Assembly (NCBI RefSeq): GCF_019263705.2
Contig: NZ_JADQDK010000001.1
Coordinates: 4,836,001-4,900,000, forward strand
DNA from: Pseudonocardia abyssalis
Lineage (GTDB): Bacteria > Actinomycetota > Actinomycetes > Mycobacteriales > Pseudonocardiaceae
Direction of reading: 5' to 3'
Length of the DNA: 64,000 nucleotides
The translations under genes were made by a program, and so were the position numbers. Shown piece after piece: positions 1-64,000 of this stretch. Below the pieces are notes generated by a model. It made no database searches. It was not told where the DNA came from and saw only the letters and a list, made by a program, of their open reading frames with translations. The stretch's first letter is position 1. Every line of letters starts with the position of its first letter.

Positions 1-497
1 TCGTGGAGATCGACGCCCGGCCCGAGACGGTGAACCGCAGCATCCGCTCGGCCCGCACCGGCCCGCGCGTCACCAAGGTGACCTTCGTCGTCGACCCCGG
101 CCTGCTGCTCAACCCGCTCGGGTTCGAGGCACAGGTGCAGGGCGGGATCAACGACGGCATCGCCAACGCCATGACCGCCGGCCTGCACCTGGTCGATGGA
201 TCGTTCGTCGAGGCGAGCTGGGACAACTACTTCTACACCCGGCAGTGGAACACCCCGCCCGAGGTCAACGTGATCCTCATCGAGGACTCCGAGTACCCCG
301 AGCCCGGTGGTGCCGGTGAGGTCTCGGTCGCCGCCACCATGTCGGCGGTCGTGAACGCCTTCCGGCGCGCCACCGGGATCGAGCCGGAGTACACCCCGGT
401 CCTGCACAAGGAGCCGTTCCCGGAGGGCTTCACGCAGTACCCGACCTCCCCGCCGATCCCGACCTCGCCGACCGACGGCCTCGACTTCACCTTCTGA
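1..497 (+). CDS. Molybdopterin-dependent oxidoreductase large subunit, C-terminal part (cut by window start)
   Basis: The reading frame is open at the left edge, so only the last ~164 residues are seen. They align closely by eye with the C-terminus of the complete large subunit at 1844-4183 (shared VTGPRVTKVTF-type block, EASWDNYFYTRQWNTP, and the same GLDFTF tail). The family is the xanthine oxidase/isoquinoline 1-oxidoreductase beta-subunit type, which binds the Mo-pterin cofactor. The catalytic-Glu region here reads GGAGEV where the second copy has GGIGEA. The 2Fe-2S subunit gene follows after 10 bp, so this is the upstream member of a tandem duplicated cassette. The substrate cannot be told from sequence. 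Confidence 0.9.
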   Translation, partial: VEIDARPETVNRSIRSARTGPRVTKVTFVVDPGLLLNPLGFEAQVQGGINDGIANAMTAGLHLVDGSFVEASWDNYFYTRQWNTPPEVNVILIEDSEYPEPGGAGEVSVAATMSAVVNAFRRATGIEPEYTPVLHKEPFPEGFTQYPTSPPIPTSPTDGLDFTF

Positions 498-507
498 GGA
501 GCCTGAC

Positions 508-984
508 ATGCCCACACAGACTTTCAACCTGAACGGTGAGCAGGTCACCGTCGAGGTCGAGGACGACGTCCGCCTGCTCTGGGTGATCCGCGACATCCTC
601 GGCGTCACCGGCCCCAAGTACGGCTGCGGCATCAACGTCTGCAAGGCCTGCACCAGCCACATCAACGGCAAGGCCTTCAACCCCTGCAGCGTCCCCGTCG
701 GCGAGATCTCCGCCGACGACGAGATCACCACCATCGAAGGCCTCGCCGACACCGTCGACGCCGACCTGCACCCCATGCAGGAAGCCTGGATCGACAAGGA
801 CGTCGCCCAGTGCGGCTACTGCCAGCCCGGCCAGATCATGGCCGCCGTCGCCAAGGTCCGCCAGTGCGCCGACGAAGGCCGCAAGCTCGACGACGCCGCC
901 ATCGAGGAGATCCGCAACATCTGCCGCTGCGGCACCTACAACCGCATCCGCGAGGCGATCTACGCCGGCGCCGAGAACATGTGA
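508..984 (+). CDS. (2Fe-2S)-binding subunit of molybdenum hydroxylase, copy 1
   Basis: 158 residues, the usual size for the small subunit of two-subunit Mo hydroxylases (IorA/CoxS type). The N-terminal plant-ferredoxin-like domain has C40, C45, C48 and C60; the C-terminal helical domain has CGYC (C102, C105) and CRC (C139, C141). Together they ligate two 2Fe-2S clusters that pass electrons from the Mo site to an acceptor. The ATG is preceded by GAGGAG directly after the large-subunit stop, so the two are co-translated. Nucleotides 558-971 are identical to the second copy (4244-4657), while the flanking bases and the large-subunit ends have diverged. Confidence 0.95.
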   Translation: MPTQTFNLNGEQVTVEVEDDVRLLWVIRDILGVTGPKYGCGINVCKACTSHINGKAFNPCSVPVGEISADDEITTIEGLADTVDADLHPMQEAWIDKDVAQCGYCQPGQIMAAVAKVRQCADEGRKLDDAAIEEIRNICRCGTYNRIREAIYAGAENM

Positions 985-988
985 TCGC

Positions 989-1019
989 GGTGGGCCCGGG
1001 ATCTGCTCCCGGGCCCACC
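989..1019 (+). terminator. GC-rich hairpin between 2Fe-2S subunit and secreted-protein gene
   Basis: Perfect 12-bp inverted repeat (GGTGGGCCCGGG / CCCGGGCCCACC) with a 7-nt loop, 5 nt after the stop of the 2Fe-2S subunit. There is no U-tract, as is common for actinobacterial terminators. It would end or attenuate transcription before the small secreted protein. The second cassette has no hairpin at the equivalent place. Confidence 0.7.
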
Positions 1020-1054
1020 TCCCCATCCTTCAAGTAGAGACGAGGACGAACCGC

Positions 1055-1351
1055 ATGAACACAGCAAAGCGCGTGACCCTGGCCGTCGTTGCCGGTGGCC
1101 TGCTGCTGATCGGCGCCGGAGTCGCGGCAGCCGACGACAACGACGCGGACTACACCAACACCCAGAACCCGGGCCAGGTCGGCACCTCGGTCACGGCGAT
1201 CCTGGGCGAGCTCACCTTCCAGGGCACCGACGCCCTCAACGGCGACAACCGGCCCGACGGCGCCAACGGCGTCGAGAACGAGTTCCCGCCCGTCAACCCC
1301 CGCTACGTCGAGGGCCCGGTCGGCGGACTGCTCAACGGTCCGTTCGACTAG
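1055..1351 (+). CDS. Small secreted protein associated with Mo hydroxylase, copy 1
   Basis: 98 residues with a clear Sec signal peptide: MNTAKR, a hydrophobic stretch, then a cut near AAA-DD. The mature ~70 residues are acidic, have no Cys and end in PRYVEGPVGGLLNGPFD. The protein at 4682-4960 has the same architecture (GQ-G-S-VTA-LG near the start, PRFVEGPLSGI..GPFE at the end), so the pair are paralogues duplicated with the enzyme. I recognise no named family. Since the large subunit is Tat-exported, this may be an extracytoplasmic partner (inference). ACGAGGACG lies just upstream of the ATG. Confidence 0.8.
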   Translation: MNTAKRVTLAVVAGGLLLIGAGVAAADDNDADYTNTQNPGQVGTSVTAILGELTFQGTDALNGDNRPDGANGVENEFPPVNPRYVEGPVGGLLNGPFD

Positions 1352-1843
1352 GGAGCCGGACCCCACCGACGACGGACCGGCTCCGGGCCATCTCCTCCCG
1401 TGGCCGGTCCGTCACCACCCGGCTGGTCGGCCCGACGCGGTCACCCGTTCGAGTGACCCTGTCGGCCACCGTGGACCCGTCGTTGAGTAAGCAGTAACCC
1501 GATTCTTCCCGCATCTGCGACTGGGATGCGGCTCTCGGGCCATCACCGGCCCCATGGAGCTCCTGTTCGCTCCCCGGGGTCGTGCGACACCGCGTATCCG
1601 GAGCGACGCACGGATCGTTGACTTTCCGACGATGTCGGGCGACACGGCTCACCCGTGCCGCCGGCATCCTCGGCGAGAGGACGACGATGCCCGCTCCACC
1701 CACGACGACCGGAACGCCGAACTCGGCGCTCCGGTCGTTCGCATGGGCGGGGACGCGTCCGCACGATGATCCGCCCCCGGCGGACCCGGACCACCCGAAC
1801 GCGCCGCGCTCCCCCGTCGGCGGCTGAAGAACAGGACCTCTGG
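1352..1843. other. 492-bp intergenic region upstream of second Mo-hydroxylase cassette
   Basis: I see no gene here. It begins with an inverted repeat GGAGCCGG (1352-1359) / CCGGCTCC (1377-1384), a possible terminator. GGTCAC (1439-1444) and GTGACC (1453-1458) form an operator-like palindrome with an 8-bp spacer. The region presumably carries the promoter of the second cassette. The open frame running into the large subunit from 1655 has no supporting start signal; the ATG at 1844 with AGGA upstream is preferred. Confidence 0.5.
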
Positions 1844-4183
1844 ATGGCCCACCACCGCTTCGCCTCCCCACCACCCGCAGCACCCCGCGCCCAGGTCAGC
1901 CGGCGCAGCTTCCTCGGCTTCGTCATCGCCGCCCCCACGCTGGTGGTCGCCGCGGAGATGACCACCGGGTTCCTCGGTCTCGCCCCGAGCGCGGCGGCCG
2001 ACCCGCTCGTCTCCGTTCCGCAGACGCCGGAGATCTACGACCTGCTCGACGCGCTTCGCGACGCGGCCCGCCCGACGGCGAACCTCATCCGCATCCAGGT
2101 CAACCGCGACAGCACCGTCTCCTTCGACCTCCCGCGCTCGGACAACGGCCAGGACATCATCGGCTACGCCAAGATCGTCATCGCCGAGGAGATGGGGCTC
2201 GATCCCGAACAGGTGATCGTCACCCTGGCCGACGCCCGCCCGGAGCTGCTGTTCAACCAGCTCACCGGCGGATCGAGCACGGTCTTCACCACCTACACCC
2301 CGATCCGGGTCGCGGCGGCCATCGCCGCCGGCCGCCTGCTCAACGCGGCCGCCGCGCAGCTGCAGCAGGAGGTCAACCTCCTCACCACCCGTCGGGGCGT
2401 CATCACCGACACCCTCGGTGCGGCCATCCCGATCGGCGACCTGGCCGAGATCGCCGCCAGCGATGTGACCGAGCCGGTCGAGGTCCTCCTCAAGCCGCGC
2501 GAGGAGTTCAGCGTCATCGGCAAGCCGCGCAACAAGCACGACCAGCGCGCGATGGTCACCGGCGCGAAGAAGTTCGTGACCGACCTGAAGATCCCCGACG
2601 CCCTGCCGACCATGGTCTGCCGGGCACCCACGCTGAACGGCACCGTCGAGTCCGTCGACAACATCGACGAGGTCCGCCGGATGCCCGGCGTCACCGACGT
2701 CGAGGTCGTCGGGACCGGCATCGCCGTGCGGGCCGCGACCTTCGGCCAGTGCATCGACGCCATCCAGGTGCTGCGGGCCCAGTGGGGCGCCGGCACCGCG
2801 GAGGGCGCGAGCGACGACTCGGTCCTGGAGCAGGTCCGGGCGGCCCAGCTCCCGCTGGTCGTGCCCGCCGGCGTGGTCGGCGAGAGCATCGAGAGCGAGC
2901 ACACGTTCTACTTCCGCAGCGGCAGCTCGCTGGAGACCAACTCCGCGATCGCCGACGTGCGCGCCGGCTCGGCCGAGATCTGGGGCCCGGCGAAGAACCC
3001 GATCGCGGCCCAGGGCGAGATCGCGAAGATCCTCGGCCTCCCGGTGGGCGCCGTGACCTTCCACGTCGTCCAGGGCGGTGGCTCCTTCGGCCGCAAGCTG
3101 TTCTTCGACGGCGCGCTGGAGGCCGCGGAGATCTCGCAGAAGATGGGCAAGCCCGTCAACCTCATGTGGCACCGCGCCGACGACTCGCGCGTCGGACGGG
3201 TGCACCCGCTGTGCACCTCGCGGATCCGCGCCGTCGTCGCCGGGGACAAGGTGCTCAGCTTCGAGCAGCGCCACACCAGCGTCTCCTCCGAGATCAATCC
3301 GGGCCTGGGCGAGCCGATCACCGCGGCCGCGATCAAGGCCCCGCTCGCGAACCTCACGTTCTCCGAGTCGGTCTTCGAGCTGACGCAGGTCGCGCACTAC
3401 GACTTCGGGGTGAGCACACGCCTGCTCAACGAGGTCGACATGCGCTTCAACACGCAGTCGACGCGCAACATCTACTCACCCGACGTCACCGCCGCCCGCG
3501 AGCTCATGGTCGACCAGATCGCCGAGCAGATGGGCAAGGACCCCTACGAGTTCCGCCGGGAGTTCCTCAAGTCCGACCGGGCGCGCGGCGTGCTGGACAA
3601 GGTCGCCGAGGAGGGTGACTGGGGGAGGTCGATGCCGGAGGGCACCGCCCAGGGGATCGGCTTCCACTTCGAGTACAAGGGCGTCTCCGCCTGCCTCGTC
3701 GAGATCGACTGCCGCCCGGAGACGGTGAACCGGCCGATCCGCGAGGGCGTCACCGGCCCGCGCGTGACCAAGGTGACCTTCGCGATCGACCCCGGCCTGG
3801 TGATCAACCCGCGGGGTATCGAGGCCCAGATGATGGGCGGCATCAACGACGCCATCGCCAACATCCTGACGGCGGGCCTGCACCTGCAGGACGGTTACTT
3901 CGTCGAGGCGAGCTGGGACAACTACTTCTACACCCGCCAGTGGAACACCCCGATCGAGATGGACATCCACATCGTCGACTCCGGGTTCCCCGAGCCCGGC
4001 GGGATCGGTGAGGCCGGCGTGGCCTCCACCGGCGCCGCGGTGGCCAACGCCTACCGGCGGGCCACCGGGATCACGCCGGAGTACTTCCCGATCCACCACA
4101 AGGAACCGTTCCCGTTCGAGCCCAAGCCCGTCGTCCCCCCCATCCCGCAGTCGCCGACCGACGGCCTCGACTTCACCTTCTGA
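1844..4183 (+). CDS. Tat-exported molybdopterin-dependent oxidoreductase large subunit (IorB-like)
   Basis: 779 residues, the usual length of fused isoquinoline 1-oxidoreductase beta-type subunits. Residues 19-26 read SRRSFLGF followed by a hydrophobic run and an Ala-rich cleavage region, a twin-arginine signal peptide, so the enzyme acts outside the membrane. GGGSFGRK at 411-418 is the Mo-pterin-binding loop, and GIGEAG near 720 holds the candidate catalytic Glu (E723). The family hydroxylates N-heterocycles or aldehydes with water as oxygen donor. The ATG is chosen because AGGA sits 7 nt upstream. It is followed 10 bp later by its 2Fe-2S subunit. Substrate unknown. Confidence 0.93.
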   Translation: MAHHRFASPPPAAPRAQVSRRSFLGFVIAAPTLVVAAEMTTGFLGLAPSAAADPLVSVPQTPEIYDLLDALRDAARPTANLIRIQVNRDSTVSFDLPRSDNGQDIIGYAKIVIAEEMGLDPEQVIVTLADARPELLFNQLTGGSSTVFTTYTPIRVAAAIAAGRLLNAAAAQLQQEVNLLTTRRGVITDTLGAAIPIGDLAEIAASDVTEPVEVLLKPREEFSVIGKPRNKHDQRAMVTGAKKFVTDLKIPDALPTMVCRAPTLNGTVESVDNIDEVRRMPGVTDVEVVGTGIAVRAATFGQCIDAIQVLRAQWGAGTAEGASDDSVLEQVRAAQLPLVVPAGVVGESIESEHTFYFRSGSSLETNSAIADVRAGSAEIWGPAKNPIAAQGEIAKILGLPVGAVTFHVVQGGGSFGRKLFFDGALEAAEISQKMGKPVNLMWHRADDSRVGRVHPLCTSRIRAVVAGDKVLSFEQRHTSVSSEINPGLGEPITAAAIKAPLANLTFSESVFELTQVAHYDFGVSTRLLNEVDMRFNTQSTRNIYSPDVTAARELMVDQIAEQMGKDPYEFRREFLKSDRARGVLDKVAEEGDWGRSMPEGTAQGIGFHFEYKGVSACLVEIDCRPETVNRPIREGVTGPRVTKVTFAIDPGLVINPRGIEAQMMGGINDAIANILTAGLHLQDGYFVEASWDNYFYTRQWNTPIEMDIHIVDSGFPEPGGIGEAGVASTGAAVANAYRRATGITPEYFPIHHKEPFPFEPKPVVPPIPQSPTDGLDFTF

Positions 4184-4193
4184 GGAGTACGTC

Positions 4194-4670
4194 ATGCCTA
4201 CCCACACCTTCAACCTCAACGGTGAGTCCGTCACCGTCGAGACCGAGGACGACGTCCGCCTGCTCTGGGTGATCCGCGACATCCTCGGCGTCACCGGCCC
4301 CAAGTACGGCTGCGGCATCAACGTCTGCAAGGCCTGCACCAGCCACATCAACGGCAAGGCCTTCAACCCCTGCAGCGTCCCCGTCGGCGAGATCTCCGCC
4401 GACGACGAGATCACCACCATCGAAGGCCTCGCCGACACCGTCGACGCCGACCTGCACCCCATGCAGGAAGCCTGGATCGACAAGGACGTCGCCCAGTGCG
4501 GCTACTGCCAGCCCGGCCAGATCATGGCCGCCGTCGCCAAGGTCCGCCAGTGCGCCGACGAAGGCCGCAAGCTCGACGACGCCGCCATCGAGGAGATCCG
4601 CAACATCTGCCGCTGCGGCACCTACAACCGCATCCGCGAGGCGATCTACGCCGGCGCGGAGAACATGTGA
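4194..4670 (+). CDS. (2Fe-2S)-binding subunit of molybdenum hydroxylase, copy 2
   Basis: 158 residues with the same eight cluster-binding cysteines as copy 1. The protein differs from copy 1 only near the N-terminus (MPTHTF versus MPTQTF, and a few residues up to position 17). From the GAGGACGAC codons onward the DNA is identical to copy 1 until a single base near the end (4658). It carries electrons from the Mo centre of the large subunit. GAGGAG precedes the ATG. The small secreted-protein gene follows after only 11 bp, without the hairpin that separates them in cassette 1. Confidence 0.95.
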   Translation: MPTHTFNLNGESVTVETEDDVRLLWVIRDILGVTGPKYGCGINVCKACTSHINGKAFNPCSVPVGEISADDEITTIEGLADTVDADLHPMQEAWIDKDVAQCGYCQPGQIMAAVAKVRQCADEGRKLDDAAIEEIRNICRCGTYNRIREAIYAGAENM

Positions 4671-4681
4671 GGGGCACCCGG

Positions 4682-4960
4682 ATGAAGAAGAAGCTCATCG
4701 TGGGCGCGCTCGTCGCCGCCACCGTGGTCGGTGGGGCCGGTGTGGCCGTGGCCGACCCGATCTCCACCCCGGACGACCTGGGCCAGGGCGGCAGCGCCGT
4801 CACCGCACTGCTCGGCGACCTGGGCGCCCAGCTGACCGACTTCGTCGACGGCCCGCGGCCCGAGGGCGTCGACGGCACCGAGGTCGAGCCGATCGACGCG
4901 GACCCCCGCTTCGTCGAGGGTCCGCTCAGCGGGATCGTCCAGGACGGGCCGTTCGAGTGA
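4682..4960 (+). CDS. Small secreted protein associated with Mo hydroxylase, copy 2
   Basis: 92 residues. The N-terminus MKKK plus a hydrophobic core and a VAVAD cut is a Sec signal peptide. The mature part is short and acidic and ends PRFVEGPLSGIVQDGPFE, matching the paralogue at 1055-1351. The ATG at 4682 follows GAGGGG. Its tight spacing to the 2Fe-2S gene (11 bp) implies joint transcription with the enzyme. Function unknown; an exported accessory or subunit of the periplasm-side Mo hydroxylase is a reasonable guess. Confidence 0.8.
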   Translation: MKKKLIVGALVAATVVGGAGVAVADPISTPDDLGQGGSAVTALLGDLGAQLTDFVDGPRPEGVDGTEVEPIDADPRFVEGPLSGIVQDGPFE

Positions 4961-4975
4961 CCTGATCCGCACCGG

Positions 4976-5009
4976 CGAACGGGCCCCCGCCACCGCGGGG
5001 GCCCGTTCG
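4976..5009. terminator. Bidirectional terminator hairpin
   Basis: Perfect 15-bp stem (CGAACGGGCCCCCGC with its complement) and a 4-nt loop between two convergent genes. It can serve both the secreted-protein gene on the plus strand and the methyltransferase on the minus strand. Confidence 0.85.
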
Positions 5010-5014
5010 TCGTC

Positions 5015-5722
5015 TCAGGGTCGGGCGACCAGGACCCGGAACGTGTTGTTCAGGACGTAGCCGTCGCCGTCGCGGTGGCGCTCCAGGCGGTCCAGCACCG
5101 CCGCACGCACCGTGGCGGGCCCCGCCGCGTTCATCGCGTGCCGGCCGATGCCGGAGTCGAACAGCGGGCCGACGACCGCGTCCTCGTCGGGGTAGCGGAA
5201 CGCGCACACCACCTGCTCGGACGACACGACCCGCAGTCCCGCCCCGCCGACGAGGTCGGCGAGCTGGTCGGGGCCGTCCTCGGGCGGCGGGCGGCGCGGC
5301 CCGAGCCACGGCGCCAGCGCCTCGCCGAAAGCGCGCACCTCGCAGTCCTGCTCACGGCCCCACACCGTGACGGCGACGAGCCCGCCCGGCGCCACGCGCA
5401 CGGCCTCCGCCAGCGCCCGGCGCGGGTCGCGCAGGTGGGCGACCAGCTGCACCAGGCCGACCACGTCGACCGGTCCGACGTCACCGAGATCGGCCGCGTC
5501 GCCGACGGCGAACGTCGCCTCCGGCACCTCCCGCGCGGCCAGCGCCACGGCCGACGGGTCGCCGTCGACGCCGTGCACCTGCGCCCCGCGCGCCACCGCG
5601 GCGCGGGAGAACCCGCCACCGCCGCACCCCACGTCGAGCACGCGCGTGCCCTCCCGCACACCGGTGGCGTCGAGGACGGCCTCGTACAGCGGGACGGCCC
5701 AGCCCGCGGGTCCCTCGCTCAC
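5015..5722 (-). CDS. Class I SAM-dependent methyltransferase
   Basis: 235 residues. The SAM-binding motif VLDVGCGGGGFSRAA lies near residue 30, followed by the acidic end of beta-2 (VHGVDGDPSAV) and the GDAADL motif, the usual class I Rossmann layout (Methyltransf_11/25). The GTG start overlaps the stop of the upstream MetE-like gene by GTGA, so the two are translationally coupled. The substrate is unknown; coupling to a methionine-synthase-like protein suggests linked methyl metabolism (inference). Confidence 0.85.
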   Translation of the reverse strand: MSEGPAGWAVPLYEAVLDATGVREGTRVLDVGCGGGGFSRAAVARGAQVHGVDGDPSAVALAAREVPEATFAVGDAADLGDVGPVDVVGLVQLVAHLRDPRRALAEAVRVAPGGLVAVTVWGREQDCEVRAFGEALAPWLGPRRPPPEDGPDQLADLVGGAGLRVVSSEQVVCAFRYPDEDAVVGPLFDSGIGRHAMNAAGPATVRAAVLDRLERHRDGDGYVLNNTFRVLVARP

Positions 5723-6846
5723 CGCGACCCCCACACGTCGTCGGCGACCCGGACGATCAGCTCCAGCTTCGCCTTCTGCTCGTCGACGGTGAGGTCGTTG
5801 CCCTCCACCGTGGACGAGAAGCCGCACTGCGGGGACAGGCACAGCTGGTCGAGCGGCACGTGCGCCGCGGCCTCGTCGATGCGGCGCTTGAGGGCGTCGG
5901 CGTCCTCCAGCTTCCCCGTCTTCGTCGTGACCAGCCCGAGCACGACCTTCTTGCCCGGCGGCACGAACCGCAGCGGCTCGAACCCGCCGGAGCGCTCGTC
6001 GTCGAACTCGCAGAAGAAGCCGTCGACGGCGAGCTCGCCGAACAGCGCCTCGGCGACGTGGTCGTAGCCGCCCTCCGCCGCCCACGACGAGCGGTAGTTG
6101 CCGCGACACATGTGCGTGGTGACCCGCAGGTCCGACGGCCGGTCGGCGATCGCGGCGTTGATCTGGCGGATGTAGCGCAGGTGCTGGGTCCCGGGGTCGT
6201 CGCCCTTCGCGGCCAGGTCGGCGCGGTGGGCGGGGTCGTTGAGGTAGGCCAGCGCGGTGTCGTCGAGCTGCAGGTAGCGGCAGCCGAGGCCGTGCAGGGC
6301 GGTGATCTCGTCGGCGTAGGCGGCGGAGAGGTCGGTCCAGAACTGCTCGAGGTCGGGGTAGACGCCGCGGTCGATCACCGCGGAGCCGCCGCGGGCGTAG
6401 ACCATGCTCGGCGACGGGATCGTCAGCTTCGGCACGACGGTGCCGGCCCGTCCGGCGCCCACCTGCTCGGCGAGGAACGCGAAGTCGTCGGCGAAGATCG
6501 GGTTCTCCAGGCGGACCGGGCCGTCGACCGCCATGCCCGCGGAGGTGAACGCGCCCTCGCCCGCGGCGTTGCGCATCTTCACCTCGATCCGCTGGTCGGT
6601 CTTCGTGATGCCGCCGAGCCGGTAGATGAAGTCCATGTGCCACGAGGTGCGGCGGAACTCGCCGTCGGTGGCCGAGCGCAGGCCGGCCTCCGCCTGCAGT
6701 GCGACGACGTCGCGGATCGCGGTGTCCTCCGCGGCACGCAGGCCGGCGTCGTCGAGGGAGCCCGCGGCGTGCTGCTCCCTCGCGGAGAGCAGCGCGGGTG
6801 GGCGCAGGAGGCTGCCGACGTGGTCGGCGCGGAACGGAGCCGTCAT
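5719..6846 (-). CDS. MetE C-terminal-like (cobalamin-independent methionine synthase II family) protein
   Basis: 375 residues, the length of stand-alone MetE C-terminal-domain proteins (COG0620). It starts RADHVGSLLRPPAL, typical of the family, and has THMCRGN and the late CGFSS motif, which supply His/Cys ligands of the catalytic zinc. It lacks the N-terminal half of true MetE, so it may transfer methyl groups from another donor or act as a lyase. It is the first gene of a two-gene operon with the methyltransferase. Confidence 0.85.
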   Translation of the reverse strand: MTAPFRADHVGSLLRPPALLSAREQHAAGSLDDAGLRAAEDTAIRDVVALQAEAGLRSATDGEFRRTSWHMDFIYRLGGITKTDQRIEVKMRNAAGEGAFTSAGMAVDGPVRLENPIFADDFAFLAEQVGAGRAGTVVPKLTIPSPSMVYARGGSAVIDRGVYPDLEQFWTDLSAAYADEITALHGLGCRYLQLDDTALAYLNDPAHRADLAAKGDDPGTQHLRYIRQINAAIADRPSDLRVTTHMCRGNYRSSWAAEGGYDHVAEALFGELAVDGFFCEFDDERSGGFEPLRFVPPGKKVVLGLVTTKTGKLEDADALKRRIDEAAAHVPLDQLCLSPQCGFSSTVEGNDLTVDEQKAKLELIVRVADDVWGSR

Positions 6847-6891
6847 GCCGTGAGGCTATGCCCGCAGGCGCATCGGTTGCATGATCAGCTC

Positions 6892-7731
6892 ATGGACATC
6901 GGCGTCGTGACCTTCCTGACCGACTACGGCATCGCCCCCGTCGAGCTGGGCCGGGCCGTCGAGGAGCGCGGGCTCGGCGCTCTGTTCCTCACCGAGCACA
7001 CCCACATCCCGACCAGCCGCGAGTCGCCGTGGCCGGGCGGCTCCGAGCTGCCGACCCGCTACTCCCACACCTACGACCCGTTCGTCGCGCTCGCGGCGGT
7101 CGCCGCCACGACCGAGCGGATCGGGCTCGGCACCGCCGTCTCACTGATCGCCCAGCACGACCCGATCGTGCTGGCCAAGACGGTCGCGAGCCTCGACCGG
7201 ATCGCCGGCGGGCGCTTCGAGCTGGGGATCGGGCCGGGCTGGAACGTCGAGGAGATGGCGCACCACGGCGTCGACCCCGGGAGGCGGACGGCCCGGATGC
7301 TGGAGCACGTCGAGGCGATGCGGGTGATCTGGACCGAGGACGAGGCCGAGTACCACGGCCGGTTCGTCGACTTCTCCCCGATCTGGTCCTGGCCCAAGCC
7401 GACGCGCGTGCCACCGGTGCTCATCGGCGGTGGCGGGCCGACGGTGCTCGACCGCGTCCTGTCCCACGGCGACGGCTGGATCCCGCTGCGCGTCCCGGTG
7501 TCGGCGCTGGACGCGTTCGGCGAGCGCGTCGCCGAACTGCGCCGGCGCGCCGCCGACGCCGGGCGCGACCCGCTGCCGGTCACCCTCTACGGGGCGTCGC
7601 CGAAGCCGGAGGCGCTCGCGTCCTACGCCGCCGCGGGGGTCGACCGGGTGCTGTTCGAGCTCACCGACCCGGGTCCCGGCGGTACCGACGCCACCCTGCA
7701 CGAGCTCGACGGGCTCGCGGCCCTGGTCTAG
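6892..7731 (+). CDS. LLM class F420-dependent oxidoreductase
   Basis: 279 residues with the luciferase-like monooxygenase TIM-barrel pattern: ALFLTEHTHIP near the start, RIGLGTAVSLIAQHDP, then GGRFELGIGPGWNVEEMAHHG, the last typical of the actinobacterial F420-dependent subgroup. It probably reduces or oxidises a small molecule with F420; the substrate cannot be inferred. It is divergent from the MetE-like gene (45-bp gap) and its stop overlaps that of the IclR gene in a shared CTAG. Confidence 0.88.
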   Translation: MDIGVVTFLTDYGIAPVELGRAVEERGLGALFLTEHTHIPTSRESPWPGGSELPTRYSHTYDPFVALAAVAATTERIGLGTAVSLIAQHDPIVLAKTVASLDRIAGGRFELGIGPGWNVEEMAHHGVDPGRRTARMLEHVEAMRVIWTEDEAEYHGRFVDFSPIWSWPKPTRVPPVLIGGGGPTVLDRVLSHGDGWIPLRVPVSALDAFGERVAELRRRAADAGRDPLPVTLYGASPKPEALASYAAAGVDRVLFELTDPGPGGTDATLHELDGLAALV

Positions 7732-8516
7732 TGCCCGCCGGTCGCGCGGGCGTCGTCGGTCTCGGCCCGCGCGACGCGCGCCGCGGCCTCGCGCACGGCG
7801 ACCTCCAGCTCCCAGCGCCGCGCCGCGAACTCCGCGCGCGACACCGTGACCCCGATCGCCGACCGCACGGCACCGCCGGGCCCGGGCACCGGGGCCGCGA
7901 CGCCCGCGATCCCCGGCCGGTACTCCTCCACCTCGACCCCGACACCCGCCGACCGCACCCGCATCAGCTCCCGGTCCAGGCCGCGGCGCTCGACGAGCGT
8001 GCGCGAGGTCAGCCGGGGCATCCCGTACGGCGTGAGCAGTTCGCTCACCCGGGCCGGGCGCAGCGGGGCGAGCAGGACCTTGCCGCCCGCGGTGGCGTGC
8101 GCGGGCGTCGGCTCGCCGACGTCGAAGCCGTCGGGGCGGGGATGGTCGGCGCAGTCGTCGACGGCGGCGACGACGACGTCGGTGTCGCGGAACACGACCA
8201 GGTGCGACGCTGCGCCGACGGTGCTGTGCAGCTCGTGCAGCAGCGTCCGCACCGGTGACGCCGGCCGGACCTGGTCGGCGAGGCTGCGGTGCAGCTCGGC
8301 GATCCGGTAGCCGAGCCCGTAGCCGCGGCTCTCCTGCAGCCGGACGAGGTAGCCCTCCTGCACCAGCGTGCCCAGCATCCGGTAGACCGTGGGCAGCGGG
8401 CAGGCCAGACGCCGGGCGATGGCCTTGGCCGTGACGCCGTCACCCGCCGAGGCGACGGCCTCGACGACCCGCAGCGCGCGCGTGATCGACGTGCCGGTGC
8501 TGCGTTCGGGTTGCAC
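7728..8516 (-). CDS. IclR family transcriptional regulator
   Basis: 262 residues. The N-terminal winged HTH (SITRALRVVEAVAS..VTAKAIARRLACPLPTVYRMLGTL) and C-terminal ligand-binding domain (HATAGGKVLLA, GVEVEEYRPGIAGVAAPV) are standard for IclR. The GTG at 8516 is chosen because the HTH begins right after it; the frame further upstream has no family similarity. Effector and targets are unknown. It lies 19 bp downstream of the TetR gene on the same strand. Confidence 0.9.
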   Translation of the reverse strand: MQPERSTGTSITRALRVVEAVASAGDGVTAKAIARRLACPLPTVYRMLGTLVQEGYLVRLQESRGYGLGYRIAELHRSLADQVRPASPVRTLLHELHSTVGAASHLVVFRDTDVVVAAVDDCADHPRPDGFDVGEPTPAHATAGGKVLLAPLRPARVSELLTPYGMPRLTSRTLVERRGLDRELMRVRSAGVGVEVEEYRPGIAGVAAPVPGPGGAVRSAIGVTVSRAEFAARRWELEVAVREAAARVARAETDDARATGGH

Positions 8517-8535
8517 GCCCCCAGTGTCCAACCGC

Positions 8536-9192
8536 TCAGCCGTCGGGCGCCAGCAGCATCCGGCACCACAGGTCCGCGAGGTGCGCCCCGAACCGCTCCG
8601 GTGTCCAGCCCCTCTCGTGTACGAGCAGTACGTAGTACTCGGCGGAGTTGGTGCTCCAGACGATGTCGGCGACCTCGTCGTCGGTGAGGTCGGCACGGAG
8701 CTCGCCGGTGGCACGCAGGTCGGCCGCGAAGAGCAGCATGTTGCCGGCCCGGCGCCGGGTGACCTCGGTGCGCAACCGGGCGCACTGCGGGTCGCGGCCC
8801 GCGGCGTCGCGCAGCGCCGTGAAGATCGGGGCGGTGCGCGGGCCCATCTCGGCGACGGCCGCCGCGTAGATCTCGATCTTCATCTGCGCGCCCGTCGCCT
8901 CCCGGATCCGCCGGACGTAGTCACGCTGCTCGGCGGGCAGCGCGCGGTCGGACCCGGAGATCGCGGTCTCCACCACCTCCCGCAGCAGCTCCGGCTTGCG
9001 GCCGACGGAGGCGTAGAGCGTGTCGACGTTGACACCTGCCCGCTCGGCGATCTGCGCGACGGTGGTGGCCGCGTACCCGTGCGCCAGGAACAGCTCGCGC
9101 GCCGCGTCGAGGACCGCGCGCCGGGTACCCGCCGCCTGCTCCGCACGCCGCGGAGCCCGGTACCCCCGCCGGCCCTTGACGTCGTCGCCCAT
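8536..9192 (-). CDS. TetR family transcriptional regulator
   Basis: 218 residues from the ATG at 9192 (an in-frame TTG lies 9 nt upstream). The N-terminal HTH reads RRAVLDAARELFLAHGYAATTVAQIAERAGVNVDTLYASVGRKPELL, classic TetR. The C-terminal ligand domain is not diagnostic. It is divergently transcribed from the small gene at 9254; the 61-bp gap holds a perfect 7-bp-arm palindrome that probably serves as its operator. Confidence 0.92.
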   Translation of the reverse strand: MGDDVKGRRGYRAPRRAEQAAGTRRAVLDAARELFLAHGYAATTVAQIAERAGVNVDTLYASVGRKPELLREVVETAISGSDRALPAEQRDYVRRIREATGAQMKIEIYAAAVAEMGPRTAPIFTALRDAAGRDPQCARLRTEVTRRRAGNMLLFAADLRATGELRADLTDDEVADIVWSTNSAEYYVLLVHERGWTPERFGAHLADLWCRMLLAPDG

Positions 9193-9215
9193 CGGCGTCA
9201 ACCTTACCCGTATTC

Positions 9216-9234
9216 ATCCGAAATCAGTTCGGAT
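9216..9234. promoter_or_regulatory. Candidate TetR operator
   Basis: ATCCGAA-N5-TTCGGAT, perfect palindrome in the short gap between the divergent TetR gene and the 100-aa protein gene. Size, symmetry and place fit a TetR-family autoregulatory operator. Confidence 0.7.
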
Positions 9235-9253
9235 CAAAATGAGGGGGCGGACC

Positions 9254-9556
9254 ATGGTCTACGCCTACACCCAGGACGTGCCGATCGACACCGACCTCTA
9301 CCGGCGGATCCTCGACGAGATCGGCCCCGAGCCGCTCGATGGTCAGCTGCTGCACCTGTGCGTGCGGCGCCCCGACGGCGGGCTGCGCTACATCGACGTG
9401 TGGGAGTCGCGCGAGCACTGCAGCCGGGCGTTCGACCAGCGGATCCACCCGGCGGTCGACCGCGCCTTCGGCGGCGCGCGGCCGTCGGGCGAGCCGGTGG
9501 TGACGCACCTGGAGGTGCTCGACGCGAGCGGCGCACTGCTGCCCGCAGCGGGCTGA
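9254..9556 (+). CDS. Small protein, possible monooxygenase/dabb-like fold
   Basis: 100 residues from the ATG at 9254, chosen because GAGGGGGCGG sits just upstream; an in-frame ATG at 9239 lacks such a site. The content (LDGQLLHLCVRRPDGGLRYIDVWESREHCSRAFDQRIHP) resembles small ferredoxin-fold monooxygenase-like proteins that dimerise, but I cannot assign a family firmly. It is under likely control of the divergent TetR regulator through the palindrome in the shared promoter. Confidence 0.7.
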   Translation: MVYAYTQDVPIDTDLYRRILDEIGPEPLDGQLLHLCVRRPDGGLRYIDVWESREHCSRAFDQRIHPAVDRAFGGARPSGEPVVTHLEVLDASGALLPAAG

Positions 9557-9582
9557 GCCACCGACCTGGCAGCATCGACACC

Positions 9583-9825
9583 ATGGACGACGACGAACTG
9601 CACCACCGCATCGACGAGCTGGTCGCCGAGGAGCACCGCCTGGAGCGCTCCCACGTCGGTTCGGCACTCTCGGGCGAGGAGAAGGCCCGTCTCGACCAGC
9701 TCGGCGTGCAGCTCGACCGCACGTGGGACCTGCTGCGCCAGCGCGACGCCCGCCGCCGGGCCGGGCTCGACCCCGACGGTGCCACCGAGCGCGACGCCGG
9801 CACCGTCGAGGGCTACCGGCAGTAG
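9583..9825 (+). CDS. DUF2630 family protein
   Basis: 80 residues, fully charged and helical: DDDELHHRIDELVAEEHRLE..GEEKARLDQLGVQLDRTWDLLRQRDARR. This matches the DUF2630 family, small actinobacterial proteins of unknown function, probably a helical hairpin. It begins 26 bp after the preceding stop and is followed after 3 bp by the uridine-kinase-like gene. Confidence 0.8.
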   Translation: MDDDELHHRIDELVAEEHRLERSHVGSALSGEEKARLDQLGVQLDRTWDLLRQRDARRRAGLDPDGATERDAGTVEGYRQ

Positions 9826-9828
9826 CCC

Positions 9829-10440
9829 GTGCTGGTCACCCCGCTGACCCCCGACCGGCTCGCCGTCGAGGTCGTCGGGCTCGTCGACGCACGGCCCGGC
9901 CGGGTGCGCCTGGCCGTCGACGGCCCGACCCCGACACACCCGGAGGTGCTCGCCGACCGGGTCGCGGGAGACCTGCGGACACGCGGCCGGGCCGCGGCCG
10001 TCGTGGTGGCCACGGACTACCTCCGGCCCGCGTCGGTGCGCTTCGAGCACGGGCGCGAGGACCCCGATGAGCTCCTCGACGGCTGGCTCGACGACGCCGC
10101 CCTGCGTCGCGAGGTCCTCGGCCCTGCGGCCTCGACGGGCCGAGTGCTGCCGCGCCTGTGGGACGCGGCGAGCGACCGCGCGTTCCGCGACGGGTACATC
10201 CAGCTCCCGCCGGACGGGGTCGTGATCGTCGCCGGCGCCCTGCTGCTGGGCCGCGGGCTGCCGTTCGACCTCGCGGTGCACCTGCGGATGGGCCCCGGCG
10301 CGCTGGCCAGGAAGCTGCCGGAGGCGGAGCGCTGGACACTCCCGGCGCACGCCCGCTACGCCGCGGAACGGGACCCGGCGGGTACCGCCGACCTGCTGGT
10401 GCTGGCCGATCGCCCGGACCGGCCCGCGGTGCGCCGGTGA
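9829..10440 (+). CDS. Uridine-kinase-like protein with degenerate P-loop
   Basis: 203 residues. The middle (ATDYLRPASVRFEHGREDPDELLDGWLDDAALRREVLGP) and the GVVIVAGALLLGRGLPFDLAVHLRMG segment follow the layout of uridine kinase-like NTPases. The expected Walker A (GxxxxGKS/T) is not present: residues 31-38 read DGPTPTHP without Gly-Lys-Ser/Thr. It is therefore likely inactive as a kinase or has changed role. GTG start 3 bp after the DUF2630 stop, so co-transcribed. Confidence 0.7.
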   Translation: MLVTPLTPDRLAVEVVGLVDARPGRVRLAVDGPTPTHPEVLADRVAGDLRTRGRAAAVVVATDYLRPASVRFEHGREDPDELLDGWLDDAALRREVLGPAASTGRVLPRLWDAASDRAFRDGYIQLPPDGVVIVAGALLLGRGLPFDLAVHLRMGPGALARKLPEAERWTLPAHARYAAERDPAGTADLLVLADRPDRPAVRR

Positions 10441-10569
10441 TCGGCTACCGCTCGGCGACGCCACGGTCGTGCTCGGCGACGGGTCTCGGTCCCGTAACGG
10501 GCCGGAAGAGGGCCTCGACCAGGATCCCGGGAGACCGTACGGCCTCGACGGAGACCTGAAACGATGTTG

Positions 10570-10652
10570 TGGGCGAGGAGGGAGTTGAACCCTCACGTCC
10601 TTTCGGACACACGGACCTGAACCGTGCGCGTCTGCCATTCCGCCACTCGCCC
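10570..10652 (-). tRNA. tRNA-Leu (anticodon CAG)
   Basis: The reverse strand folds as a class II tRNA: acceptor stem GGGCGAG/CTCGCCC, anticodon stem CACGG/CCGTG around loop TTCAGGT (anticodon CAG), a long variable arm (GTCCGAAAGGAC) and T-arm GAGGGTTCAACTCCCTC. A discriminator A is at 10570; the CCA end is not encoded. Confidence 0.95.
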
Positions 10653-10787
10653 TGGCAGGTGGAAAGCTAGCACGGGTCGGGCGACCCCCCGTCGCAGACC
10701 CCCGCATCGGGGGGCGGCACGCTGGGGGGTAGCACAGATACGATCGGTGCTGTCAGCAACACGCCGTCGTGATCGGAGGAAGATCGG

Positions 10788-12074
10788 TTGGGCCGCGTCG
10801 GAAGGTTCGAGCGCCGTCTACAAGGGATGGTGGGCGACGCCTTTGCGCGGGTTTTCGGTGGCAGCGTCGTCCCCCAGGAGGTCATGCAGGGGCTGCTCCG
10901 GGAAGCCGAGGACCACATCGAGCAGCTAGCGGGGGGACGACTCCTGGCGCCGAACCGCTACACGGTGCTGCTCGGACCCGCTGATTTCGATCGCATGGCC
11001 GGTGACACCGCGCAGATCGTGGACTCGCTCTCGAGTTACGTCACCGAACAACTCGCCGACCAGGGATGGGACACCTACGGCGAGGTCGTAGTCTTTCTGG
11101 AGCGCTCCGATGCGCTGCACACGGGACAGTTCCGCACCCGCTCGTCCGTGGACCCCGACGCTTCCCGTCGGGACGCCACGCGAGCACGCGACGCAGGAGA
11201 AGCACCCATGAGCCAGCAACCGGGCCACCCCGAGGAGAACGGGCAGTACGGCTACGACCGTCCCGCCCCCGGCGGATACGGGCAGCAGACGTACGCCCCG
11301 CCCGCCTACGACCAGGGCCAGGGGGGGTACGACCAGGGCCAGGGTTACGACCAGGGACAGCAGCAGCCGCAGGGCTACGGCCAGCAGGCGGGCGCTCCCG
11401 GCACCCCCGACCCCTACGGGCAGCAGGGCTACGGCCAGCAGGGCTACGGCCAGCAGCAGGGCGGCGCCGCCCCCGACCCCTACGGGCAGCAGGGCTACGG
11501 CCAGCAGCAGCCCGGTTACGGCCAGCAGGGCTACGACCAGGGCTACGGCCAGCAGCAGGGCTACGCGGGCGGTCAGCAGCCCGGCTACGGCCAGCCCGGT
11601 TACGACCAGGGCTACGGCCAGCAGCAGCCCGGTTACGGCCAGCAGGGCTACGACCAGGGCTACGGCCAGCAGCAGGGCTACGGCCAGCAGCAGGGTTACG
11701 ACCAGGGCTACGGCCAGCAGCAGGGCTACGGCCAGCAGCAGGGTTACGACCAGGGCTACGGCCAGCAGCAGGGCTACGGCCAGCAGGGCTACTCCGCCAC
11801 GCTGAGCCTCGACGACGGCTCGGGCCGCAACTACGAGCTCACCCAGGGCAGCCACGTGATCGGCCGTGGCCAGGAGTCGGCTTTCCGCCTTCCGGACACC
11901 GGCGTGTCGCGCCGCCATCTGGAGGTCAGCTGGGATGGTCAGTCGGCCACGCTCACCGACCTCGGCTCCACCAACGGCACCACCGTGAACGGCAACCCGG
12001 TGCAGACGTGGCAGCTCAACGACGGCGACGTCATCCGGGTCGGGCACTCGAGCCTGGTCTTCCGGACCCAGTAG
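10788..12074 (+). CDS. fhaA: FHA domain protein FhaA (DUF3662-FHA) with Tyr/Gln/Gly-rich linker
   Basis: 428 residues. The N-terminal ~120 residues are the DUF3662 domain ([28 protein letters not shown]..). Residues ~150-340 are a very low-complexity linker of [10 protein letters not shown] units. The C-terminal ~90 residues are an FHA domain ([26 protein letters not shown]) that reads phospho-Thr marks from PknA/PknB. In mycobacteria the orthologue binds the pseudokinase MviN and regulates peptidoglycan synthesis. Start TTG is supported by GGAGGA 7 nt upstream. First gene of the fhaA-pknB cluster. Confidence 0.95.
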
Positions 12075-12110
12075 TCGTTCCTCAAGATCCCAGAACGGAG
12101 TTCGCCGCGA

Positions 12111-12575
12111 GTGCCGGAGTTGGTGCTGCAGCTGACCAGGGCGGGCTTCCTCGCCCTCCTCTGGCTGTTCGTGCTGGTCGCGCTCCGGGTGGTGCGGTCG
12201 GATCTGTATGCCGCGTCCGGGCTCCGGTCGATGCTGCCCGGAGGCGGTCGTGCGGCACCCCGTGGCGGGAGCCGGGGCCGCATGCCCCGGCAACTGCTCG
12301 TCACGGCGGGCGCGCTGGCGGGTACCCGGGTGTCGTTGGAGGACTCCCGGCCGATCCTCATCGGCCGGGCCGACGACTCCACCCTGGTGCTCGACGACGA
12401 CTACGCCTCGACCCGTCACGCACGCATCTCCCTGCAGGGTGAGGAGTGGTACGTCGAGGATCTCGGGTCGACGAACGGGACCTACCTCGACCGGGCTAAG
12501 GTCACCGGACCCACCCGGGTCCCCCTGGGAGTCCCTGTCCGCATCGGCAAGACGGTGATCGAGCTCCGATCATGA
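12111..12575 (+). CDS. fhaB: FHA domain protein FhaB (FipA)
   Basis: 154 residues: one N-terminal membrane helix (LTRAGFLALLWLFVLVALRVV), a basic linker and a C-terminal FHA domain ([31 protein letters not shown]). It is a membrane-anchored phospho-Thr reader. In mycobacteria FhaB/FipA links PknA/PknB signalling to division. GTG start 36 bp after fhaA, inside the cluster. Confidence 0.95.
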   Translation: MPELVLQLTRAGFLALLWLFVLVALRVVRSDLYAASGLRSMLPGGGRAAPRGGSRGRMPRQLLVTAGALAGTRVSLEDSRPILIGRADDSTLVLDDDYASTRHARISLQGEEWYVEDLGSTNGTYLDRAKVTGPTRVPLGVPVRIGKTVIELRS

Positions 12576-12621
12576 ACCGGTTCCCTTCCGGGCCCGCCGA
12601 CCGAGCCGCCGGAGCCGCCTG

Positions 12622-13950
12622 ATGACGCTGGTCCTGCGCTACTCGGCCCGTAGCGACCGCGGGCTCGTCCGGCAGAACAACCAGGACGCGGTCTACGCCG
12701 GTCCCCGGCTGCTGGCACTCGCCGACGGCATGGGCGGTCACGCCGCGGGCGAGGTCGCCTCCTCCCTGGTGATCTCCGCGCTGGCCCCGCTCGACGAGGA
12801 CGACCCCGGCGACGACCTGCTCCGCGAGCTGCGCGACGCCACCGTCGAGGGCAACGCCGCGATCACCCAGCACGTCCAGGAGGCCCCCGACCTGGAGGGC
12901 ATGGGCACCACGCTCACCGCCATCCTGTTCGCCGGATCGCGCCTGGGCCTGGTCCACATCGGCGACTCCCGCGCCTACCAGCTCCGCGCCGGCACCTTCA
13001 CCCAGATCACCAAGGACGACACGTTCGTCCAGTCGCTGATCGACGAGGGCCGGATCACCGAGGAGGAGGCGCACACGCACCCGCAGCGCTCGCTGTTGCT
13101 GCGCGCCATCACCGGCCAGGACATCGACCCGTCGCTGACGATCCGCGAGGCCCGTGCGGGCGACCGCTACCTGCTGTGCTCCGACGGCCTGTCCGGCGTG
13201 GTGAGCGACGAGACTCTGGCCGACACGCTGCGCGGCTACCGCGACCCCCGCGAGTGCGCCGACCGGATGATCGACCTGGCACTGCGCGGCGGCGGGCCCG
13301 ACAACATCACCTGCATCGTCGCCGACGTCCTCGACATCGAGTTCGGCGAGGACGCCCCGATCGTCGGCGGCGCCGCGGGCGACGGCCGCGACGACGAGGT
13401 CGCCCGGCCCGACTCCTCGGCCGCCCGGGCGTCGGCCGCCACCCTGACCCGCCCGGCCCCGCAGCGCGTCGCACCCGCCGCGCAGGCACCCGCGGCGCCG
13501 CGCTCCCGGGTGCGGCTCGTCGTCGCCGCGGTGGCGGTGCTGGTCGTGCTCGTCGGCGGCGGGTTCCTCGCCCGCGTATGGGTGCTGCAGCAGTACTACG
13601 TGGGCGCCGACACCGACCGCGTCACGATCTTCCAGGGCGTACAGGGCGACGTGCTGGGCGTGCCGCTGCACACCGTCGCCGAGCGCACCGACATCGCGCT
13701 CGACGACCTGCCCGAGTCCGACCGCTCCCTGGTCCGCGGCGGCATCGACGCGGCGGGCATCGAGGGCGCCCAGGGCGTCGTCGAGCGGCTGCGCACGAAG
13801 ATGCTCGAGCCCTGCCCGGCGCCCACCGTGCCGGCGCCGGAGACCGCGCTCGTGCCGACGCTGCCCGACGTGACCTTCCCCGACTACGGCACCACTCCGC
13901 TGCCGAGCGTGCCGCCCGAGCCGGGGATCAACTGCCGGCCGGTGGGCTGA
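12622..13950 (+). CDS. pstP: PP2C-type Ser/Thr phosphatase PstP
   Basis: 442 residues. A cytoplasmic PP2C domain (~1-235) carries all metal and phosphate motifs: RGLVRQNNQDAVY, LADGMGGHAAGE, GMGTTLTAI, HIGDSRAYQLR, LLCSDGLSG and GGGPDNITCIVADV. A Pro/Ala-rich linker, one membrane helix (~295-315) and an extracytoplasmic tail follow. It dephosphorylates PknA/PknB and their substrates. Start ATG preceded by GGAG; the stop lies 1 bp before the rodA start. Confidence 0.96.
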   Translation: MTLVLRYSARSDRGLVRQNNQDAVYAGPRLLALADGMGGHAAGEVASSLVISALAPLDEDDPGDDLLRELRDATVEGNAAITQHVQEAPDLEGMGTTLTAILFAGSRLGLVHIGDSRAYQLRAGTFTQITKDDTFVQSLIDEGRITEEEAHTHPQRSLLLRAITGQDIDPSLTIREARAGDRYLLCSDGLSGVVSDETLADTLRGYRDPRECADRMIDLALRGGGPDNITCIVADVLDIEFGEDAPIVGGAAGDGRDDEVARPDSSAARASAATLTRPAPQRVAPAAQAPAAPRSRVRLVVAAVAVLVVLVGGGFLARVWVLQQYYVGADTDRVTIFQGVQGDVLGVPLHTVAERTDIALDDLPESDRSLVRGGIDAAGIEGAQGVVERLRTKMLEPCPAPTVPAPETALVPTLPDVTFPDYGTTPLPSVPPEPGINCRPVG

Positions 13951-13951
13951 C

Positions 13952-15376
13952 GTGGCGGTGGTGGGCGAGGCGCGGGACCAGGCGGGTCCGCCGACCGGCC
14001 GCACGATCGAGCTCGTGCTGCTGGCGTTCGCGGCGGTGCTGGTCACCGGCGCGCTGATCCTCGTCGAGGCCAACCAGGAGCAGACGCTCACCGTCGACCT
14101 GCTGCTCATCGGCGCGGCCTACCTGGCGCTGCTGGTGGCGGCCCACATCGCCGTGCGCCGGCTCGCGCCGTACGCCGACCCGCTCATCCTGCCCGCGGTG
14201 GCCCTGCTCAACGGGCTCGGCCTGGTCATGATCTACCGGCTCGACCTGGCCAAGGCCGACCGCGCGGTCGCGCTGGGCAACGACCTGCCGACGCTGCTGT
14301 GGCCCCGCCAGGTCGCCTGGACCGGCGTCGGACTGCTGCTGTTCGTCGGCGTGCTGTGGATCGTCCGCGACCACCGCAAGCTCGCCGCGTACGCCTACAC
14401 CGCCGGGTTCGCCGGGCTGATCCTGCTCGCGCTGCCGGGCGTGCTGCCGTCGTCGATCTCCGAGGTCAACGGCGCGAAGATCTGGCTGCGGCTGGGCATC
14501 TTCTCGATCCAGCCCGGCGAGTTCGCGAAGATCCTTCTGATCATCTTCTTCGCCGCGTTCCTCGTGCAGAAACGTGACCTGTTCTCCACGGCGGGTCGTC
14601 GCTTCCTCGGCATGGAGCTCCCCCGGGCCCGCGATCTCGCGCCGCTGCTCGTCGCGTGGGCGTTCTCGGTCGGGGTCCTCGTGCTCGAGCGCGACCTCGG
14701 CACCTCGCTGCTGTTCTTCGGCATCGTCCTGGTGCTGCTCTACACCGCCACCGAGCGCGTCTCCTGGATGCTCATCGGGCTGTCCTTCTTCGCCGCGGGC
14801 GGGTTCGTCGCCTACCAGCTGTTCGGCCACGTCCGCACCCGTGTGCAGATCTGGATCGACCCGTTCGCCGACTTCGACGGCGCCGGCTTCCAGATCGGGC
14901 AGGCGCTGTTCGGGCTGGGTACCGGTGGGCTCGGCGGCACGGGGTTGGGCGCGGGCCGCCCGGAGCTGGTGCCCTTCGCCGAGAGCGACTTCATGCTGTC
15001 CTCGCTCGGCGAGGAGCTGGGTCTGATCGGGCTCGCCGCGATCATGGTGATCTACCTGGTGCTGATCACCCGCGGGCTGCGCAGCGCGCTCGCCGTGCGC
15101 GACAGCTTCGGCAAGCTGCTGGCCACCGGGCTCGCCTTCACGCTCGCGCTGCAGGTGTTCATCGTCGCGGGCGGGGCGTCCAAGCTGATCCCGTTGACGG
15201 GCCTGACGCTGCCGTTCCTGTCCTACGGTGGCAGCTCGCTCGTCGCCAACTACGCCCTCGTCGCTCTGCTGCTGCGGATCTCCAACGCCGCCCGCGCGCC
15301 CCTGCCGCGCCGCCCGGCCACGCCGCTGCCGCCGATCGCGGAGGCCGGCACCGAGCTGGTGGAGCGTCCCTCGTGA
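13952..15376 (+). CDS. rodA: Peptidoglycan glycosyltransferase RodA/FtsW family
   Basis: 474 residues with about 12 membrane helices, a SEDS polymerase. Diagnostic stretches: the periplasmic QIGQALFGLGTGGLGGTGLGAGRPELVPFAESDFMLSSLGEELG loop region and the FLSYGGSSLVANY signature near the C-terminus. It polymerises lipid II glycan strands together with the adjacent class B PBP. GTG start 1 bp after pstP; its stop overlaps the pbpA GTG start (GTGA). Confidence 0.95.
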   Translation: MAVVGEARDQAGPPTGRTIELVLLAFAAVLVTGALILVEANQEQTLTVDLLLIGAAYLALLVAAHIAVRRLAPYADPLILPAVALLNGLGLVMIYRLDLAKADRAVALGNDLPTLLWPRQVAWTGVGLLLFVGVLWIVRDHRKLAAYAYTAGFAGLILLALPGVLPSSISEVNGAKIWLRLGIFSIQPGEFAKILLIIFFAAFLVQKRDLFSTAGRRFLGMELPRARDLAPLLVAWAFSVGVLVLERDLGTSLLFFGIVLVLLYTATERVSWMLIGLSFFAAGGFVAYQLFGHVRTRVQIWIDPFADFDGAGFQIGQALFGLGTGGLGGTGLGAGRPELVPFAESDFMLSSLGEELGLIGLAAIMVIYLVLITRGLRSALAVRDSFGKLLATGLAFTLALQVFIVAGGASKLIPLTGLTLPFLSYGGSSLVANYALVALLLRISNAARAPLPRRPATPLPPIAEAGTELVERPS

Positions 15377-16848
15377 ACACTCCCGTCCGCCGCATCGCCA
15401 TCGCCGTGATGGCGATGATCCTGCTGCTCATGGCCAACCTGACCTACATCCAGGTGGTCAAGGCCGGCGACTACCGCACCGACCAGCGCAACCAGCGCGT
15501 CCTGCTCGCCGAGTACTCGCGCCAGCGCGGGCAGATCAGCGCGGAGGGGCAGGTGCTGGCCCGCAGCGTCGAGACCGAGGGGCAGTACCCCTACCAGCGC
15601 GAGTACCCCGACGGCTCGGCGTTCGCCTCCGTCACCGGGTACTACTCGCTCGTCTACAGCGCGGGCGGGCTGGAGCGCGCGGCCAACGACGTGCTCAACG
15701 GCAGCGACGACCGCCTGTTCACGCGCCGCCTCTCCGACCTGATCACCGGTCGCGACCCGAGCGGTGGCAACGTCGTCACCACGATCGACCCGGCGGTGCA
15801 GCAGGCGGCCTACGACGCACTGTCCGACGCCGGCTACACCGGCGCGGTCGTGGCGCTGCAGCCGGCCACGGGGGCGATCCTGGCGATGGCGTCGACGCCG
15901 TCCTACGACCCGAACCCGCTGGCGTCGCAGAGTGCCCAGACCCAGCAGGACGCGTGGGCGGAGTACACCGCGGCCGACCCGCCGGTGCTCACCAACCGCG
16001 CGATCCAGGAGATCTACCCTCCCGGGTCGACGTTCAAGCTGATCGACGTCGCCGCGGCGCTGGAGAGCGGCCGCTACACCCCCGACAGCCAGCTCACCGC
16101 GGCGTCGAGCATCACCCTCGCCGACACCGCGACGCCGCTGCAGAACTTCAACGGCAACGCCTGCGGCACCGCGGCGACCGCGTCCCTGCGCGAGGCGCTG
16201 CAGCGCTCGTGCAACACCGCGTTCGCCGAGCTCGCCCAGCAGCTGGGCGAACAGGCCATCCGCGACCAGGCCGAGGCGTTCGGGATCGGCACCGAGGACA
16301 TCGCGATCCCGATGGGCGTCGTCCCGTCCACGATCGGCGACATCGAGAGCACCGCGGCGCTGCAGCAGACGAGCATCGGGCAGCGCGACGTCGCGCTCAC
16401 CCCGCTGCAAAACGCGATGGTCGTCGCCGCCATCGCCAACGACGGGCGCCTGATGGCCCCGTACCTGATCTCGGAGATCCAGGGCCAGGACCTGGAGACC
16501 CTCGACACCACCGAGCCCGACCAGCTCGGCCAGTCCGTCAGCCCCGGCGTCGCACAGACGCTCACCGACCTGATGGTCAACAACGAGAACAGCTACACGG
16601 GCGCCGGCAAGATCCGCGGCGTCCAGATCGCGGCCAAGACCGGCACCGCCGAGCACGGCGCCGACCCCAAGTCGACGCCACCACACGTCTGGTACGTCGC
16701 GTTCGCCCCCGCCGAGAACCCGCAGGTCGCCGTCGCCGTGCTGGTGGAGTCCGGCGGCGACCGCAACAACCTCGCCGCCACCGGTGGCGCCGTCGCGGCC
16801 CCGATCGGCCGCGCGGTGATCGGCGCGGCACTGCGGGGATCCCAGTGA
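15373..16848 (+). CDS. pbpA: Penicillin-binding protein PbpA (class B transpeptidase)
   Basis: 491 residues: an N-terminal membrane anchor ([22 protein letters not shown]), a PBP dimerisation-like region, and a transpeptidase domain with active-site STFK (in [11 protein letters not shown]), SCN (in QRSCNTAF) and KTGTAE. It cross-links peptidoglycan with RodA as glycosyltransferase partner. The GTG start overlaps the rodA stop. In the mycobacterial orthologue PknB phosphorylates PbpA. Confidence 0.95.
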
Positions 16849-16891
16849 CGGGCGTACCGGCGACGGGCATGCCAGTGACGGGCCGGCGCCG

Positions 16892-18178
16892 GTGAGGGCG
16901 TTCGCGGCCGGCGTGCTCATCGCCGACCGGTACCAGCTCGACCGGCGCATCGCCGTCGGCGGGATGGGCGAGGTGTGGGAGGCCTCCGACACGAGGCTCG
17001 GGCGCAGCGTGGCGGTCAAGGTGCTGCGACCGGAGCTCTCCGACGACGAGGAGTTCCTGCACCGGTTCCGGATCGAGGCGCGCACGGTCGCGTCGCTGGA
17101 CCACACCGGCATCGCCGCGGTGCACGACTACGGCGAGGACGACCCGTCCGACAGCGGGCGGCGCACCGCGTACCTGGTGATGGAGCTGGTGCGCGGCGAA
17201 CCGCTGTCCGCCGTCATCGCCCGCGGCCCGATCGACACCGCCGAGACGCTGCGGATCATCGAGGAGACGGCCCGCGCGCTGCAGGCCGCGCACGAGCGCG
17301 GTTTCGTGCACCGTGACGTCAAGCCGGGCAACATCCTCGTCCGCACCGACGGCCTCATCAAGATCACCGACTTCGGGATCGCGAAGGCCGCCGACGCCGT
17401 GCCGGTCACGCGCTCGGGCATGGTGATGGGCACCGCCCACTACATCGCCCCCGAGCAGGCCAGCGGCGCCGAGGCCGGGCCGGCGGGCGACGTGTACTCG
17501 CTCGGGATCGTCGGCTACGAGTGCCTCGCCGGGCACCGGCCGTTCCGCGCCGACAGCGCCGTGGCCGTCGCGATGATGCAGGTGCGCGACGAGCCGCCGC
17601 CGCTGCCGGACACGATCCCGCTGAAGGCGCGCGAGCTGATCGAGTCGGTGCTGGTCAAGGACCCGACGCAGCGCTACGCCACCGGCGGGGAGTTCGCCGA
17701 GGCCGTGGCCGCCGTCCGCCGGGGCGAGGCGATGCCGGTGCCGTCCGGGTTCACACCGCACGGCGGGTCCGCCGCCGTGGAGCCGCACACCCGCCGCACC
17801 GCCGCCGCGCCGCCACCCGCGTTCGAGCCCGACGAGCGGTACGCACCCGAGCGGTACGCCGGGCCCGACCCGTACCGCGTCGAGGAGCAGCGACACGACG
17901 ACGGCGAGAGCGACGTCTACATCGGCGACCAGCCCTACACACCCGCCCGCCGGCCCGCGCCGTCGACGGAACCGCTGCGGCTCCAGCCCACCGCCGGGCC
18001 GGGTCGCGGGTTGCTGATCGTCCTGTTCGTCCTGTTGACCGTCGCCGCCGTGGTGTTCGGAATCTTCGTGCTCCGCGCTCTCGGCGGGGACGACCCCGGC
18101 ACGGGCGCGGGGGTCCGGATCGTGGCGTCCGTGGGGGCGGCGTCCACCCCGGTGATCGACAACGAAGTCGTCCGGTGA
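16892..18178 (+). CDS. pknA: Ser/Thr protein kinase PknA
   Basis: 428 residues. The N-terminal kinase domain has GGMGEV, the ATP-binding Lys in VAVKVL (K43), HRDVKPGN (catalytic D142), DFGIAKA and APEQ. A disordered Pro/Arg-rich linker leads to one membrane helix ([23 protein letters not shown]) and a short outer tail without PASTA domains, as in PknA. GTG start; an imperfect repeated GTGACGGGC sequence fills the 43-bp gap after pbpA. It controls cell shape and division with PknB. Confidence 0.95.
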
Positions 18179-18284
18179 GCCCGCACAACCCGCCGACCGG
18201 CGCTCGGATGGTCGGCGGTACACCCCGGACGCACACCGCGCCCGGCATGATGACCTCGTCCACACGAACCTCCCAGAGGGCGCG

Positions 18285-20210
18285 ATGACCACCCCCCGAC
18301 TGTTGTCCGAGCGCTACGAGCTGGGCGAGACGCTCGGCTACGGCGGCATGTCCGAGGTCCACCACGGGCTCGACACGCGGCTGGGCCGCGACGTCGCCAT
18401 CAAGGTGCTGCGCGCCGACCTCGCGCGCGACCCGCAGTTCCAGATGCGCTTCCGGCGCGAGGCGCAGAACGCCGCGGCGCTCAACCACCCCGCGATCGTC
18501 GCCGTGTACGACACCGGCGAGGTGCAGAGCGAGTCCGGGCCGCTGCCCTACATCGTCATGGAGTACGTCGACGGACAGACGCTGCGCGACATCGTGAAGA
18601 CCACCGGGCCGATGAGCCAGCAGCGGGTCATCGAGGTGATGGCCGACGTCTGCGCCGCCCTCGACTTCAGCCACCGCCACCAGATCATCCACCGCGACGT
18701 CAAACCGGCGAACATCATGATCAACAACGCCGGCGCGGTGAAGGTGATGGACTTCGGCATCGCCCGCGCGCTCGGCGAGGGCCAGAACGTCACGCAGACG
18801 GCGGCCGTCATCGGCACCGCGCAGTACCTCTCGCCCGAGCAGGCGCGCGGCGAGGCCGTCGACGCCCGGTCCGACGTGTACGCCGCCGGGTGCGTGCTCT
18901 TCGAGTTGCTCACCGGGGAACCGCCGTTCACCGGTGACACCCCCGTCGCGGTCGCCTACCAGCATGTGCGCGAGGACCCGCGCCACCCGTCGGAGCTGAA
19001 CCCCTCGATCCCCGCCGCGCTCGACTCCGTCGCGCTCAAGGCGCTGTCGAAGAACCCGGCCAACCGCTACCAGTCCGCCGCCGAGATGCGGTCGGACCTC
19101 GTCCGCGTCCGCAGCGGACAGGCGCCGATGGCACCCGCCGTCATGAGCGAGGACGAGCGCACCGCGATGCTCGCCAGCCAGACCGGCCCGACGCGGCGGG
19201 TCAACGGCGGCGGCCGGCACACGATGCCGCCGTCGGCCCCGGCCTACTACGACGACGAGGTGTCGCGCCGCAACACCGGCCGCATCGTCGGGATCGCCGC
19301 GGCCGTGGCCGTCGCGCTGGCCCTGATCGGCTTCGTGGCCTACCAGATCTTCGGGGGCCCGGCCGCGCCGGAGCAGTTCGCCATGCCCGACGTCGTGGGA
19401 CAGGAGCAGGAGGCGGCCCGGACCGCTCTGATCAACGCGGGCCTCAACCCGACCGTCCAGCCCGAGGAGTCGTCGGTCGAGGACCAGGGCCGCGTCGTGC
19501 GCACCGACCCCGCCGCGGCCACCCAGGTCGAGGAGCGGCGGGCGGTCACGCTCTTCGTCGGGTCCGGACCCGCCGTCGCCGCCGTACCGCCGCTGGCCGG
19601 GCTGTCGCTCGCCGACGCCCAGACGGCGCTGGCCGCCCGCGGCCTCACCCTGGGCGAGCAGACACCCGAGGAGACCGCCGACGAGGCGCTGATCGACAAG
19701 ATCATCCGCTCGACGCCGGCGGCAGGTGCGGACGCACCCGGCGGCAGCGCGGTGGCCGTCGTCGTCGGCACGCGCCCCACCACCATCGCGGTGCCGTCGG
19801 TGAGCGGCCAGAGCCGTGACCAGGCCACCCAGACGCTGGAGGCGGCGGGCTTCCAGGTCGGCGAGACCGAGGTCGACGGCGGCGGCAGCAGCGGCGACGT
19901 GCTCGGGACCAACCCGGCGGCGGGCACCCAGGCCGCACCGGGTTCCACCGTCACGCTGCAGCTCTCCCGCGGCAACCAGGCCACGGTGCCCAACCTCGTC
20001 GGCCTCGACCGCAACGACGCCCTGCGCGCGATCCAGGCGGCCGGGATCAGCCTGAGCGACGTCGACCAACGCGAGCGCGGCGTCAGCGACTCGTCGCAGG
20101 ACGGCCGGGTGATCGAGCAGTCGATCTCGGAGGGGCAGCCCTTCGAGGACGGTGACGAGCTCGTCATCACGATCGGCGACGCCGGGGGCGGGTTCTTCGG
20201 CGGGAACTGA
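18285..20210 (+). CDS. pknB: PASTA-domain Ser/Thr protein kinase PknB
   Basis: 641 residues. Kinase domain ~10-280 with GYGGMSEV, VAIKVLR (K40), HRDVKPAN (D138), DFGIARA and the activation-loop Thr cluster VTQTAAVIGTAQYLSPEQ. A membrane helix lies near 335-355, then four PASTA repeats (each starting ...VPxLxGLxxxxAxxxL or similar) for muropeptide/lipid II sensing. ATG start preceded by AGAGGGCG. Last kinase of the cluster; trpG follows after 27 bp. Confidence 0.96.
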   Translation: MTTPRLLSERYELGETLGYGGMSEVHHGLDTRLGRDVAIKVLRADLARDPQFQMRFRREAQNAAALNHPAIVAVYDTGEVQSESGPLPYIVMEYVDGQTLRDIVKTTGPMSQQRVIEVMADVCAALDFSHRHQIIHRDVKPANIMINNAGAVKVMDFGIARALGEGQNVTQTAAVIGTAQYLSPEQARGEAVDARSDVYAAGCVLFELLTGEPPFTGDTPVAVAYQHVREDPRHPSELNPSIPAALDSVALKALSKNPANRYQSAAEMRSDLVRVRSGQAPMAPAVMSEDERTAMLASQTGPTRRVNGGGRHTMPPSAPAYYDDEVSRRNTGRIVGIAAAVAVALALIGFVAYQIFGGPAAPEQFAMPDVVGQEQEAARTALINAGLNPTVQPEESSVEDQGRVVRTDPAAATQVEERRAVTLFVGSGPAVAAVPPLAGLSLADAQTALAARGLTLGEQTPEETADEALIDKIIRSTPAAGADAPGGSAVAVVVGTRPTTIAVPSVSGQSRDQATQTLEAAGFQVGETEVDGGGSSGDVLGTNPAAGTQAAPGSTVTLQLSRGNQATVPNLVGLDRNDALRAIQAAGISLSDVDQRERGVSDSSQDGRVIEQSISEGQPFEDGDELVITIGDAGGGFFGGN

Positions 20211-20224
20211 GTCGCGCGCCAGGG

Positions 20225-20230
20225 CACACT
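20225..20230 (+). promoter_or_regulatory. Candidate -10 (CACACT) for leaderless trpG
   Basis: CACACT ends 7 nt before the trpG ATG, which places the start of transcription at the start codon. The same CACACT-N7-start layout occurs at furA. No Shine-Dalgarno sequence is present, so a leaderless mRNA is likely. Confidence 0.45.
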
Positions 20231-20237
20231 GGTACCC

Positions 20238-20873
20238 ATGCGCGTGCTGGTGATCGACAATTACGACAGCTTCGTCTACAACCTCGTCCAGTACCTCGCC
20301 CAGCTCGGTGCGGAGACGACGGTGCGCCGCAACGACGAGGTCGACCTCGACGAGCTCGGTGACGTCGACGGTGTGCTGGTCAGCCCCGGCCCGGGAGTGC
20401 CGGAGCGGGCGGGCGTCAGCGTCGAGGCGATCCGGCACTGCGCCGACCGCGAGCTGCCGCTGCTGGGCGTGTGCCTGGGTCACCAGGCCATCGGCCTGGC
20501 GTGGGGCGGGGTCGTGGAGCGGGCGCCCGAGCTGCTGCACGGCAAGACGTCGCTGGTGCACCACGAGGGGGCCGGGGTGCTCGCCGGACTGCCCGACCCG
20601 TTCGTCGCCACGCGGTACCACTCGCTGTCGATCCGCCCCGACACCCTGCCCGCCGAGCTGGAGGTCACCGGCCGCACCGAGAGCGGCGTGATCATGGCCG
20701 TACGGCACCGGTCGCTGCCGATCGAGGGCGTGCAGTTCCACCCGGAGTCGGTGCTCACCGAGTTCGGCCACCGGATGCTGGCCAACTGGATGGCCGCCGC
20801 CGGCCACCCCGCCCCGGAGCCGCTGGTGGAGGCCCTCACAGCGGAGACGGCCGCCCTCAGCGCCCGAGCCTGA
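20238..20873 (+). CDS. trpG: Glutamine amidotransferase, anthranilate/aminodeoxychorismate synthase component II
   Basis: 211 residues, a class I glutamine amidotransferase: LVIDNYDSFVYNLVQYL at the start, nucleophile Cys in GVCLGHQAIG, His/Glu of the triad in VQFHPES. It supplies ammonia to TrpE or PabB for anthranilate or 4-amino-4-deoxychorismate; the two uses are not separable by sequence. In mycobacteria the gene beside pknB is called trpG. Confidence 0.93.
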   Translation: MRVLVIDNYDSFVYNLVQYLAQLGAETTVRRNDEVDLDELGDVDGVLVSPGPGVPERAGVSVEAIRHCADRELPLLGVCLGHQAIGLAWGGVVERAPELLHGKTSLVHHEGAGVLAGLPDPFVATRYHSLSIRPDTLPAELEVTGRTESGVIMAVRHRSLPIEGVQFHPESVLTEFGHRMLANWMAAAGHPAPEPLVEALTAETAALSARA

Positions 20874-20924
20874 CCCACTCCGCACGTCCCACCCCGCGTG
20901 AGTCCTCCCGTCCACCCGCGAGTC

Positions 20925-21105
20925 GCTGCTCCCGCGCCCGCGAGTCGCTGTTCCTCCGCCCGCGAGTCGCTGTTCCTCCGCCCGCGAGTCGCTGTTCCTC
21001 CGCCCGCGAGTCGCTGTTCCTCCGCCCGCGAGTCGCTGTTCCTCCGCCCGCGAGTCGCTGTTCCTCCGCCCGTGAGTCGCTGTTTCTGCGCCCGTGAGTC
21101 GCGAC
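20925..21105. repeat. 22-bp tandem repeat array
   Basis: Eight full copies plus a partial one of CCCGCGAGTCGCTGTTCCTC plus two bases (CG); the six from 20942 to about 21073 are identical. The core GCGAGTCGC is itself an inverted repeat (GCGA/TCGC). There are no variable spacers, so this is not a CRISPR array. Confidence 0.9.
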
Positions 21106-21337
21106 TTCGTGAGCCGCGGTTCCGCCGACCAACGAGCTGCGGGTCCCGGCCGGTGGCTGACGGCGTATGGGTCACCGGGCGGACGGGAGACCGCCGCCCC
21201 CGGGTTGAGCAGAGGCGCTCCGGCGCGAGAACCTCCATGATCGCCGCGGGCCGCACGCCGTCGCCCTCCACGGGGCCGCAAGGTGCGGATCGGACCGATC
21301 ACCTCGGCGACCCGGTATCCGGACGGTGAAGGAAGCG

Positions 21338-21417
21338 GCGACTCGCGGGCGCGGGAACAGCGACTCGCGGGCGCGATGGCAGCGACTCGCGGGCGGTGAA
21401 CGGGGGACTCGCGGGGG
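21338..21417. repeat. Inverted cluster of the same GCGACTCGC repeat
   Basis: Four copies of GCGACTCGCGGGCG-type sequence (the last ones degenerate), the reverse complement of the array at 20925-21105. The two clusters can pair across ~230 bp to form a large stem. Confidence 0.8.
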
Positions 21418-21517
21418 GCGGGGCGGCGGGAGTGCTGGTGGGGGTCGTGCGCGCGATACCGTGGCACCAGAGTCCGGTGCGGTGCGCGCCGGAGCCGCCG
21501 TCTCACGAGGTCTGCAG

Positions 21518-21787
21518 ATGCCGAAGAGCAAGGTCCGCAAGAAGGCCGTCTACACCCCGCCTCCCGGCGACAAGCGGACGACCACGCCGGTCAAGGTCAA
21601 GGGCCCCACGAACCCGATCTACGTCGCCGTCTTCCTCGGGCTGATGGTGCTCGGGCTGGTCTGGCTGGTGGTCAACTACCTGGCTGTGGACTACATCCCG
21701 TGGATGGCCGCACTGGGCCCGTTCAACTTCCTCATCGGCTTCTCACTCATCGTAATCGGGCTTCTGATGACGATGAGATGGCGCTGA
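21518..21787 (+). CDS. crgA: Cell division protein CrgA
   Basis: 89 residues: basic N-terminus MPKSKVRKKAVYTPPP and two membrane helices (IYVAVFLGLMVLGLVWLVVNYLA, FNFLIGFSLIVIGLLMTMRW), the standard CrgA plan. CrgA is an actinobacterial divisome/septum regulator that binds FtsZ, FtsQ and PBPs. The ATG at 21518 is the family start. Neighbouring trpG/pknB matches the conserved order. Confidence 0.95.
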   Translation: MPKSKVRKKAVYTPPPGDKRTTTPVKVKGPTNPIYVAVFLGLMVLGLVWLVVNYLAVDYIPWMAALGPFNFLIGFSLIVIGLLMTMRWR

Positions 21788-21849
21788 ACAGCGGAAACAC
21801 ATGGATGTAGGTAGTCCCCAGTGTGGACAACTACTGTGGACAGACTACC

Positions 21850-22296
21850 GTGAGTGATCATGAATCGGCCGTTCGGACGTATAGTCCGGCGGCCGGGCTG
21901 GTCATTGTGGGCTGGACCGCCGCGGTCGCCGCGACGGCGTGGTGCGTCCTGTTGACGACCTCCGGCGCCGACCCGGCGGGCCGCCTGCTGGCGGGCTGCG
22001 CGGCACTCGGTATCGCCGTCGCCGCTCTGTACGGCACGCGCGCCCGACCGCGCCTGCGCGTCGACGCCGACGGGCTTACCGTCGGCGGGCTGCTGCGCGC
22101 GAGGCACCATCCCTGGCCGCTCGTGCAGGGCGTGCGCGTGCTGCGGACGCGCCGGTTCGGCCGGGAGAGCTCGCTGCTGGAGGTCGACACCGTCACCGCC
22201 GACGGCGACGAGCGGCTGCTGCTGTTCGGCCGGTTGGACCTCGGCGCCGACCCCGAGGACGTCGCCCCCGAGCTGATGGACCTACGACCCCACTAG
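21850..22296 (+). CDS. PH (bPH) domain-containing membrane protein
   Basis: 148 residues. Two membrane helices near the N-terminus (LVIVGWTAAVAATAWCVLL, LLAGCAALGIAVAALYGT) and a C-terminal bacterial PH-like domain (LRVDADGLTVGGLLRARHHPWPLVQGVRV..SSLLEVDT). It corresponds to the gene next to crgA in mycobacteria (Rv0010c-like). The GTG at 21850 is chosen because a -10-like TACTGT (21832-21837) overlaps the upstream in-frame GTG at 21823. Its end overlaps the convergent rhomboid gene by 15 bp. Confidence 0.85.
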   Translation: MSDHESAVRTYSPAAGLVIVGWTAAVAATAWCVLLTTSGADPAGRLLAGCAALGIAVAALYGTRARPRLRVDADGLTVGGLLRARHHPWPLVQGVRVLRTRRFGRESSLLEVDTVTADGDERLLLFGRLDLGADPEDVAPELMDLRPH

Positions 22297-23142
22297 CAGC
22301 GCGCCCGCGGTGACGACCACCAGCAGGACCACGGTGATCGCGGCCAGACCGCCGACCTGCAGCGGAGCGCGCCGGGCTGGTGGGGCGTACACGATCACCG
22401 CGGTGGCCGCGGCGCCGGCGAGCAGGCCGCCGACGTGGGCCTGCCAGGAGATGCCGGGGACGAAGAACCCCAGAGCCAGGTTGACGACGAGGAGCCCGAT
22501 GACCTGGTTGAGCGGCCTGCGCAGTCGCAGCAGGGCGACGGCGAGACCGCCCATCAGCCCGAACACCGCACCGGACGCACCGGCCACGTACTCGCCGGGC
22601 CCGTAGAGCAGCATCACCGCGGCCGCACCGCCGAGCATCCCCAGGAAGTACACCGAGAGGAACCGGCCGCGGCCGAGCAGGGTCTCCATGTCGCGGCCGA
22701 TCACCCACAGCGCGAACATGTTGAACGCGATGTGCAGCGGGCCGATGTGCAGGAAGCCCGACGTGACCAGCCGCCACCACTCCCCGGCGGCGACCGTGCC
22801 GGGCGAGAGCGCCCAGTCGACGAACAGCGCGGAGCGGGTGTTGGACGCGATGCTGCCCGCCTGCACGGCCGTGACCGCGAAGGCGAGCAGGTTGAGCACC
22901 ACCAGGGTGGGCACGACCAACGGCCGTGCCCCGGGGTCGGCGCCGGCGACGGTGGTGCCGCGGCGCACCTCCCGCTGACCCTGGTGGACGCAGTCGACGC
23001 ACTGGTACCCCACCGACGCCTCCCGGAGACACTCCGGGCACGCCGGACGCCCGCAACGGGTGCAGGCGAGGCCGGTCGGCCGGTCGGGATGGCGGACGCA
23101 CACCGCCGGAGCTCCGGTCGGTGGGCCGGCGGGGTACGTCAC
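22282..23142 (-). CDS. Rhomboid family intramembrane serine protease with N-terminal zinc-binding domain
   Basis: 286 residues. The N-terminus has a Cys/His-rich B-box-like zinc motif (CVRHPDRPTGLACTRCGRPACPECL..CVDCV). Six membrane helices follow with the rhomboid signature HIAFNMFALW, catalytic Ser in GASGAVFGLMGG and catalytic His in HVGGLLAGA. It cleaves membrane proteins within the bilayer; substrates unknown. It sits 10 bp downstream of ppiA on the same strand, an arrangement common in Pseudonocardiaceae-like genomes. Confidence 0.93.
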   Translation of the reverse strand: MTYPAGPPTGAPAVCVRHPDRPTGLACTRCGRPACPECLREASVGYQCVDCVHQGQREVRRGTTVAGADPGARPLVVPTLVVLNLLAFAVTAVQAGSIASNTRSALFVDWALSPGTVAAGEWWRLVTSGFLHIGPLHIAFNMFALWVIGRDMETLLGRGRFLSVYFLGMLGGAAAVMLLYGPGEYVAGASGAVFGLMGGLAVALLRLRRPLNQVIGLLVVNLALGFFVPGISWQAHVGGLLAGAAATAVIVYAPPARRAPLQVGGLAAITVVLLVVVTAGALLVGS

Positions 23143-23152
23143 GGCACGTCGC

Positions 23153-23692
23153 TCAGGAGATCTCGATCTTCTGGATGACGACGTCGGTCAGCGGCCGGTC
23201 GGACCGGTCCGTGCTGGTGGCGCCGATCTTGTCGACGACGGCGCGCGAGTCGGCGTCGGCGACCTCACCGAAGATCGTGTGCTTGCGGTTGAGGTGCGGC
23301 GTGGGGCCCACGGTGATGAAGAACTGCGAGCCGTTGGTGCCGGGGCCCGCGTTGGCCATGGCCAGCAGGTACGGGCGGTCGAACTGGAGCTCGGGGTGGA
23401 ACTCGTCGCCGAACTGGTAGCCGGGGCCGCCGCGGCCGGTGCCGGTCGGGTCGCCGCCCTGCAGCATGAAGCCGCTGATCACGCGGTGGAAGACCGAGCC
23501 GTCGTAGAACGGGCCGGAGTCGCCGCCGCTGGCGTTGGGCTGGCTGTAGTTCCCCTCCCCCGTGGCGAGCCCGACGAAGTTCGCGACCGTCTTCGGCGCA
23601 TGGTCGGGGAAGAGGGTGACGACGATGTCGCCCTCGGAGGTCCGCAGCGTCGCGGTGTTCTTGGCGTTGCCTGGTTCCGTCACGGACCCCAT
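23153..23692 (-). CDS. ppiA: Cyclophilin-type peptidyl-prolyl cis-trans isomerase
   Basis: 179 residues, single cyclophilin domain: [52 protein letters not shown] and HTIFGEV cover the active-site Arg, Phe, Gln, Trp/His pattern. No signal peptide, so cytoplasmic. It catalyses proline isomerisation during folding. The ATG at 23692 overlaps the end of the upstream hydrolase gene by 13 bp. Position matches ppiA next to crgA in mycobacteria. Confidence 0.93.
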
Positions 23693-24858
23693 CGTGCCAG
23701 CACGTCGGAGAGGAAGGACGTCACGGTGTCCTCGTAGGCGGCCGGGTCGGCGTTCCAGGCCGCCGTGTGCTCCGGTCCGGCGACCTCCACGTAGCGCAGC
23801 GGCCACCCCAGCCCGGGCGCCGCGGCGGCGAGCGCGCGGCTCGCGGTGACGGGGACGGACGTGTCGTCGTCGGTGTGGAAGAGCAGAGTCGGCGGGCGGA
23901 CGGCCGGCGGACGGCGGGCGAGGTCGAAGCGGCCGAAGTCGATCCGGATGCGCCGGCTGGTGATCGCGGCGGCGAGCGGGGTCAGCCCCGGGGGCAGCCG
24001 CCGGTTGCGGGCCTGCTGGCGCAGGGTGGCCATCCAGTCGACGAGCGGGGCGTCCCAGACGACCGCGACGACGTCGGGTGCGTCCGCGGACCGGTCCAGG
24101 AACGCGCCCGTGATCGCGCCGCCCATCGACCAGCCGTACAACACGATCCGCTGCGCCCCGCGCTCCCGGGCGAACAGCACCGCGGCCTGGACGTCCTCCC
24201 ACTCGGCGTCACCGAGGTGGTCGCGCCCGTCCGGGCTGGCCGGGGCGTCACCGTCGTTGCGGTAGCTCACGACGAGCACCGACAGGCCGAGCGCGTGCAG
24301 CGCCGGGAGCACCCGCAGGGCCTCGCGGCGGGTCCCGCCCCGCCCGTGCACGGCGATCACCCAGGTGTCGCCGGTCGTGTCGCCGTCGGCCGGGGACGCC
24401 GGGCCCGGCACCAGCCAGGCGGGGGCCGGGCCGAGCGGTGTGTCCACGTCGACGTCGGAGTAGGCGAAGCCGCGGGCCGCCGGGTCGTCCCACGGGCCGG
24501 TGTCGAGGACGGCCGCGGTGCCGACGACGGGCACGTCACCGCCGACCAGCGGACGGAGCACGGTGCCGTCGACGACCTCGGCGACCGGCCCCAGCTGCGC
24601 CAGCCCGCCGACCCACCGCAGCCCCCACGTCCCGGGCTGGCGCGTCAGCCGCGACTCCGCGAGCGTCACCGTCGTCGCGGTGACCGCGAGGACGCGCTCC
24701 GGGTAGACCATCTGTCGGCGGGTGTCGAGCAGGACGCCGGAGTAGAACCAGCCGATCCCGCCGAGAGCGGAGCCGATCCCGACACCTGCGCCTGCCGCCG
24801 CGAGCCTCGCCACCACTGTCCTCGCCACCACTGTCACGGTGTCGATGATGTCCGACAC
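23680..24858 (-). CDS. Alpha/beta hydrolase with N-terminal membrane segment
   Basis: 392 residues from the GTG at 24858. A hydrophobic N-terminal stretch precedes a serine-hydrolase fold: [17 protein letters not shown], nucleophile Ser in [10 protein letters not shown], acid in [13 protein letters not shown], His in [10 protein letters not shown]. The order and spacing fit peptidase S9/BAAT-like membrane-associated hydrolases. The longer frame to 24921 would start inside the likely promoter (TTTCAC..TATGGT), so the shorter start is used; it is not certain. Confidence 0.85.
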
Positions 24859-24925
24859 GCCGGTGTTCGCGCGATGCCCACCATAACGAGTGAAAGACGA
24901 TGACGGACACGTTAAGTGCACAACT

Positions 24926-24960
24926 GGTTGCAGACCGTTTCGTTATCCGGTCTGACAACC
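24926..24960. promoter_or_regulatory. Inverted repeat in divergent promoter region
   Basis: GGTTG-CAGACC-N12-GGTCTG-A-CAACC, 11-bp arms with one unpaired A, between the divergent hydrolase and secreted-protein genes. It could bind a dimeric regulator or form a 5' leader hairpin. Confidence 0.5.
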
Positions 24961-24984
24961 ATCGCGTCTGAAGGGACATCCCGC

Positions 24985-25575
24985 ATGAGCAGCCTTGCTC
25001 GGCGCAGCCTGCGCACCACAGCCACCGTGGCCGGAATCGCCGCACTCGGCGTGGGCCTCGCCGGCCACGCCTTCGCCGCCCCGGAGCTCCCGGCGCTGCC
25101 GGGGACCGACGGGCTGCCCGCCCTTCCCGAGGCCCCGGCCGCTCCTGGAGACCTGGCCGCCCCCGGCCTGCCGTCGGCCGAGGGCTGGAGCATCCCCGGC
25201 GTCATGAACATCGAGGTACCGAGCGTCAACACCGCCGCGCCGGAGCTCCCCGCCGGTGACGCGTTCGCGCTGCCGACCGCGCCCGAGCTCCCTGCGCTGC
25301 CGATCTCGGAGGGCCTGCCCGAGGCGCCGGCCCTGCCCGGAACCGACGCGCTGCCGGCCGCTCCCGAGGCCCCGGCCCTGCCGGAGGCGCCGTCGACCGA
25401 GGGCGTCGTCAACATGGGCGGTGGGCTCGAGCAGGTCAACGGCCCGACCCCCGACGGTTTCGGCCAGAACCAGGTCGGCGCACTCGCTGCGGCCGACATG
25501 GCGAAGATGATGCTCGAGTTGGCGCAGGGTGCGGCGGCCGGCGAGTCCGTGACGCAGAACCAGCAGATCGGCTGA
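24985..25575 (+). CDS. Secreted Pro/Ala/Leu-rich repeat protein
   Basis: 196 residues: Sec signal peptide (RRSLRTTATVAGIAALGVGLAGHAFA-AP), then irregular PELPALPGTD/PEAPALPEAP-type repeats, then a conserved-looking non-repetitive C-terminus (VNMGGGLEQVNGPTPDGFGQNQVGALAAADMAKMMLELAQGAAAG). Pro-rich exported proteins of this kind are frequent in actinomycetes and may be wall-associated; I do not recognise the family. ATG at 24985 follows AAGGGA. A terminator hairpin lies just downstream. Confidence 0.8.
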   Translation: MSSLARRSLRTTATVAGIAALGVGLAGHAFAAPELPALPGTDGLPALPEAPAAPGDLAAPGLPSAEGWSIPGVMNIEVPSVNTAAPELPAGDAFALPTAPELPALPISEGLPEAPALPGTDALPAAPEAPALPEAPSTEGVVNMGGGLEQVNGPTPDGFGQNQVGALAAADMAKMMLELAQGAAAGESVTQNQQIG

Positions 25576-25591
25576 TCCACGCCGGACTCGG

Positions 25592-25623
25592 CGGCCCGCT
25601 GCGCATCGGTGCGCGGCGGGCCG
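25592..25623 (+). terminator. Terminator-like hairpin
   Basis: 13-bp stem CGGCCCGCTGCGC / GCGCGGCGGGCCG with one G-T wobble and a 6-nt loop, 16 nt after the stop of the secreted protein. Confidence 0.75.
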
Positions 25624-25708
25624 TTGTCCGTTACCCCGCAGGTCATCGACCCGACGACCTCGCTGCACGACAGTTCCTGTCATGACCTCGACGACAGGAG
25701 CGCACACC

Positions 25709-26110
25709 ATGACCGACCTCTCCCCCGCCCGCACCTCCGACGCCTTCCTGCGACTGGCCCTGCGGATCGACGCCGCCGCCTCCGGTGCGCTCGGGGTGCT
25801 CTCCCTCGCCGCGGCCCCACTGCTCGTCGACGTGCTCGGCCCGCCCGCCCCGGTGCTGGTCGGTGTCGGCGCGTTCCTCGTCGTGTTCGCGGCCGGGCTG
25901 CTGGTGCTCGCCTCGCGCCGGTCGATCCCACGACCCGCCGCGTGGACGGTCGTGCTGGGCAACGCCGGCTGGGTCGTCGCCAGCGTCCTCGCCGTCGTGC
26001 TGGGTGGGGAGGCACTCACCGGGCTCGGCGTCGCGGTCGTGCTGGTCCAGGCGGTCGCGGTCGCGGTGTTCGCCGACCTGCAGTGGCTGGGCCTGCGGCG
26101 GATGCGCTGA
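25709..26110 (+). CDS. Small integral membrane protein, unknown function
   Basis: 133 residues with four predicted membrane helices (SGALGVLSLAAAPLLVDVLG, APVLVGVGAFLVVFAAGLLVLA, WTVVLGNAGWVVASVLAVVL, ALTGLGVAVVLVQAVAVAVFADL). AGGAG lies 8 nt before the ATG at 25709. It resembles actinobacterial SPW/DoxX-like small membrane proteins in general plan only. Convergent with the acetyltransferase gene, 3 bp apart. Confidence 0.8.
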   Translation: MTDLSPARTSDAFLRLALRIDAAASGALGVLSLAAAPLLVDVLGPPAPVLVGVGAFLVVFAAGLLVLASRRSIPRPAAWTVVLGNAGWVVASVLAVVLGGEALTGLGVAVVLVQAVAVAVFADLQWLGLRRMR

Positions 26111-26113
26111 GCG

Positions 26114-26578
26114 TCAGAGGGCGAGCTTGAAGCCCCGGTGCGAGTCGACGAAGCCGAGCCCGGCGTAGAAGCGGTGGGCGTCGGCGCGGGACCGGTCGGT
26201 CGTGAGCTGCACGAGCCCGCACCCGCGCCGGCGGGACTCCGCCACCGCCCACTCCACGAGCAGCCGCCCGGCACCGGTGCCCCGCCGGTCGGCACGCACG
26301 CGCACCGCCTCGATCTGACCGCGCGACCGCCCGCCCCGGGACAGCCCGGGGATCACGGTCAGCTGCAGGGTCCCGATCACCGGGCCGTCGGCGTCGTCCA
26401 GGCAGACGAGCGCCTGGTTCGGGTCGGCGTCGATCGCGTCGAAGGCGGCCTCGTACGGCGCGGGATCGGTGGACTCGCGCGCGGCGCCCAGCGGGTCGTC
26501 GCGCAGCAGGGCCACCAGCGCGGGGAGGTCGGCCCGGCGCGCGCGCCGGACCGAGCCCACCCGGGCCGGATCGGGCAC
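26114..26578 (-). CDS. GNAT family N-acetyltransferase
   Basis: 154 residues with the GNAT core: VIGTLQLTVIPGLSRGGRSRGQIEAVRVRADRRGTGAGRLLVEWAVAESRRRGCGLVQLTTDRSRADAHRFYAGLGFVDSH. The RRGTGAG acetyl-CoA pyrophosphate loop and RFYAGLGF motif are intact. The substrate is unknown. GTG start 1 bp after the stop of the small monooxygenase gene, so the two form one operon. Confidence 0.92.
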   Translation of the reverse strand: MPDPARVGSVRRARRADLPALVALLRDDPLGAARESTDPAPYEAAFDAIDADPNQALVCLDDADGPVIGTLQLTVIPGLSRGGRSRGQIEAVRVRADRRGTGAGRLLVEWAVAESRRRGCGLVQLTTDRSRADAHRFYAGLGFVDSHRGFKLAL

Positions 26579-26579
26579 G

Positions 26580-26906
26580 TCAGCGGGGCGTGATCTCGCC
26601 CATCGGGCCCCAGCCCTTCACCTGCTCGTCGTCGACGTAGATGATCTGCGGCTGCCGGGCGACCAGGTCGGGGGCCTTCTCGACGAAGTCCGCGAAGTGC
26701 TGGGTCTTCGTGTGTGCACCGCCGGCGTCGGCGTCGGTGAAGCACTCGATGGTCACGAAGTCGAGCGGGTCCGTCAGGCCGCGCGACCACTCGAAGAAGA
26801 CGCAGCCCTCCTCCGCGTTGACCGCGGTCGCGTAGGACTCGGCCAGTGCCAGCCATTCGTCCACCTTCTCGGGGCGGACCGGGAACTTGACGTTGATCAG
26901 GATCAT
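26580..26906 (-). CDS. Antibiotic biosynthesis monooxygenase (ABM) domain protein
   Basis: 108 residues, the size of YgiN/ABM quinol monooxygenase-like proteins. It starts MILINVKFPVRPEKVDEWLALAESYATAVNAEEGCVFFEWSR, the ferredoxin-like ABM pattern. A -10-like TAGCAT ends 7 nt before the ATG at 26906 and no Shine-Dalgarno is seen, so the mRNA is probably leaderless. Role likely oxidation or detoxification of a small molecule. First gene of a two-gene operon with the GNAT gene. Confidence 0.88.
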   Translation of the reverse strand: MILINVKFPVRPEKVDEWLALAESYATAVNAEEGCVFFEWSRGLTDPLDFVTIECFTDADAGGAHTKTQHFADFVEKAPDLVARQPQIIYVDDEQVKGWGPMGEITPR

Positions 26907-26913
26907 GGGGCAC

Positions 26914-26919
26914 ATGCTA
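26914..26919 (-). promoter_or_regulatory. -10 element of leaderless ABM-protein gene
   Basis: TAGCAT on the minus strand, 7 nt before the ATG. The distance puts transcription start at or next to the start codon. Confidence 0.55.
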
Positions 26920-26934
26920 GTGACGGCCGTCGCT

Positions 26935-26948
26935 GTTTCACGTGGAAC
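26935..26948. promoter_or_regulatory. parS-like ParB binding site
   Basis: GTTTCACGTGGAAC differs at one position from the parS core GTTTCACGTGAAAC conserved in bacteria. It lies in the gap between two divergent genes and close to an origin-proximal gene block, as expected for chromosomal parS sites. No other copy was noticed in the window. Confidence 0.75.
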
Positions 26949-27003
26949 GTCCCGGGATGAGACGCCGTATCGAACTGAGACCGGTGGACCGGCCGCCCGC
27001 CTC

Positions 27004-27009
27004 TACCGT
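27004..27009 (+). promoter_or_regulatory. -10 element (TACCGT) of leaderless hydrolase-fusion gene
   Basis: TACCGT ends 6 nt before the ATG at 27016; no ribosome-binding site is present. The spacing suggests a leaderless transcript. Confidence 0.55.
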
Positions 27010-27015
27010 GGCGCG

Positions 27016-28188
27016 ATGGGTGACCAACGCCTCGCCGGACCGGCCGACATCCCCCTGGTCGCCCGGTGGGGTACCGAGCATCCGGCGGCCCCGCTCGTCG
27101 TCGCCCTGCACGGCCGCGGCACCAGCGAGCACTCGCTGATCGAGATCTCCCCGTGGCTGCCGCACGGCCCCGTCGCGTACGTCGCGATGCGCGGGCCGCT
27201 ACAGCTCGGCAGCGGGTACGCGTGGTTCGCCGATCCCGGCGACGGGCCGCCGGACGCCGACGACCTCGCACTGACCTGCACGTGGTTCCTGAACTGGCTC
27301 GACACCGAGGGCGACCCCGACCGACCGGTGCTGCTCATCGGCTTCCGCGAGGGCGTCACGTTCGCGGGGGCCCTGATGCTCACCGCGCCGGAACGGTTCG
27401 CCGGGGCCGGCCTCATCTACGGGGCCCTGCCGCTGGACTCGGGCCTCAAGACCGACCGCGGCGCGCTGTCCGGGATGCCGGTGTTCCTCGCCCACGGCCA
27501 GGACGACGTCCGGACCCCTGCCCCGCTGCTCGCCCGCACCTGGGACTGGCTGGCGCAGGAGAGTGGCGCACCGCTGTGGGCGGAAAGCGAGCCGGGCGGG
27601 GAGCAGCTCGTCGGGGCCGTCGTCGGGCACCTCGGCACCTGGCTCGGCGACCGCCTCGACCACATCCGGGCCCACGGCGAGAACCCCCTCCCCGACGGCG
27701 ACGAGCCGCCGTGGCCGACCGTGCCCGGCGGCCGCCTCCCGACCCGGCAGGGACCACCACCCGAGGTCACGACCACGACCCCGCAGACCCAGGTGACGCA
27801 GACCGCGCCCGCCGCGCTGCAGGAGGAGTTGTTGACGCGGCTCACCGCGCTCGACGCGGTGACCACGGCACCCGCCACCGTCGGCCCGGACGGCACCCGG
27901 TCGCTGCTGCTGGACCGCACCGCCACGTCGGGCCCCGACTCCGGGTACCTCCTTCCCGACCTGGGCGAGTTCGCCCACCTGCACCCCGACCCCGACGGCA
28001 GCCTGCACGTCGCACTGCCCGACGAGCTGGCCTACGACGCGATCGCGAAGGGGTGGGCGGTGCCGCACCCGCTGGCCGGGGTCCGCGTCCGCTCGGGGGT
28101 GGTGCTGGTGCCCGGCCCGCGCGACGCGGGTGAGGTCGACGTCGTCGCGGGGATCATCGCGGCGGCGCACGGGTTCGCGACGGGCTGA
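27016..28188 (+). CDS. Alpha/beta-hydrolase-like domain fused to luciferase-domain (DUF5519) protein, nucleophile Ser missing
   Basis: 390 residues. Residues 1-220 follow the phospholipase/carboxylesterase fold (VVALHGRGTSE, MRGP, LLIGF, FLAHGQDDVRTP, VVGHLG) but the nucleophile elbow reads GFREG, with R111 where GFSQG is expected. A Pro/Thr-rich linker (~245-275) joins a C-terminal DUF5519 'luciferase domain' (EFAHLHPDPDGSLHVALPDELAYDAIAKGWAVPHPLAG..VVLVPGPRD). The first half is probably non-catalytic. The family of the second half is of unknown chemistry. Divergent from the ABM operon across the parS-like site. Confidence 0.82.
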   Translation: MGDQRLAGPADIPLVARWGTEHPAAPLVVALHGRGTSEHSLIEISPWLPHGPVAYVAMRGPLQLGSGYAWFADPGDGPPDADDLALTCTWFLNWLDTEGDPDRPVLLIGFREGVTFAGALMLTAPERFAGAGLIYGALPLDSGLKTDRGALSGMPVFLAHGQDDVRTPAPLLARTWDWLAQESGAPLWAESEPGGEQLVGAVVGHLGTWLGDRLDHIRAHGENPLPDGDEPPWPTVPGGRLPTRQGPPPEVTTTTPQTQVTQTAPAALQEELLTRLTALDAVTTAPATVGPDGTRSLLLDRTATSGPDSGYLLPDLGEFAHLHPDPDGSLHVALPDELAYDAIAKGWAVPHPLAGVRVRSGVVLVPGPRDAGEVDVVAGIIAAAHGFATG

Positions 28189-28199
28189 TCAGGTCCGAC

Positions 28200-28591
28200 T
28201 CAGCCGGTGGGCGCCGGGTCGGCGCAGGCCGGCTGCGCGGCGGCCCACGCGGCGGCGTCGACCCCGGGCGGGGCGACGGACGCATCGCCGCCCGGCCCAC
28301 CCGTCGGCGGGATGCCACCGGCGTCTCCGGGCGCACCGGACGGCGGTGTCGCGCCCGCGTCGCCCGACGGCGGCGCGACACCACCCGCGGCTGCGGGCTC
28401 GGGCAGGGCACGCCGTTCTCGGCCGGGCACGCCGTGAACTCCTCGTCGGGGACCGGCGCGGTGCCCCCGGCCGCTCCGCCGGACGCCTCGGTGGAGGAAG
28501 CGGCCGCCGTGGTGTCGGTGGTGGCGGCCGTGCCGCACGCGGCCGGGCCGAGCGTCCCGACCACGACGACGGGCAGGACCAGTGACCGCAA
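28200..28591 (-). pseudogene. Frameshifted small lipoprotein gene
   Basis: From a TTG at 28591 the frame encodes a lipoprotein signal (RSLVLPVVVVGTLGPAAC) and an STEASGGAAGG linker up to CPSPQP. Near 28385-28410 the sensible frame switches: the continuation (PEPAAAGGVAPPSGDAG..CADPAPTG, stop at 28200) lies in another frame. Each half is out-of-frame nonsense in the other register. One indel explains it, either a real mutation or a sequencing error. No close ribosome-binding site is seen. No function can be given. Confidence 0.55.
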
Positions 28592-28926
28592 CAGGGGGCG
28601 GACGCGTGCCTCGACCGCGGCGGGGCCGGCGACGACTTCGAGGGCTGGGACGCGAAGCTGCACCGCGCCATCGCCGAGGCCGCGCACAACGGCCAGCTCA
28701 TGAACATGTTCGACGTCATGAACACCGCCCGCGCCCTACCGGTGTGGGGCAGCCTCAAGCGCCGGGCGTCACGCCCGAGCGCAGGCGCCGCTACCACTGC
28801 GAGCACACCGCCGTCGTCGACGCGCTGCGCGACCGCGACCCCGACGGCGCCCACGGCGCCATGCGCCGTCACCTGCAGAACGTCGCGCATCATCTCCCGG
28901 CCGACAACCTGCTCCGGCGGCACTGA
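28592..28926 (+). pseudogene. Remnant of a GntR/FadR-type regulator (FCD domain)
   Basis: The plus strand encodes FCD-domain sequence: DDFEGWDAKLHRAIAEAAHNGQLMNMFDVMNTARALPVWGSLKRR, then after a frame change near 28765 it continues PERRRRYHCEHTAVVDALRDRDPDGAHGAMRRHLQNVAHHL to a stop at 28926. These are helices of the ligand-binding half of FadR-like regulators. The N-terminal winged HTH is absent; the remnant abuts the lipoprotein relic on the opposite strand. A decayed, truncated gene. Confidence 0.75.
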
Positions 28927-28958
28927 TCCCGGCATCGGCACTGGTCCGGCTTCAGGCA

Positions 28959-29951
28959 CTAGGGACGCGGCAGCAGCACGATCTCGTCGGGGTCGCGGTC
29001 GGGACGCAGCCCGCGCCACACCGCGTGCCGGAGGCGGTGGTCGTGGGTGAGGGTGCGGTACTCGACCTCCCCCACCAGCACGGGATCGACCCAGCGCGCG
29101 GGCCGGGCGTACTCGCGGGGCACCTCGTCGTCGTCGAACGCGCTGTCGTCGCGGCGCAGGGGCGCGAGCCGCCCGTGCAGGTCGCGCAGCACCGCGTCGG
29201 TGAAACCGGTGCCGACGTGGCCGAGGAACCGCAGCCTCCCCGCACCGTCGTGGGCGGCCAGCAGGAGCGCCCCGATCCCGCCGGCGCGACGACCCTCCCC
29301 CGCCGTCCAGCCCGCGACCAGCACCTCCTGGGTCGAGAGCAGCGCGGTCTTCACCCACGACGCCGACCGCCTCCCCGGCTCGTAGCGGGACCCGCGACGC
29401 TTCGCGACGATCCCCTCCAACCCGTGCGCCCGCGCCACCTCCAGCAACTGGACGGCCGGGACGTCGGAGATCGACGGCGGCACCTGCACCCGCGGCACCT
29501 CCCCCAGACCGAGGGCGTCGAGCCGCTCGCGCCGCACGTCGTAGGGCTCGCGGAGCAGACTCCGTCCGTCGGTCTCCAGCACGTCGAACACGTACAGCTC
29601 CACCGGCATCCGCTCCACCACCTCGGGTGCCGGGTGGCGCAGGTGCATGCGGTGCTGGAGCAGCCCGAAGTCCGGGCGCCCTGCCGCGTCGAGCACGACC
29701 AGCTCGCCGTCGAGCACGACCGAGCGGCCCGTCGCCCAGCCCCCCACGGACCCGGCCCGGGTGAGCTCCGGGTACCCGGCGGTCACGTCGTTGCCGTTGC
29801 GGCTGGTCAGTGCCACACCGTCGCGGGTGCCGGTGACGATCGCCCGCACCCCGTCCCACTTGAACTCCACCGCCCACCCGGCGGTGACGACCGGGGCGAC
29901 ACCCGCGGTGGCCAGCATCGGCCGCACCGGCTCGGAGGACGGGGAACCCAT
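28959..29951 (-). CDS. ATP-dependent DNA ligase (LigD/LigC-type)
   Basis: 330 residues: an adenylation domain with motif I EFKWDGVRA (nucleophile Lys), motif III-like LDGELVVLD, YVFDVL, motif IV EGIVAKRRGSRY and motif V WVKTALL, then an OB-fold domain (LLLAAHDGAGRLRFLGHVGTGF..VEYRTLTHDHRLRHAVWRGLR). This is the stand-alone ligase used in non-homologous end joining or base repair. ATG at 29951 follows AGGGTGGGG. No Ku or polymerase gene is in the window. Confidence 0.92.
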   Translation of the reverse strand: MGSPSSEPVRPMLATAGVAPVVTAGWAVEFKWDGVRAIVTGTRDGVALTSRNGNDVTAGYPELTRAGSVGGWATGRSVVLDGELVVLDAAGRPDFGLLQHRMHLRHPAPEVVERMPVELYVFDVLETDGRSLLREPYDVRRERLDALGLGEVPRVQVPPSISDVPAVQLLEVARAHGLEGIVAKRRGSRYEPGRRSASWVKTALLSTQEVLVAGWTAGEGRRAGGIGALLLAAHDGAGRLRFLGHVGTGFTDAVLRDLHGRLAPLRRDDSAFDDDEVPREYARPARWVDPVLVGEVEYRTLTHDHRLRHAVWRGLRPDRDPDEIVLLPRP

Positions 29952-30110
29952 GGCCCCACCCTGCTCGCCCGACCGCCCCGACACCAGTGCGACCACCCGA
30001 CGGGCAGCACCTCAAGCGCCGTCGGGTCGCCGCCCGCAGGTCTCTGACTTGGCGTGGGGCGTCGGGGTTCGAGAACCCCCAGCCGCACGGTGACCGGATC
30101 CGGCATCACG

Positions 30111-30401
30111 TCAGTCAATGGCGGTGCGCGGACTGTTTCGCCCGCCACCGTGTTCGATCGCGTTGGTCGCGGCCTCGTTGGTCGCGGCCTCGTTGGTCGC
30201 GGCCTCGTTGGTCGCGGCCTCGTTGGTCGCGGCCTCGTTGACCGCCATCACCATGTCGTCGATCCGCTCCGGGGCGAGCCCCGCCACGGCCGCGCAGTCC
30301 CGCGTGAACCGCCGCACCGCAGCCGGTTCGCCGGGCCCGAACGCCAGTACCCGCCCGACCGGCGCGGCGACGACCGGGTCGTCGCTCAGTACTTCGCTCA
30401 T
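30111..30401 (-). pseudogene. Truncated anti-sigma-factor-type ATPase with NEAAT repeat expansion
   Basis: 96 residues from the ATG at 30401. It starts like an RsbW/SpoIIAB-type ATP-binding protein (VGRVLAFGPGEPAAVRRFTRDCAAVAGLAPERIDDMVMAVNEAATN). The N-box AVNEAATNAIEHGGG is interrupted because NEAAT is present five to six times in a row. The frame stops 13 residues after EHG, so the G1/G2 ATP-lid boxes (about 50 residues in normal members) are missing. Probably a non-functional fragment; translation is possible. Confidence 0.7.
30162..30236 (-). repeat. 15-bp in-frame tandem repeat x5
   Basis: Five perfect copies of GTTGGTCGCGGCCTC (forward strand), encoding NEAAT repeats on the minus strand inside the ATP-binding N-box. 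The perfect identity suggests recent slippage expansion. Confidence 0.95.
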
Positions 30402-30462
30402 CGCGCACGGACCTCGTCTGCGGCTTCCCGTCGAGACCCGAACGGGTTGTCGCAGACTGAGA

Positions 30463-30488
30463 CTGTTCTTGATTGATTCCAGAAACAG
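30463..30488. promoter_or_regulatory. FurA-type operator overlapping furA promoter
   Basis: The sequence TTCTTGATTGATTCCAGAAA sits upstream of furA and resembles the mycobacterial furA autoregulatory element (TCTTGACTGATTCCAGAAA type), where FurA represses furA-katG. TTGATT at 30469-30474 and CACACT at 30492-30497 (17-bp spacing, 7 nt before GTG) could be the -35 and -10 of a leaderless transcript. Confidence 0.7.
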
Positions 30489-30504
30489 GGCCACACTCGG
30501 GCCC

Positions 30505-33181
<2,677 letters not shown>

Positions 33182-33197
33182 TCCAGCACGTTCGTCC

Positions 33198-33233
33198 CGA
33201 CAGCCCCGACCGGTTCTCCGGTCGGGGCTGTCG
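33198..33233 (+). terminator. Terminator downstream of katG
   Basis: Perfect 16-bp stem (CGACAGCCCCGACCGG with its complement) and TTCT loop, 16 nt after the katG stop. Confidence 0.92.
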
Positions 33234-33395
33234 GCGTTCCCGGCCCTTCCCCGGACGGCGATGACGCGCGTCGTGCGCGTCCACACCCCGACGCCGGGAG
33301 TCGGTGTACGCCGGCGGCCGCACCTCAGGGCTGATCTCCTGTACCGCACGGACCACCTCGTACTAGTCTCACTGTAACTACTCGGGAGGTGGTCC

Positions 33396-34457
33396 GTGTC
33401 CGTCGCGTTCCCGCAGCCTGCGGCCGTACCGGAACGACGCCGTGGGATGCACGCCGTGGTCGGGGTCCTCGACGACGGCACCCCGTACTTCGCCCCCGTC
33501 GGGACGGTCGACCGCGACGGTTCGCGTGTGCGCTGCCACCTGTGCGGAGGCTGGTACCGGTCGGTCCTCCCGCACCTGCGCAAGCACGGCTGGGACCAGC
33601 TGACCTACCGCGCTGCGTTCGGCCTCGAACGCGGCCAGTCACTGGAGGGCGACGCCACCCGCGGGCGCCGGGCCGGGGCCCTGCGCGTGCGCCGCGAGCG
33701 CGACCCCGCCGTGCGCGCGGGCAGCGCGGCCGGGATCGGGCTGGCGCGCTCGGGCGAGCTGACGCGCGCCGCCGCCCGTGCGGCCCGCGGGCGCCGCCAG
33801 CCCGAGCAGCGCCGCCGCAAGACCCTCGCCTCCCTCGCCGCGATCTCCCCGGAGGCCCGCGACGCCGGGACCCGCCGCTTCCGGCACGCCCAGCTCGGCA
33901 CCGTCTCCCGCGACGCCGCAGCGCGTCTCGGGTTCGACTCGATCGGCGCGCTGGTGCGCGACCGCGTCGCGGCCGGGGCCAGCCTGGCCGCGATCAGCCG
34001 CGAGGCCGGCCTGCACAAGGACTGGCTCTGCCGCCACCTCGCCACCGTCGACCCCGACGCCGCCCGCGAGGTGCAGGAGTCCGGCCGCCGGGCCCGGCTC
34101 GACGCCCCGTGGCTCCCGGTGCTGGCCGGGCTGGGGTTCCCCTGCGTCGCGACCTACCTCGTCGACCGCCACGTCGTGCGTCGGTGCACGGTCAGCACGA
34201 TCGCCGTCGAGGTCGGGATGTGCCGCGCGTCGGTGCAGGGCGCACTGGCCCGGCACGGCATCACGCAGGTCGCCCACGCCCGGACCCGCGGCGCCACCGA
34301 GGACCGCGCCGCCGAGGTGGCGGCCCGGTTCGGCCACACCGACCTCACCGAGTACCTCGACGCGCGTCGCGCGGCCGGGCTGAGCTGGCGGGCCATCGCG
34401 GCCGAGTGCGGACGGCCGGCCACCTGGGTGCGTCGACGGGCCGGCCTGCCGGACTGA
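33396..34457 (+). CDS. MucR/Ros-like zinc-finger protein with HTH-rich C-terminal region, unknown role
   Basis: 353 residues. Near residue 48 it has VRCHLCGGWYRSVLPHLRKHGWDQLTYRAAFGL, a CxxC...HxxxH zinc finger followed by the YRxxFGL motif of Ros/MucR-type regulators. The rest is Arg/Ala-rich with repeated HTH-like units (VAAGASLAAISREAGLHKDWLCRHLA; RRAAGLSWRAIAAECGRPATWVRRRAGL). It probably binds DNA. The GTG start is preceded by GGGAGGT. It stands alone after the katG terminator. Confidence 0.72.
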   Translation: MSVAFPQPAAVPERRRGMHAVVGVLDDGTPYFAPVGTVDRDGSRVRCHLCGGWYRSVLPHLRKHGWDQLTYRAAFGLERGQSLEGDATRGRRAGALRVRRERDPAVRAGSAAGIGLARSGELTRAAARAARGRRQPEQRRRKTLASLAAISPEARDAGTRRFRHAQLGTVSRDAAARLGFDSIGALVRDRVAAGASLAAISREAGLHKDWLCRHLATVDPDAAREVQESGRRARLDAPWLPVLAGLGFPCVATYLVDRHVVRRCTVSTIAVEVGMCRASVQGALARHGITQVAHARTRGATEDRAAEVAARFGHTDLTEYLDARRAAGLSWRAIAAECGRPATWVRRRAGLPD

Positions 34458-34469
34458 GGTTCCCCGGCA

Positions 34470-34976
34470 CTACCGGGCCGAGCGCCGCTGCACGAAGTCG
34501 AGCGCGGCGGCGGCGGCGCTGCGGCGCCAGTCGAGCAGGACGTCACCGAAACCGCCGTCGTCGACGGCCTCGTCGAGCTTCCGGAGGATCCGGTCGAGCA
34601 CCTGCCGCTGCGCCGCGAGCAGCGCGGCGTCGTCGCGCCCGGACCGGTGCAGCAGCGCCAGCTTGACCAGGAGGTGCGAGCGCACGTCCCGGACGTGCGG
34701 CACCGGCTCCCCCAACCAGCCCTCGACGGCCGCGGCGCCGGCCGCGGTGACGCCGAAGACCGTGCGCGGGGGCCCCGACCCGGCCTCCACCGCCGACGGC
34801 GACACCAGTTCGCCGTCCTCCAGCCGCTTCAGCGCGCGGTAGACCACCGGCCGCGGGATCTGCCAGATCCGGCCCAGCTCCCCGTCCGCAGCGGTGAGCG
34901 CGGCGACCGCGAACCCGTGCAGGGGCCCCTCGCGGAGCACGGCGAGGACCGTCCACTCCGGCAGGCCCCACACCAC
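34470..34976 (-). CDS. PadR family transcriptional regulator
   Basis: 168 residues: N-terminal winged HTH of PadR type (EWTVLAVLREGPLHGFAVAALTAADGELGRIWQIPRPVVYRALKRLEDGELVSP..) and the C-terminal dimerisation helices of the Vir_act_alpha_C kind. GTG start. No evident target next to it other than the divergent or flanking genes. Confidence 0.85.
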   Translation of the reverse strand: MVWGLPEWTVLAVLREGPLHGFAVAALTAADGELGRIWQIPRPVVYRALKRLEDGELVSPSAVEAGSGPPRTVFGVTAAGAAAVEGWLGEPVPHVRDVRSHLLVKLALLHRSGRDDAALLAAQRQVLDRILRKLDEAVDDGGFGDVLLDWRRSAAAAALDFVQRRSAR

Positions 34977-35030
34977 GACACCAGCGTAGGCGGCCCACCG
35001 GTGGGACCCGGCGGGCGGTACCCGGCGGGC

Positions 35031-35795
35031 TCAGCGCGTCCGGGGCCCCGACCGGGCAGGTCGGGGCACCGGGAGCGCGGCCGGGTCGAGTTCGCGATCC
35101 ACGATCTGCCGCGAGATCTCGGCCAGACGCGTGTTGCTGCGCCGCGCGTAGCTGCGCAGCAGCGTGAACGCCTCGTCCATCCCCAGCCCGGTGCGCTGGG
35201 AGACCACCCCCTTGGCCTGCTCGATGACCACCCGGCTGTCCAGGGCGGACTGCAGCTGCTCGTTGAGGACGGTGCCGCGCCGGATGGCCCGCTCGGACAG
35301 GATCCCTATCGTCGCGACGTCGGCCAGTGCCTGGCCCAGCAGCAGGTCCGGTTCCGGGAGCGGTCCGGGGTTGCGGTGGAACAGGGCCAGCACCCCGATC
35401 GCCTGCCCCCGCAGACGCAGGGGCAGCGCGTGCACCGACCGGAACGCCCCGGAACGCTCGACGGCCACGGTGTACGCGGGCCAGGTCGCGGTCCGGTCGG
35501 CCAGGTCGGGCACGCGGACCTGCGCGGCGGAGCGGTAGCACTCCAGGCATGGCCCCTCGTCGGACTGCAGGGCGAGCAGCTCCATCGTCGTGGCGTCCTC
35601 GCTGGACGCGGCGACCACACGCAGCTCCTGGCGGGAATCGGCGAGCAGCAGCCCGGCCGCGTCCGCCGCCAGCAGCTCCACGCTGTGTACGACGAGTCGG
35701 CTGAGCAGGTCGACGACGTCGTAGTCGTCGACCAGGCTGTCGGCCAGCGCGACGAACGCCCGGCCCACCCGCTCCTCCCGATCGGGCCGGGTCAC
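35031..35795 (-). CDS. GAF and ANTAR domain-containing regulator
   Basis: 254 residues. An N-terminal GAF sensor domain (VVDLLSRLVVHSVELLAADAAGLLLAD..GPCLECYRSAAQVRVPDLADR) and a C-terminal ANTAR RNA-binding domain (LQSALDSRVVIEQAKGVVSQRTGLGMDEAFTLLRSYARRSNTRLAEISRQIVDREL). ANTAR proteins act as antiterminators; GAF-ANTAR pairs are abundant in actinomycetes. The ligand is unknown. GTG start. Confidence 0.92.
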   Translation of the reverse strand: MTRPDREERVGRAFVALADSLVDDYDVVDLLSRLVVHSVELLAADAAGLLLADSRQELRVVAASSEDATTMELLALQSDEGPCLECYRSAAQVRVPDLADRTATWPAYTVAVERSGAFRSVHALPLRLRGQAIGVLALFHRNPGPLPEPDLLLGQALADVATIGILSERAIRRGTVLNEQLQSALDSRVVIEQAKGVVSQRTGLGMDEAFTLLRSYARRSNTRLAEISRQIVDRELDPAALPVPRPARSGPRTR

Positions 35796-36028
35796 CCGAT
35801 GTCCTGCACGTCGCCGGGCCTCGCCCGGGTCACGCTCGTCATGGCGCCTGCTCCGTCCGTCCGCGCACGGTGAGGGCCGTGCGGATGGCCGCCGGGGGCT
35901 GGGGCGGTTGCGCCGCAGGGCACGAGGTGCCGGGCGCGAGAGGTCGTGTGCCCTTCAACGGTGGCACGAAACGGTCCGCGGCGGAAATCGGGACGCGGAC
36001 GCCCGACCCCCGAACCGGTCGCCCCGGG

Positions 36029-37207
36029 TCAGTGTCGCAGGCCGGCCTGCTTGAGCAGCGGCATGACCTCCTCGCCGAAGTACTTGAGCTCTTCGTTGTA
36101 GTCGATGAGCCCGAAGATCATGCCCTCCATACCGGCCTCGTTGAGCCTGCCCAGCTCCTCGGTGACCTGCTCCGGGGTGCCGACGATCGGGTAACCGCCC
36201 CAGCCGGCGATGAAGCGCTCCTGCATCTCCTTGACGGCGTGGTCGAACGACTGGCTCGCGCCGGACCCGGCGATCTTGATGACGTTGCCGGCCGCGCCCC
36301 AGTCGCCCTCGTCGACGACCTGCTGGAACGCGCGCTTCGCCTCCTCCTCGGTGTCACGGCAGACCACGAGGCCGTAGGTCATCGCGTGGATCTCGCGCTG
36401 GTACTCCTCGCGCGCCTTCGCCTTGAGCTTCGTCGTGTAGCCCTTGATGTTCTCCAGCGTGTCCAGCGAGGCGAAGTTGAAGTCGACGTTGCGCGCGGAG
36501 AACTCGATGCCCGACGGCGAGTTGCCCGCGTTGATCAGCGCGGGCCGCGGGCCCTGGTGCGGCTTCGGGTAGGCCTCGAGCAGCTCGGCGTCGAAGTACG
36601 TCGAGTGGATCGCGAAGGTGCCCTCCTCGGTCCACAGCCTGTTGACGAAGTCGAGCCACTCCTGGCCGTAGGCGTAGCGCTCGTCGTGCTCGCGCTGCTC
36701 GGAGCCGAACATCTCCATCTCCGGCGGCACCCAGCCCATAACCATGTTCAGCGCGAAGCGCCCGCCGGAGATCCGGTCGACCGTGGTGGCCTGCTTGGCC
36801 GCGACGATCGGGTGCATCGTCGGTAGGTGGCTCGTGGCCGCGATGGCGATCCGCTCGGTCGCCTCGGCGATCCCGGCGGCCCAGGTGTAGGTCTCGAAGC
36901 AGTTGCCGTTGAAGTTCGTCGAACCGCCGAAGCCCTTCCAGCGGGCGACGGGGACGAGCACGTCGAACCCGAGGCGGTCGGCGCGCTGCGCGATCTCCTT
37001 GGTGTGCTCCCAGGTGATCTCGTAGCTGCTCGGGGCGTGGCTCATGATCAGCCCGTAGGAGCAGTTGGTACCGAACAGGCCCAGCTTCATCTTCTGGTCG
37101 CCGAACAGCGGGTTCGTCTCGGTGCGGTCGGCCGCGGGCTGCGTCTCGGCGGCCGGGCGGGGGTCGGTGGGGGCGAGGCCGAGGCGCTCGTTGGCGGTGA
37201 CGGTCAT
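36029..37207 (-). CDS. LLM class flavin-dependent monooxygenase
   Basis: 392 residues, luciferase-like two-component monooxygenase of the SsuD/RutA-like group: LGLFGTNCSYGLIMS, EIAQRADRLGFDVLVPVARWKG, IAIAATSHLPTMHPIVAAKQATTVDRISGGRFALNMVMGW, and RPALINAGNSPSGIEFSARNVDF. It needs reduced flavin, which the NADH:flavin reductase at 42055-42546 could supply. It has a ~38-residue N-terminal extension before the barrel. It lies 27 bp downstream of the aldehyde dehydrogenase on the same strand: monooxygenase plus dehydrogenase oxidise the same substrate chain (inference). Confidence 0.9.
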   Translation of the reverse strand: MTVTANERLGLAPTDPRPAAETQPAADRTETNPLFGDQKMKLGLFGTNCSYGLIMSHAPSSYEITWEHTKEIAQRADRLGFDVLVPVARWKGFGGSTNFNGNCFETYTWAAGIAEATERIAIAATSHLPTMHPIVAAKQATTVDRISGGRFALNMVMGWVPPEMEMFGSEQREHDERYAYGQEWLDFVNRLWTEEGTFAIHSTYFDAELLEAYPKPHQGPRPALINAGNSPSGIEFSARNVDFNFASLDTLENIKGYTTKLKAKAREEYQREIHAMTYGLVVCRDTEEEAKRAFQQVVDEGDWGAAGNVIKIAGSGASQSFDHAVKEMQERFIAGWGGYPIVGTPEQVTEELGRLNEAGMEGMIFGLIDYNEELKYFGEEVMPLLKQAGLRH

Positions 37208-37234
37208 CGTCTTCTCCTCTGGGTGGTCGGGGCG

Positions 37235-38719
37235 TCAGCCGAGCTGGAACGGGTCGCGGGTGCCGCCGGTGAGCTCCACGAAGATCGACTTGTTCTCGGT
37301 GTACTCCTGGATCGCGTCCACGCCGTTCTCGCGGCCGATGCCGCTGGCGCCGAAGCCGCCGAAGGGCATGTTCGGGGCGATCACGCGGTAGGCGTTGATC
37401 CAGACGGTGCCGGCGCGCAGCTTCGAGGCGACCCGGTGGGCGCGGTGCACGTCCTTCGTCCAGACCGACCCGGCCAGGCCGTAGGGGGTGTCGTTGGCGA
37501 GCTTGAGGGCCTCGGCCTCGTCGGTGAACGTGTACGCGGCCAGCACCGGCCCGAACACCTCCTCGCGGACGATGGTGTTCTCCGGGCCGACGCCGGTCAC
37601 GACCGTCGGCTTCACGAACAGCCCGCCGCGCTCGGCGTCGGGCTCGCCGCCGCAGGCGAACGTCGCCCCCTCGGCCGCGGCCCCCTCCAGGTAGCCGAGC
37701 ACCTTCTCGTACTGCGGCCGGTTCGCGACGGGACCCATCTCGGTCTCGGCCTCGTTCGGGTCGCCCAGCTTGATGCTGTTCGCCCGGGCCACGACCTTCT
37801 CGATCAGCGCGTCGTGCACGTCGGCGTGCACGATCAGCCGGGAGCCCGCCATGCAGGTCTGCCCGGTCGCGGCGAACACGCCGGCGATCAGACCGTTGGC
37901 CGCGGCGTCGAGGTCGGCGTCGGGGAACACGATCTGCGGGCTCTTGCCGCCCAGCTCCAGGGTCACGCGGTTGAAGTTCGCCACCGCCGCCTGCGCGACC
38001 TTCGCCCCCGTCGCCGACGACCCGGTGAACGCGATCTTGTCGACGCCCTGGTGGGTGGCCAGCGCCTCGCCGGTGGAGCGGTCCCACCCGGTGACGACGT
38101 TGAGCACGCCCGCGGGCAGCCCGGCCGCGTGCAGGATCTCCGCGAACGCGACGGTCGAGGCCGGCGCGTGCTCCGACGGCTTGACGACCATCGTGCAGCC
38201 CGCCGCCAGCGCCGGGGCGAGCTTGAACGTCAGGAGCAGCAGCGGGGAGTTCCACGGCGTGATGGCCCCGACGACCCCGACCGGCTCGCGCGTGGTGAAC
38301 CCGAAGTAGTTCGGGTTCACGGGCGGGACCGTGCGGCCCTCGATCTTGTCGGCCAGCCCGGAGAAGTAGTAGTACCAGTTCGGCAGCGCGGTGAGCTGCC
38401 CGATCATCTCGCGGTAGAGCTTGCCGGAGTCGTTGACCTCCAGCCGGGCCAGCCGCTCGGCGTTGGCCGCGATCGCGTCGCCGACCTTCCGGATGATCGC
38501 GGCGCGCTGGAAGCCCGTCATGGCGCCCCACTCGCCGTCGAACGCGCTGCGGCTCGACGCGACGGCGTCGTCGACGTCCTCGGGGCCGCCGTCGGCGAGC
38601 CGGGCCCACGCCGCGCCGGTGTAGGGGTTCTGGGATTCGAACGTCCGGCCGGACCGTGCGTCGACGGACTTCCCGTGGATGAAGAGCCTGAGCTCCTCGA
38701 GCTGTGCGGGTGGCGTCAT
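37235..38719 (-). CDS. NAD(P)-dependent aldehyde dehydrogenase
   Basis: 494 residues, full ALDH superfamily member: ITPWNSPLLLLTFKLAPALAAGC, FTGSSATGAKV (cofactor loop), catalytic Glu in LELGGKSPQ, catalytic Cys in GQTCMAGSR, and EEVFGPV. It oxidises an aldehyde to the acid. ATG preceded by GAGGGAGAGGGCG. The -10-like TAGCCT upstream matches its neighbours. First gene of the operon with the LLM monooxygenase and divergent from the AraC regulator. Confidence 0.95.
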   Translation of the reverse strand: MTPPAQLEELRLFIHGKSVDARSGRTFESQNPYTGAAWARLADGGPEDVDDAVASSRSAFDGEWGAMTGFQRAAIIRKVGDAIAANAERLARLEVNDSGKLYREMIGQLTALPNWYYYFSGLADKIEGRTVPPVNPNYFGFTTREPVGVVGAITPWNSPLLLLTFKLAPALAAGCTMVVKPSEHAPASTVAFAEILHAAGLPAGVLNVVTGWDRSTGEALATHQGVDKIAFTGSSATGAKVAQAAVANFNRVTLELGGKSPQIVFPDADLDAAANGLIAGVFAATGQTCMAGSRLIVHADVHDALIEKVVARANSIKLGDPNEAETEMGPVANRPQYEKVLGYLEGAAAEGATFACGGEPDAERGGLFVKPTVVTGVGPENTIVREEVFGPVLAAYTFTDEAEALKLANDTPYGLAGSVWTKDVHRAHRVASKLRAGTVWINAYRVIAPNMPFGGFGASGIGRENGVDAIQEYTENKSIFVELTGGTRDPFQLG

Positions 38720-38800
38720 CGCCCTCTCCCTCGTCGGTTGCTGGGGCGAGGCTAGGGACGGGAGCGCGGACGCCGATATCCCGCGACGGCGCGGGTCGAT

Positions 38801-38833
38801 CCGCTGAGCGCAGTCGTGTACCGCGCTCAGCGG
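38801..38833. promoter_or_regulatory. Long perfect palindrome in ALDH/AraC divergent promoter
   Basis: CCGCTGAGCGC-N11-GCGCTCAGCGG: perfect 11-bp arms, centred between the divergent aldehyde dehydrogenase operon and AraC regulator gene, about 25 bp upstream of the araC-type -10 (TAGTCT at 38858-38863). A likely activator or repressor site. Confidence 0.75.
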
Positions 38834-38857
38834 CTGGTCGACCGCCGTCCGCGTGCC

Positions 38858-38863
38858 TAGTCT
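38858..38863 (+). promoter_or_regulatory. -10 element TAGTCT of AraC-type gene
   Basis: TAGTCT within CCTAGTCTCG, 39 nt before the ATG. Equivalent CCTA-N3-T boxes stand upstream of the aldehyde dehydrogenase, CoA-transferase and flavin reductase genes. Confidence 0.5.
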
Positions 38864-38902
38864 CGGGTGCAGGGGGCTGACACGAGGAGGTGTCGAGACG
38901 GG

Positions 38903-39901
38903 ATGGAGACCACGCCCGACCTGTCGCGGTTCCCGGTGCTGGGCACGACGAGCCTGGACGAGGCCCGCGACGCCGTCACCCGCGTCTACCTCGACCACGA
39001 GCTGACCGCGCCCAGCGACACCATGCGCATGACGCTCAACGCGGTGTCCGATCGCCACTTCACGCTCGGGTACCTGGCGTACGGGGCGTCGGCCACGCTC
39101 GTCATGCCGCCGACGGAGGACTGCTACCACGTCAACCTGACGCTGGGTGGCCGCACCGACGCCGACCGCGCCGACGGCGGCCGGGCCAGCACGCACGCGC
39201 GGCGCAGCGGGCTCGTGCTCTCCCCGCAGCAGCGCAACACCGTGCGCTGGACGCCCGACGCCGAACAGCTGATCCTCAAGATCCCCCGCGCCGGCCTGGA
39301 GGGCCACCTCGGCGACCTGTTGGGCCGGCGCGTGCACGACGTCGTCGACTTCGACTTCGGCCTCGACCTGGCCGGGGCACAGGGCAGCACGCTCCTCGCC
39401 TCGGTGGAGTTCCTGGCCCGCGAGCTCGACCGGCCCGGCGGGCTGGCCGAGATGCCGCTGGCCCGCGAGCAGCTCGAGGCGTTCGTCATGACGCAGCTGC
39501 TGCACGCCGGGCGCCACCAGTTCACCGACGACCTGCACGCACCGGCCGAGCCGACCCGGCACGGTCGGCTCGCCCCCGTGCTCGAGCACATGGAGCAGCA
39601 CGCCGACGAGCCGCTGACCCCGCAGGAGCTGGCCCGGGTGGGCTGCATGAGCGTGCGGACGCTGCACGCCACCTTCCAGCAGGCGCTGGGCGAGTCGCCG
39701 ATGAGCTACCTGCGCCGGATCCGGCTCGACCACGTCCGCACGGAGCTGCAGCGCAGCGACCCGTCGCTGGTCCGGGTCACCGACGTCGCGGTCCGATGGG
39801 GGTTCCTGCACCAGAGCCGCTTCGCCCAGCAGTACCGCGAGCGCTTCGGCGAGCTTCCGCGGGAGACCCTGCGCGGATACTCCCCGGCCGCCACGGGATA
39901 G
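38903..39901 (+). CDS. AraC family transcriptional regulator
   Basis: 332 residues: N-terminal AraC-binding-like (AraC_binding_2 type) sensor with LSPQQRNTVRWTPDAEQLILKIPRAGLE, and a C-terminal double HTH (LTPQELARVGCMSVRTLHATFQQALGESPMSYLRRIRLDHVRTEL..VTDVAVRWGFLHQSRFAQQYRERFGELPRETL). Such regulators control aromatic, terpene or other catabolic genes. Likely effector: a substrate of the flanking pathway. Confidence 0.92.
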   Translation: METTPDLSRFPVLGTTSLDEARDAVTRVYLDHELTAPSDTMRMTLNAVSDRHFTLGYLAYGASATLVMPPTEDCYHVNLTLGGRTDADRADGGRASTHARRSGLVLSPQQRNTVRWTPDAEQLILKIPRAGLEGHLGDLLGRRVHDVVDFDFGLDLAGAQGSTLLASVEFLARELDRPGGLAEMPLAREQLEAFVMTQLLHAGRHQFTDDLHAPAEPTRHGRLAPVLEHMEQHADEPLTPQELARVGCMSVRTLHATFQQALGESPMSYLRRIRLDHVRTELQRSDPSLVRVTDVAVRWGFLHQSRFAQQYRERFGELPRETLRGYSPAATG

Positions 39902-39921
39902 CGGTCGGCCTCCCCCGTTCC

Positions 39922-39927
39922 TAGGGT
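39922..39927 (+). promoter_or_regulatory. -10 element TAGGGT of leaderless CoA-transferase gene
   Basis: TAGGGT ends 7 nt before the GTG at 39935, so transcription likely begins at the start codon. No Shine-Dalgarno is seen. Confidence 0.55.
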
Positions 39928-39934
39928 CGACCGC

Positions 39935-41137
39935 GTGAACCCCGCACTCGACGGCGTCCGCGTCCTGGAGCTCGGCACCCTGATCGCCGGTCCGTTCTGC
40001 GGGCGGCTGCTCGCCGACCAGGGCGCCGACGTGATCAAGATCGAGGCCCCCGACCGGCCCGACCCGCTGCGCGACTGGGGCCAGGCCGAGGTCGACGGCC
40101 ACCACTTCTTCTGGACCGTGCACGCCCGCAACAAGCGCTGCATCACCCTCGACCTGCGCAGCGACCGGGGCCGTGAGCTGTTCCTCGACCTCGTCGACAC
40201 CGCCGACGTGGTCCTGGAGAGCTTCCGGCCGGGCACGCTGGAGCGCTGGGGCATCGGACCGGACGTGCTGAGCGCACGCAACCCGCGCATCGTGCTGGCC
40301 AGGGTGTCGGGCTACGGCCAGACCGGCCCGCACAGCCGGCGCCCCGGCTACGCGTCGGTGGCGGAGGCGGTCGGCGGGATGCGCCACCTCAACGGCTTCC
40401 CCGACGAGCCCGCACCCCGCGCGGCGCTGTCCCTCGGCGACTCGCTCGCCGGCATGTTCGCGATGCAGGGGGTGCTGACCGCGCTGTTCTCCCGGGAGCG
40501 CGACGGCGGGCCCGGGCAGGTCGTCGACGTCTCCCTGGCCGAGTCCTGCCTGGCGATGCTGGAGTCGACGATCCCGGACTACTCGGCCACCGGGCACGTC
40601 CGCGGCCCGGGCGGCACCCGGCTGGAGGGGCTCGCCCCGTCGAACCTCTACCGCTGCGCCGACGACCGGTGGCTGATCATCGCGGCCAACCAGGACACCG
40701 TGTTCGGCCGCCTGTGCACCGCGATGGGGCAGCCCGAGCTGGCCGCCGACCCACGGTTCGCGACCCACACCGCGCGCGGCCGCAACCAGGACGAGATCGA
40801 CGCGATCGTCGGCGACTGGGCCGCGGGCCACGACGCCGACGCCCTGACCGCCCTGCTCGAGACGGCCGGGGTGGTCGTCGGCCCGGTCAACACCGTCGCC
40901 GACGTCGTGCTGGACCCCCAGTTCCTGGCCCGCGACATGCTCGTCCCGCACCACGACGAGGCCATCGGCCGCGACGTCCTCGGCCCCGGCGTGGTGCCCA
41001 AGCTCGACCGCACCCCCGGGTCCGTGCGGTGGGCCGGGCCGGGCCACCCGGGCACGCACAACACCGAGGTCTACACCGGCCTGCTCAGGCTCGGCGAGGA
41101 CGAGCTCGAGCAGCTCGTCGCCGACCGGATCGTCTGA
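39935..41137 (+). CDS. CaiB/BaiF family (class III) CoA-transferase
   Basis: 400 residues, full-length family member: GVRVLELGTLIAGPFCGRLLADQGADVIKIEAPDRPDPLRDWG at the start, RNKRCITLDLRS, and SLGDSLAGMFAMQGVLTALFSRE carrying the catalytic Asp. It moves CoA between carboxylic acids, here probably activating the acid made by the aldehyde dehydrogenase (inference). It begins 33 bp after the AraC gene and is followed after 9 bp by the lyase. Confidence 0.93.
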   Translation: MNPALDGVRVLELGTLIAGPFCGRLLADQGADVIKIEAPDRPDPLRDWGQAEVDGHHFFWTVHARNKRCITLDLRSDRGRELFLDLVDTADVVLESFRPGTLERWGIGPDVLSARNPRIVLARVSGYGQTGPHSRRPGYASVAEAVGGMRHLNGFPDEPAPRAALSLGDSLAGMFAMQGVLTALFSRERDGGPGQVVDVSLAESCLAMLESTIPDYSATGHVRGPGGTRLEGLAPSNLYRCADDRWLIIAANQDTVFGRLCTAMGQPELAADPRFATHTARGRNQDEIDAIVGDWAAGHDADALTALLETAGVVVGPVNTVADVVLDPQFLARDMLVPHHDEAIGRDVLGPGVVPKLDRTPGSVRWAGPGHPGTHNTEVYTGLLRLGEDELEQLVADRIV

Positions 41138-41146
41138 AGGAGAACC

Positions 41147-42058
41147 ATGACCACGCCCGTCGACATCCGCGAGGTGGGCCTACGCGACGGCCTGCAGCTG
41201 GAGGCCCCCGTCCCGCTCGCGACGAAGCTGGAGATCCTCGACGCCGTGTCCCGCACCGGGGTGCGCCGCGTCGAGGTCACCTCGTTCGTCTCCCCCACCG
41301 CGGTGCCCGCGCTCGCCGACGCCGAGCAGGTCGTCGCCGAGCTGGGTCGCTGGCCCGACCTGCGGTTCTCGGCGCTCGTCGCGGGTTACGGGGGTGCGCG
41401 GCGTGCCGTCGCCGCCGGGTTGCCGCACCTGGAGTACGTGATCTCCGCCTCCGACGGGCACAGCCTCGCGAACGCCCGCCGCACCTCCGACGATGCCGTC
41501 GCGGCGACCGCCGACATCGCGACGCTGGCCCACGACGCGGGCGGGTTCTGCGAGGCGATCATCGCCGTCGCGTGGGACTGTCCGTTCGACGGCCGCACCC
41601 CGGTCGAGCGCACGGTCGAGGTCGCGCGCCGCGCCGTCGAGCTCGGGGCGGACCAGCTCTGCCTCGGCGACACCATCGGCACGACCGTGCCCGGCCGGGT
41701 CGTCGAGCTGGTCGAAGCCGTGCGGGCGGCGTGCCCCGGCGTCGAGGTCGGGGTGCACCTGCACAACACGCGCGGCTCGGGGATCGCGTGCGTGCTGGCC
41801 GCCGTGCAGATCGGCGTCACGCAGATCGACGCGGCGGTCGGCGGGCTCGGCGGCTGCCCGTTCGCCCCCGGCGCGAGCGGCAACATCGCCACCGAGGAGG
41901 TCGTGTATCTGCTGGAGGGGTCGGGGTTCACCACCGGTCTCGACCTCGGGCACGTCCTGGAGGCCGCCGCGGTGGTGGAGCGGGCCGTCGGTCACGCCCT
42001 GCCGAGCAGCCTCCACCGGGCCGGCGGGCCGTCCCGTCCGATCCCGCGGCCGGTCTAG
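41147..42058 (+). CDS. Hydroxymethylglutaryl-CoA lyase-like enzyme
   Basis: 303 residues, HMGL/isopropylmalate synthase-like TIM barrel: EVGLRDGLQLEAPV, metal ligands in DTIGTTVPG and HLHNTRG, and the catalytic Cys loop GGLGGCPFAPGASGN. The family cleaves 3-hydroxy-3-methylglutaryl-CoA or similar acyl-CoAs to acetoacetate-like products plus acetyl-CoA. AAGGAG precedes the ATG. Its partner CoA-transferase suggests cleavage of a branched hydroxyacyl-CoA. Its stop overlaps the convergent flavin reductase in CTAG. Confidence 0.92.
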   Translation: MTTPVDIREVGLRDGLQLEAPVPLATKLEILDAVSRTGVRRVEVTSFVSPTAVPALADAEQVVAELGRWPDLRFSALVAGYGGARRAVAAGLPHLEYVISASDGHSLANARRTSDDAVAATADIATLAHDAGGFCEAIIAVAWDCPFDGRTPVERTVEVARRAVELGADQLCLGDTIGTTVPGRVVELVEAVRAACPGVEVGVHLHNTRGSGIACVLAAVQIGVTQIDAAVGGLGGCPFAPGASGNIATEEVVYLLEGSGFTTGLDLGHVLEAAAVVERAVGHALPSSLHRAGGPSRPIPRPV

Positions 42059-42546
42059 CCGATCCCGTACGCCCCGCGGTGGAACAGCAGCGGGAGCCGG
42101 TCGCCGTCGGCGCCGAGGTGGTGCACCCGCCCGACGACGATCGTGTGGTCGCCGCCGTCGTGCTCGTCGGACAGGGAGCAGTCGATCCACGCACACGCGC
42201 CGTCGAGCACCGGTGACCCGGACGGACCAGCGGCCCAGACGACCCCGGCGAACTTGTCGGTGCCGGAGCGGGCGAACGCGTTCGAGAGCCCCTCGTGGTG
42301 GTCGGCGAGCACGTTGACGCAGAAGCGGCCGACCTCACGGATCCGCGGCCACGTCGACGACGTCCGGGCCGGTGCGAAGCTGATCAGCGGCGGGTCCAGC
42401 GACAGCGACGTGAACGACTGGCAGGTGAACCCGACGGGCCCGTCGGGCCCGGCCGCCGTCACCACCACCACGCCGCTCGCGAAGTGCCCCAGCACCTCCC
42501 GCATCCGACTCGGCCCGACGACCTGCTCCTGCACCACGTCATCCAT
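42055..42546 (-). CDS. NAD(P)H:flavin oxidoreductase (HpaC-like)
   Basis: 163 residues, flavin reductase-like split barrel: MREVLGHFASGVVVVTAAGPDGPVGFTCQSFTSLSLDPPLISFAPARTSSTW..FCVNVLADHHEGLSNAFAR and a later HTIVVGRVHHL. It provides FMNH2/FADH2 to a two-component monooxygenase, most likely the LLM enzyme at 36.0 kb. The -10-like TACCGT (42559-42554) ends 7 nt before the ATG, a leaderless layout. Confidence 0.93.
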   Translation of the reverse strand: MDDVVQEQVVGPSRMREVLGHFASGVVVVTAAGPDGPVGFTCQSFTSLSLDPPLISFAPARTSSTWPRIREVGRFCVNVLADHHEGLSNAFARSGTDKFAGVVWAAGPSGSPVLDGACAWIDCSLSDEHDGGDHTIVVGRVHHLGADGDRLPLLFHRGAYGIG

Positions 42547-42553
42547 GCCGTCG

Positions 42554-42559
42554 ACGGTA
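42554..42559 (-). promoter_or_regulatory. -10 element TACCGT of leaderless flavin reductase gene
   Basis: TACCGT 7 nt upstream of the ATG on the minus strand, with GGATATCGC further upstream as at the aldehyde dehydrogenase promoter (GGATATCGGC). Confidence 0.5.
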
Positions 42560-42683
42560 GGGAGCGCGGCGGGGCCGGCGATATCCGGAGATCGCCGGGC
42601 CGTATCCACCGGCCGGCCTCGGCCGGCCACCACCTCGGGCCGGTGCGCGGCCCACCGCAGCACGCCCTCCAGGTCCCCGGCCA

Positions 42684-43133
42684 GTGCGAGCAGCTCGACT
42701 CCCCCGCGTACGGCGCCATCAGCTGGACGTGCTCCCGCTGCTGGCACTGGCCGCGGCGCCGGCCGAGGTGCCGGCCGAGGTGCCGGCCGAGGTACTGGCC
42801 GAGGCGCACCGCCTCAGCGTGCTGCTGGGCGCGTCGACGCCACCGCGGGCCGTCCTCGACACCGTCGGCCGGCTCGAACCCGGCGCGGTCCTCCCTGTGG
42901 GCCCGCACCCCGGAGACCGCCCGGCACCCAGGGCTCGCCGCGCCGCGCGCACGCCCAGCGCCGTGGTCCTCGGCGGTCCGGGGTGGCCGCGCCGGGCGGC
43001 GGGCCGCGTCGGCGATCTCGCCGGTGCGGTGCACGTCTGCACCGCACCCAGCTGCCGGTGCGGCACGGATCCGGCCGGCGCCCACCGCTGGCGTCCTGAG
43101 GGCCGGATCAGCCGAACGGCTCGCGGACCCTGA
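42684..43133 (+). CDS. Possible small ORF with AEVP repeats, unknown
   Basis: 149 codons from a GTG, with high GC3 from about 42720 (VLPLLALAAAPAEVPAEVPAEVLAEAHRLSVLLGASTPPRAVLDTVGRLEPGAVLPVG..) and a Cys-rich end (CTAPSCRCG). A 12-bp unit GCCGAGGTGCCG is repeated three times at 42757-42792. It has no ribosome-binding site and overlaps the 3' end of the TetR gene. It may be a relic or a lineage-specific gene; the alternative is non-coding sequence. The 42.55-43.1 kb gap otherwise holds a GGCCGGCC-N2-GGCCGGCC palindrome at 42611-42628. Confidence 0.3.
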   Translation: MRAARLPRVRRHQLDVLPLLALAAAPAEVPAEVPAEVLAEAHRLSVLLGASTPPRAVLDTVGRLEPGAVLPVGPHPGDRPAPRARRAARTPSAVVLGGPGWPRRAAGRVGDLAGAVHVCTAPSCRCGTDPAGAHRWRPEGRISRTARGP

Positions 43134-43704
43134 CGATGCCCATCGCGAACTCGGTGTACTGCCACGCGACCTCGTTCTCACCGGGTCCGGAGTCCTCGCG
43201 GAACCACACCGCCACGCCCATCCCGAGGTCGAGGATCGCGTACGAGGCGAGCTGCGCCGACGCGACGCGGAAGACCCCGGCGGCGATGCCGTCCTCGACG
43301 AGCCCACGGAAGCACTGCTCGTAGTCGGCGCGGCGCGCGAGCACCGCCCCGCGGTATGGCTCGACGAGGCCGCGCAGCTCCCGGTTGCCGACGAACGCCT
43401 CCCGCCGGTGGCGCGCGTGGAAGCGGACGTGCGCGTCGGTCGCCCGCCGCAACCGCTCGACCGGGTCGTCGGTGCCGGCCACGGCGACGCGGTGTGCCGC
43501 GAGCAGGTCGTCCATCGTCGCCGTCATCAGGCTCGCGAGCAGTTCCTGCTTGGACGCGACGTGCTTGTAGAGGCTCGGACCCCGGATCCCGACGGCCGCG
43601 CCGATGTCGGCCATCGTGGTGGCCTCGTAGCCCCGGCGGGTGAACAGGTCGAGTGCGGCGGCCCGGATCTCGGCTGCGCGCACGGCCTTCGCGGTCTCGG
43701 TCAC
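43108..43704 (-). CDS. TetR family transcriptional regulator of the fatty-acyl operon
   Basis: 198 residues from the GTG at 43704, which follows GGGGGG. The HTH reads IRAAALDLFTRRGYEATTMADIGAAVGIRGPSLYKHVASKQELLASL. The C-terminal domain is of TetR_C type. It is divergent from the acyl-CoA dehydrogenase operon, and GCTAA-N6-TTAGC palindromes flank both starts, so it probably represses that operon and itself. Confidence 0.9.
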   Translation of the reverse strand: MTETAKAVRAAEIRAAALDLFTRRGYEATTMADIGAAVGIRGPSLYKHVASKQELLASLMTATMDDLLAAHRVAVAGTDDPVERLRRATDAHVRFHARHRREAFVGNRELRGLVEPYRGAVLARRADYEQCFRGLVEDGIAAGVFRVASAQLASYAILDLGMGVAVWFREDSGPGENEVAWQYTEFAMGIVRVREPFG

Positions 43705-43718
43705 AGGACCCCCCAATC

Positions 43719-43734
43719 GCTAATCGACGTTAGC
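43719..43734. promoter_or_regulatory. TetR operator candidate 1
   Basis: GCTAA-TCGACG-TTAGC just upstream of the TetR gene. Matches the second palindrome at 43794-43811 in arm sequence and 6-bp spacer. Confidence 0.7.
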
Positions 43735-43770
43735 AGAGTGTGACGGAGGCGGCAGATTCTTGCTCCTCGC

Positions 43771-43792
43771 GCTGATCAGTGGTCTGATCAGC
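43771..43792. promoter_or_regulatory. Additional palindrome in divergent promoter
   Basis: GCTGATCA-GTGGTC-TGATCAGC, perfect 8-bp arms, between the two TetR operator candidates. Could bind a second regulator. Confidence 0.5.
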
Positions 43793-43793
43793 T

Positions 43794-43811
43794 GGCTAAC
43801 AATCATTAGCC
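43794..43811. promoter_or_regulatory. TetR operator candidate 2
   Basis: GGCTAA-CAATCA-TTAGCC, 12 nt upstream of the acyl-CoA dehydrogenase ATG. Same arms as candidate 1, with one more base pair each side. Confidence 0.75.
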
Positions 43812-43823
43812 GAAGGGACCTCC

Positions 43824-45038
43824 ATGCCGATCGATCTCGCACCCGACCCCGCGGTGGCCGATCTCGCCGAGCGCACCGCCGCGTTCGTCCGGGAGGCGGT
43901 GGTCCCGGTCGAGGTCGCCCACGACGGCGTCGTCCCGTCCGAGGACGTGCGCGCGGACCTGCAGGCGGCCGCGCGGCGGGCGGGGGTCTTCGCCCCGCAC
44001 GTCTCCCCCGAGTTCGGCGGCCACGGGCTGGACATGACCGGCCGCGCCGCGGTGTTCGAGGAGGCCGGCTACTCCCTCCTCGGTCCGCTGGCCCTGAACA
44101 TCGCCGCCCCGGACGAGGGCAACATGCACCTGCTGGAGGCGGTCGCGACCACCGGGCAGAAGCAGCGCTACCTGGCCCCGCTCGCCGCGGGCGACATCCG
44201 CTCCTGCTTCGCCATGACCGAGCCCGCCCCCGGCGCGGGCTCCGACCCGGACGCGCTGACCACCCGGGCGGTGCGGGTGGCCGAGGGCTGGCGGATCGAC
44301 GGCCGCAAGTGGTTCATCACCGGTGCCGACGGGGCCGGGTTCGCGATCTGCATGGCGCGCACCGCGGGCGAGCCGGGCGAGCGCGGCAGCGCCACGATGT
44401 TCCTCGTCGACGCCGACAACCCCGGCATGCACGTCGGCCGGCACATCCCGACGCTGGACGAGAGCCTCTACGGCGGCCACCTGGAGATGGAGTTCGCGGG
44501 CTGCGTCGTGCCCGACGAGGCCGTGCTGGGCGAGGTCGACCTCGGCTACCGCTACGCGCAGGTGCGCCTGGGCCCGGCCCGGATGACGCACTGCATGCGC
44601 TGGCTGGGCATCGCGCGGCGTTCCCAGGACATCGCCGTCGCCCGCGCGGCCGGGCGTCAGGTGTTCGGGTCCCGGCTGGCCGATCTCGGCATGGCGCAGC
44701 AGATGATCGCCGACAACGAGATCGACATCGCCGCGTCGCGCGGGCTGATCCTGCAGGCCTGCTGGGAGCTCGACCAGGGACGGTCGGGGTCGCAGTCGGT
44801 GTCGATCGCCAAGACCTTCACCGCGGAGGCCGTGTGGCGGGTCGTCGACCGGTCCCTGCAGCTGTGCGGATCGCTGGGCGTCTCCGGTGACATCCTGCTC
44901 GCCCGGTTCCTGCGCGAGGTCCGCCCGTTCCGCATCTACGACGGGCCGTCGGAGACCCACCGTTGGTCGATCTCCCGGCGCGTGGTGGGCCGTCACACCG
45001 CCGCCACTCCCGCTGCCACCGCCCCGGTGCCGGCATGA
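43824..45038 (+). CDS. Acyl-CoA dehydrogenase
   Basis: 404 residues, FAD-dependent ACAD fold: SPEFGGHGLDMTGRAAVFEEAGYS, CFAMTEPAPGAGSDPDALTTRA (FAD loop), DGRKWFITGADGAGFAICMARTA, and the C-terminal SLQLCGSLGVSGD..RIYDGPSETHRWSISRRVV. It inserts the alpha-beta double bond in an acyl-CoA. ATG preceded by GAAGGGACC; the stop overlaps the next start (ATGA). First gene of a three-gene operon controlled by the divergent TetR. Confidence 0.94.
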   Translation: MPIDLAPDPAVADLAERTAAFVREAVVPVEVAHDGVVPSEDVRADLQAAARRAGVFAPHVSPEFGGHGLDMTGRAAVFEEAGYSLLGPLALNIAAPDEGNMHLLEAVATTGQKQRYLAPLAAGDIRSCFAMTEPAPGAGSDPDALTTRAVRVAEGWRIDGRKWFITGADGAGFAICMARTAGEPGERGSATMFLVDADNPGMHVGRHIPTLDESLYGGHLEMEFAGCVVPDEAVLGEVDLGYRYAQVRLGPARMTHCMRWLGIARRSQDIAVARAAGRQVFGSRLADLGMAQQMIADNEIDIAASRGLILQACWELDQGRSGSQSVSIAKTFTAEAVWRVVDRSLQLCGSLGVSGDILLARFLREVRPFRIYDGPSETHRWSISRRVVGRHTAATPAATAPVPA

Positions 45039-46078
45039 GCTCGGCGGCCGTCGAGGGCCTCGACCTCCCCGCCGTCGACCGGTTCCTCGCCGCGCGCGTC
45101 CCCGGGTACGCGGGCGACCTGCGCGCCGAGCTGATGACCGGTGGTCGGTCCAACCTGACCTACCGCCTGACCGACGGCGTCAGCACCTGGGTCCTGCGCC
45201 GGCCCCCGCTCGGCACCCTCACCCCGTCGGCCCACGACATGGCGCGCGAGTACCGCGTCGTCGCCGCGCTCGGCGCGAGCGACGTGCCGGTCGCACCCGC
45301 CGTCGCGCTCGCCGACGACTCCGTGATCGGCGTGCCGTTCGCGGTCGTCGGGTTCGTCGGGGGGACGGTGATCGCCGACGAGTCCGGGCTCGCCGCACTG
45401 GCCGACGACGACGTGCGGCGCTGCGCGCTCGGGCTCGTCGACACGCTCGCCGCCCTGCACGCGGTCGATCCGGCGTCCGTCGGGCTCGCCGACTTCGGCC
45501 GGGCCGAGGGGTTCCTGCGGCGACAGGTCCGGCGCTGGTACGGGCAGTGGGAACGCGTCCGCACCCGTGAGCTGCCCGACGTGGAGACCCTGCACGCCCG
45601 CCTCGACGCGGCGTGCCCGGACGAGAGCGGGACCGCGATCGTCCACGGCGACTTCCGTATCGACAACACCATCCTCGACCCCGACGACCCCGCCCGGGTC
45701 CGCGCGATCGTCGACTGGGAGATGGCGACCCTCGGCGACCCGCTGGCCGACCTCGGGGTCCATCTGGCCTACCGCGACCCGGCCTTCGCCCCGATCCTCG
45801 GCGGCGCGGCCGCGTCGACCAGCGACCGGATGCCGGCCACCGCGGACCTCGCCGAGCGCTACGCGCGGGCCTCCGGGCGCGACCTCACCGACCTCGGCTT
45901 CCCTCTGGCCCTCGCCTACTTCAAGATCGCGGTGATCGCCGAGGGGATCCACCAGCGCCACGAACGCGGCGACACCCGCGGCGACGGCTTCGCCACCGTC
46001 GGCGAGGCGACGGCCCCGCTCGCCGCGGCCGGCCTGCGCGCTCTGGGAGGCCCCCGCTCCTCGAAAGGACAGCCGTGA
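45035..46078 (+). CDS. Aminoglycoside phosphotransferase-like (APH/ACAD10-type) protein
   Basis: 347 residues. A protein-kinase-like APH fold: LMTGGRSNLTYRLTDGVSTWVLRRPP (nucleotide-binding), catalytic VHGDFRIDNTILDPDDPARVRAIVDWEMATLGDPLADLG. Members of this subgroup occur next to or fused with acyl-CoA dehydrogenases (as in ACAD10/11, where a 4-hydroxyacyl-CoA is phosphorylated before elimination). The overlap with the dehydrogenase gene supports that role here (inference). Confidence 0.9.
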   Translation: MSSAAVEGLDLPAVDRFLAARVPGYAGDLRAELMTGGRSNLTYRLTDGVSTWVLRRPPLGTLTPSAHDMAREYRVVAALGASDVPVAPAVALADDSVIGVPFAVVGFVGGTVIADESGLAALADDDVRRCALGLVDTLAALHAVDPASVGLADFGRAEGFLRRQVRRWYGQWERVRTRELPDVETLHARLDAACPDESGTAIVHGDFRIDNTILDPDDPARVRAIVDWEMATLGDPLADLGVHLAYRDPAFAPILGGAAASTSDRMPATADLAERYARASGRDLTDLGFPLALAYFKIAVIAEGIHQRHERGDTRGDGFATVGEATAPLAAAGLRALGGPRSSKGQP

Positions 46079-46845
46079 CCAACCCCGTCCTCGACCGGTT
46101 CCGCCTCGACGGCCGCGTCGCCGTCGTCACCGGGGCCAGCTCCGGCCTCGGGGCCGGCTTCGCCGTCGCGCTGGCCCACGCCGGCGCCGACCTCGTGCTC
46201 GCCGCCCGCCGCGCCGACCAGCTCGCCGCCACCGCTGCCGCGGTCGAGGCGGTCGGCCGCCGCGTGCTGGCCGTCCCGACCGACGTCACCGATCCCGACG
46301 CCTGCACCGCCCTGGTCGACGCCGCGGTCGCGGAGTTCGGCCGGATCGACGTCCTGATCAACAACGCGGGTCTCGGTACCGCCGTCCCGGCGCTGAAGGA
46401 ATCGCCCGAGCAGTTCCGGCGGGTCGTCGCCGTCAACCTCGAGGGCGCGTACTGGATGGCGCAGTCCTGCGCCCGTGTGATGGGGCGCGGATCCAGCATC
46501 GTCAACATCTCCAGCGCGCTCGGGCTCATCGCCTCCTACGCCCCCCAGGCCGCCTACGCCGCGACCAAGGCCGGCCTGATCGGACTCACCCGCGACCTGT
46601 CGCAGCAGTGGGCCGGGCGCCGTGGGATCCGGGTCAACGCGATCGCCCCCGGCTACTTCGCCAGCGAGATGACCGCGGAGATCCCCGCCGAGCAGCTGTC
46701 GGCGTTCGTCGCGAGCCGCAGCCCGCTGGGCCGGCTCGGCGAGCAGCAGGAGCTCGACTCCGCGGTGGTCTTCCTGGCGAGCCCGGCATCCAGCTACATC
46801 ACCGGCAGCACCCTCGCCGTGGACGCCGGGATGTCCGGACACTGA
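46075..46845 (+). CDS. SDR family oxidoreductase
   Basis: 256 residues, classical short-chain dehydrogenase: TGASSGLGAGFAVALAHAGADLVLAARR (cofactor), NNAGLG, catalytic Ser/Tyr/Lys in NISSALGLIASYAPQAAYAATKAGL. It would oxidise a hydroxyacyl intermediate from the same operon. GTG start overlaps the previous stop (GTGA) with GAAAGGA upstream. Confidence 0.94.
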   Translation: MTNPVLDRFRLDGRVAVVTGASSGLGAGFAVALAHAGADLVLAARRADQLAATAAAVEAVGRRVLAVPTDVTDPDACTALVDAAVAEFGRIDVLINNAGLGTAVPALKESPEQFRRVVAVNLEGAYWMAQSCARVMGRGSSIVNISSALGLIASYAPQAAYAATKAGLIGLTRDLSQQWAGRRGIRVNAIAPGYFASEMTAEIPAEQLSAFVASRSPLGRLGEQQELDSAVVFLASPASSYITGSTLAVDAGMSGH

Positions 46846-46881
46846 CCCCGAGGATTATCCGCTCCTGAGGGAATCGAGTCC

Positions 46882-46911
46882 TTGATTCACCGCATCAGCG
46901 AGTTCTATGGT
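46882..46911 (+). promoter_or_regulatory. Promoter of leaderless lipoprotein gene
   Basis: TTGATT (46882-46887), 18-bp spacer, TATGGT (46906-46911), then 6 nt to the ATG. A good sigma-70-type promoter with a leaderless start. Confidence 0.65.
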
Positions 46912-46917
46912 TCGTCC

Positions 46918-47475
46918 ATGACGCGTCTGCTGATCACCGGTGTGGCACTCGCGGCGGGGTTGCTGGTGGGCTGCGGCGCGCCGGCGGCCACCACGGCACC
47001 GGCCGCGGCGGGGCCCGTCGGCACCGCCGCACCGGCCTCGGTGGAGGTCCCACCGGCCGGCACCGTCCGGCTCAGCGGCGACCTGGTGACCCCGACCGAC
47101 CTCACGATCGACGATCTCGCCGCGCTGCCCCAGCAGACCGCCGAGGTCACGTTCGGCAGCAGCCAGGGGCAGCAGACGCACTCCGAGACCGGGCCCGCGC
47201 TCGCCGACGTGCTGCCGGTCGACGCGCTGGCCGTGTCAGCGGACCGGCGCAACAACCTCCTGTCCTTCGCGGTGCTCGCGATCGGCGCCGACGGGTACTC
47301 CGCCGCCGTCGCCTACGGCGACGTCTCGGCCGACTTCGGCGACCGCGGCCTGCTCCTGTCGCTCGTCGAGGACGGACAGGCCCTCGAGCGGCCGCGGCTG
47401 ATCGTGCCCGGTGACGTCCGCGGCGGACGGTACGTCAGCGACGTCGTGGAGCTCCGCGTCGTGCGCCTGCGGTAG
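46918..47475 (+). CDS. Lipoprotein with molybdopterin-oxidoreductase-like domain
   Basis: 185 residues. Lipobox in ITGVALAAGLLVGCGAP, Ala/Pro/Thr linker, then a domain resembling the oxidoreductase molybdopterin-binding fold (VRLSGDLVTPTDLTIDDLAALPQQTAEVTF..TGPALADVLPVD..DGYSAAVAYGDVSADFGDRGLLLSLVEDGQAL..LIVPGDVRGGRYVSDVVELRVVRL). Such short forms usually lack the Cys ligand for Mo, and here no Cys occurs after the lipobox, so it is probably not catalytic. Confidence 0.75.
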   Translation: MTRLLITGVALAAGLLVGCGAPAATTAPAAAGPVGTAAPASVEVPPAGTVRLSGDLVTPTDLTIDDLAALPQQTAEVTFGSSQGQQTHSETGPALADVLPVDALAVSADRRNNLLSFAVLAIGADGYSAAVAYGDVSADFGDRGLLLSLVEDGQALERPRLIVPGDVRGGRYVSDVVELRVVRLR

Positions 47476-47478
47476 CAC

Positions 47479-47892
47479 TCACCGCTGGGCGAAGATCTCC
47501 CCGAGCGGGGCGACGCCCGCGGAGGTCTCGTACGGGTTCGCGTACGGCAGCGGCTCGTCGGCGCCCGGGGTGACGGTCTCGAAGTCCCCGTCGAGGTCGG
47601 TGTCGTCGAGGACGACGTCGGCGAGGCCGTCGGCGTCGAAGCCGAGGGCGATGACGTCGGCGGTGAAGGTGCCGTCGCCGGGGGTGTTGTCGAACGCGGC
47701 GAGGTCGTCGTAGAAGTCGCCGTCGACGTCGACCAGGACGGTGTCGAGGGTGCCGTCGCCGTTGGTGTCGAGCTGGGTGGTCTCGGTGTAGCCGTCGCCG
47801 TCGAGGTCGACGTAGCCGAAGGTGCCGTCCTCGATGTCGGGCTGGGCGGGGGTGGTGGTGTCGATCGGGGCGGGGTCGTAGCACTCGGACAT
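47479..47892 (-). CDS. Asp-rich putative calcium-binding repeat protein
   Basis: 137 residues from the ATG at 47892 (GGAGGAT upstream). Five or more loops of DxDxDG type: DLDGDGYTE, DTNGDGTLD, DVDGDFYDD, DADGLAD, DTDLDGDFE. They resemble EF-hand/dockerin/thrombospondin-type-3 calcium loops, each with a short strand, perhaps a beta-helix-like stack. No signal peptide is visible. Very acidic. Function unknown. Convergent with the lipoprotein gene at 3 bp. Confidence 0.75.
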   Translation of the reverse strand: MSECYDPAPIDTTTPAQPDIEDGTFGYVDLDGDGYTETTQLDTNGDGTLDTVLVDVDGDFYDDLAAFDNTPGDGTFTADVIALGFDADGLADVVLDDTDLDGDFETVTPGADEPLPYANPYETSAGVAPLGEIFAQR

Positions 47893-48012
47893 CGGATCCT
47901 CCGGGGGTGTTCGCGGCGGCCGGGGTGGCCTCTCGTGGACACAGATGCCGCCGACGCCTCGCGGGTTACACCGACACCGGCCGAAGCCCGACGGGCACAC
48001 GCAGCTCCCGTA

Positions 48013-48870
48013 CTACAGCTGGACCCCGGTGAGGGCATCCAGACGGACCCATCGGTCGCGGGAGCCGACACCGACCGGCGCAGGGGCGGTGAAGCGGTCG
48101 GCGGCGACGAGCGGGCCCAGGTCGAGGCCGGTGAGGGCGGCGATGTCACCGATGGGCACCTGGTAGGTGCGATACGGACCCAGCGGCGGTGGGCCCGCGG
48201 CCGGGACGGCGCCGCCGTCCGAGAGGTCGACGTCGTCGAGCTGCGGGGTCTGGTCCAGCACGTACCCCGTCGCCATCAGCAGCAGGTCCTCGCCCTGCCC
48301 CGGGGCCGCGGCCCAGGCGGCCACCTTCCAGAACGACCGCGGGATCCCGACGCCCCGGTACTGCGGGTCGTCCGCGGCCAGGACCGGGGCGGTGAACACG
48401 CTCAGCCTCGTGTCGTAGGTGTCGGCGTGGGTGAGCACGTAGTCCTCGAGACCGAGCCACAGCTGCTTGGACTGGTTGAACTGCGCCGCCTGCGGCGCAG
48501 CGTTCGGGTAGACGAACGTGTCGCTGTTGGCCTGCTCCGCGACCGCAGGCGCACCCCACACCGGATCGCTACGGCGCACCAGGTGCCCGCGGTCGAGGTC
48601 GTTGTCCAGGTACAGGTCCGCTCCGGCCTGCTCCTCCGCCCCGACCCGTGGGTCCGGGCGCCAGTCGTCACTGCGCCCGAGCTCACGCAGCTCGGACCCG
48701 TCGATGTTGACCCCGGTCGCCACCGCCAGTCGCCGGGCCGGGTCGAGCAGCACCGTGAAGTGCACGTAGGTCAGCTCCCGCACCACGCGCGTGTCCACGG
48801 GTATCGGCAGGGCGGCCGACGCACCGAGGAACTCGGCGTCGTACCCCGGAACCGGCTCTGCGGTGCTCAT
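48013..48870 (-). CDS. DNA/RNA non-specific endonuclease (NucA/EndA type)
   Basis: 285 residues from the ATG at 48870. The catalytic DRGH motif (D93-H96 in LDNDLDRGHLVRRSDPVWG) and downstream NSDTFVYPNAAPQAAQFNQSKQLWLGLEDYVL supply the beta-beta-alpha metal nuclease core with Asn ligand. No signal peptide is apparent. It would hydrolyse DNA and RNA with Mg2+. It lies 120 bp upstream of the Asp-rich protein on the same strand; a toxin/inhibitor relation is only speculation. Confidence 0.88.
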   Translation of the reverse strand: MSTAEPVPGYDAEFLGASAALPIPVDTRVVRELTYVHFTVLLDPARRLAVATGVNIDGSELRELGRSDDWRPDPRVGAEEQAGADLYLDNDLDRGHLVRRSDPVWGAPAVAEQANSDTFVYPNAAPQAAQFNQSKQLWLGLEDYVLTHADTYDTRLSVFTAPVLAADDPQYRGVGIPRSFWKVAAWAAAPGQGEDLLLMATGYVLDQTPQLDDVDLSDGGAVPAAGPPPLGPYRTYQVPIGDIAALTGLDLGPLVAADRFTAPAPVGVGSRDRWVRLDALTGVQL

Positions 48871-48954
48871 GCACAGACCCAACCACCCGTCCCACCGCGC
48901 CGTCGACGACCGGTCGGCCGCCCGGTGCGGCGGCGTTCGCACCGCGATCGGACA

Positions 48955-49795
48955 CACCCCGTGGACGTCTACGTCGACGGCACCCGCGCCCTCGACGACT
49001 TCCAGCCCGGCACGAACGCGGGCCCGGTGGACCTGCCCGCGGGCAGCCGCGAGGTCGCGATCTCCCCCGCCGACGCCCCCGACGGCTCCGGCGAGCCGCT
49101 GCTCTCCGCGACCGCCGACCTGCCCGCGGGCGGGAACGTCACGCTCGTCGCCCACCTGTCCGAGAGCGGCGCCCCGACCGTCACCCCGTTCGTCGACGAC
49201 GTCTCCCCGTGCCCGCCGGGCAGGCCCGCCTGGTCGTGCGGCACACCGCCACCGCCCGCCGTCGGCGTGCTCGCCGGTCGTGTCCGGGCTCACCAACCCC
49301 AACCAGGAGGCGCTGGGAGGTCCCCGCGGGGACCGTGTCCGCCGCGGTGGCCGCCGCCGGGACCACCGACCCCGTGATCGGCCCGGCCGATCTCGACCTC
49401 GCCGAGGGCCACCGTGACGTTCGTGCACCCCATCGGCTCGCTGGAGGCCGGGAACCTCACCTCGTCGTGTTCACGGTCGACGGGCTGCCCAGCGCGCCGT
49501 CCGGTGCGCCGTCGGGCGCCCCGTCCGGGTCCGGCCTGCCCGCGTGGGCGCTGCTGCTGGGTGTCGGCGGCGCGGCCGTCGTGGGCGTGGGCGCCCGCGT
49601 CGCCGCGGCACGGCGGCTGATCCCGCTCGAACCGCACCCGGGTCGCGGTCCGCGGCGGACGGCGCTCCTGCCGATCGTCGCGGTCCCGCTGGCCCTGACC
49701 GGGTGCGGCGGCGCGACCGGCCCCGTCGCGGCCCCGGTCGCGGCCCCGCCGGACCCGTCCACCGCGGTGGCGACCGAGCCCGCGGCCGACTGGGA
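48955..49795 (+). pseudogene. Shattered DUF4397 gene followed by a truncated lipoprotein/sortase-like start
   Basis: DUF4397-type sequence can be followed across three frames: VDVYVDGTRALDDFQPGTNAGPVDLPAGSREVAI..FVDDVSP, PAGQARLVVRHTATA, VVSGLTNPNQEAL, EVPAGTVSAAVAAAG, TVTFVHPIGSLEAGNLT and LVVFTVDGLPSAPSG, ending with a membrane anchor (PAWALLLGVGGAAVVGVGARVAAARR). About six small indels lie between 49205 and 49465. Then RRTALLPIVAVPLALTGCGGATG starts a lipoprotein-like N-terminus, as in class F sortases that often follow DUF4397 genes, but it ends where the kinase gene begins. Confidence 0.7.
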
Positions 49796-49799
49796 TGGG

Positions 49800-51170
49800 C
49801 TAGTCGTTGGCGTGTTCGGGCGGCCCGACCTGATGGTCCCTGCCCCGGCCGCCGTTGCCGGGTCCGCGATCGTTCCCGGGCCGGACCGCCTCGTCCTCGG
49901 ACAGTTCGTCCCCGCCCGTGCCGCCATCGAGCTCATCGGTGTCACCGACCGGGCCGCCGGTCGCGGCGTCGACGGAGACCGCGTCGGGAGACCGTGCCGC
50001 AGAACCGACGCTGACGGACGTGTCCGGGGCGACGGAGACCTCGCTCGGCCCGGCTCCGGAAGGCAACGGGGCCCCGATCGGCGCGGCCGCATCCTGCCGG
50101 CCCATCACAGATCCGGTCGGCACCGCGGACCCGGTCGGCGGCGGCGCCACCTCAGCGGGCGCTGCAGACTCGACGACCGGGGGGGTCGGTACCCACGTGG
50201 TCACGCTCGACCCGGCCGCGCCGAGAACCAGCAGCGGTCCGACCACGCAGGTCGCGGCGGCCAGCAGGCCCCGCCGCGAGCGGGAGTGCCCGGCCCGGAG
50301 AGCCGGTGCGCGCAGCCCGACCGTCGAGGTCGGCGTGTCCGACAGCATCGTCGCCACCTCGGCCGCCCCGGGGCGCCGCGACGGATCGGTCCGGGTCATC
50401 GCCTCGATGGTCGAGCCCAGTATCGGCGGTAGCCCACCCGGCACCCGGGGCGACCGGCTCAAGCGGGCCACAGCCGACTCCACCGCCGATCCCGGGTACT
50501 CCCGTCGACCGGTCAACGCCTCGATCAGCACCAGCCCCAGCGCGTAGACATCGGTGGCCGGGCCGACGTCGTGACCGCCCACCTGCTCGGGCGACATGTA
50601 CGCGGCGGTGCCGACGACCGCCCCGGCCGTCGTCGCCGTCGCCCCGTCGATGGTCCAGGCGACGCCGAAGTCGGCCAGCAGGGGGCGCCCACCGCTGTCG
50701 AGCAGGACGTTCGCCGGCTTGACGTCCCGGTGCACGAACCCGCCCGCGTGCACGACCGCGAGGGCGGCCGCGACCACCGCCCCCACCCGTCGGACCCGAT
50801 CCGACCCCCACGGTCCCTCGGCCAGTGCCTGTGCGAGCGTCGGCCCCTCGACCAGCTCGGTGACGACGAACGGGCGCGGACCGGTGGGGTCACCGTCGAG
50901 CAGACGGACGAGACCCGGATGCCGCAGCCGCGTCAGGGCGTCGACCTCGCGGCGACGCCTGCGGTGATCCACCGGGGAGCCCGCGGTCGAGAACAACTTG
51001 ACTGCGACGGCCCGTCCCGTGCGAACGTCCTCGGCACGGTGGACCACCGCCGAGGACCCGACCCCGAGGACCTCACGCAGCACGTAACACCCGCCCAGGA
51101 GACCGTCCGCATGGTCCGCCCCCGGCGATCTCGTCGTCACACGCACCGCATTCCCCGTTCGCGCCCACAT
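49800..51170 (-). CDS. Orphan membrane Ser/Thr protein kinase
   Basis: 456 residues from the ATG at 51170 (another ATG at 51221 is possible). Kinase domain with GVGSSAVVHRAED, VAVKLF (K58), HRDVKPANVLL, ADFGVAWT, MSPEQ and ALGLVLIEALTG. A membrane helix (GLLAAATCVVGPLLVLGAAG) separates a ~130-residue extracytoplasmic tail rich in Pro, Ser, Gly and acidic residues with no known sensor domain. Not part of the growth-control cluster; target unknown. Confidence 0.9.
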   Translation of the reverse strand: MWARTGNAVRVTTRSPGADHADGLLGGCYVLREVLGVGSSAVVHRAEDVRTGRAVAVKLFSTAGSPVDHRRRRREVDALTRLRHPGLVRLLDGDPTGPRPFVVTELVEGPTLAQALAEGPWGSDRVRRVGAVVAAALAVVHAGGFVHRDVKPANVLLDSGGRPLLADFGVAWTIDGATATTAGAVVGTAAYMSPEQVGGHDVGPATDVYALGLVLIEALTGRREYPGSAVESAVARLSRSPRVPGGLPPILGSTIEAMTRTDPSRRPGAAEVATMLSDTPTSTVGLRAPALRAGHSRSRRGLLAAATCVVGPLLVLGAAGSSVTTWVPTPPVVESAAPAEVAPPPTGSAVPTGSVMGRQDAAAPIGAPLPSGAGPSEVSVAPDTSVSVGSAARSPDAVSVDAATGGPVGDTDELDGGTGGDELSEDEAVRPGNDRGPGNGGRGRDHQVGPPEHAND

Positions 51171-51447
51171 CAAGCACGAGCCGGCAGGGACGGCGACTCG
51201 AAGTCCTTCGCCCTCCGACATACACGCGTGCGGTGTCGTACCCCGCCCGACCGGCACGAGCCCGGCTGATCGGCCGACTGCGCCGCTCGTCACCATACCG
51301 GCACGACACGCACCGGAAGTCGCAGCGCTACCGGTTGCCGCGCTTTCCGAGCACCATTCACCTCACCGGCGAGATTCGTCTATTCAGACCATCGCCTTTG
51401 GCATTCGGACGGCGCCGAGCGGGCCGCAGTGGTAGGAGTCTGAACTC

Positions 51448-51630
51448 ATGGCCGACCGATGGAACAACGATGAGCTCGTCGATGTGCTGACGATCCTGCG
51501 AGCGCTGGTCGACGGTATCGACAGCGGCACCTGTTCGGCCACGAACGCCCAGCGGGCGCACGTGGCCGCTGCCGCCGAGGTCGTCTGCCAGCTCGCCGCG
51601 AGCACGTCGACGGACGGCAGGCGTCCATGA
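51448..51630 (+). CDS. Small hypothetical protein
   Basis: 60 residues: MADRWNNDELVDVLTILRALVDGIDSGTCSATNAQRAHVAAAAEVVCQLAAS. Mostly helical, two Cys. GTAGGAG lies about 10 nt upstream of the ATG. It is in a stress-gene neighbourhood (GlsB-type protein, sigma factor downstream). Family not recognised; a real gene is likely from start signal and codon use. Confidence 0.55.
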   Translation: MADRWNNDELVDVLTILRALVDGIDSGTCSATNAQRAHVAAAAEVVCQLAASTSTDGRRP

Positions 51631-51694
51631 CGAACACCCTCCTGCGCCTGACGGATGCGTGCGGCAGGGGTGAAGAGCAAAGGCTGCCTCACCA

Positions 51695-51708
51695 GATACG
51701 AACGTATC
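51695..51708. promoter_or_regulatory. Palindrome upstream of GlsB-type gene
   Basis: GATACG-AA-CGTATC, perfect 6-bp arms, 150 bp before the membrane-protein start in an otherwise empty leader region (51631-51859). Possible operator. Confidence 0.45.
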
Positions 51709-51859
51709 GCCACCCATAGTCAAGATCCATCCGAAGCGTGCATCCACATCACGATCCGATACCCACCCGACTCCTCGTCATGCAGCCTGCCGAGTGAAGC
51801 GCCACACTCTGCGTGCCCTGCAGGGAGCAGACGTCTCATCACGAAGAGGAACCGACACC

Positions 51860-52138
51860 ATGACCGTCACCGGCATCATCACTGCAATCGTCATCGGCGC
51901 GATCATCGGCGTTCTGGCGCGGCTCATTCTCCCGGGAAAGCAGAACATCCCGATCTGGCTGACCATCGTCGTCGGAATCGTCGCCGCGCTTCTCGGCACC
52001 TTCCTGGCCCGCGCCCTCGGCCTGCCGACCGCCACCAACGGCATCGACTGGATCGAGCTCCTCGTCCAACTCGTCCTCGCAGTCATCGGTGTCGCCATCG
52101 TCTCCGGCACCTACGGCCGGCGAGGCGTCGCCCGCTGA
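51860..52138 (+). CDS. GlsB/YeaQ/YmgE family stress-response membrane protein
   Basis: 92 residues with three membrane helices: IITAIVIGAIIGVLARLILPGKQNIPIWLTIVVGIVAALLGTFLARALGL..WIELLVQLVLAVIGVAIVSG, the transglycosylase-associated protein pattern (Gly-rich helices, ARLILPG). Members are induced by general stress. AGAGGAACC precedes the ATG at 51860. Stands 48 bp before the sigma-factor gene. Confidence 0.9.
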   Translation: MTVTGIITAIVIGAIIGVLARLILPGKQNIPIWLTIVVGIVAALLGTFLARALGLPTATNGIDWIELLVQLVLAVIGVAIVSGTYGRRGVAR

Positions 52139-52186
52139 ACCCACGATCCCGTCCCTGAAGTGGGTCCGACCGGACAGGGTGTCACC

Positions 52187-53155
52187 GTGAACTCGTCGAC
52201 CCGTTCCGGGACCCGGGCACGCACTGATGCCGGAGGCAACTGCACGACTCACGAGGGACGATCTCGATCGGTGGCGCCGAACAGGTCTGGCCGCCGGGTC
52301 GATGAGTACTCGGATCTCCGACCGCTCCTGGCCCGGTTCGCCGGCCTCCCGACCGATGACCCCCTGCGGCGAACGCTGCAGGAGGAACTGGTGATCGGTT
52401 TCCTTCCGGTGGTGCAGCACATCGCCCGCCGGTATCGCAACAGCGGCGAGCCCTCCGCCGATCTGGAACAGGTCGGCACCATCGGACTGCTGGGCGCACT
52501 GAAACGGTACGACCCCGGAACAGGCAAGGACTTCCTGAGCTTCGCCGTGCCGACCATCACCGGCGAGATCAAACGTCACTTCCGCGATCGAGCCTGGTCG
52601 ATGCATGTTCCCCGCCCGGTGAAAGACCTCCACTCACGCCTTCCCGCAGCCATCCAGGAACTGTCGGCCGCTACTGGACGGGCGCCGCGACCCAGCCAAC
52701 TCGCGATCCACCTCGGTGTGGACACCGAGAAGGTCCTCGAGGCTCTGCACGCCCGACACACCGATCGGAGCAGTTCCCTCGACGAGCACCTCTCGGACTC
52801 CGACACAGAACTGGGCGACGTCCTCGGACGTCCCGACCCGGGGTTCGACCTGACCGACGACCGGCTCGGGCTCCGCTCGGCCCTCTCGGTCCTGCCCGCC
52901 CGTGATCGGTACGTCGTGGGACTCCGCTTCTTCGACGACCTCACCCAGACGCAGATCGCGGAACGGATCGGGGTGTCCCAGATGCACGTCTCCCGGATCC
53001 TCGCGAGGTCCCTCGCCGTGCTGCGTCGCAGTCCGGCCTTCGATCACGCGGACTCCCACGACGGCACGGCTACCGCGACGTGCCCGGGCGACGGCCCGCA
53101 TTCACCGGTCGTGCCGAACCGTTGTCGTGGGCCGTCGGGCCGAGCCGCGCGATGA
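52187..53155 (+). CDS. SigB/SigF/SigG-type RNA polymerase sigma factor
   Basis: 322 residues from the GTG at 52187 (ACAGGG upstream). Region 2 (LVIGFLPVVQHIARRYRNSGEPSADLEQVGTIGLLGALKRYDPGTGKDFLSFAVPTITGEIKRHFRDRAWSMHVPRPVKDL), region 3 and region 4 (LPARDRYVVGLRFFDDLTQTQIAERIGVSQMHVSRILARSLAVLR) are those of group 3 stress/sporulation sigma factors. It is normally held by an RsbW-like anti-sigma factor and released by SpoIIE-type phosphatase signalling; a multi-GAF SpoIIE phosphatase is encoded 4 kb away. Confidence 0.93.
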   Translation: MNSSTRSGTRARTDAGGNCTTHEGRSRSVAPNRSGRRVDEYSDLRPLLARFAGLPTDDPLRRTLQEELVIGFLPVVQHIARRYRNSGEPSADLEQVGTIGLLGALKRYDPGTGKDFLSFAVPTITGEIKRHFRDRAWSMHVPRPVKDLHSRLPAAIQELSAATGRAPRPSQLAIHLGVDTEKVLEALHARHTDRSSSLDEHLSDSDTELGDVLGRPDPGFDLTDDRLGLRSALSVLPARDRYVVGLRFFDDLTQTQIAERIGVSQMHVSRILARSLAVLRRSPAFDHADSHDGTATATCPGDGPHSPVVPNRCRGPSGRAAR

Positions 53156-53515
53156 CCCGGGCCTCGGTTCCCGCGGGGCATGACCACTGCATGCGGTCGC
53201 GGCCGTAGTCGTGGAGTCGTCATCGGGCCGACCGAACACACCCCGCTCTCGCGCTCGCCCCATCCCGCCCGGCGAGGAGCAGCACACCGACCGTCGGGCG
53301 CGATCCCTACGCGCTGGGCCGGTGTCCTCCGACCGCGGAGCTGACCATCGCGACCTCCCTACCCAGGTGCGGGTCGGCCCCCCGGCGGTCCGCCGTCTCG
53401 CCCATCAGCGCCGCGATCAGGAGCAGGCCGCGGCGCCGGCCCTCGGCGAGGCCGCGGTCGCCTGATCAGGCGTGGGGACCGCGAGAACTCGGTCGACCTG
53501 TAGCTGGTGGATGGC
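53156..53515. other. 360-bp gap between convergent sigma factor and heme oxygenase genes
   Basis: No gene supported. An 84-codon open frame at 53211-53465 lacks a start signal and family similarity. No repeat or clear terminator stands out. Confidence 0.5.
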
Positions 53516-54181
53516 TCAGGAAGGAGGTCGCGACACGACCCGGACGCGGCCCTCACCGGCCGGACCCGCGGGCCGTCCCAGGCCGTCCGGCCGGCCCGGA
53601 AGTGGCCACGGCACCTGCGCAGCCGCCGCCGCTCCGATGACGTCGAAGGCGAGCTGTGCCCCGCTGAGGGCGCCGGCCAGGGCCGCCGGGGTGTCGAGGT
53701 CCGCTGTGGCGCGCTGGAAGCGGGCCCAGTCAGCGCCGGGATCCATGCCGCTGCGGCGGAAGAACCCGGTCGCCTCACCTCGGACGAGACCGAGTTCGTG
53801 CTCGACGACGGGGGCGATCGCGCGGCCGCCCATCGCACTGCCGAGCAGGACGTAGCGGGCGCCGACCGCTTCGGGAAGCGACCCGAAAGGTCGCAGTGCC
53901 ACCACGTGCGCGGCGGGGGTGTCGGGCCGGCCGAGGACGTCGAGGTCACGGTGCAGGAGGTCCGAGGCGTCGCCGAGCCGGGGATCGAGACCCACCTCGG
54001 CCCAACCGTCCACTCCGTGCAGGGCCTCCTCGAGTGGCTGCCACGCGGTCACGAGGGCGTGCAGCAGGACGGCCAGGTCCGTGCGGGTACGAACGGAGCC
54101 GGGCAGCCCCAGCCGGGCGTCCAGACGCGCGTGGCAGGTGCGTGTGTGGGTGCGCAGGTGCTCCGCCAGGAGGGATCGCAC
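53516..54181 (-). CDS. bphO: Biliverdin-producing heme oxygenase (BphO-like)
   Basis: 221 residues. Starts LLAEHLRTHTRTCHARLDARLG, with the proximal-His motif (H17) of HemO/BphO, and has the distal-helix Gly-rich segment ARYVLLGSAMGGRAIAPVVEHEL. It opens haem to biliverdin, the chromophore of the bacteriophytochrome encoded just upstream (6-bp gap). The C-terminal ~45 residues are Pro/Gly/Arg-rich and probably disordered. GTG start. Last gene of the operon. Confidence 0.88.
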   Translation of the reverse strand: MRSLLAEHLRTHTRTCHARLDARLGLPGSVRTRTDLAVLLHALVTAWQPLEEALHGVDGWAEVGLDPRLGDASDLLHRDLDVLGRPDTPAAHVVALRPFGSLPEAVGARYVLLGSAMGGRAIAPVVEHELGLVRGEATGFFRRSGMDPGADWARFQRATADLDTPAALAGALSGAQLAFDVIGAAAAAQVPWPLPGRPDGLGRPAGPAGEGRVRVVSRPPS

Positions 54182-54187
54182 GGCGGG

Positions 54188-56497
54188 TCAGCTCCGACCT
54201 GGCGGGGTCGTGGGAAGGGTGAGCCAGAAGGTGGCCCCGTGCCCGAGGTCGGAGTCGACCCAGAGCCGGCCGCCGTGGCGCTCGACGATCTTCCGGGCGA
54301 TCGCGAGGCCGGCCCCCATGCCGGAGCCGCGGTCCGGGTCCAGCCGCCGGAACAGCCGGAACACGTCTTCGTGGTGGTGGGGTGCGATCCCGATGCCGTT
54401 GTCGCGCACGTACACGGCATCGACCGAACCCCGGGTGTGCGGTGGCTGGACGGGCGCAGTACCGATGTCGACCCAACGGGGTTCGTCGTGGGCGTATTTG
54501 ATGGCGTTGACGACGAGATTCGTGAGCACCTCGCGCAGCAGTGCCCGCTCGCCGGAGACGACCGGGAGCGCGCTGGATCTGCGGATCCGGACGCCCGCCG
54601 CGGACGCGCGTTCGGCGACCAGCTCGATGACCTGGTCGGCGAGGGTGGTCATGTCCACGGTTGCGGTGCCGGGTTGGCTGCGGCCGACCTGCGAGAAGTG
54701 CAGCAGCGAGGTGAGGAGCTCGTCCATCCGCCCGGCGAGCACGCGGGTCGTCTGCAGCCGGCGGACGGTGCCGGCGTCGAGGTCCGGGGCGTCCTCGAGG
54801 GCGAAGTCCGCCGAGTTCGCGATTCCTCGCAGAGGCTCCTTCAGGTCGTGGGCGACGACGTAGGCGAACGAGTCGAGATCGTCGTTGCTCCGTCGGAGCT
54901 CGGCGTTGGCCTCGCCGAGCTCGGCCGCATGCCGCAGGACGAGCTCGGACACGGCCCGTCCCAGACTGGTGGCCAGCTCCACCTCGGTGGCCGACCAGGG
55001 CCGTGAGCGGCCGCGGACGGTCTCGCGCCAGACGCTGTGCGAGCCGCGTGGGCTCAGCCGCTGGCCGCGCGAGCCGATCACTGCAGGACGCGACGGATCG
55101 GCCGCCCACTCGACCGTGCGCAGGATCTCCGGCCGGAACCAGGCGATCAGGTCGCCGTCACCGCTGAGCGGGAGCACCAGCACCCCACTCGTCGGCCCGG
55201 CGAGATCGGCGAACTCCGGGAACGCCGCCGACAGCCGGTCGGTGCTCCAGACGGACCCCGGCGGCCCGATCGGCAGCCGGTCGAGGAGGTCGGCGACCAC
55301 CGTGGCGTCGGGCAGGTCCCCGCGGCCGTCGATCCGGCCGTGGAGCCGGACGAGCGCCCCGGAGGCGGGGACGAGATCGAGGAGGCCGTGGTCGTCGGCG
55401 AGTAGTGCGGCCGGCGGCCCGGCGGGGATGGCGGTGACGATGCGCGTCAGGGTGGTGTGCGCGTCGGCCCGGGCCCTCTCCTGCTCGCTGCGCTCGATCG
55501 CCACCAGCTGCAGCGACAGCGCTGCGCCGAGGAACTCGCAGGCGGCGCGCGTCTCCGGGGCCAGGAGCAGTGGCCGTGAGTGGTGACAGGCCACCAGACC
55601 CCAGAGGCTTCCGTCTTTGATCAGGGAGATCGACATCGATGCGGCGACACCGATGTTGCGCAGGTAGTCGAGGTGGTAGGGGGACAGGCTGCGCAGCACC
55701 GAGCCCGACAGATCGAGGGGCCGGTCGGTGCCCGGGACGGTGGGCGGCACCAGCGCGGCGGACGGGTCGTCGACGTCGGCGATCGACCTGATCCAGTTGC
55801 GCAGGTAGAGCCTCCGGGCCTGGGGCGGCACGTCGATCGCCGGGAACCACAGGCCGAGCCAGGACTCCCAGTCCGGGTGACGGTCCTCCGCGATCACGTG
55901 GCCGGGCCCGTCACCGTCGAAGCGGTAGATCACGACCCGGCTGTAGCCGGTCAGTCGCCGGATCTCCTCCACCGCCCGGTCGGCGAGTTCGACCACGGTC
56001 GGGGAGCTCTGCAGGGTCTGCAGCGTTCGCCGGATGCGGCCGGTGAACGCGGAGAACGCGAACGGTCCCTCCCGTCGGGCCGGTTCGAACTCGCAGAGGA
56101 CCAGGCCGTCGCTACGACTCACCGTCACGTCGACGTCCGTCGCCGCGTCAGGTCCCGGCTCACCGAGGTGCTCCAGGCGCATCGGCAGCAGCGAGGACTC
56201 ACCCGCTGCGAGGTCGTGGACGGCGCGACGGAGCAGCTCGGTCTGGCCTGCGCCGATCAGGTCGGTGATCGGACGTTCCAGCAACCGGTCCGGTTCCCGG
56301 CCCAGCACCGGCCCCGAGTTGGCACTCACCACCCGCACCACCAGGGCCGTGTCCACGGCGACGAGCACACCGTGGGACTGCGTGGCCCCCAGGAGATGGA
56401 TCGGCTCGGACCGGCATACCTCGAGGTCGACCGGGGTGCCCGACGCGTACTCCGCCGCCGCGTCGAGAGCCGTGTCGTGGTCGACGGCCCGGCTCAT
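54188..56497 (-). CDS. bphP: Bacteriophytochrome sensor histidine kinase
   Basis: 769 residues. A PAS domain with the biliverdin-binding Cys (C28 in LEVCRSEPIHLLGATQSHGVLVAVD); a GAF domain with the DIP-type motif (FPAIDVPPQARRLYLRNWIRSIADVD) and RFDGDG; a PHY domain; then HisKA (SFAYVVAHDLKEPLRGIANSADFAL, phospho-His) and HATPase (NLVVNAIKYAH, RDNGIGIAP, GSGMGAGLAIARKI). It senses red/far-red light and phosphorylates its partner regulator. The ATG start overlaps the response regulator stop by 4 bp (ATGA). Confidence 0.96.
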   Translation of the reverse strand: MSRAVDHDTALDAAAEYASGTPVDLEVCRSEPIHLLGATQSHGVLVAVDTALVVRVVSANSGPVLGREPDRLLERPITDLIGAGQTELLRRAVHDLAAGESSLLPMRLEHLGEPGPDAATDVDVTVSRSDGLVLCEFEPARREGPFAFSAFTGRIRRTLQTLQSSPTVVELADRAVEEIRRLTGYSRVVIYRFDGDGPGHVIAEDRHPDWESWLGLWFPAIDVPPQARRLYLRNWIRSIADVDDPSAALVPPTVPGTDRPLDLSGSVLRSLSPYHLDYLRNIGVAASMSISLIKDGSLWGLVACHHSRPLLLAPETRAACEFLGAALSLQLVAIERSEQERARADAHTTLTRIVTAIPAGPPAALLADDHGLLDLVPASGALVRLHGRIDGRGDLPDATVVADLLDRLPIGPPGSVWSTDRLSAAFPEFADLAGPTSGVLVLPLSGDGDLIAWFRPEILRTVEWAADPSRPAVIGSRGQRLSPRGSHSVWRETVRGRSRPWSATEVELATSLGRAVSELVLRHAAELGEANAELRRSNDDLDSFAYVVAHDLKEPLRGIANSADFALEDAPDLDAGTVRRLQTTRVLAGRMDELLTSLLHFSQVGRSQPGTATVDMTTLADQVIELVAERASAAGVRIRRSSALPVVSGERALLREVLTNLVVNAIKYAHDEPRWVDIGTAPVQPPHTRGSVDAVYVRDNGIGIAPHHHEDVFRLFRRLDPDRGSGMGAGLAIARKIVERHGGRLWVDSDLGHGATFWLTLPTTPPGRS

Positions 56498-56907
56498 GCG
56501 GTCACGGCCCCGCCGTGCGGGAGCCAGTAGTCGAGGGCACCGCACAGCGCGGCACAGAACATGGCGTAGTCGACCGGTTTGAACACGTAGCCGTTGGCCC
56601 CCGCCCGGTAGCACTGCTCGACGTCGCGTGGATCGGTGGAGGACGTCAGCACCACGACCACGAGGTCGGCGAGCTCCGGCCGACCCCGGATCTCGCTCAG
56701 CACGCTGCGCCCGTCGACCCCGGGCAGGTTCAGGTCGAGCAGCACGACGTCCGGTCGGCCGACGGTGTCATCGAGCAGCCGGTCGAGCGCACGACGGCCG
56801 TCGGCGATCGCCTCCAACTCCGTCGTGGGGTACGACCGGGCCATGGTGCGCTGCACGGCTTCGACGTCCTCGGCGGAGTCCTCGATCATCAGGACCAGAT
56901 CAGTCAT
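56494..56907 (-). CDS. Phytochrome-type single-domain response regulator
   Basis: 137 residues: a receiver domain alone (MIEDSAEDVEAVQRTM, phospho-acceptor D58 in VVLLDLNLPGVDG, Thr/Ser switch in VVLTSS, Lys in YVFKPVDY), of the Rcp1 family paired with phytochromes. Its output is by protein contact. Overlaps both neighbours by 4 bp (ATGA), so it is translationally coupled to the kinase. Confidence 0.95.
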   Translation of the reverse strand: MTDLVLMIEDSAEDVEAVQRTMARSYPTTELEAIADGRRALDRLLDDTVGRPDVVLLDLNLPGVDGRSVLSEIRGRPELADLVVVVLTSSTDPRDVEQCYRAGANGYVFKPVDYAMFCAALCGALDYWLPHGGAVTA

Positions 56908-57230
56908 CCGTGCTCCATCTCGACCTCACACCAGAACCCCGGCGCCATCCCGTCGAGTGCTCCCAGACGCAACGCCGCCGTGTGGAAGGGGCCCTCGCCC
57001 ATCGGGGGCGGTTGCCGGTCGCCCCCGACGCCTGGCGGTGACGCGACCGCCACACGAAGCTCGAAACGCAGGCCGCGGCCGAGTTCGAAGACCACCAGCT
57101 CGCACCCCGACTCCGCGGCGGTGGTCCACCGGTCGGCGAGATGCCCCACGATCGTCGCGATGACGCTCGGCCGTTCGGTGGGCCGGCGGTGTCCCACCCT
57201 GCCCAGGCCGTCGATCACCGCGGCCCGCAC
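56904..57230 (-). CDS. Small hypothetical protein in phytochrome operon
   Basis: 108 residues from a GTG: AAVIDGLGRVGHRRPTERPSVIATIVGHLADRWTTAAESGCELVVFELGRGLRFELRVAVASPPG..GPFHTAALRLGALDGMAPGFWCEVEMEHG. An alpha/beta protein without recognised motif. It may be a diverged, truncated member of the anti-sigma or phosphatase-partner class, given its place between the SpoIIE phosphatase and the response regulator with ATGA overlap. I cannot name the family. Confidence 0.65.
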   Translation of the reverse strand: MRAAVIDGLGRVGHRRPTERPSVIATIVGHLADRWTTAAESGCELVVFELGRGLRFELRVAVASPPGVGGDRQPPPMGEGPFHTAALRLGALDGMAPGFWCEVEMEHG

Positions 57231-57266
57231 CCGACCGGCGAGGTACTGCCCGGGAGGAATCGTGGT

Positions 57267-60044
57267 CTAGAGGACCGGCTGACCGCGCAACCGCACGGCC
57301 ACCATCGCGACGTCGTCGTCGTCGCGGTCGCGGTACCTCGCCAACAGGTCCGAGATCCGGTCGAGCAACAGACCGGACGGGAGGCCGGCGGAATCGGCCA
57401 GACCCAGTAACAGCCCATCGGTCTCGAGCATGCCGGCCGGGCCACGCGACTCGGTCACGCCGTCGGTGTAGATGAGCACGGTGTCGCCGGCATCGAGGCG
57501 GATCGATGTCTCCGCGAACGGAGGATCGCCGATCGCCCCGAGCATGGGGTTCACCGTCCCGATCTCTTCCGGAGGCTCGCCCGCGCGGATCAGTACGGGA
57601 AGGGGATGGCCGGCGGCACACACCGTGACCTCGGTGTGCAGGCCGTCGACCGAGATGCTGATCACCACGGCCGTCGTGAGCCGCTCGTACCCCGGGATGC
57701 TGCTGCGCAGGGTGCGGTTGAGCCGGGACAGCGCGGCGGAGGGGCTGGCACCGTCCTCCAGCACCACCCGCAGTGTGTGCCGCGCGATCGCGGTGATGCC
57801 CGCGGCCTGCGGCCCGCGCCCGCACACGTCCCCGATGACGACGGCCAACGAACCGTCCGGGCGCGGGACGGCGTCGTAGAAGTCGCCGCCGATGCCCAGC
57901 GCGGTGTCTGCGGGGTGGTAGCGGGCGGCCAACTCGATATCGGGGAGCTGTGGCAACGACGGTGGCAAGAGCCTGCGGGCCAGGGCCCGGGCCGCCTCGT
58001 CGCGCTGCTGGTACAGCAGAGCGTTGTCGATGGCGACCGCGATGCGCGAGACCAGCGACTCCACGAACGGGATCCGCGGGGGCCGTCCGCCCAGACCGGG
58101 CCGGGCCTGGGCGAGGGAGACCACGCCGAGCAGTCGGCCGTGTGCTCGCAGTGGCACCGACAGCACCCAGCACCCGGCGACGGTGCCGACCTCGGTCCGG
58201 CCGCCGGCCAGTACCCGCTCGGCCAGTCCGAAGCCGGCAGTGCTGCCCGCAGTCGGGTGCGTGGCCCGCTGCTGCTCCGTCCACATCTCCGCCTCGGCCC
58301 GGGCGTCGACGTGGGCGACGGCGGCCGGACGCAGGGTTCCGTCGTCGACGAGATGCACCACGCACCGCCCGGCGAGACCCGGGACCGCGATCCGGGCGGC
58401 GCGCGCCAGCGTCTGTTCGACGTCCAGTCCGAGATCGAGCTGCGACGACGCCTCCATCAGGAAGGCCATCTCCGCGCGGACAGTCTCGTCCTGCCCGGCG
58501 AGCTCGATACGGGCGAGACTCCTGGCGAGCACTCCGGCCATCTCTCCGATCACGTCCTCACCACTCGATCCGATGCGTCGGCCCCCTTCCAGGGCCAGCA
58601 CGATCACGGCGGGCCGGGCCGTGGGCAACGGCCAGGCCACCACCGCCGGGGCGCCGAGGACGAGCAGGTCCGGCAGCAGCGCGGAGAACCGCGCCATCAC
58701 CTCCGTCAGGTCGGGTGCGTGCACCGGTAGGTGCAGCTGGAGGCACTCCTGGACCCCGGGGGTGGAGTACGCGGCGTCGACAGCCAGCCCGCGCATCGCA
58801 CCCGGGGCCGGATCGCGGTCGCCGGACCCGGGTGCCGGGACGAACGCCGCTCCCTTGACCCCGGGCAACCGGGTCAGGTGATCGACAGCGATCTCGGCGA
58901 CCGCGGCGGCGGTCTCGGTCCCGATCAGTGAGTCCCGCAGCGCCCTGAGCCGCGCCGCCCGGTCCGCCGCTCTCCGCTGGTCGCGGAGAGCAGCCTGCAT
59001 GGCCAGCTCGTGGCCGACCGCAGCGGCCACGTCGGTGAGGGAACCGACGGCGGATGCAGGCCATTCGCGCGGTGACCGATCGACGACGCACAGCGCGCCG
59101 ATCACGTGTCCCTCGCTCGAGATCGGAACTCCGATGTAGGCACCCACGGCCCCGGACGTCACCGCCGGCAACGAGCTGAGTCGGCCGTCCCGGGTCGCGT
59201 CCGGGATCTCCACCGGCCCGTCCTCGGAGAGCGTGACCAGGCACAGCGATTCCTCGACGGGCTGATCGGCCCCGAGCGGACCCTCTCCGTGACCTCCGAC
59301 CACGGTGCGGTCCTGATCGACCAGCGCGACATGGGCGAGGGGCGCGTCGCACACTCCCGCGGCCAGCCGCGCGAACCGGTCGAGGCCGGCCCGCACGTTC
59401 CCGACCGAGTACCGCAGCCGTTGCACCGCGGCCAGCCGACCAGGGTCGGAGAGCGGGATGCACACCCGCCGGGCGCCGGGCGGACCCACCGTGATCCCGT
59501 CGGCGATCCGGGCGAGCGCGCCCGCGATCTGATCCGACAGCGCCAGCAGGAACAACCGCTCAGCGGCGGAGAACGAGTGCTCCCCGGTGAACGCGACACC
59601 GAGTACGCCCAGCTCGCGGTCGTCCGCGACGAGGGGAAGCGAAGCCGTCGCGCCGAACCCCGACCCGATCGCCGCGAGAGCGGGATAGAGCTGCTGCTTG
59701 ACCAGGACACTCGGGAGCCAGACGGCACTGCGCCGACGGAGGGCGTCGGTGATGGGCAACGTCTCGTCGTAGGGGATCAACTCCCACCCGTCACTCGAAC
59801 GACCCATCCTGAGGCTCCCTGCGAGACTCAGGCCGTCGTGACGACACAGGTAGAGCACCGCACCCGCGGCCCCGATCGCACCGACACCCTGCCCGAGCGC
59901 CACCGACCCGAGATCGTCCAGACTCATCGATTCAGCACAGGCTGCGGACACCATCTGCAGCCGGGCCAGGAGTGGATACGCCTCTTCGGCATCGGATCGC
60001 GACCTCGACAGCTCGCCGAGCCCGGGCAAGTCTGGCTCCAGCAC
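57267..60044 (-). CDS. Multi-GAF SpoIIE/RsbU-type PP2C phosphatase
   Basis: 925 residues. Four GAF-like sensor units in sequence (about 20-190, 215-360, 385-515, 530-670), e.g. LGVLGVAFTGEHSFSAAERLFLLALSDQIAGAL and PISSEGHVIGALCVVDRSPREWPASAVGSL. The C-terminus (~690-925) is SpoIIE/PP2C: ARYHPADTALGIGGDFYDAVPRPDGSLAVVIGDVCGRGPQAAGITA, VCAAGHPLPVLI, LIYTDGVTESR, DDDVAMVAVRLRG. Such phosphatases activate an anti-anti-sigma factor. GTG start. It heads the minus-strand operon with the phytochrome. Confidence 0.93.
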   Translation of the reverse strand: MLEPDLPGLGELSRSRSDAEEAYPLLARLQMVSAACAESMSLDDLGSVALGQGVGAIGAAGAVLYLCRHDGLSLAGSLRMGRSSDGWELIPYDETLPITDALRRRSAVWLPSVLVKQQLYPALAAIGSGFGATASLPLVADDRELGVLGVAFTGEHSFSAAERLFLLALSDQIAGALARIADGITVGPPGARRVCIPLSDPGRLAAVQRLRYSVGNVRAGLDRFARLAAGVCDAPLAHVALVDQDRTVVGGHGEGPLGADQPVEESLCLVTLSEDGPVEIPDATRDGRLSSLPAVTSGAVGAYIGVPISSEGHVIGALCVVDRSPREWPASAVGSLTDVAAAVGHELAMQAALRDQRRAADRAARLRALRDSLIGTETAAAVAEIAVDHLTRLPGVKGAAFVPAPGSGDRDPAPGAMRGLAVDAAYSTPGVQECLQLHLPVHAPDLTEVMARFSALLPDLLVLGAPAVVAWPLPTARPAVIVLALEGGRRIGSSGEDVIGEMAGVLARSLARIELAGQDETVRAEMAFLMEASSQLDLGLDVEQTLARAARIAVPGLAGRCVVHLVDDGTLRPAAVAHVDARAEAEMWTEQQRATHPTAGSTAGFGLAERVLAGGRTEVGTVAGCWVLSVPLRAHGRLLGVVSLAQARPGLGGRPPRIPFVESLVSRIAVAIDNALLYQQRDEAARALARRLLPPSLPQLPDIELAARYHPADTALGIGGDFYDAVPRPDGSLAVVIGDVCGRGPQAAGITAIARHTLRVVLEDGASPSAALSRLNRTLRSSIPGYERLTTAVVISISVDGLHTEVTVCAAGHPLPVLIRAGEPPEEIGTVNPMLGAIGDPPFAETSIRLDAGDTVLIYTDGVTESRGPAGMLETDGLLLGLADSAGLPSGLLLDRISDLLARYRDRDDDDVAMVAVRLRGQPVL

Positions 60045-60471
60045 GCCACTACCTCCTCGATGCGGTTCTCATCCACCACGGTCCTGAGGTCACACGATCA
60101 CCAGCGACCTGGTCGGGGCCCCGCCTCTGAGGGGTCGAAGTAATAAGCCTGTCGAACTATATGGCTGCCGAGCCTCTATGGCGAGACGGTCGCCGGAAGA
60201 GGCAATAGTGAAGTGAATGCCGATATGAGGGCTTTGTGACCGATTCAGGCGTTGTCATCGCCCGCCGTCTGGACCATCCGCGATCGATGTGCCACGCAGA
60301 GCGACAACCCCGCGGACTCTGAGCGAACGGCCCCCTGGATGCGTCAGGACGTCGAGCGGCCGGTCCTCGCCCGCCCGGGCGACCGAGGCCTGCTCGATGA
60401 CGTCGGACTGATCGGCCCCGGACTGATCGGCCCGGACTGATCGGCCCGAACGCATCCCTCTCGATACGCTC
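60045..60471. other. 427-bp divergent promoter region
   Basis: No gene. The left part is unusually AT-rich for this genome (AATAAGCCTGTCGAACTATATGG around 60140-60165), likely promoter of the SpoIIE operon. The right part carries three copies of GGACTGATCGGCCC before the MarR gene. Confidence 0.55.
60404..60447. repeat. Triplicate GGACTGATCGGCCC repeat
   Basis: Three direct copies of GGACTGATCGGCCC (14-15-bp period) about 25 bp upstream of the MarR start. Could be operator sites or slippage product. Confidence 0.75.
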
Positions 60472-60987
60472 GTGTTCGTGAACGACGGGGCGAGACTGGC
60501 AGCGGCCATCCGGCAGATCGTCCTGACCGTCGAGCGGTACCGCCTGCAGGCGGCCAGGACCGCGTTCGGCGTCGGGGACACCGAGATGGAAGCCCTCTCA
60601 CAGCTGTTCGTCACCGAGTCGAGCACTCCGACCGAACTCGCGCGTCACCTCCACCTGACAACCCCCTCCGTGACAGACCTGGTCGACAGGCTCGTCTCGG
60701 GTGGCCTCGTGGTGCGCAGTTCGCATCCGACAGACCGGCGGAAGATCGTCGTGACGCTCAGTGCGACCGCCCGGTCGAAGATGGAGGACATGTTCGCCGT
60801 GGTCACCGACGTGACCTTGCGGGCGACCGAGACTCTGACACCTGCCGAGCGCACGATCGTGATCGACTGCCTGGCCTCCGTCTCCGACGCCTACGAGGAG
60901 ACGATCGCGGCTATGACGGCCGGCCCAGGCGGCCGCTTCGCCGCGCACATCGCCTCCCCCGCCGCCGTGCCGCCCGGCCCACCCTGA
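60472..60987 (+). CDS. MarR family transcriptional regulator
   Basis: 171 residues: winged HTH (SSTPTELARHLHLTTPSVTDLVDRLVSGGLVVRSSHPTDRRKIVVTLSATARSKME) with the DRR wing. GTG at 60472 or the next GTG at 60478 may be the start. It may act on itself through the triplicate repeat upstream. Immediately followed by a histidine-kinase relic. Confidence 0.88.
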   Translation: MFVNDGARLAAAIRQIVLTVERYRLQAARTAFGVGDTEMEALSQLFVTESSTPTELARHLHLTTPSVTDLVDRLVSGGLVVRSSHPTDRRKIVVTLSATARSKMEDMFAVVTDVTLRATETLTPAERTIVIDCLASVSDAYEETIAAMTAGPGGRFAAHIASPAAVPPGPP

Positions 60988-61085
60988 TCGACACCTCGTG
61001 GATCGTCCGGGCCGGCAGCGTGCAGATCGACCGGCTCACCCCCGGCACCCGGGTCGTCGTCCGTCTCCCGGTGGGTACGGCATGA
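60984..61085 (+). pseudogene. C-terminal remnant of a sensor histidine kinase
   Basis: A 33-codon piece (RAGSVQIDRLTPGTRVVVRLPVGTA then stop) matches the end of HATPase_c domains. The original ATGA overlap with the response regulator start is still there. The rest of the kinase is gone; the MarR gene ends at the break. Confidence 0.65.
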
Positions 61086-61495
61086 CCCGGGTGCTCGTGG
61101 TCGACGACCACCCGATGTTCCGCCGTGGACTCATCGCACTGCTCGAAGCCGGCGGGTACGACGTGGTGGCCGAGGTGATCACCCTGTTCGACGACGAAGC
61201 CTCGGTGAGGGCCGTGCTCGACGCCGGTGCAGACGGCTACATCGTGAAGGAATCCTCGCCCGAGCAGATCATCGCGGCGCTGGACGCCGTGCGGATGGGC
61301 ACGCAGTGGCTGGGCAGCAGTGTCCCGCGGCCCGGCGGATCCACCGCCGCCGCCTCGCCCGACCCGGTCGTCCCCGGCCCGTCGCGCCGGAATCGGCAGT
61401 GGCCGAACTGCTCGGACGCGGCCTGACCGACCAGGTGATCGCCGCCCGCCTCGGCCTGTCCGCCGAGACGGTCGCCCACCACGTCTCCACGATCC
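61082..61495 (+). pseudogene. Decayed NarL/LuxR-type response regulator
   Basis: Starts MTRVLVVDDHPMFRRGLIALLEAGGYDVVAE, then jumps directly to VITLFDDEASVRAVLDAGADGYIVKESSPEQIIAALDAVRMG: about 45 residues with the phospho-acceptor Asp are missing. After a frameshift near 61380 the LuxR HTH appears in another frame (ESAVAELLGRGLTDQVIAARLGLSAETVAHHVSTI) and breaks off before its end. Three lesions make it non-functional. Confidence 0.85.
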
Positions 61496-61511
61496 CATCG
61501 GATGCGTACTC

Positions 61512-61549
61512 GACACGGTGGCAGGAAAGAGACACGGTGGCAGGAAAGA
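61512..61549. repeat. 19-bp perfect tandem duplication at a gene break
   Basis: GACACGGTGGCAGGAAAGA occurs twice in tandem right after the point where the response regulator sequence is lost. Could mark an insertion or excision footprint. Confidence 0.8.
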
Positions 61550-61669
61550 ACCGGGCGTCGCACGAGTCGGGAGCCGACCGCTCGGGGCAGCACTTCCCAC
61601 CCCCGGGAGGCCGTAGCGCCTCCACGACGGCGGCGCGCAGCAGGCTCGACCGGGCGCGCCCCGTCGCGG

Positions 61670-61834
61670 TCAGGAACGCCGGAACCACCGCCGCCACGCA
61701 CCGCCGGAACCCGTCGTCGCCGCGCAGCTGCAGCGCTGCGATGCCGGTACCCCGGCCAGGACCTGATCGACGTGCTGTCCGCATCCGCGGTAGGTGGCCT
61801 TCTTGCACGTCCGGCACATCACTCGCTGGCACAC
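61670..61834 (-). CDS. Small Cys-rich conserved actinobacterial protein
   Basis: 54 residues from the GTG at 61834 (GGAGGA 4 nt upstream). It reads CQRVMCRTCKKATYRGCGQHVDQVLAGVPASQRCSC, a pattern I recognise as a conserved small actinobacterial protein with CxxC..C..H and a final CxC, likely a zinc knuckle. The final ~17 residues are variable. Function unknown. It is divergent from the rhodanese operon, sharing the palindrome-rich promoter region. Confidence 0.7.
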   Translation of the reverse strand: MCQRVMCRTCKKATYRGCGQHVDQVLAGVPASQRCSCAATTGSGGAWRRWFRRS

Positions 61835-61868
61835 GTGGTCCTCCATCGCTCGCATCGAAGGAACCAGC

Positions 61869-61884
61869 ATACCCCATAGGGTAT
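61869..61884. promoter_or_regulatory. CstR/CsoR-type operator 1
   Basis: ATACCC-CATA-GGGTAT, perfect 6-bp arms. First of three palindromes of G/C-tract type upstream of the rhodanese gene. Confidence 0.65.
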
Positions 61885-61904
61885 CTGAGACCCCTGCCAC
61901 AGAG

Positions 61905-61920
61905 ATGCCCCCTGGGGCAT
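61905..61920. promoter_or_regulatory. CstR/CsoR-type operator 2
   Basis: ATGCCCC-CT-GGGGCAT, perfect 7-bp arms; related to the TACCCC-GGGGTA sites but with TG for TA. Confidence 0.5.
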
Positions 61921-61949
61921 GGAAGTCAGAGCGCCACCGTTGTGCCGTA

Positions 61950-61963
61950 TACCCCAGGGGGTA
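61950..61963. promoter_or_regulatory. CstR/CsoR-type operator 3
   Basis: TACCCC-AG-GGGGTA, perfect palindrome about 20 nt before the rhodanese start. This is the classic form recognised by CsoR/CstR-family repressors. Confidence 0.75.
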
Positions 61964-61984
61964 CTACGACGGAGAGGTGCAGAG

Positions 61985-62313
61985 ATGTTGCCGGAGATCG
62001 ATCCACAGCAGTTGGCCCAGATGCGTACGGCCGCCACGGTGACCGTGGTGGACGTGCGCGAGGCGGACGAGTACCGCGCGGGGCACGTGCCCGGCGCCCG
62101 GTCGATGCCACTGGGGGTCCTGGGTGCACGGGTGCCCGAGCTCCCGCGCGACCGGCCGGTGTACGTGGTCTGCCAGTCGGGCGGTCGCAGTGCCCAGGCC
62201 ACGCGGATGCTGCGCGGAGTGGGTGTCGAGGCCGTGAACGTCCGCGGCGGCACCGCCGCCTGGATCCAGACCGGTCAGCCTGTCGAGCACGGCACCGCGA
62301 CGGAGGCGACTCG

Positions 62314-62317
<4 letters not shown>
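61985..62317 (+). CDS. Rhodanese-like sulfurtransferase
   Basis: 110 residues, single rhodanese domain: TVVDVREADEYRAGHVPGARSMPLG and the active loop VCQSGGRSA with catalytic C63. It carries sulfane sulfur as a persulfide. GGAGAGG precedes the ATG. It overlaps the next gene (ATGA). With the persulfide-dioxygenase-like gene and the CstR-type repressor it forms a sulfide/persulfide response operon like cst. Confidence 0.93.

Positions 62318-64000
<1,683 letters not shown>

Follow-up and report, generated by a model that had tools for sequence, protein, structure and literature searches.

A bacteriophytochrome, response regulator and SpoIIE phosphatase gene unit recurring in actinomycetes suggests a possible path by which light controls genes

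An operon in Pseudonocardia abyssalis that joins a bacteriophytochrome (BphP) to a single-domain response regulator (RR) and a SpoIIE-type phosphatase, here called the trio, raises the question whether red/far-red light could reach a partner-switching network through a Ser/Thr phosphatase, and whether the sigma factor encoded next door is its target. We analyzed the operon within a stretch of 64,000 nucleotides (the window; contig NZ_JADQDK010000001.1) and compared it with related loci. The gene unit points to a light-to-gene-control route that, like the trio itself, was not found described in searches of the open-licence literature.

Gene organization of the locus

The operon comprising SpoIIE, a 108-aa ORF, RR, BphP and a heme-oxygenase-like gene is real, with all the genes named in an earlier sequence-only reading of the locus in place (Table 1). 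The SigB/SigF-type sigma factor and the GlsB-like gene described there as converging on the operon are both present, the latter (51860-52138) lying outside the interval 52187..60044 given for the module. ATGA overlaps had been reported along the operon; they were found at the 108-aa/RR and RR/BphP junctions, whereas BphP and the heme-oxygenase-like gene are separated by 6 nt and SpoIIE and the 108-aa ORF by 36 nt. One sigma-70-like site was observed upstream of the SpoIIE gene and was given no weight.

Table 1. Genes of the operon and its convergent neighbors (positions in the window)
Feature	Position	Strand	Remark
GAF-containing SpoIIE/RsbU-type PP2C phosphatase, 925 aa	57267..60044	-	PF07228
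108-aa protein of unknown family	56904..57230	-	overlaps RR start by ATGA
Single-domain response regulator (RR), Rcp1 (phytochrome RR) type	56494..56907	-	PF00072
Bacteriophytochrome histidine kinase (BphP), 769 aa from ATG	54188..56497	-	PAS-GAF-PHY-HisKA-HATPase
Probable heme oxygenase (BphO), biliverdin supply	53516..54181	-	PF01126 under cut-off
SigB/SigF-type sigma factor, convergent neighbor, context, probably outside module	52187..53155	+	TIGR02980
GlsB-like small membrane protein, upstream of sigma factor, context	51860..52138	+	PF04226

Bacteriophytochrome, heme oxygenase and response regulator

All five domains of the window BphP, a PAS_2-GAF-PHY core and a HisKA-HATPase module, scored over their Pfam cut-offs, and the solved structures most similar to it, 8uph and 9ys3, are both of bacteriophytochromes. 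Alignment with 17 relatives showed that the chromophore Cys (VCRSEPIH), the N-terminal biliverdin-binding residue of bacteriophytochromes, and the GAF Asp (DVPPQ) and His are conserved, and the H-, N-, G1- and G2-boxes are kept. The tongue motif of bacteriophytochromes, PRxSF, reads PRGSH in the window and PRGS followed by S, A or G in 12/12 trio relatives, and since the F is missing the photochemistry of the trio BphPs may be altered. The window protein reached 295 bits against the 1040 of the NCBIfam BphP equivalog NF041576 and is therefore a phytochrome outside that named equivalog. BphP was not found in 10 other genomes of the same genus, each of which, searched at E<=1e-30, matched either nothing or only the kinase part.

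The heme-oxygenase-like gene scored 17.4 bits against PF01126, below the gathering cut-off of 23, and matches at 34% over ~133 aa a similar gene that adjoins the trio in another locus (L134) and passes this cut-off (31.9 bits). Because the assignment is based on position and on the similarity to the L134 gene, we grade it only as a probable heme oxygenase. No PF01126 match was found elsewhere in the genome at E<=0.1, in a scan that missed the window gene too; a weak linked heme oxygenase is present in the two of 13 genomes that yielded no strong match to PF01126.

The window RR (PF00072, 68.2 bits) is of the Rcp1 type, being a single receiver domain that is linked to a phytochrome and similar to Rcp1, RcpA and RcpB, which are among its solved relatives (1i3c, 1k68 and 1k66, respectively).

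SpoIIE phosphatase and the 108-aa protein

With 130.8 bits against PF07228 (cut-off 25), the window SpoIIE belongs to the SpoIIE/RsbU-type PPM phosphatases. Its motifs GGDFY, GDVCGRG, TDG and near-terminal DD align with eight relatives, two of which have SDG instead of TDG; we take these to be the metal-binding Asp motifs of PPM phosphatases. Four GAF domains had been proposed for this protein, but Pfam backs three, GAF_2 and GAF each matching three stretches and the segment that separates the second domain from the third being without a match when taken alone. A close copy was not found in 61 other genomes of the genus at E<=1e-60, a threshold that could miss trio copies of ~37% identity.

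The 108-aa ORF is probably a genuine gene, since its codon-position G+C (0.77/0.56/0.85) is like that of the neighboring genes. Its product gave no Pfam or NCBIfam match and no match on plasmids, searches of 298 genomes of the order and 390 of the family turned up no convincing relative, and its proposed role as the link found no support. Matches in 13 further order genomes (best E 1.1e-5) were judged to be chance; nine of these 13 loci were re-examined, and the best match lay inside a LysR-like frame, as judged by eye. The one family match besides itself (E 2.5e-4, with two internal stops) and the only match among PDB sequences, FkbI (whole-chain E 2.5e-4, best stretch 14 bits), were also attributed to chance. 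Its AF2 model had a pLDDT of 40 and was left out of fold searches.

The ORF occupies the position where eight family relatives carry a ~70-aa C-terminal SpoIIE extension. Homology between the two was rejected (hhalign 8.4, where shuffles averaged 10.5). Descent of the 108-aa protein from an RsbW-like HATPase was rejected as well: it had no Pfam match to HATPase_c_2, 0.4 bits with a 30-sequence profile and an hhalign score of 13.8, inside the range of 100 shuffles (median 11.1, maximum 16.5). The likeness of the extension itself to RsbW-like HATPases is suggestive only (hhalign 25.5, with 100 column shuffles reaching 17.0 at most, probability 39%, only 23 columns). The 108-aa protein is probably a lineage-specific accessory, possibly filling the role of the relatives' extension.

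Recurrence of the trio

We identified the trio beside BphP in eight of the nine family genomes with a matching phytochrome, defined by a BphP match (46-50% identity) that starts no later than residue 25; in the ninth, G388, a BphP-REC hybrid adjoins a REC-GAF-SpoIIE protein. Among the six genomes of the phylum with matches at E<=1e-70, the window's own excluded, three have the trio, all from one other family, two have a BphP-SpoIIE fusion and one has neither, its contig being cut. The trio is also present on the Streptomyces plasmid NZ_CP109366. The window SpoIIE clusters with the 12 trio SpoIIEs (support 95/86), and the window RR falls in a clade with the 12 trio RRs and two RRs of MASE1 kinases (support 100/99). 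Recurrence and both trees support the proposed coupling of the phytochrome to a SpoIIE-type phosphatase via a single-domain RR. They also bear out the SpoIIE, RR and BphP part of the order SpoIIE-108aa-RR-BphP-HO that was to be checked for conservation; for the 108-aa part no convincing relative was found.

Three gene orders were observed including that of the window, which the relatives do not share; in them, BphP points away from or toward SpoIIE-RR and is hence on its own transcript. Despite this rearrangement of BphP, SpoIIE adjoins RR in 12/12 trio loci. Based on the SpoIIE counts per genome, a SpoIIE gene within ~5 kb of BphP is expected by chance in ~0.4 of 12 trio genomes and was observed in all 12 (the window's own and 11 relatives, counting neither G388 nor the plasmid record). 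By descent these genomes are not independent of one another, two of them (G150 and G083) being near twins. At 68 other BphP loci an RR match was found in 38 and SpoIIE nearby in only one, and the coupling is therefore lineage-bound.

The same counts would fit a self-contained Cph1/Rcp1-like pair of BphP and RR, with SpoIIE obeying its own GAF ligands and sharing only a promoter region or regulon. The separate BphP transcript in the relatives is consistent with such a pair, as are the RRs nearest to that of the window (L142, 60%, and L143, 61%), both located beside MASE1 kinases with no SpoIIE match within 12 kb around each. The constant adjacency of SpoIIE and RR argues against it, as does the existence of receiver-SpoIIE and BphP-SpoIIE fusions, and we regard this explanation as unlikely. 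The trio resembles Cph1/Rcp1-type pairs in having a PAS-GAF-PHY-HisKA-HATPase sensor and, in the window, a single-domain RR encoded in the same operon, and differs from them in keeping SpoIIE beside the RR.

Fused forms

BphP and PP2C lie in one open frame in all 14 fusion loci, which are actinobacterial and consist of 12/12 Nocardioides, Cellulomonas and Aeromicrobium loci (among 80 of 483 matches listed) together with L165 and L166. The two fusions checked with Pfam (L109 and L165) are without HisKA or HATPase. Fusions of phytochromes to a SpoIIE/PPM phosphatase domain have already been noted (PMC9587094). They share with the trio the direction of phytochrome sensing to a SpoIIE phosphatase, but do so in one polypeptide, and their SpoIIE domains (13 in the tree) form a clade of their own, apart from the trio SpoIIEs. 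In addition, a metagenome-assembled genome of Eremiobacterota contains an operon of BphP, RR and a REC-GAF-SpoIIE-HATPase_c_2 protein, in which SpoIIE is joined to an RsbW-like ATPase domain. At loci of other kinases (L035-L052), SpoIIE and RR are both present in 17 of 18.

The neighboring sigma factor

The window sigma factor scored 247.1 bits against TIGR02980 (cut-off 234.35), which places it in the SigB/SigF/SigG group, and the GlsB-like gene scored 25.5 bits against PF04226 (cut-off 25.3). This proximity, and the action of RsbU/RsbP-type phosphatases on sigma-B partner switching (PMC8346170), would suit a local light-to-stress-sigma circuit in which the operon specifically controls the two convergent genes, as the sequence-only reading had it. 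Conservation speaks against such a circuit: tblastn searches (E<=1e-3) with the sigma factor and the GlsB-like protein of the window found no SigF or GlsB relatives in the 14-18 kb around each of the 12 trio loci, SigF lies beside BphP at one of 14 fusion loci (L130) and at none of the 68 others, and the best same-genus relative of the sigma factor (67-68%, G844) has no trio in the surrounding 18 kb.

The window also lacks a partner-switching operon in which RsbW and STAS accompany phosphatase and sigma factor. No intact anti-sigma (RsbW) or STAS gene was found there by tblastn with one STAS, one RsbW and six HATPase queries, the sole match being 34 residues at 30.2 kb inside a truncated RsbW-like frame ~22 kb away. 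No site of the SigF-type promoter pattern GTTT-N13-18-GGGTA was found in the window. Elsewhere in the genome, two further SigBFG sigma factors score over the cut-off, one with an adjoining RsbW-like gene, and a STAS/SpoIIE/RsbW/SigF set is located ~1.08 Mb away. The local circuit thus appears improbable; the neighboring SigF is not specifically implicated and is probably a bystander.

With few queries at E<=1e-3, no STAS match was found in the 12 trio flanks and the window, and RsbW-like matches were found in three of the 12 flanks (L134, L164 and L170); a partner-switching output for the trio therefore rests on family knowledge.

Proposed mechanism and relation to known systems

We favor, with a probability of roughly 0.6, a red/far-red two-component front end in which the RR acts on SpoIIE, with partner switching downstream, the output being a Ser/Thr phosphatase rather than a DNA-binding regulator. 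Biliverdin from the linked heme oxygenase would load the BphP kinase, and light would shift its kinase/phosphatase balance and so alter how far the Rcp1-type RR is phosphorylated. This RR would then bind GAF-SpoIIE, probably in the GAF/helical-linker region through which PPM phosphatases dimerize, and SpoIIE would dephosphorylate STAS-type anti-anti-sigma proteins encoded elsewhere, thereby shifting the network. The RR-SpoIIE contact, the substrate, the sigma factor reached and the sign of the light effect are what we infer. PP2C enzymes also reverse Hanks-type Ser/Thr kinases in bacteria, and a Pkinase gene at 49800-51296 lies ~6 kb from the SpoIIE gene; that SpoIIE targets the substrates of such kinases instead of STAS proteins is nevertheless very improbable given the Eremiobacterota fusion of SpoIIE to an RsbW-like ATPase domain. 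The GAF-headed PPM phosphatases RsbZ and OsaC are, moreover, described as general-stress phosphatases (PMC12143880).

RsbU, RsbP, RsbZ and OsaC, which serve stress sigma control, resemble the window enzyme in having GAF, PAS or receiver domains before the PPM phosphatase (PMC12143880; PMC8346170). The former source, in which the word phytochrome does not occur, holds evidence for coiled-coil linkers as the means by which PPM phosphatases are controlled from GAF and receiver domains. Red light activates SigB in Bacillus subtilis and Listeria, with receptor and mechanism stated there to be unknown (PMC3019169); our proposal likewise has red light acting on a SigB-type network, and receptor, relay and phosphatase are genetically linked in several actinobacterial lineages. 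If the front end operates as proposed, light would join the inputs of actinomycete SpoIIE/STAS/sigma networks, and the trio would provide a Ser/Thr phosphatase that can readily be switched by red light, each step being amenable to assay with purified proteins.

More tentatively, and at somewhat less than even odds, actinomycetes may have repeatedly built a red/far-red front end for partner switching from phytochrome kinase, diffusible receiver and GAF-SpoIIE, a relay from His-Asp to Ser/Thr signaling in which the receiver switches the phosphatase. The separate solutions to this wiring would be the trio, the BphP-SpoIIE fusions and the forms with a fused receiver (G388 and the Eremiobacterota genome); one solution also contains an RsbW-like kinase domain. 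Light would then set sigma and development networks of many actinomycetes. The window genome also holds a REC-SpoIIE/histidine kinase/Rcp1-type RR cassette (L144), which resembles the trio as a unit of kinase, single-domain RR and SpoIIE phosphatase, but has a CHASE3-HAMP sensor and a receiver fused to SpoIIE, and whose SpoIIE and RR fall in separate clades.

Organization and conservation of the operon

All five genes of the minus-strand operon proposed by the sequence-only reading were located in the 6.3 Mb genome, with the sigma gene and the GlsB-like gene converging on it (table). ATGA overlaps were found at the 108-aa/response regulator (RR) and RR/bacteriophytochrome (BphP) junctions and are missing at the others, and the phosphatase, described as having four GAF domains, has three that are supported by Pfam.

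Genes of the window operon and of locus L065 (Eremiobacterota MAG)
Feature	Coordinates	Strand	Remarks
SpoIIE-type phosphatase	57267-60044	minus	three GAF domains supported by Pfam
108-aa ORF	56904-57230	minus	codon-position composition like neighboring genes
RR	56494-56907	minus	
BphP kinase	54188-56497	minus	
Heme-oxygenase-like gene	53516-54181	minus	
SigBFG-type sigma gene	52187-53155	plus	convergent with minus-strand genes
GlsB-like gene	51860-52138	plus	convergent with minus-strand genes
L065 BphP	7848-10298		same direction as RR and SpoIIE protein
L065 RR	10304-10744		same direction; ATGA overlap with SpoIIE protein
L065 REC-GAF-SpoIIE-HATPase_c_2 protein	10741-13380		same direction; ATGA overlap with RR

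A search for conserved gene order showed that SpoIIE, RR and BphP recur together, in varying orientations. BphP matches at E<=1e-30 were obtained in 84 of 200 family genomes (own included), mostly to the kinase only. Nine non-self genomes had a match starting within the first 25 residues of BphP; in eight (L133-L140), RR and SpoIIE adjoin a BphP gene divergent from the SpoIIE-RR pair, and the ninth (G388) encodes a BphP-HK-REC hybrid whose HATPase Pfam does not recognise and, after it, a REC-GAF-SpoIIE protein. Among 396 phylum genomes, six non-window genomes matched at E<=1e-70: three from one other family (L162-L164) carry a trio in which BphP is convergent, in two (L165 and L166) BphP is fused to SpoIIE, and G761, apparently the same record as the Thermoleophilia MAG L112, lacks SpoIIE in the part covered by its cut contig. 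A convergent trio is also present on a plasmid of Streptomyces sp. NBC_01558, annotated as 'GAF domain-containing SpoIIE family protein phosphatase', 'response regulator' and 'ATP-binding protein'. Within the genus (62 genomes, own one included), no close SpoIIE copy was seen in the 61 others at E<=1e-60, a threshold that could pass over trio copies of about 37% identity. In the parts of the open-licence literature searched, we found no description of this trio.

The chromophore Cys and the Asp and His of the GAF domain are retained in the window BphP, as are the residues of its H, N, G1 and G2 boxes. In the alignment, the Phe of the PRxSF tongue motif is absent from the window BphP (PRGSH) and from 12 of 12 trio relatives (PRGS followed by S, A or G), and present in L065, L168 and the three fusions aligned; its absence from all 13 trio phytochromes is a common mark of this BphP lineage. 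The SpoIIE metal-site motifs align with those of relatives, and RcpB, RcpA and Rcp1 are among the solved relatives of the window RR. A genome-wide PF01126 scan of the window's genome gave no match at E<=0.1 and missed even the weak linked heme-oxygenase-like gene, so further divergent heme oxygenases could have escaped it. In G333 the sole match is weak and lies beside the trio. Of the 13 genomes scanned, the 11 besides these two each have a strong match at some distance from the trio (about 12 kb in G414). These genomes thus seem to be supplied with chromophore, by a linked gene in the cases where the scan gave no strong one elsewhere.

Phytochrome-SpoIIE coupling in other lineages

In a PP2C tree of 67 sequences, the window SpoIIE clusters with the 12 trio SpoIIEs (13 rows, support 95/86), and the SpoIIEs of fusions and of kinase cassettes of the window genome's type fall in other clades. 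Phytochrome-SpoIIE coupling therefore occurs in no fewer than two distinct SpoIIE clades, with receiver-SpoIIE fusions in further ones; such repeated coupling is expected if the phosphatase is the output. In an RR tree of 93 sequences, many forks of which are unresolved for lack of columns, the window RR falls within a 15-row clade (support 100/99) whose other members are the 12 trio RRs and two that belong to MASE1 kinases (L142 and L143), these two being its nearest relatives.

A named genome collection was scanned with BphP, and the best 80 of 483 matched stretches were taken. Among these, all 12 loci from Nocardioides, Cellulomonas and Aeromicrobium (two from one strain) encode BphP and a SpoIIE domain in a single open frame, or 14 of 14 when L165 and L166 are added; Pfam domains were checked on L109 and L165. 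The remaining 68, from other phyla and including L112, many with flanks cut by contig ends, held SpoIIE in 1 (L065), RR in 38, heme oxygenase in 11 and SigF in 0. Consecutive genes of the window's own genome (L144:5484-8670) also encode a REC-SpoIIE protein, a CHASE3-HAMP kinase and an Rcp1-like RR. Among 18 loci with weaker kinase matches (L035-L052), SpoIIE homology was seen at 17 and an RR match at all 18, within about 1.5 kb. The phytochrome trio may be regarded as a light-sensing version of this broader kinase/RR/SpoIIE design. By appearance, the L144 cassette sits between purine-gene-like ORFs.

Putative output of the module

The best supported path is one in which light would act on BphP, the signal would pass to RR~P, RR~P would act on SpoIIE, and SpoIIE would act on STAS proteins; we infer that RR contacts SpoIIE, that the substrate is a STAS protein, and in which direction light acts. 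RsbU is reported to be activated via linker-mediated dimerisation, and the same arrangement is predicted for GAF- and receiver-headed phosphatases (PMC12143880), so RR binding to the GAF/linker region is a natural hypothesis. Phytochrome-SpoIIE fusions were already noted (PMC9587094), a possible photocobilin connection to SpoIIE/STAS was suggested (PMC10979010), red-light activation of SigB is described with no known receptor (PMC3019169), and a review linked light responses of SigB to blue-light receptors, and water-stress genes to a bacteriophytochrome of Pseudomonas (PMC12627116).

The sequence-only reading suggested light input into a general stress sigma pathway, with the adjacent SigB/F-type factor and GlsB-type gene as its sign. 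The 14-18 kb around each of the 12 trio loci yielded no SigF or GlsB relative, nor did L165, L166 or L168; SigF is present at one fusion locus, L130 (32%). The closest relative of the window sigma in the genus is in G844 (67-68%), in a stretch without the trio that also contains a second sigma of this type along with weak matches to SpoIIE and RR. Searched for RsbW and STAS genes, the window yielded a single 34-residue match, within a short RsbW-like HATPase frame at about 30114-30668 (-), and STAS, SpoIIE, RsbW-like ATPase and SigBFG sigma genes cluster at ~3.803-3.809 Mb of the same genome. On these grounds the neighboring sigma makes a weak candidate for the output, and SpoIIE could act on any of the cell's STAS proteins. 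Three of the 12 trio loci (L134, L164 and L170) have RsbW-like ATPase matches in the flanks retrieved, and such a match also adjoins the L166 fusion.

For the 108-aa protein, proposed as the link, Pfam, NCBIfam, PDB sequences, plasmids, and order and family genomes gave no convincing relative. At its position the SpoIIE ORFs of L133-L140 bear about 70 extra C-terminal residues, weakly similar to RsbW-like ATPases and possibly an anti-sigma domain reduced in size; SpoIIE homology in L162-L164 stops near RR, with little room for such an extension. Homology between the 108-aa protein and this extension found no support in sequence comparison, and only the positional analogy was kept.

Some further features of the window were observed. 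At its N-box the RsbW-like frame repeats NEAAT five times; it ends soon after and looks truncated. A MarR-family regulator gene (60472-60987, +) is divergent from the SpoIIE operon, and a NarL/LuxR-type response regulator (60998-61426, +, and 61306 onwards) looks broken, its receiver match being divided between two stretches and an HTH-like segment, seen by eye, lying in a different frame. A Hanks-type Ser/Thr protein kinase (49800-51296, -) lies near the GlsB/SigF pair, and at 47935-49428 overlapping opposite-strand ORFs match Endonuclease_NS (minus) and DUF4397 (plus) in non-overlapping stretches.
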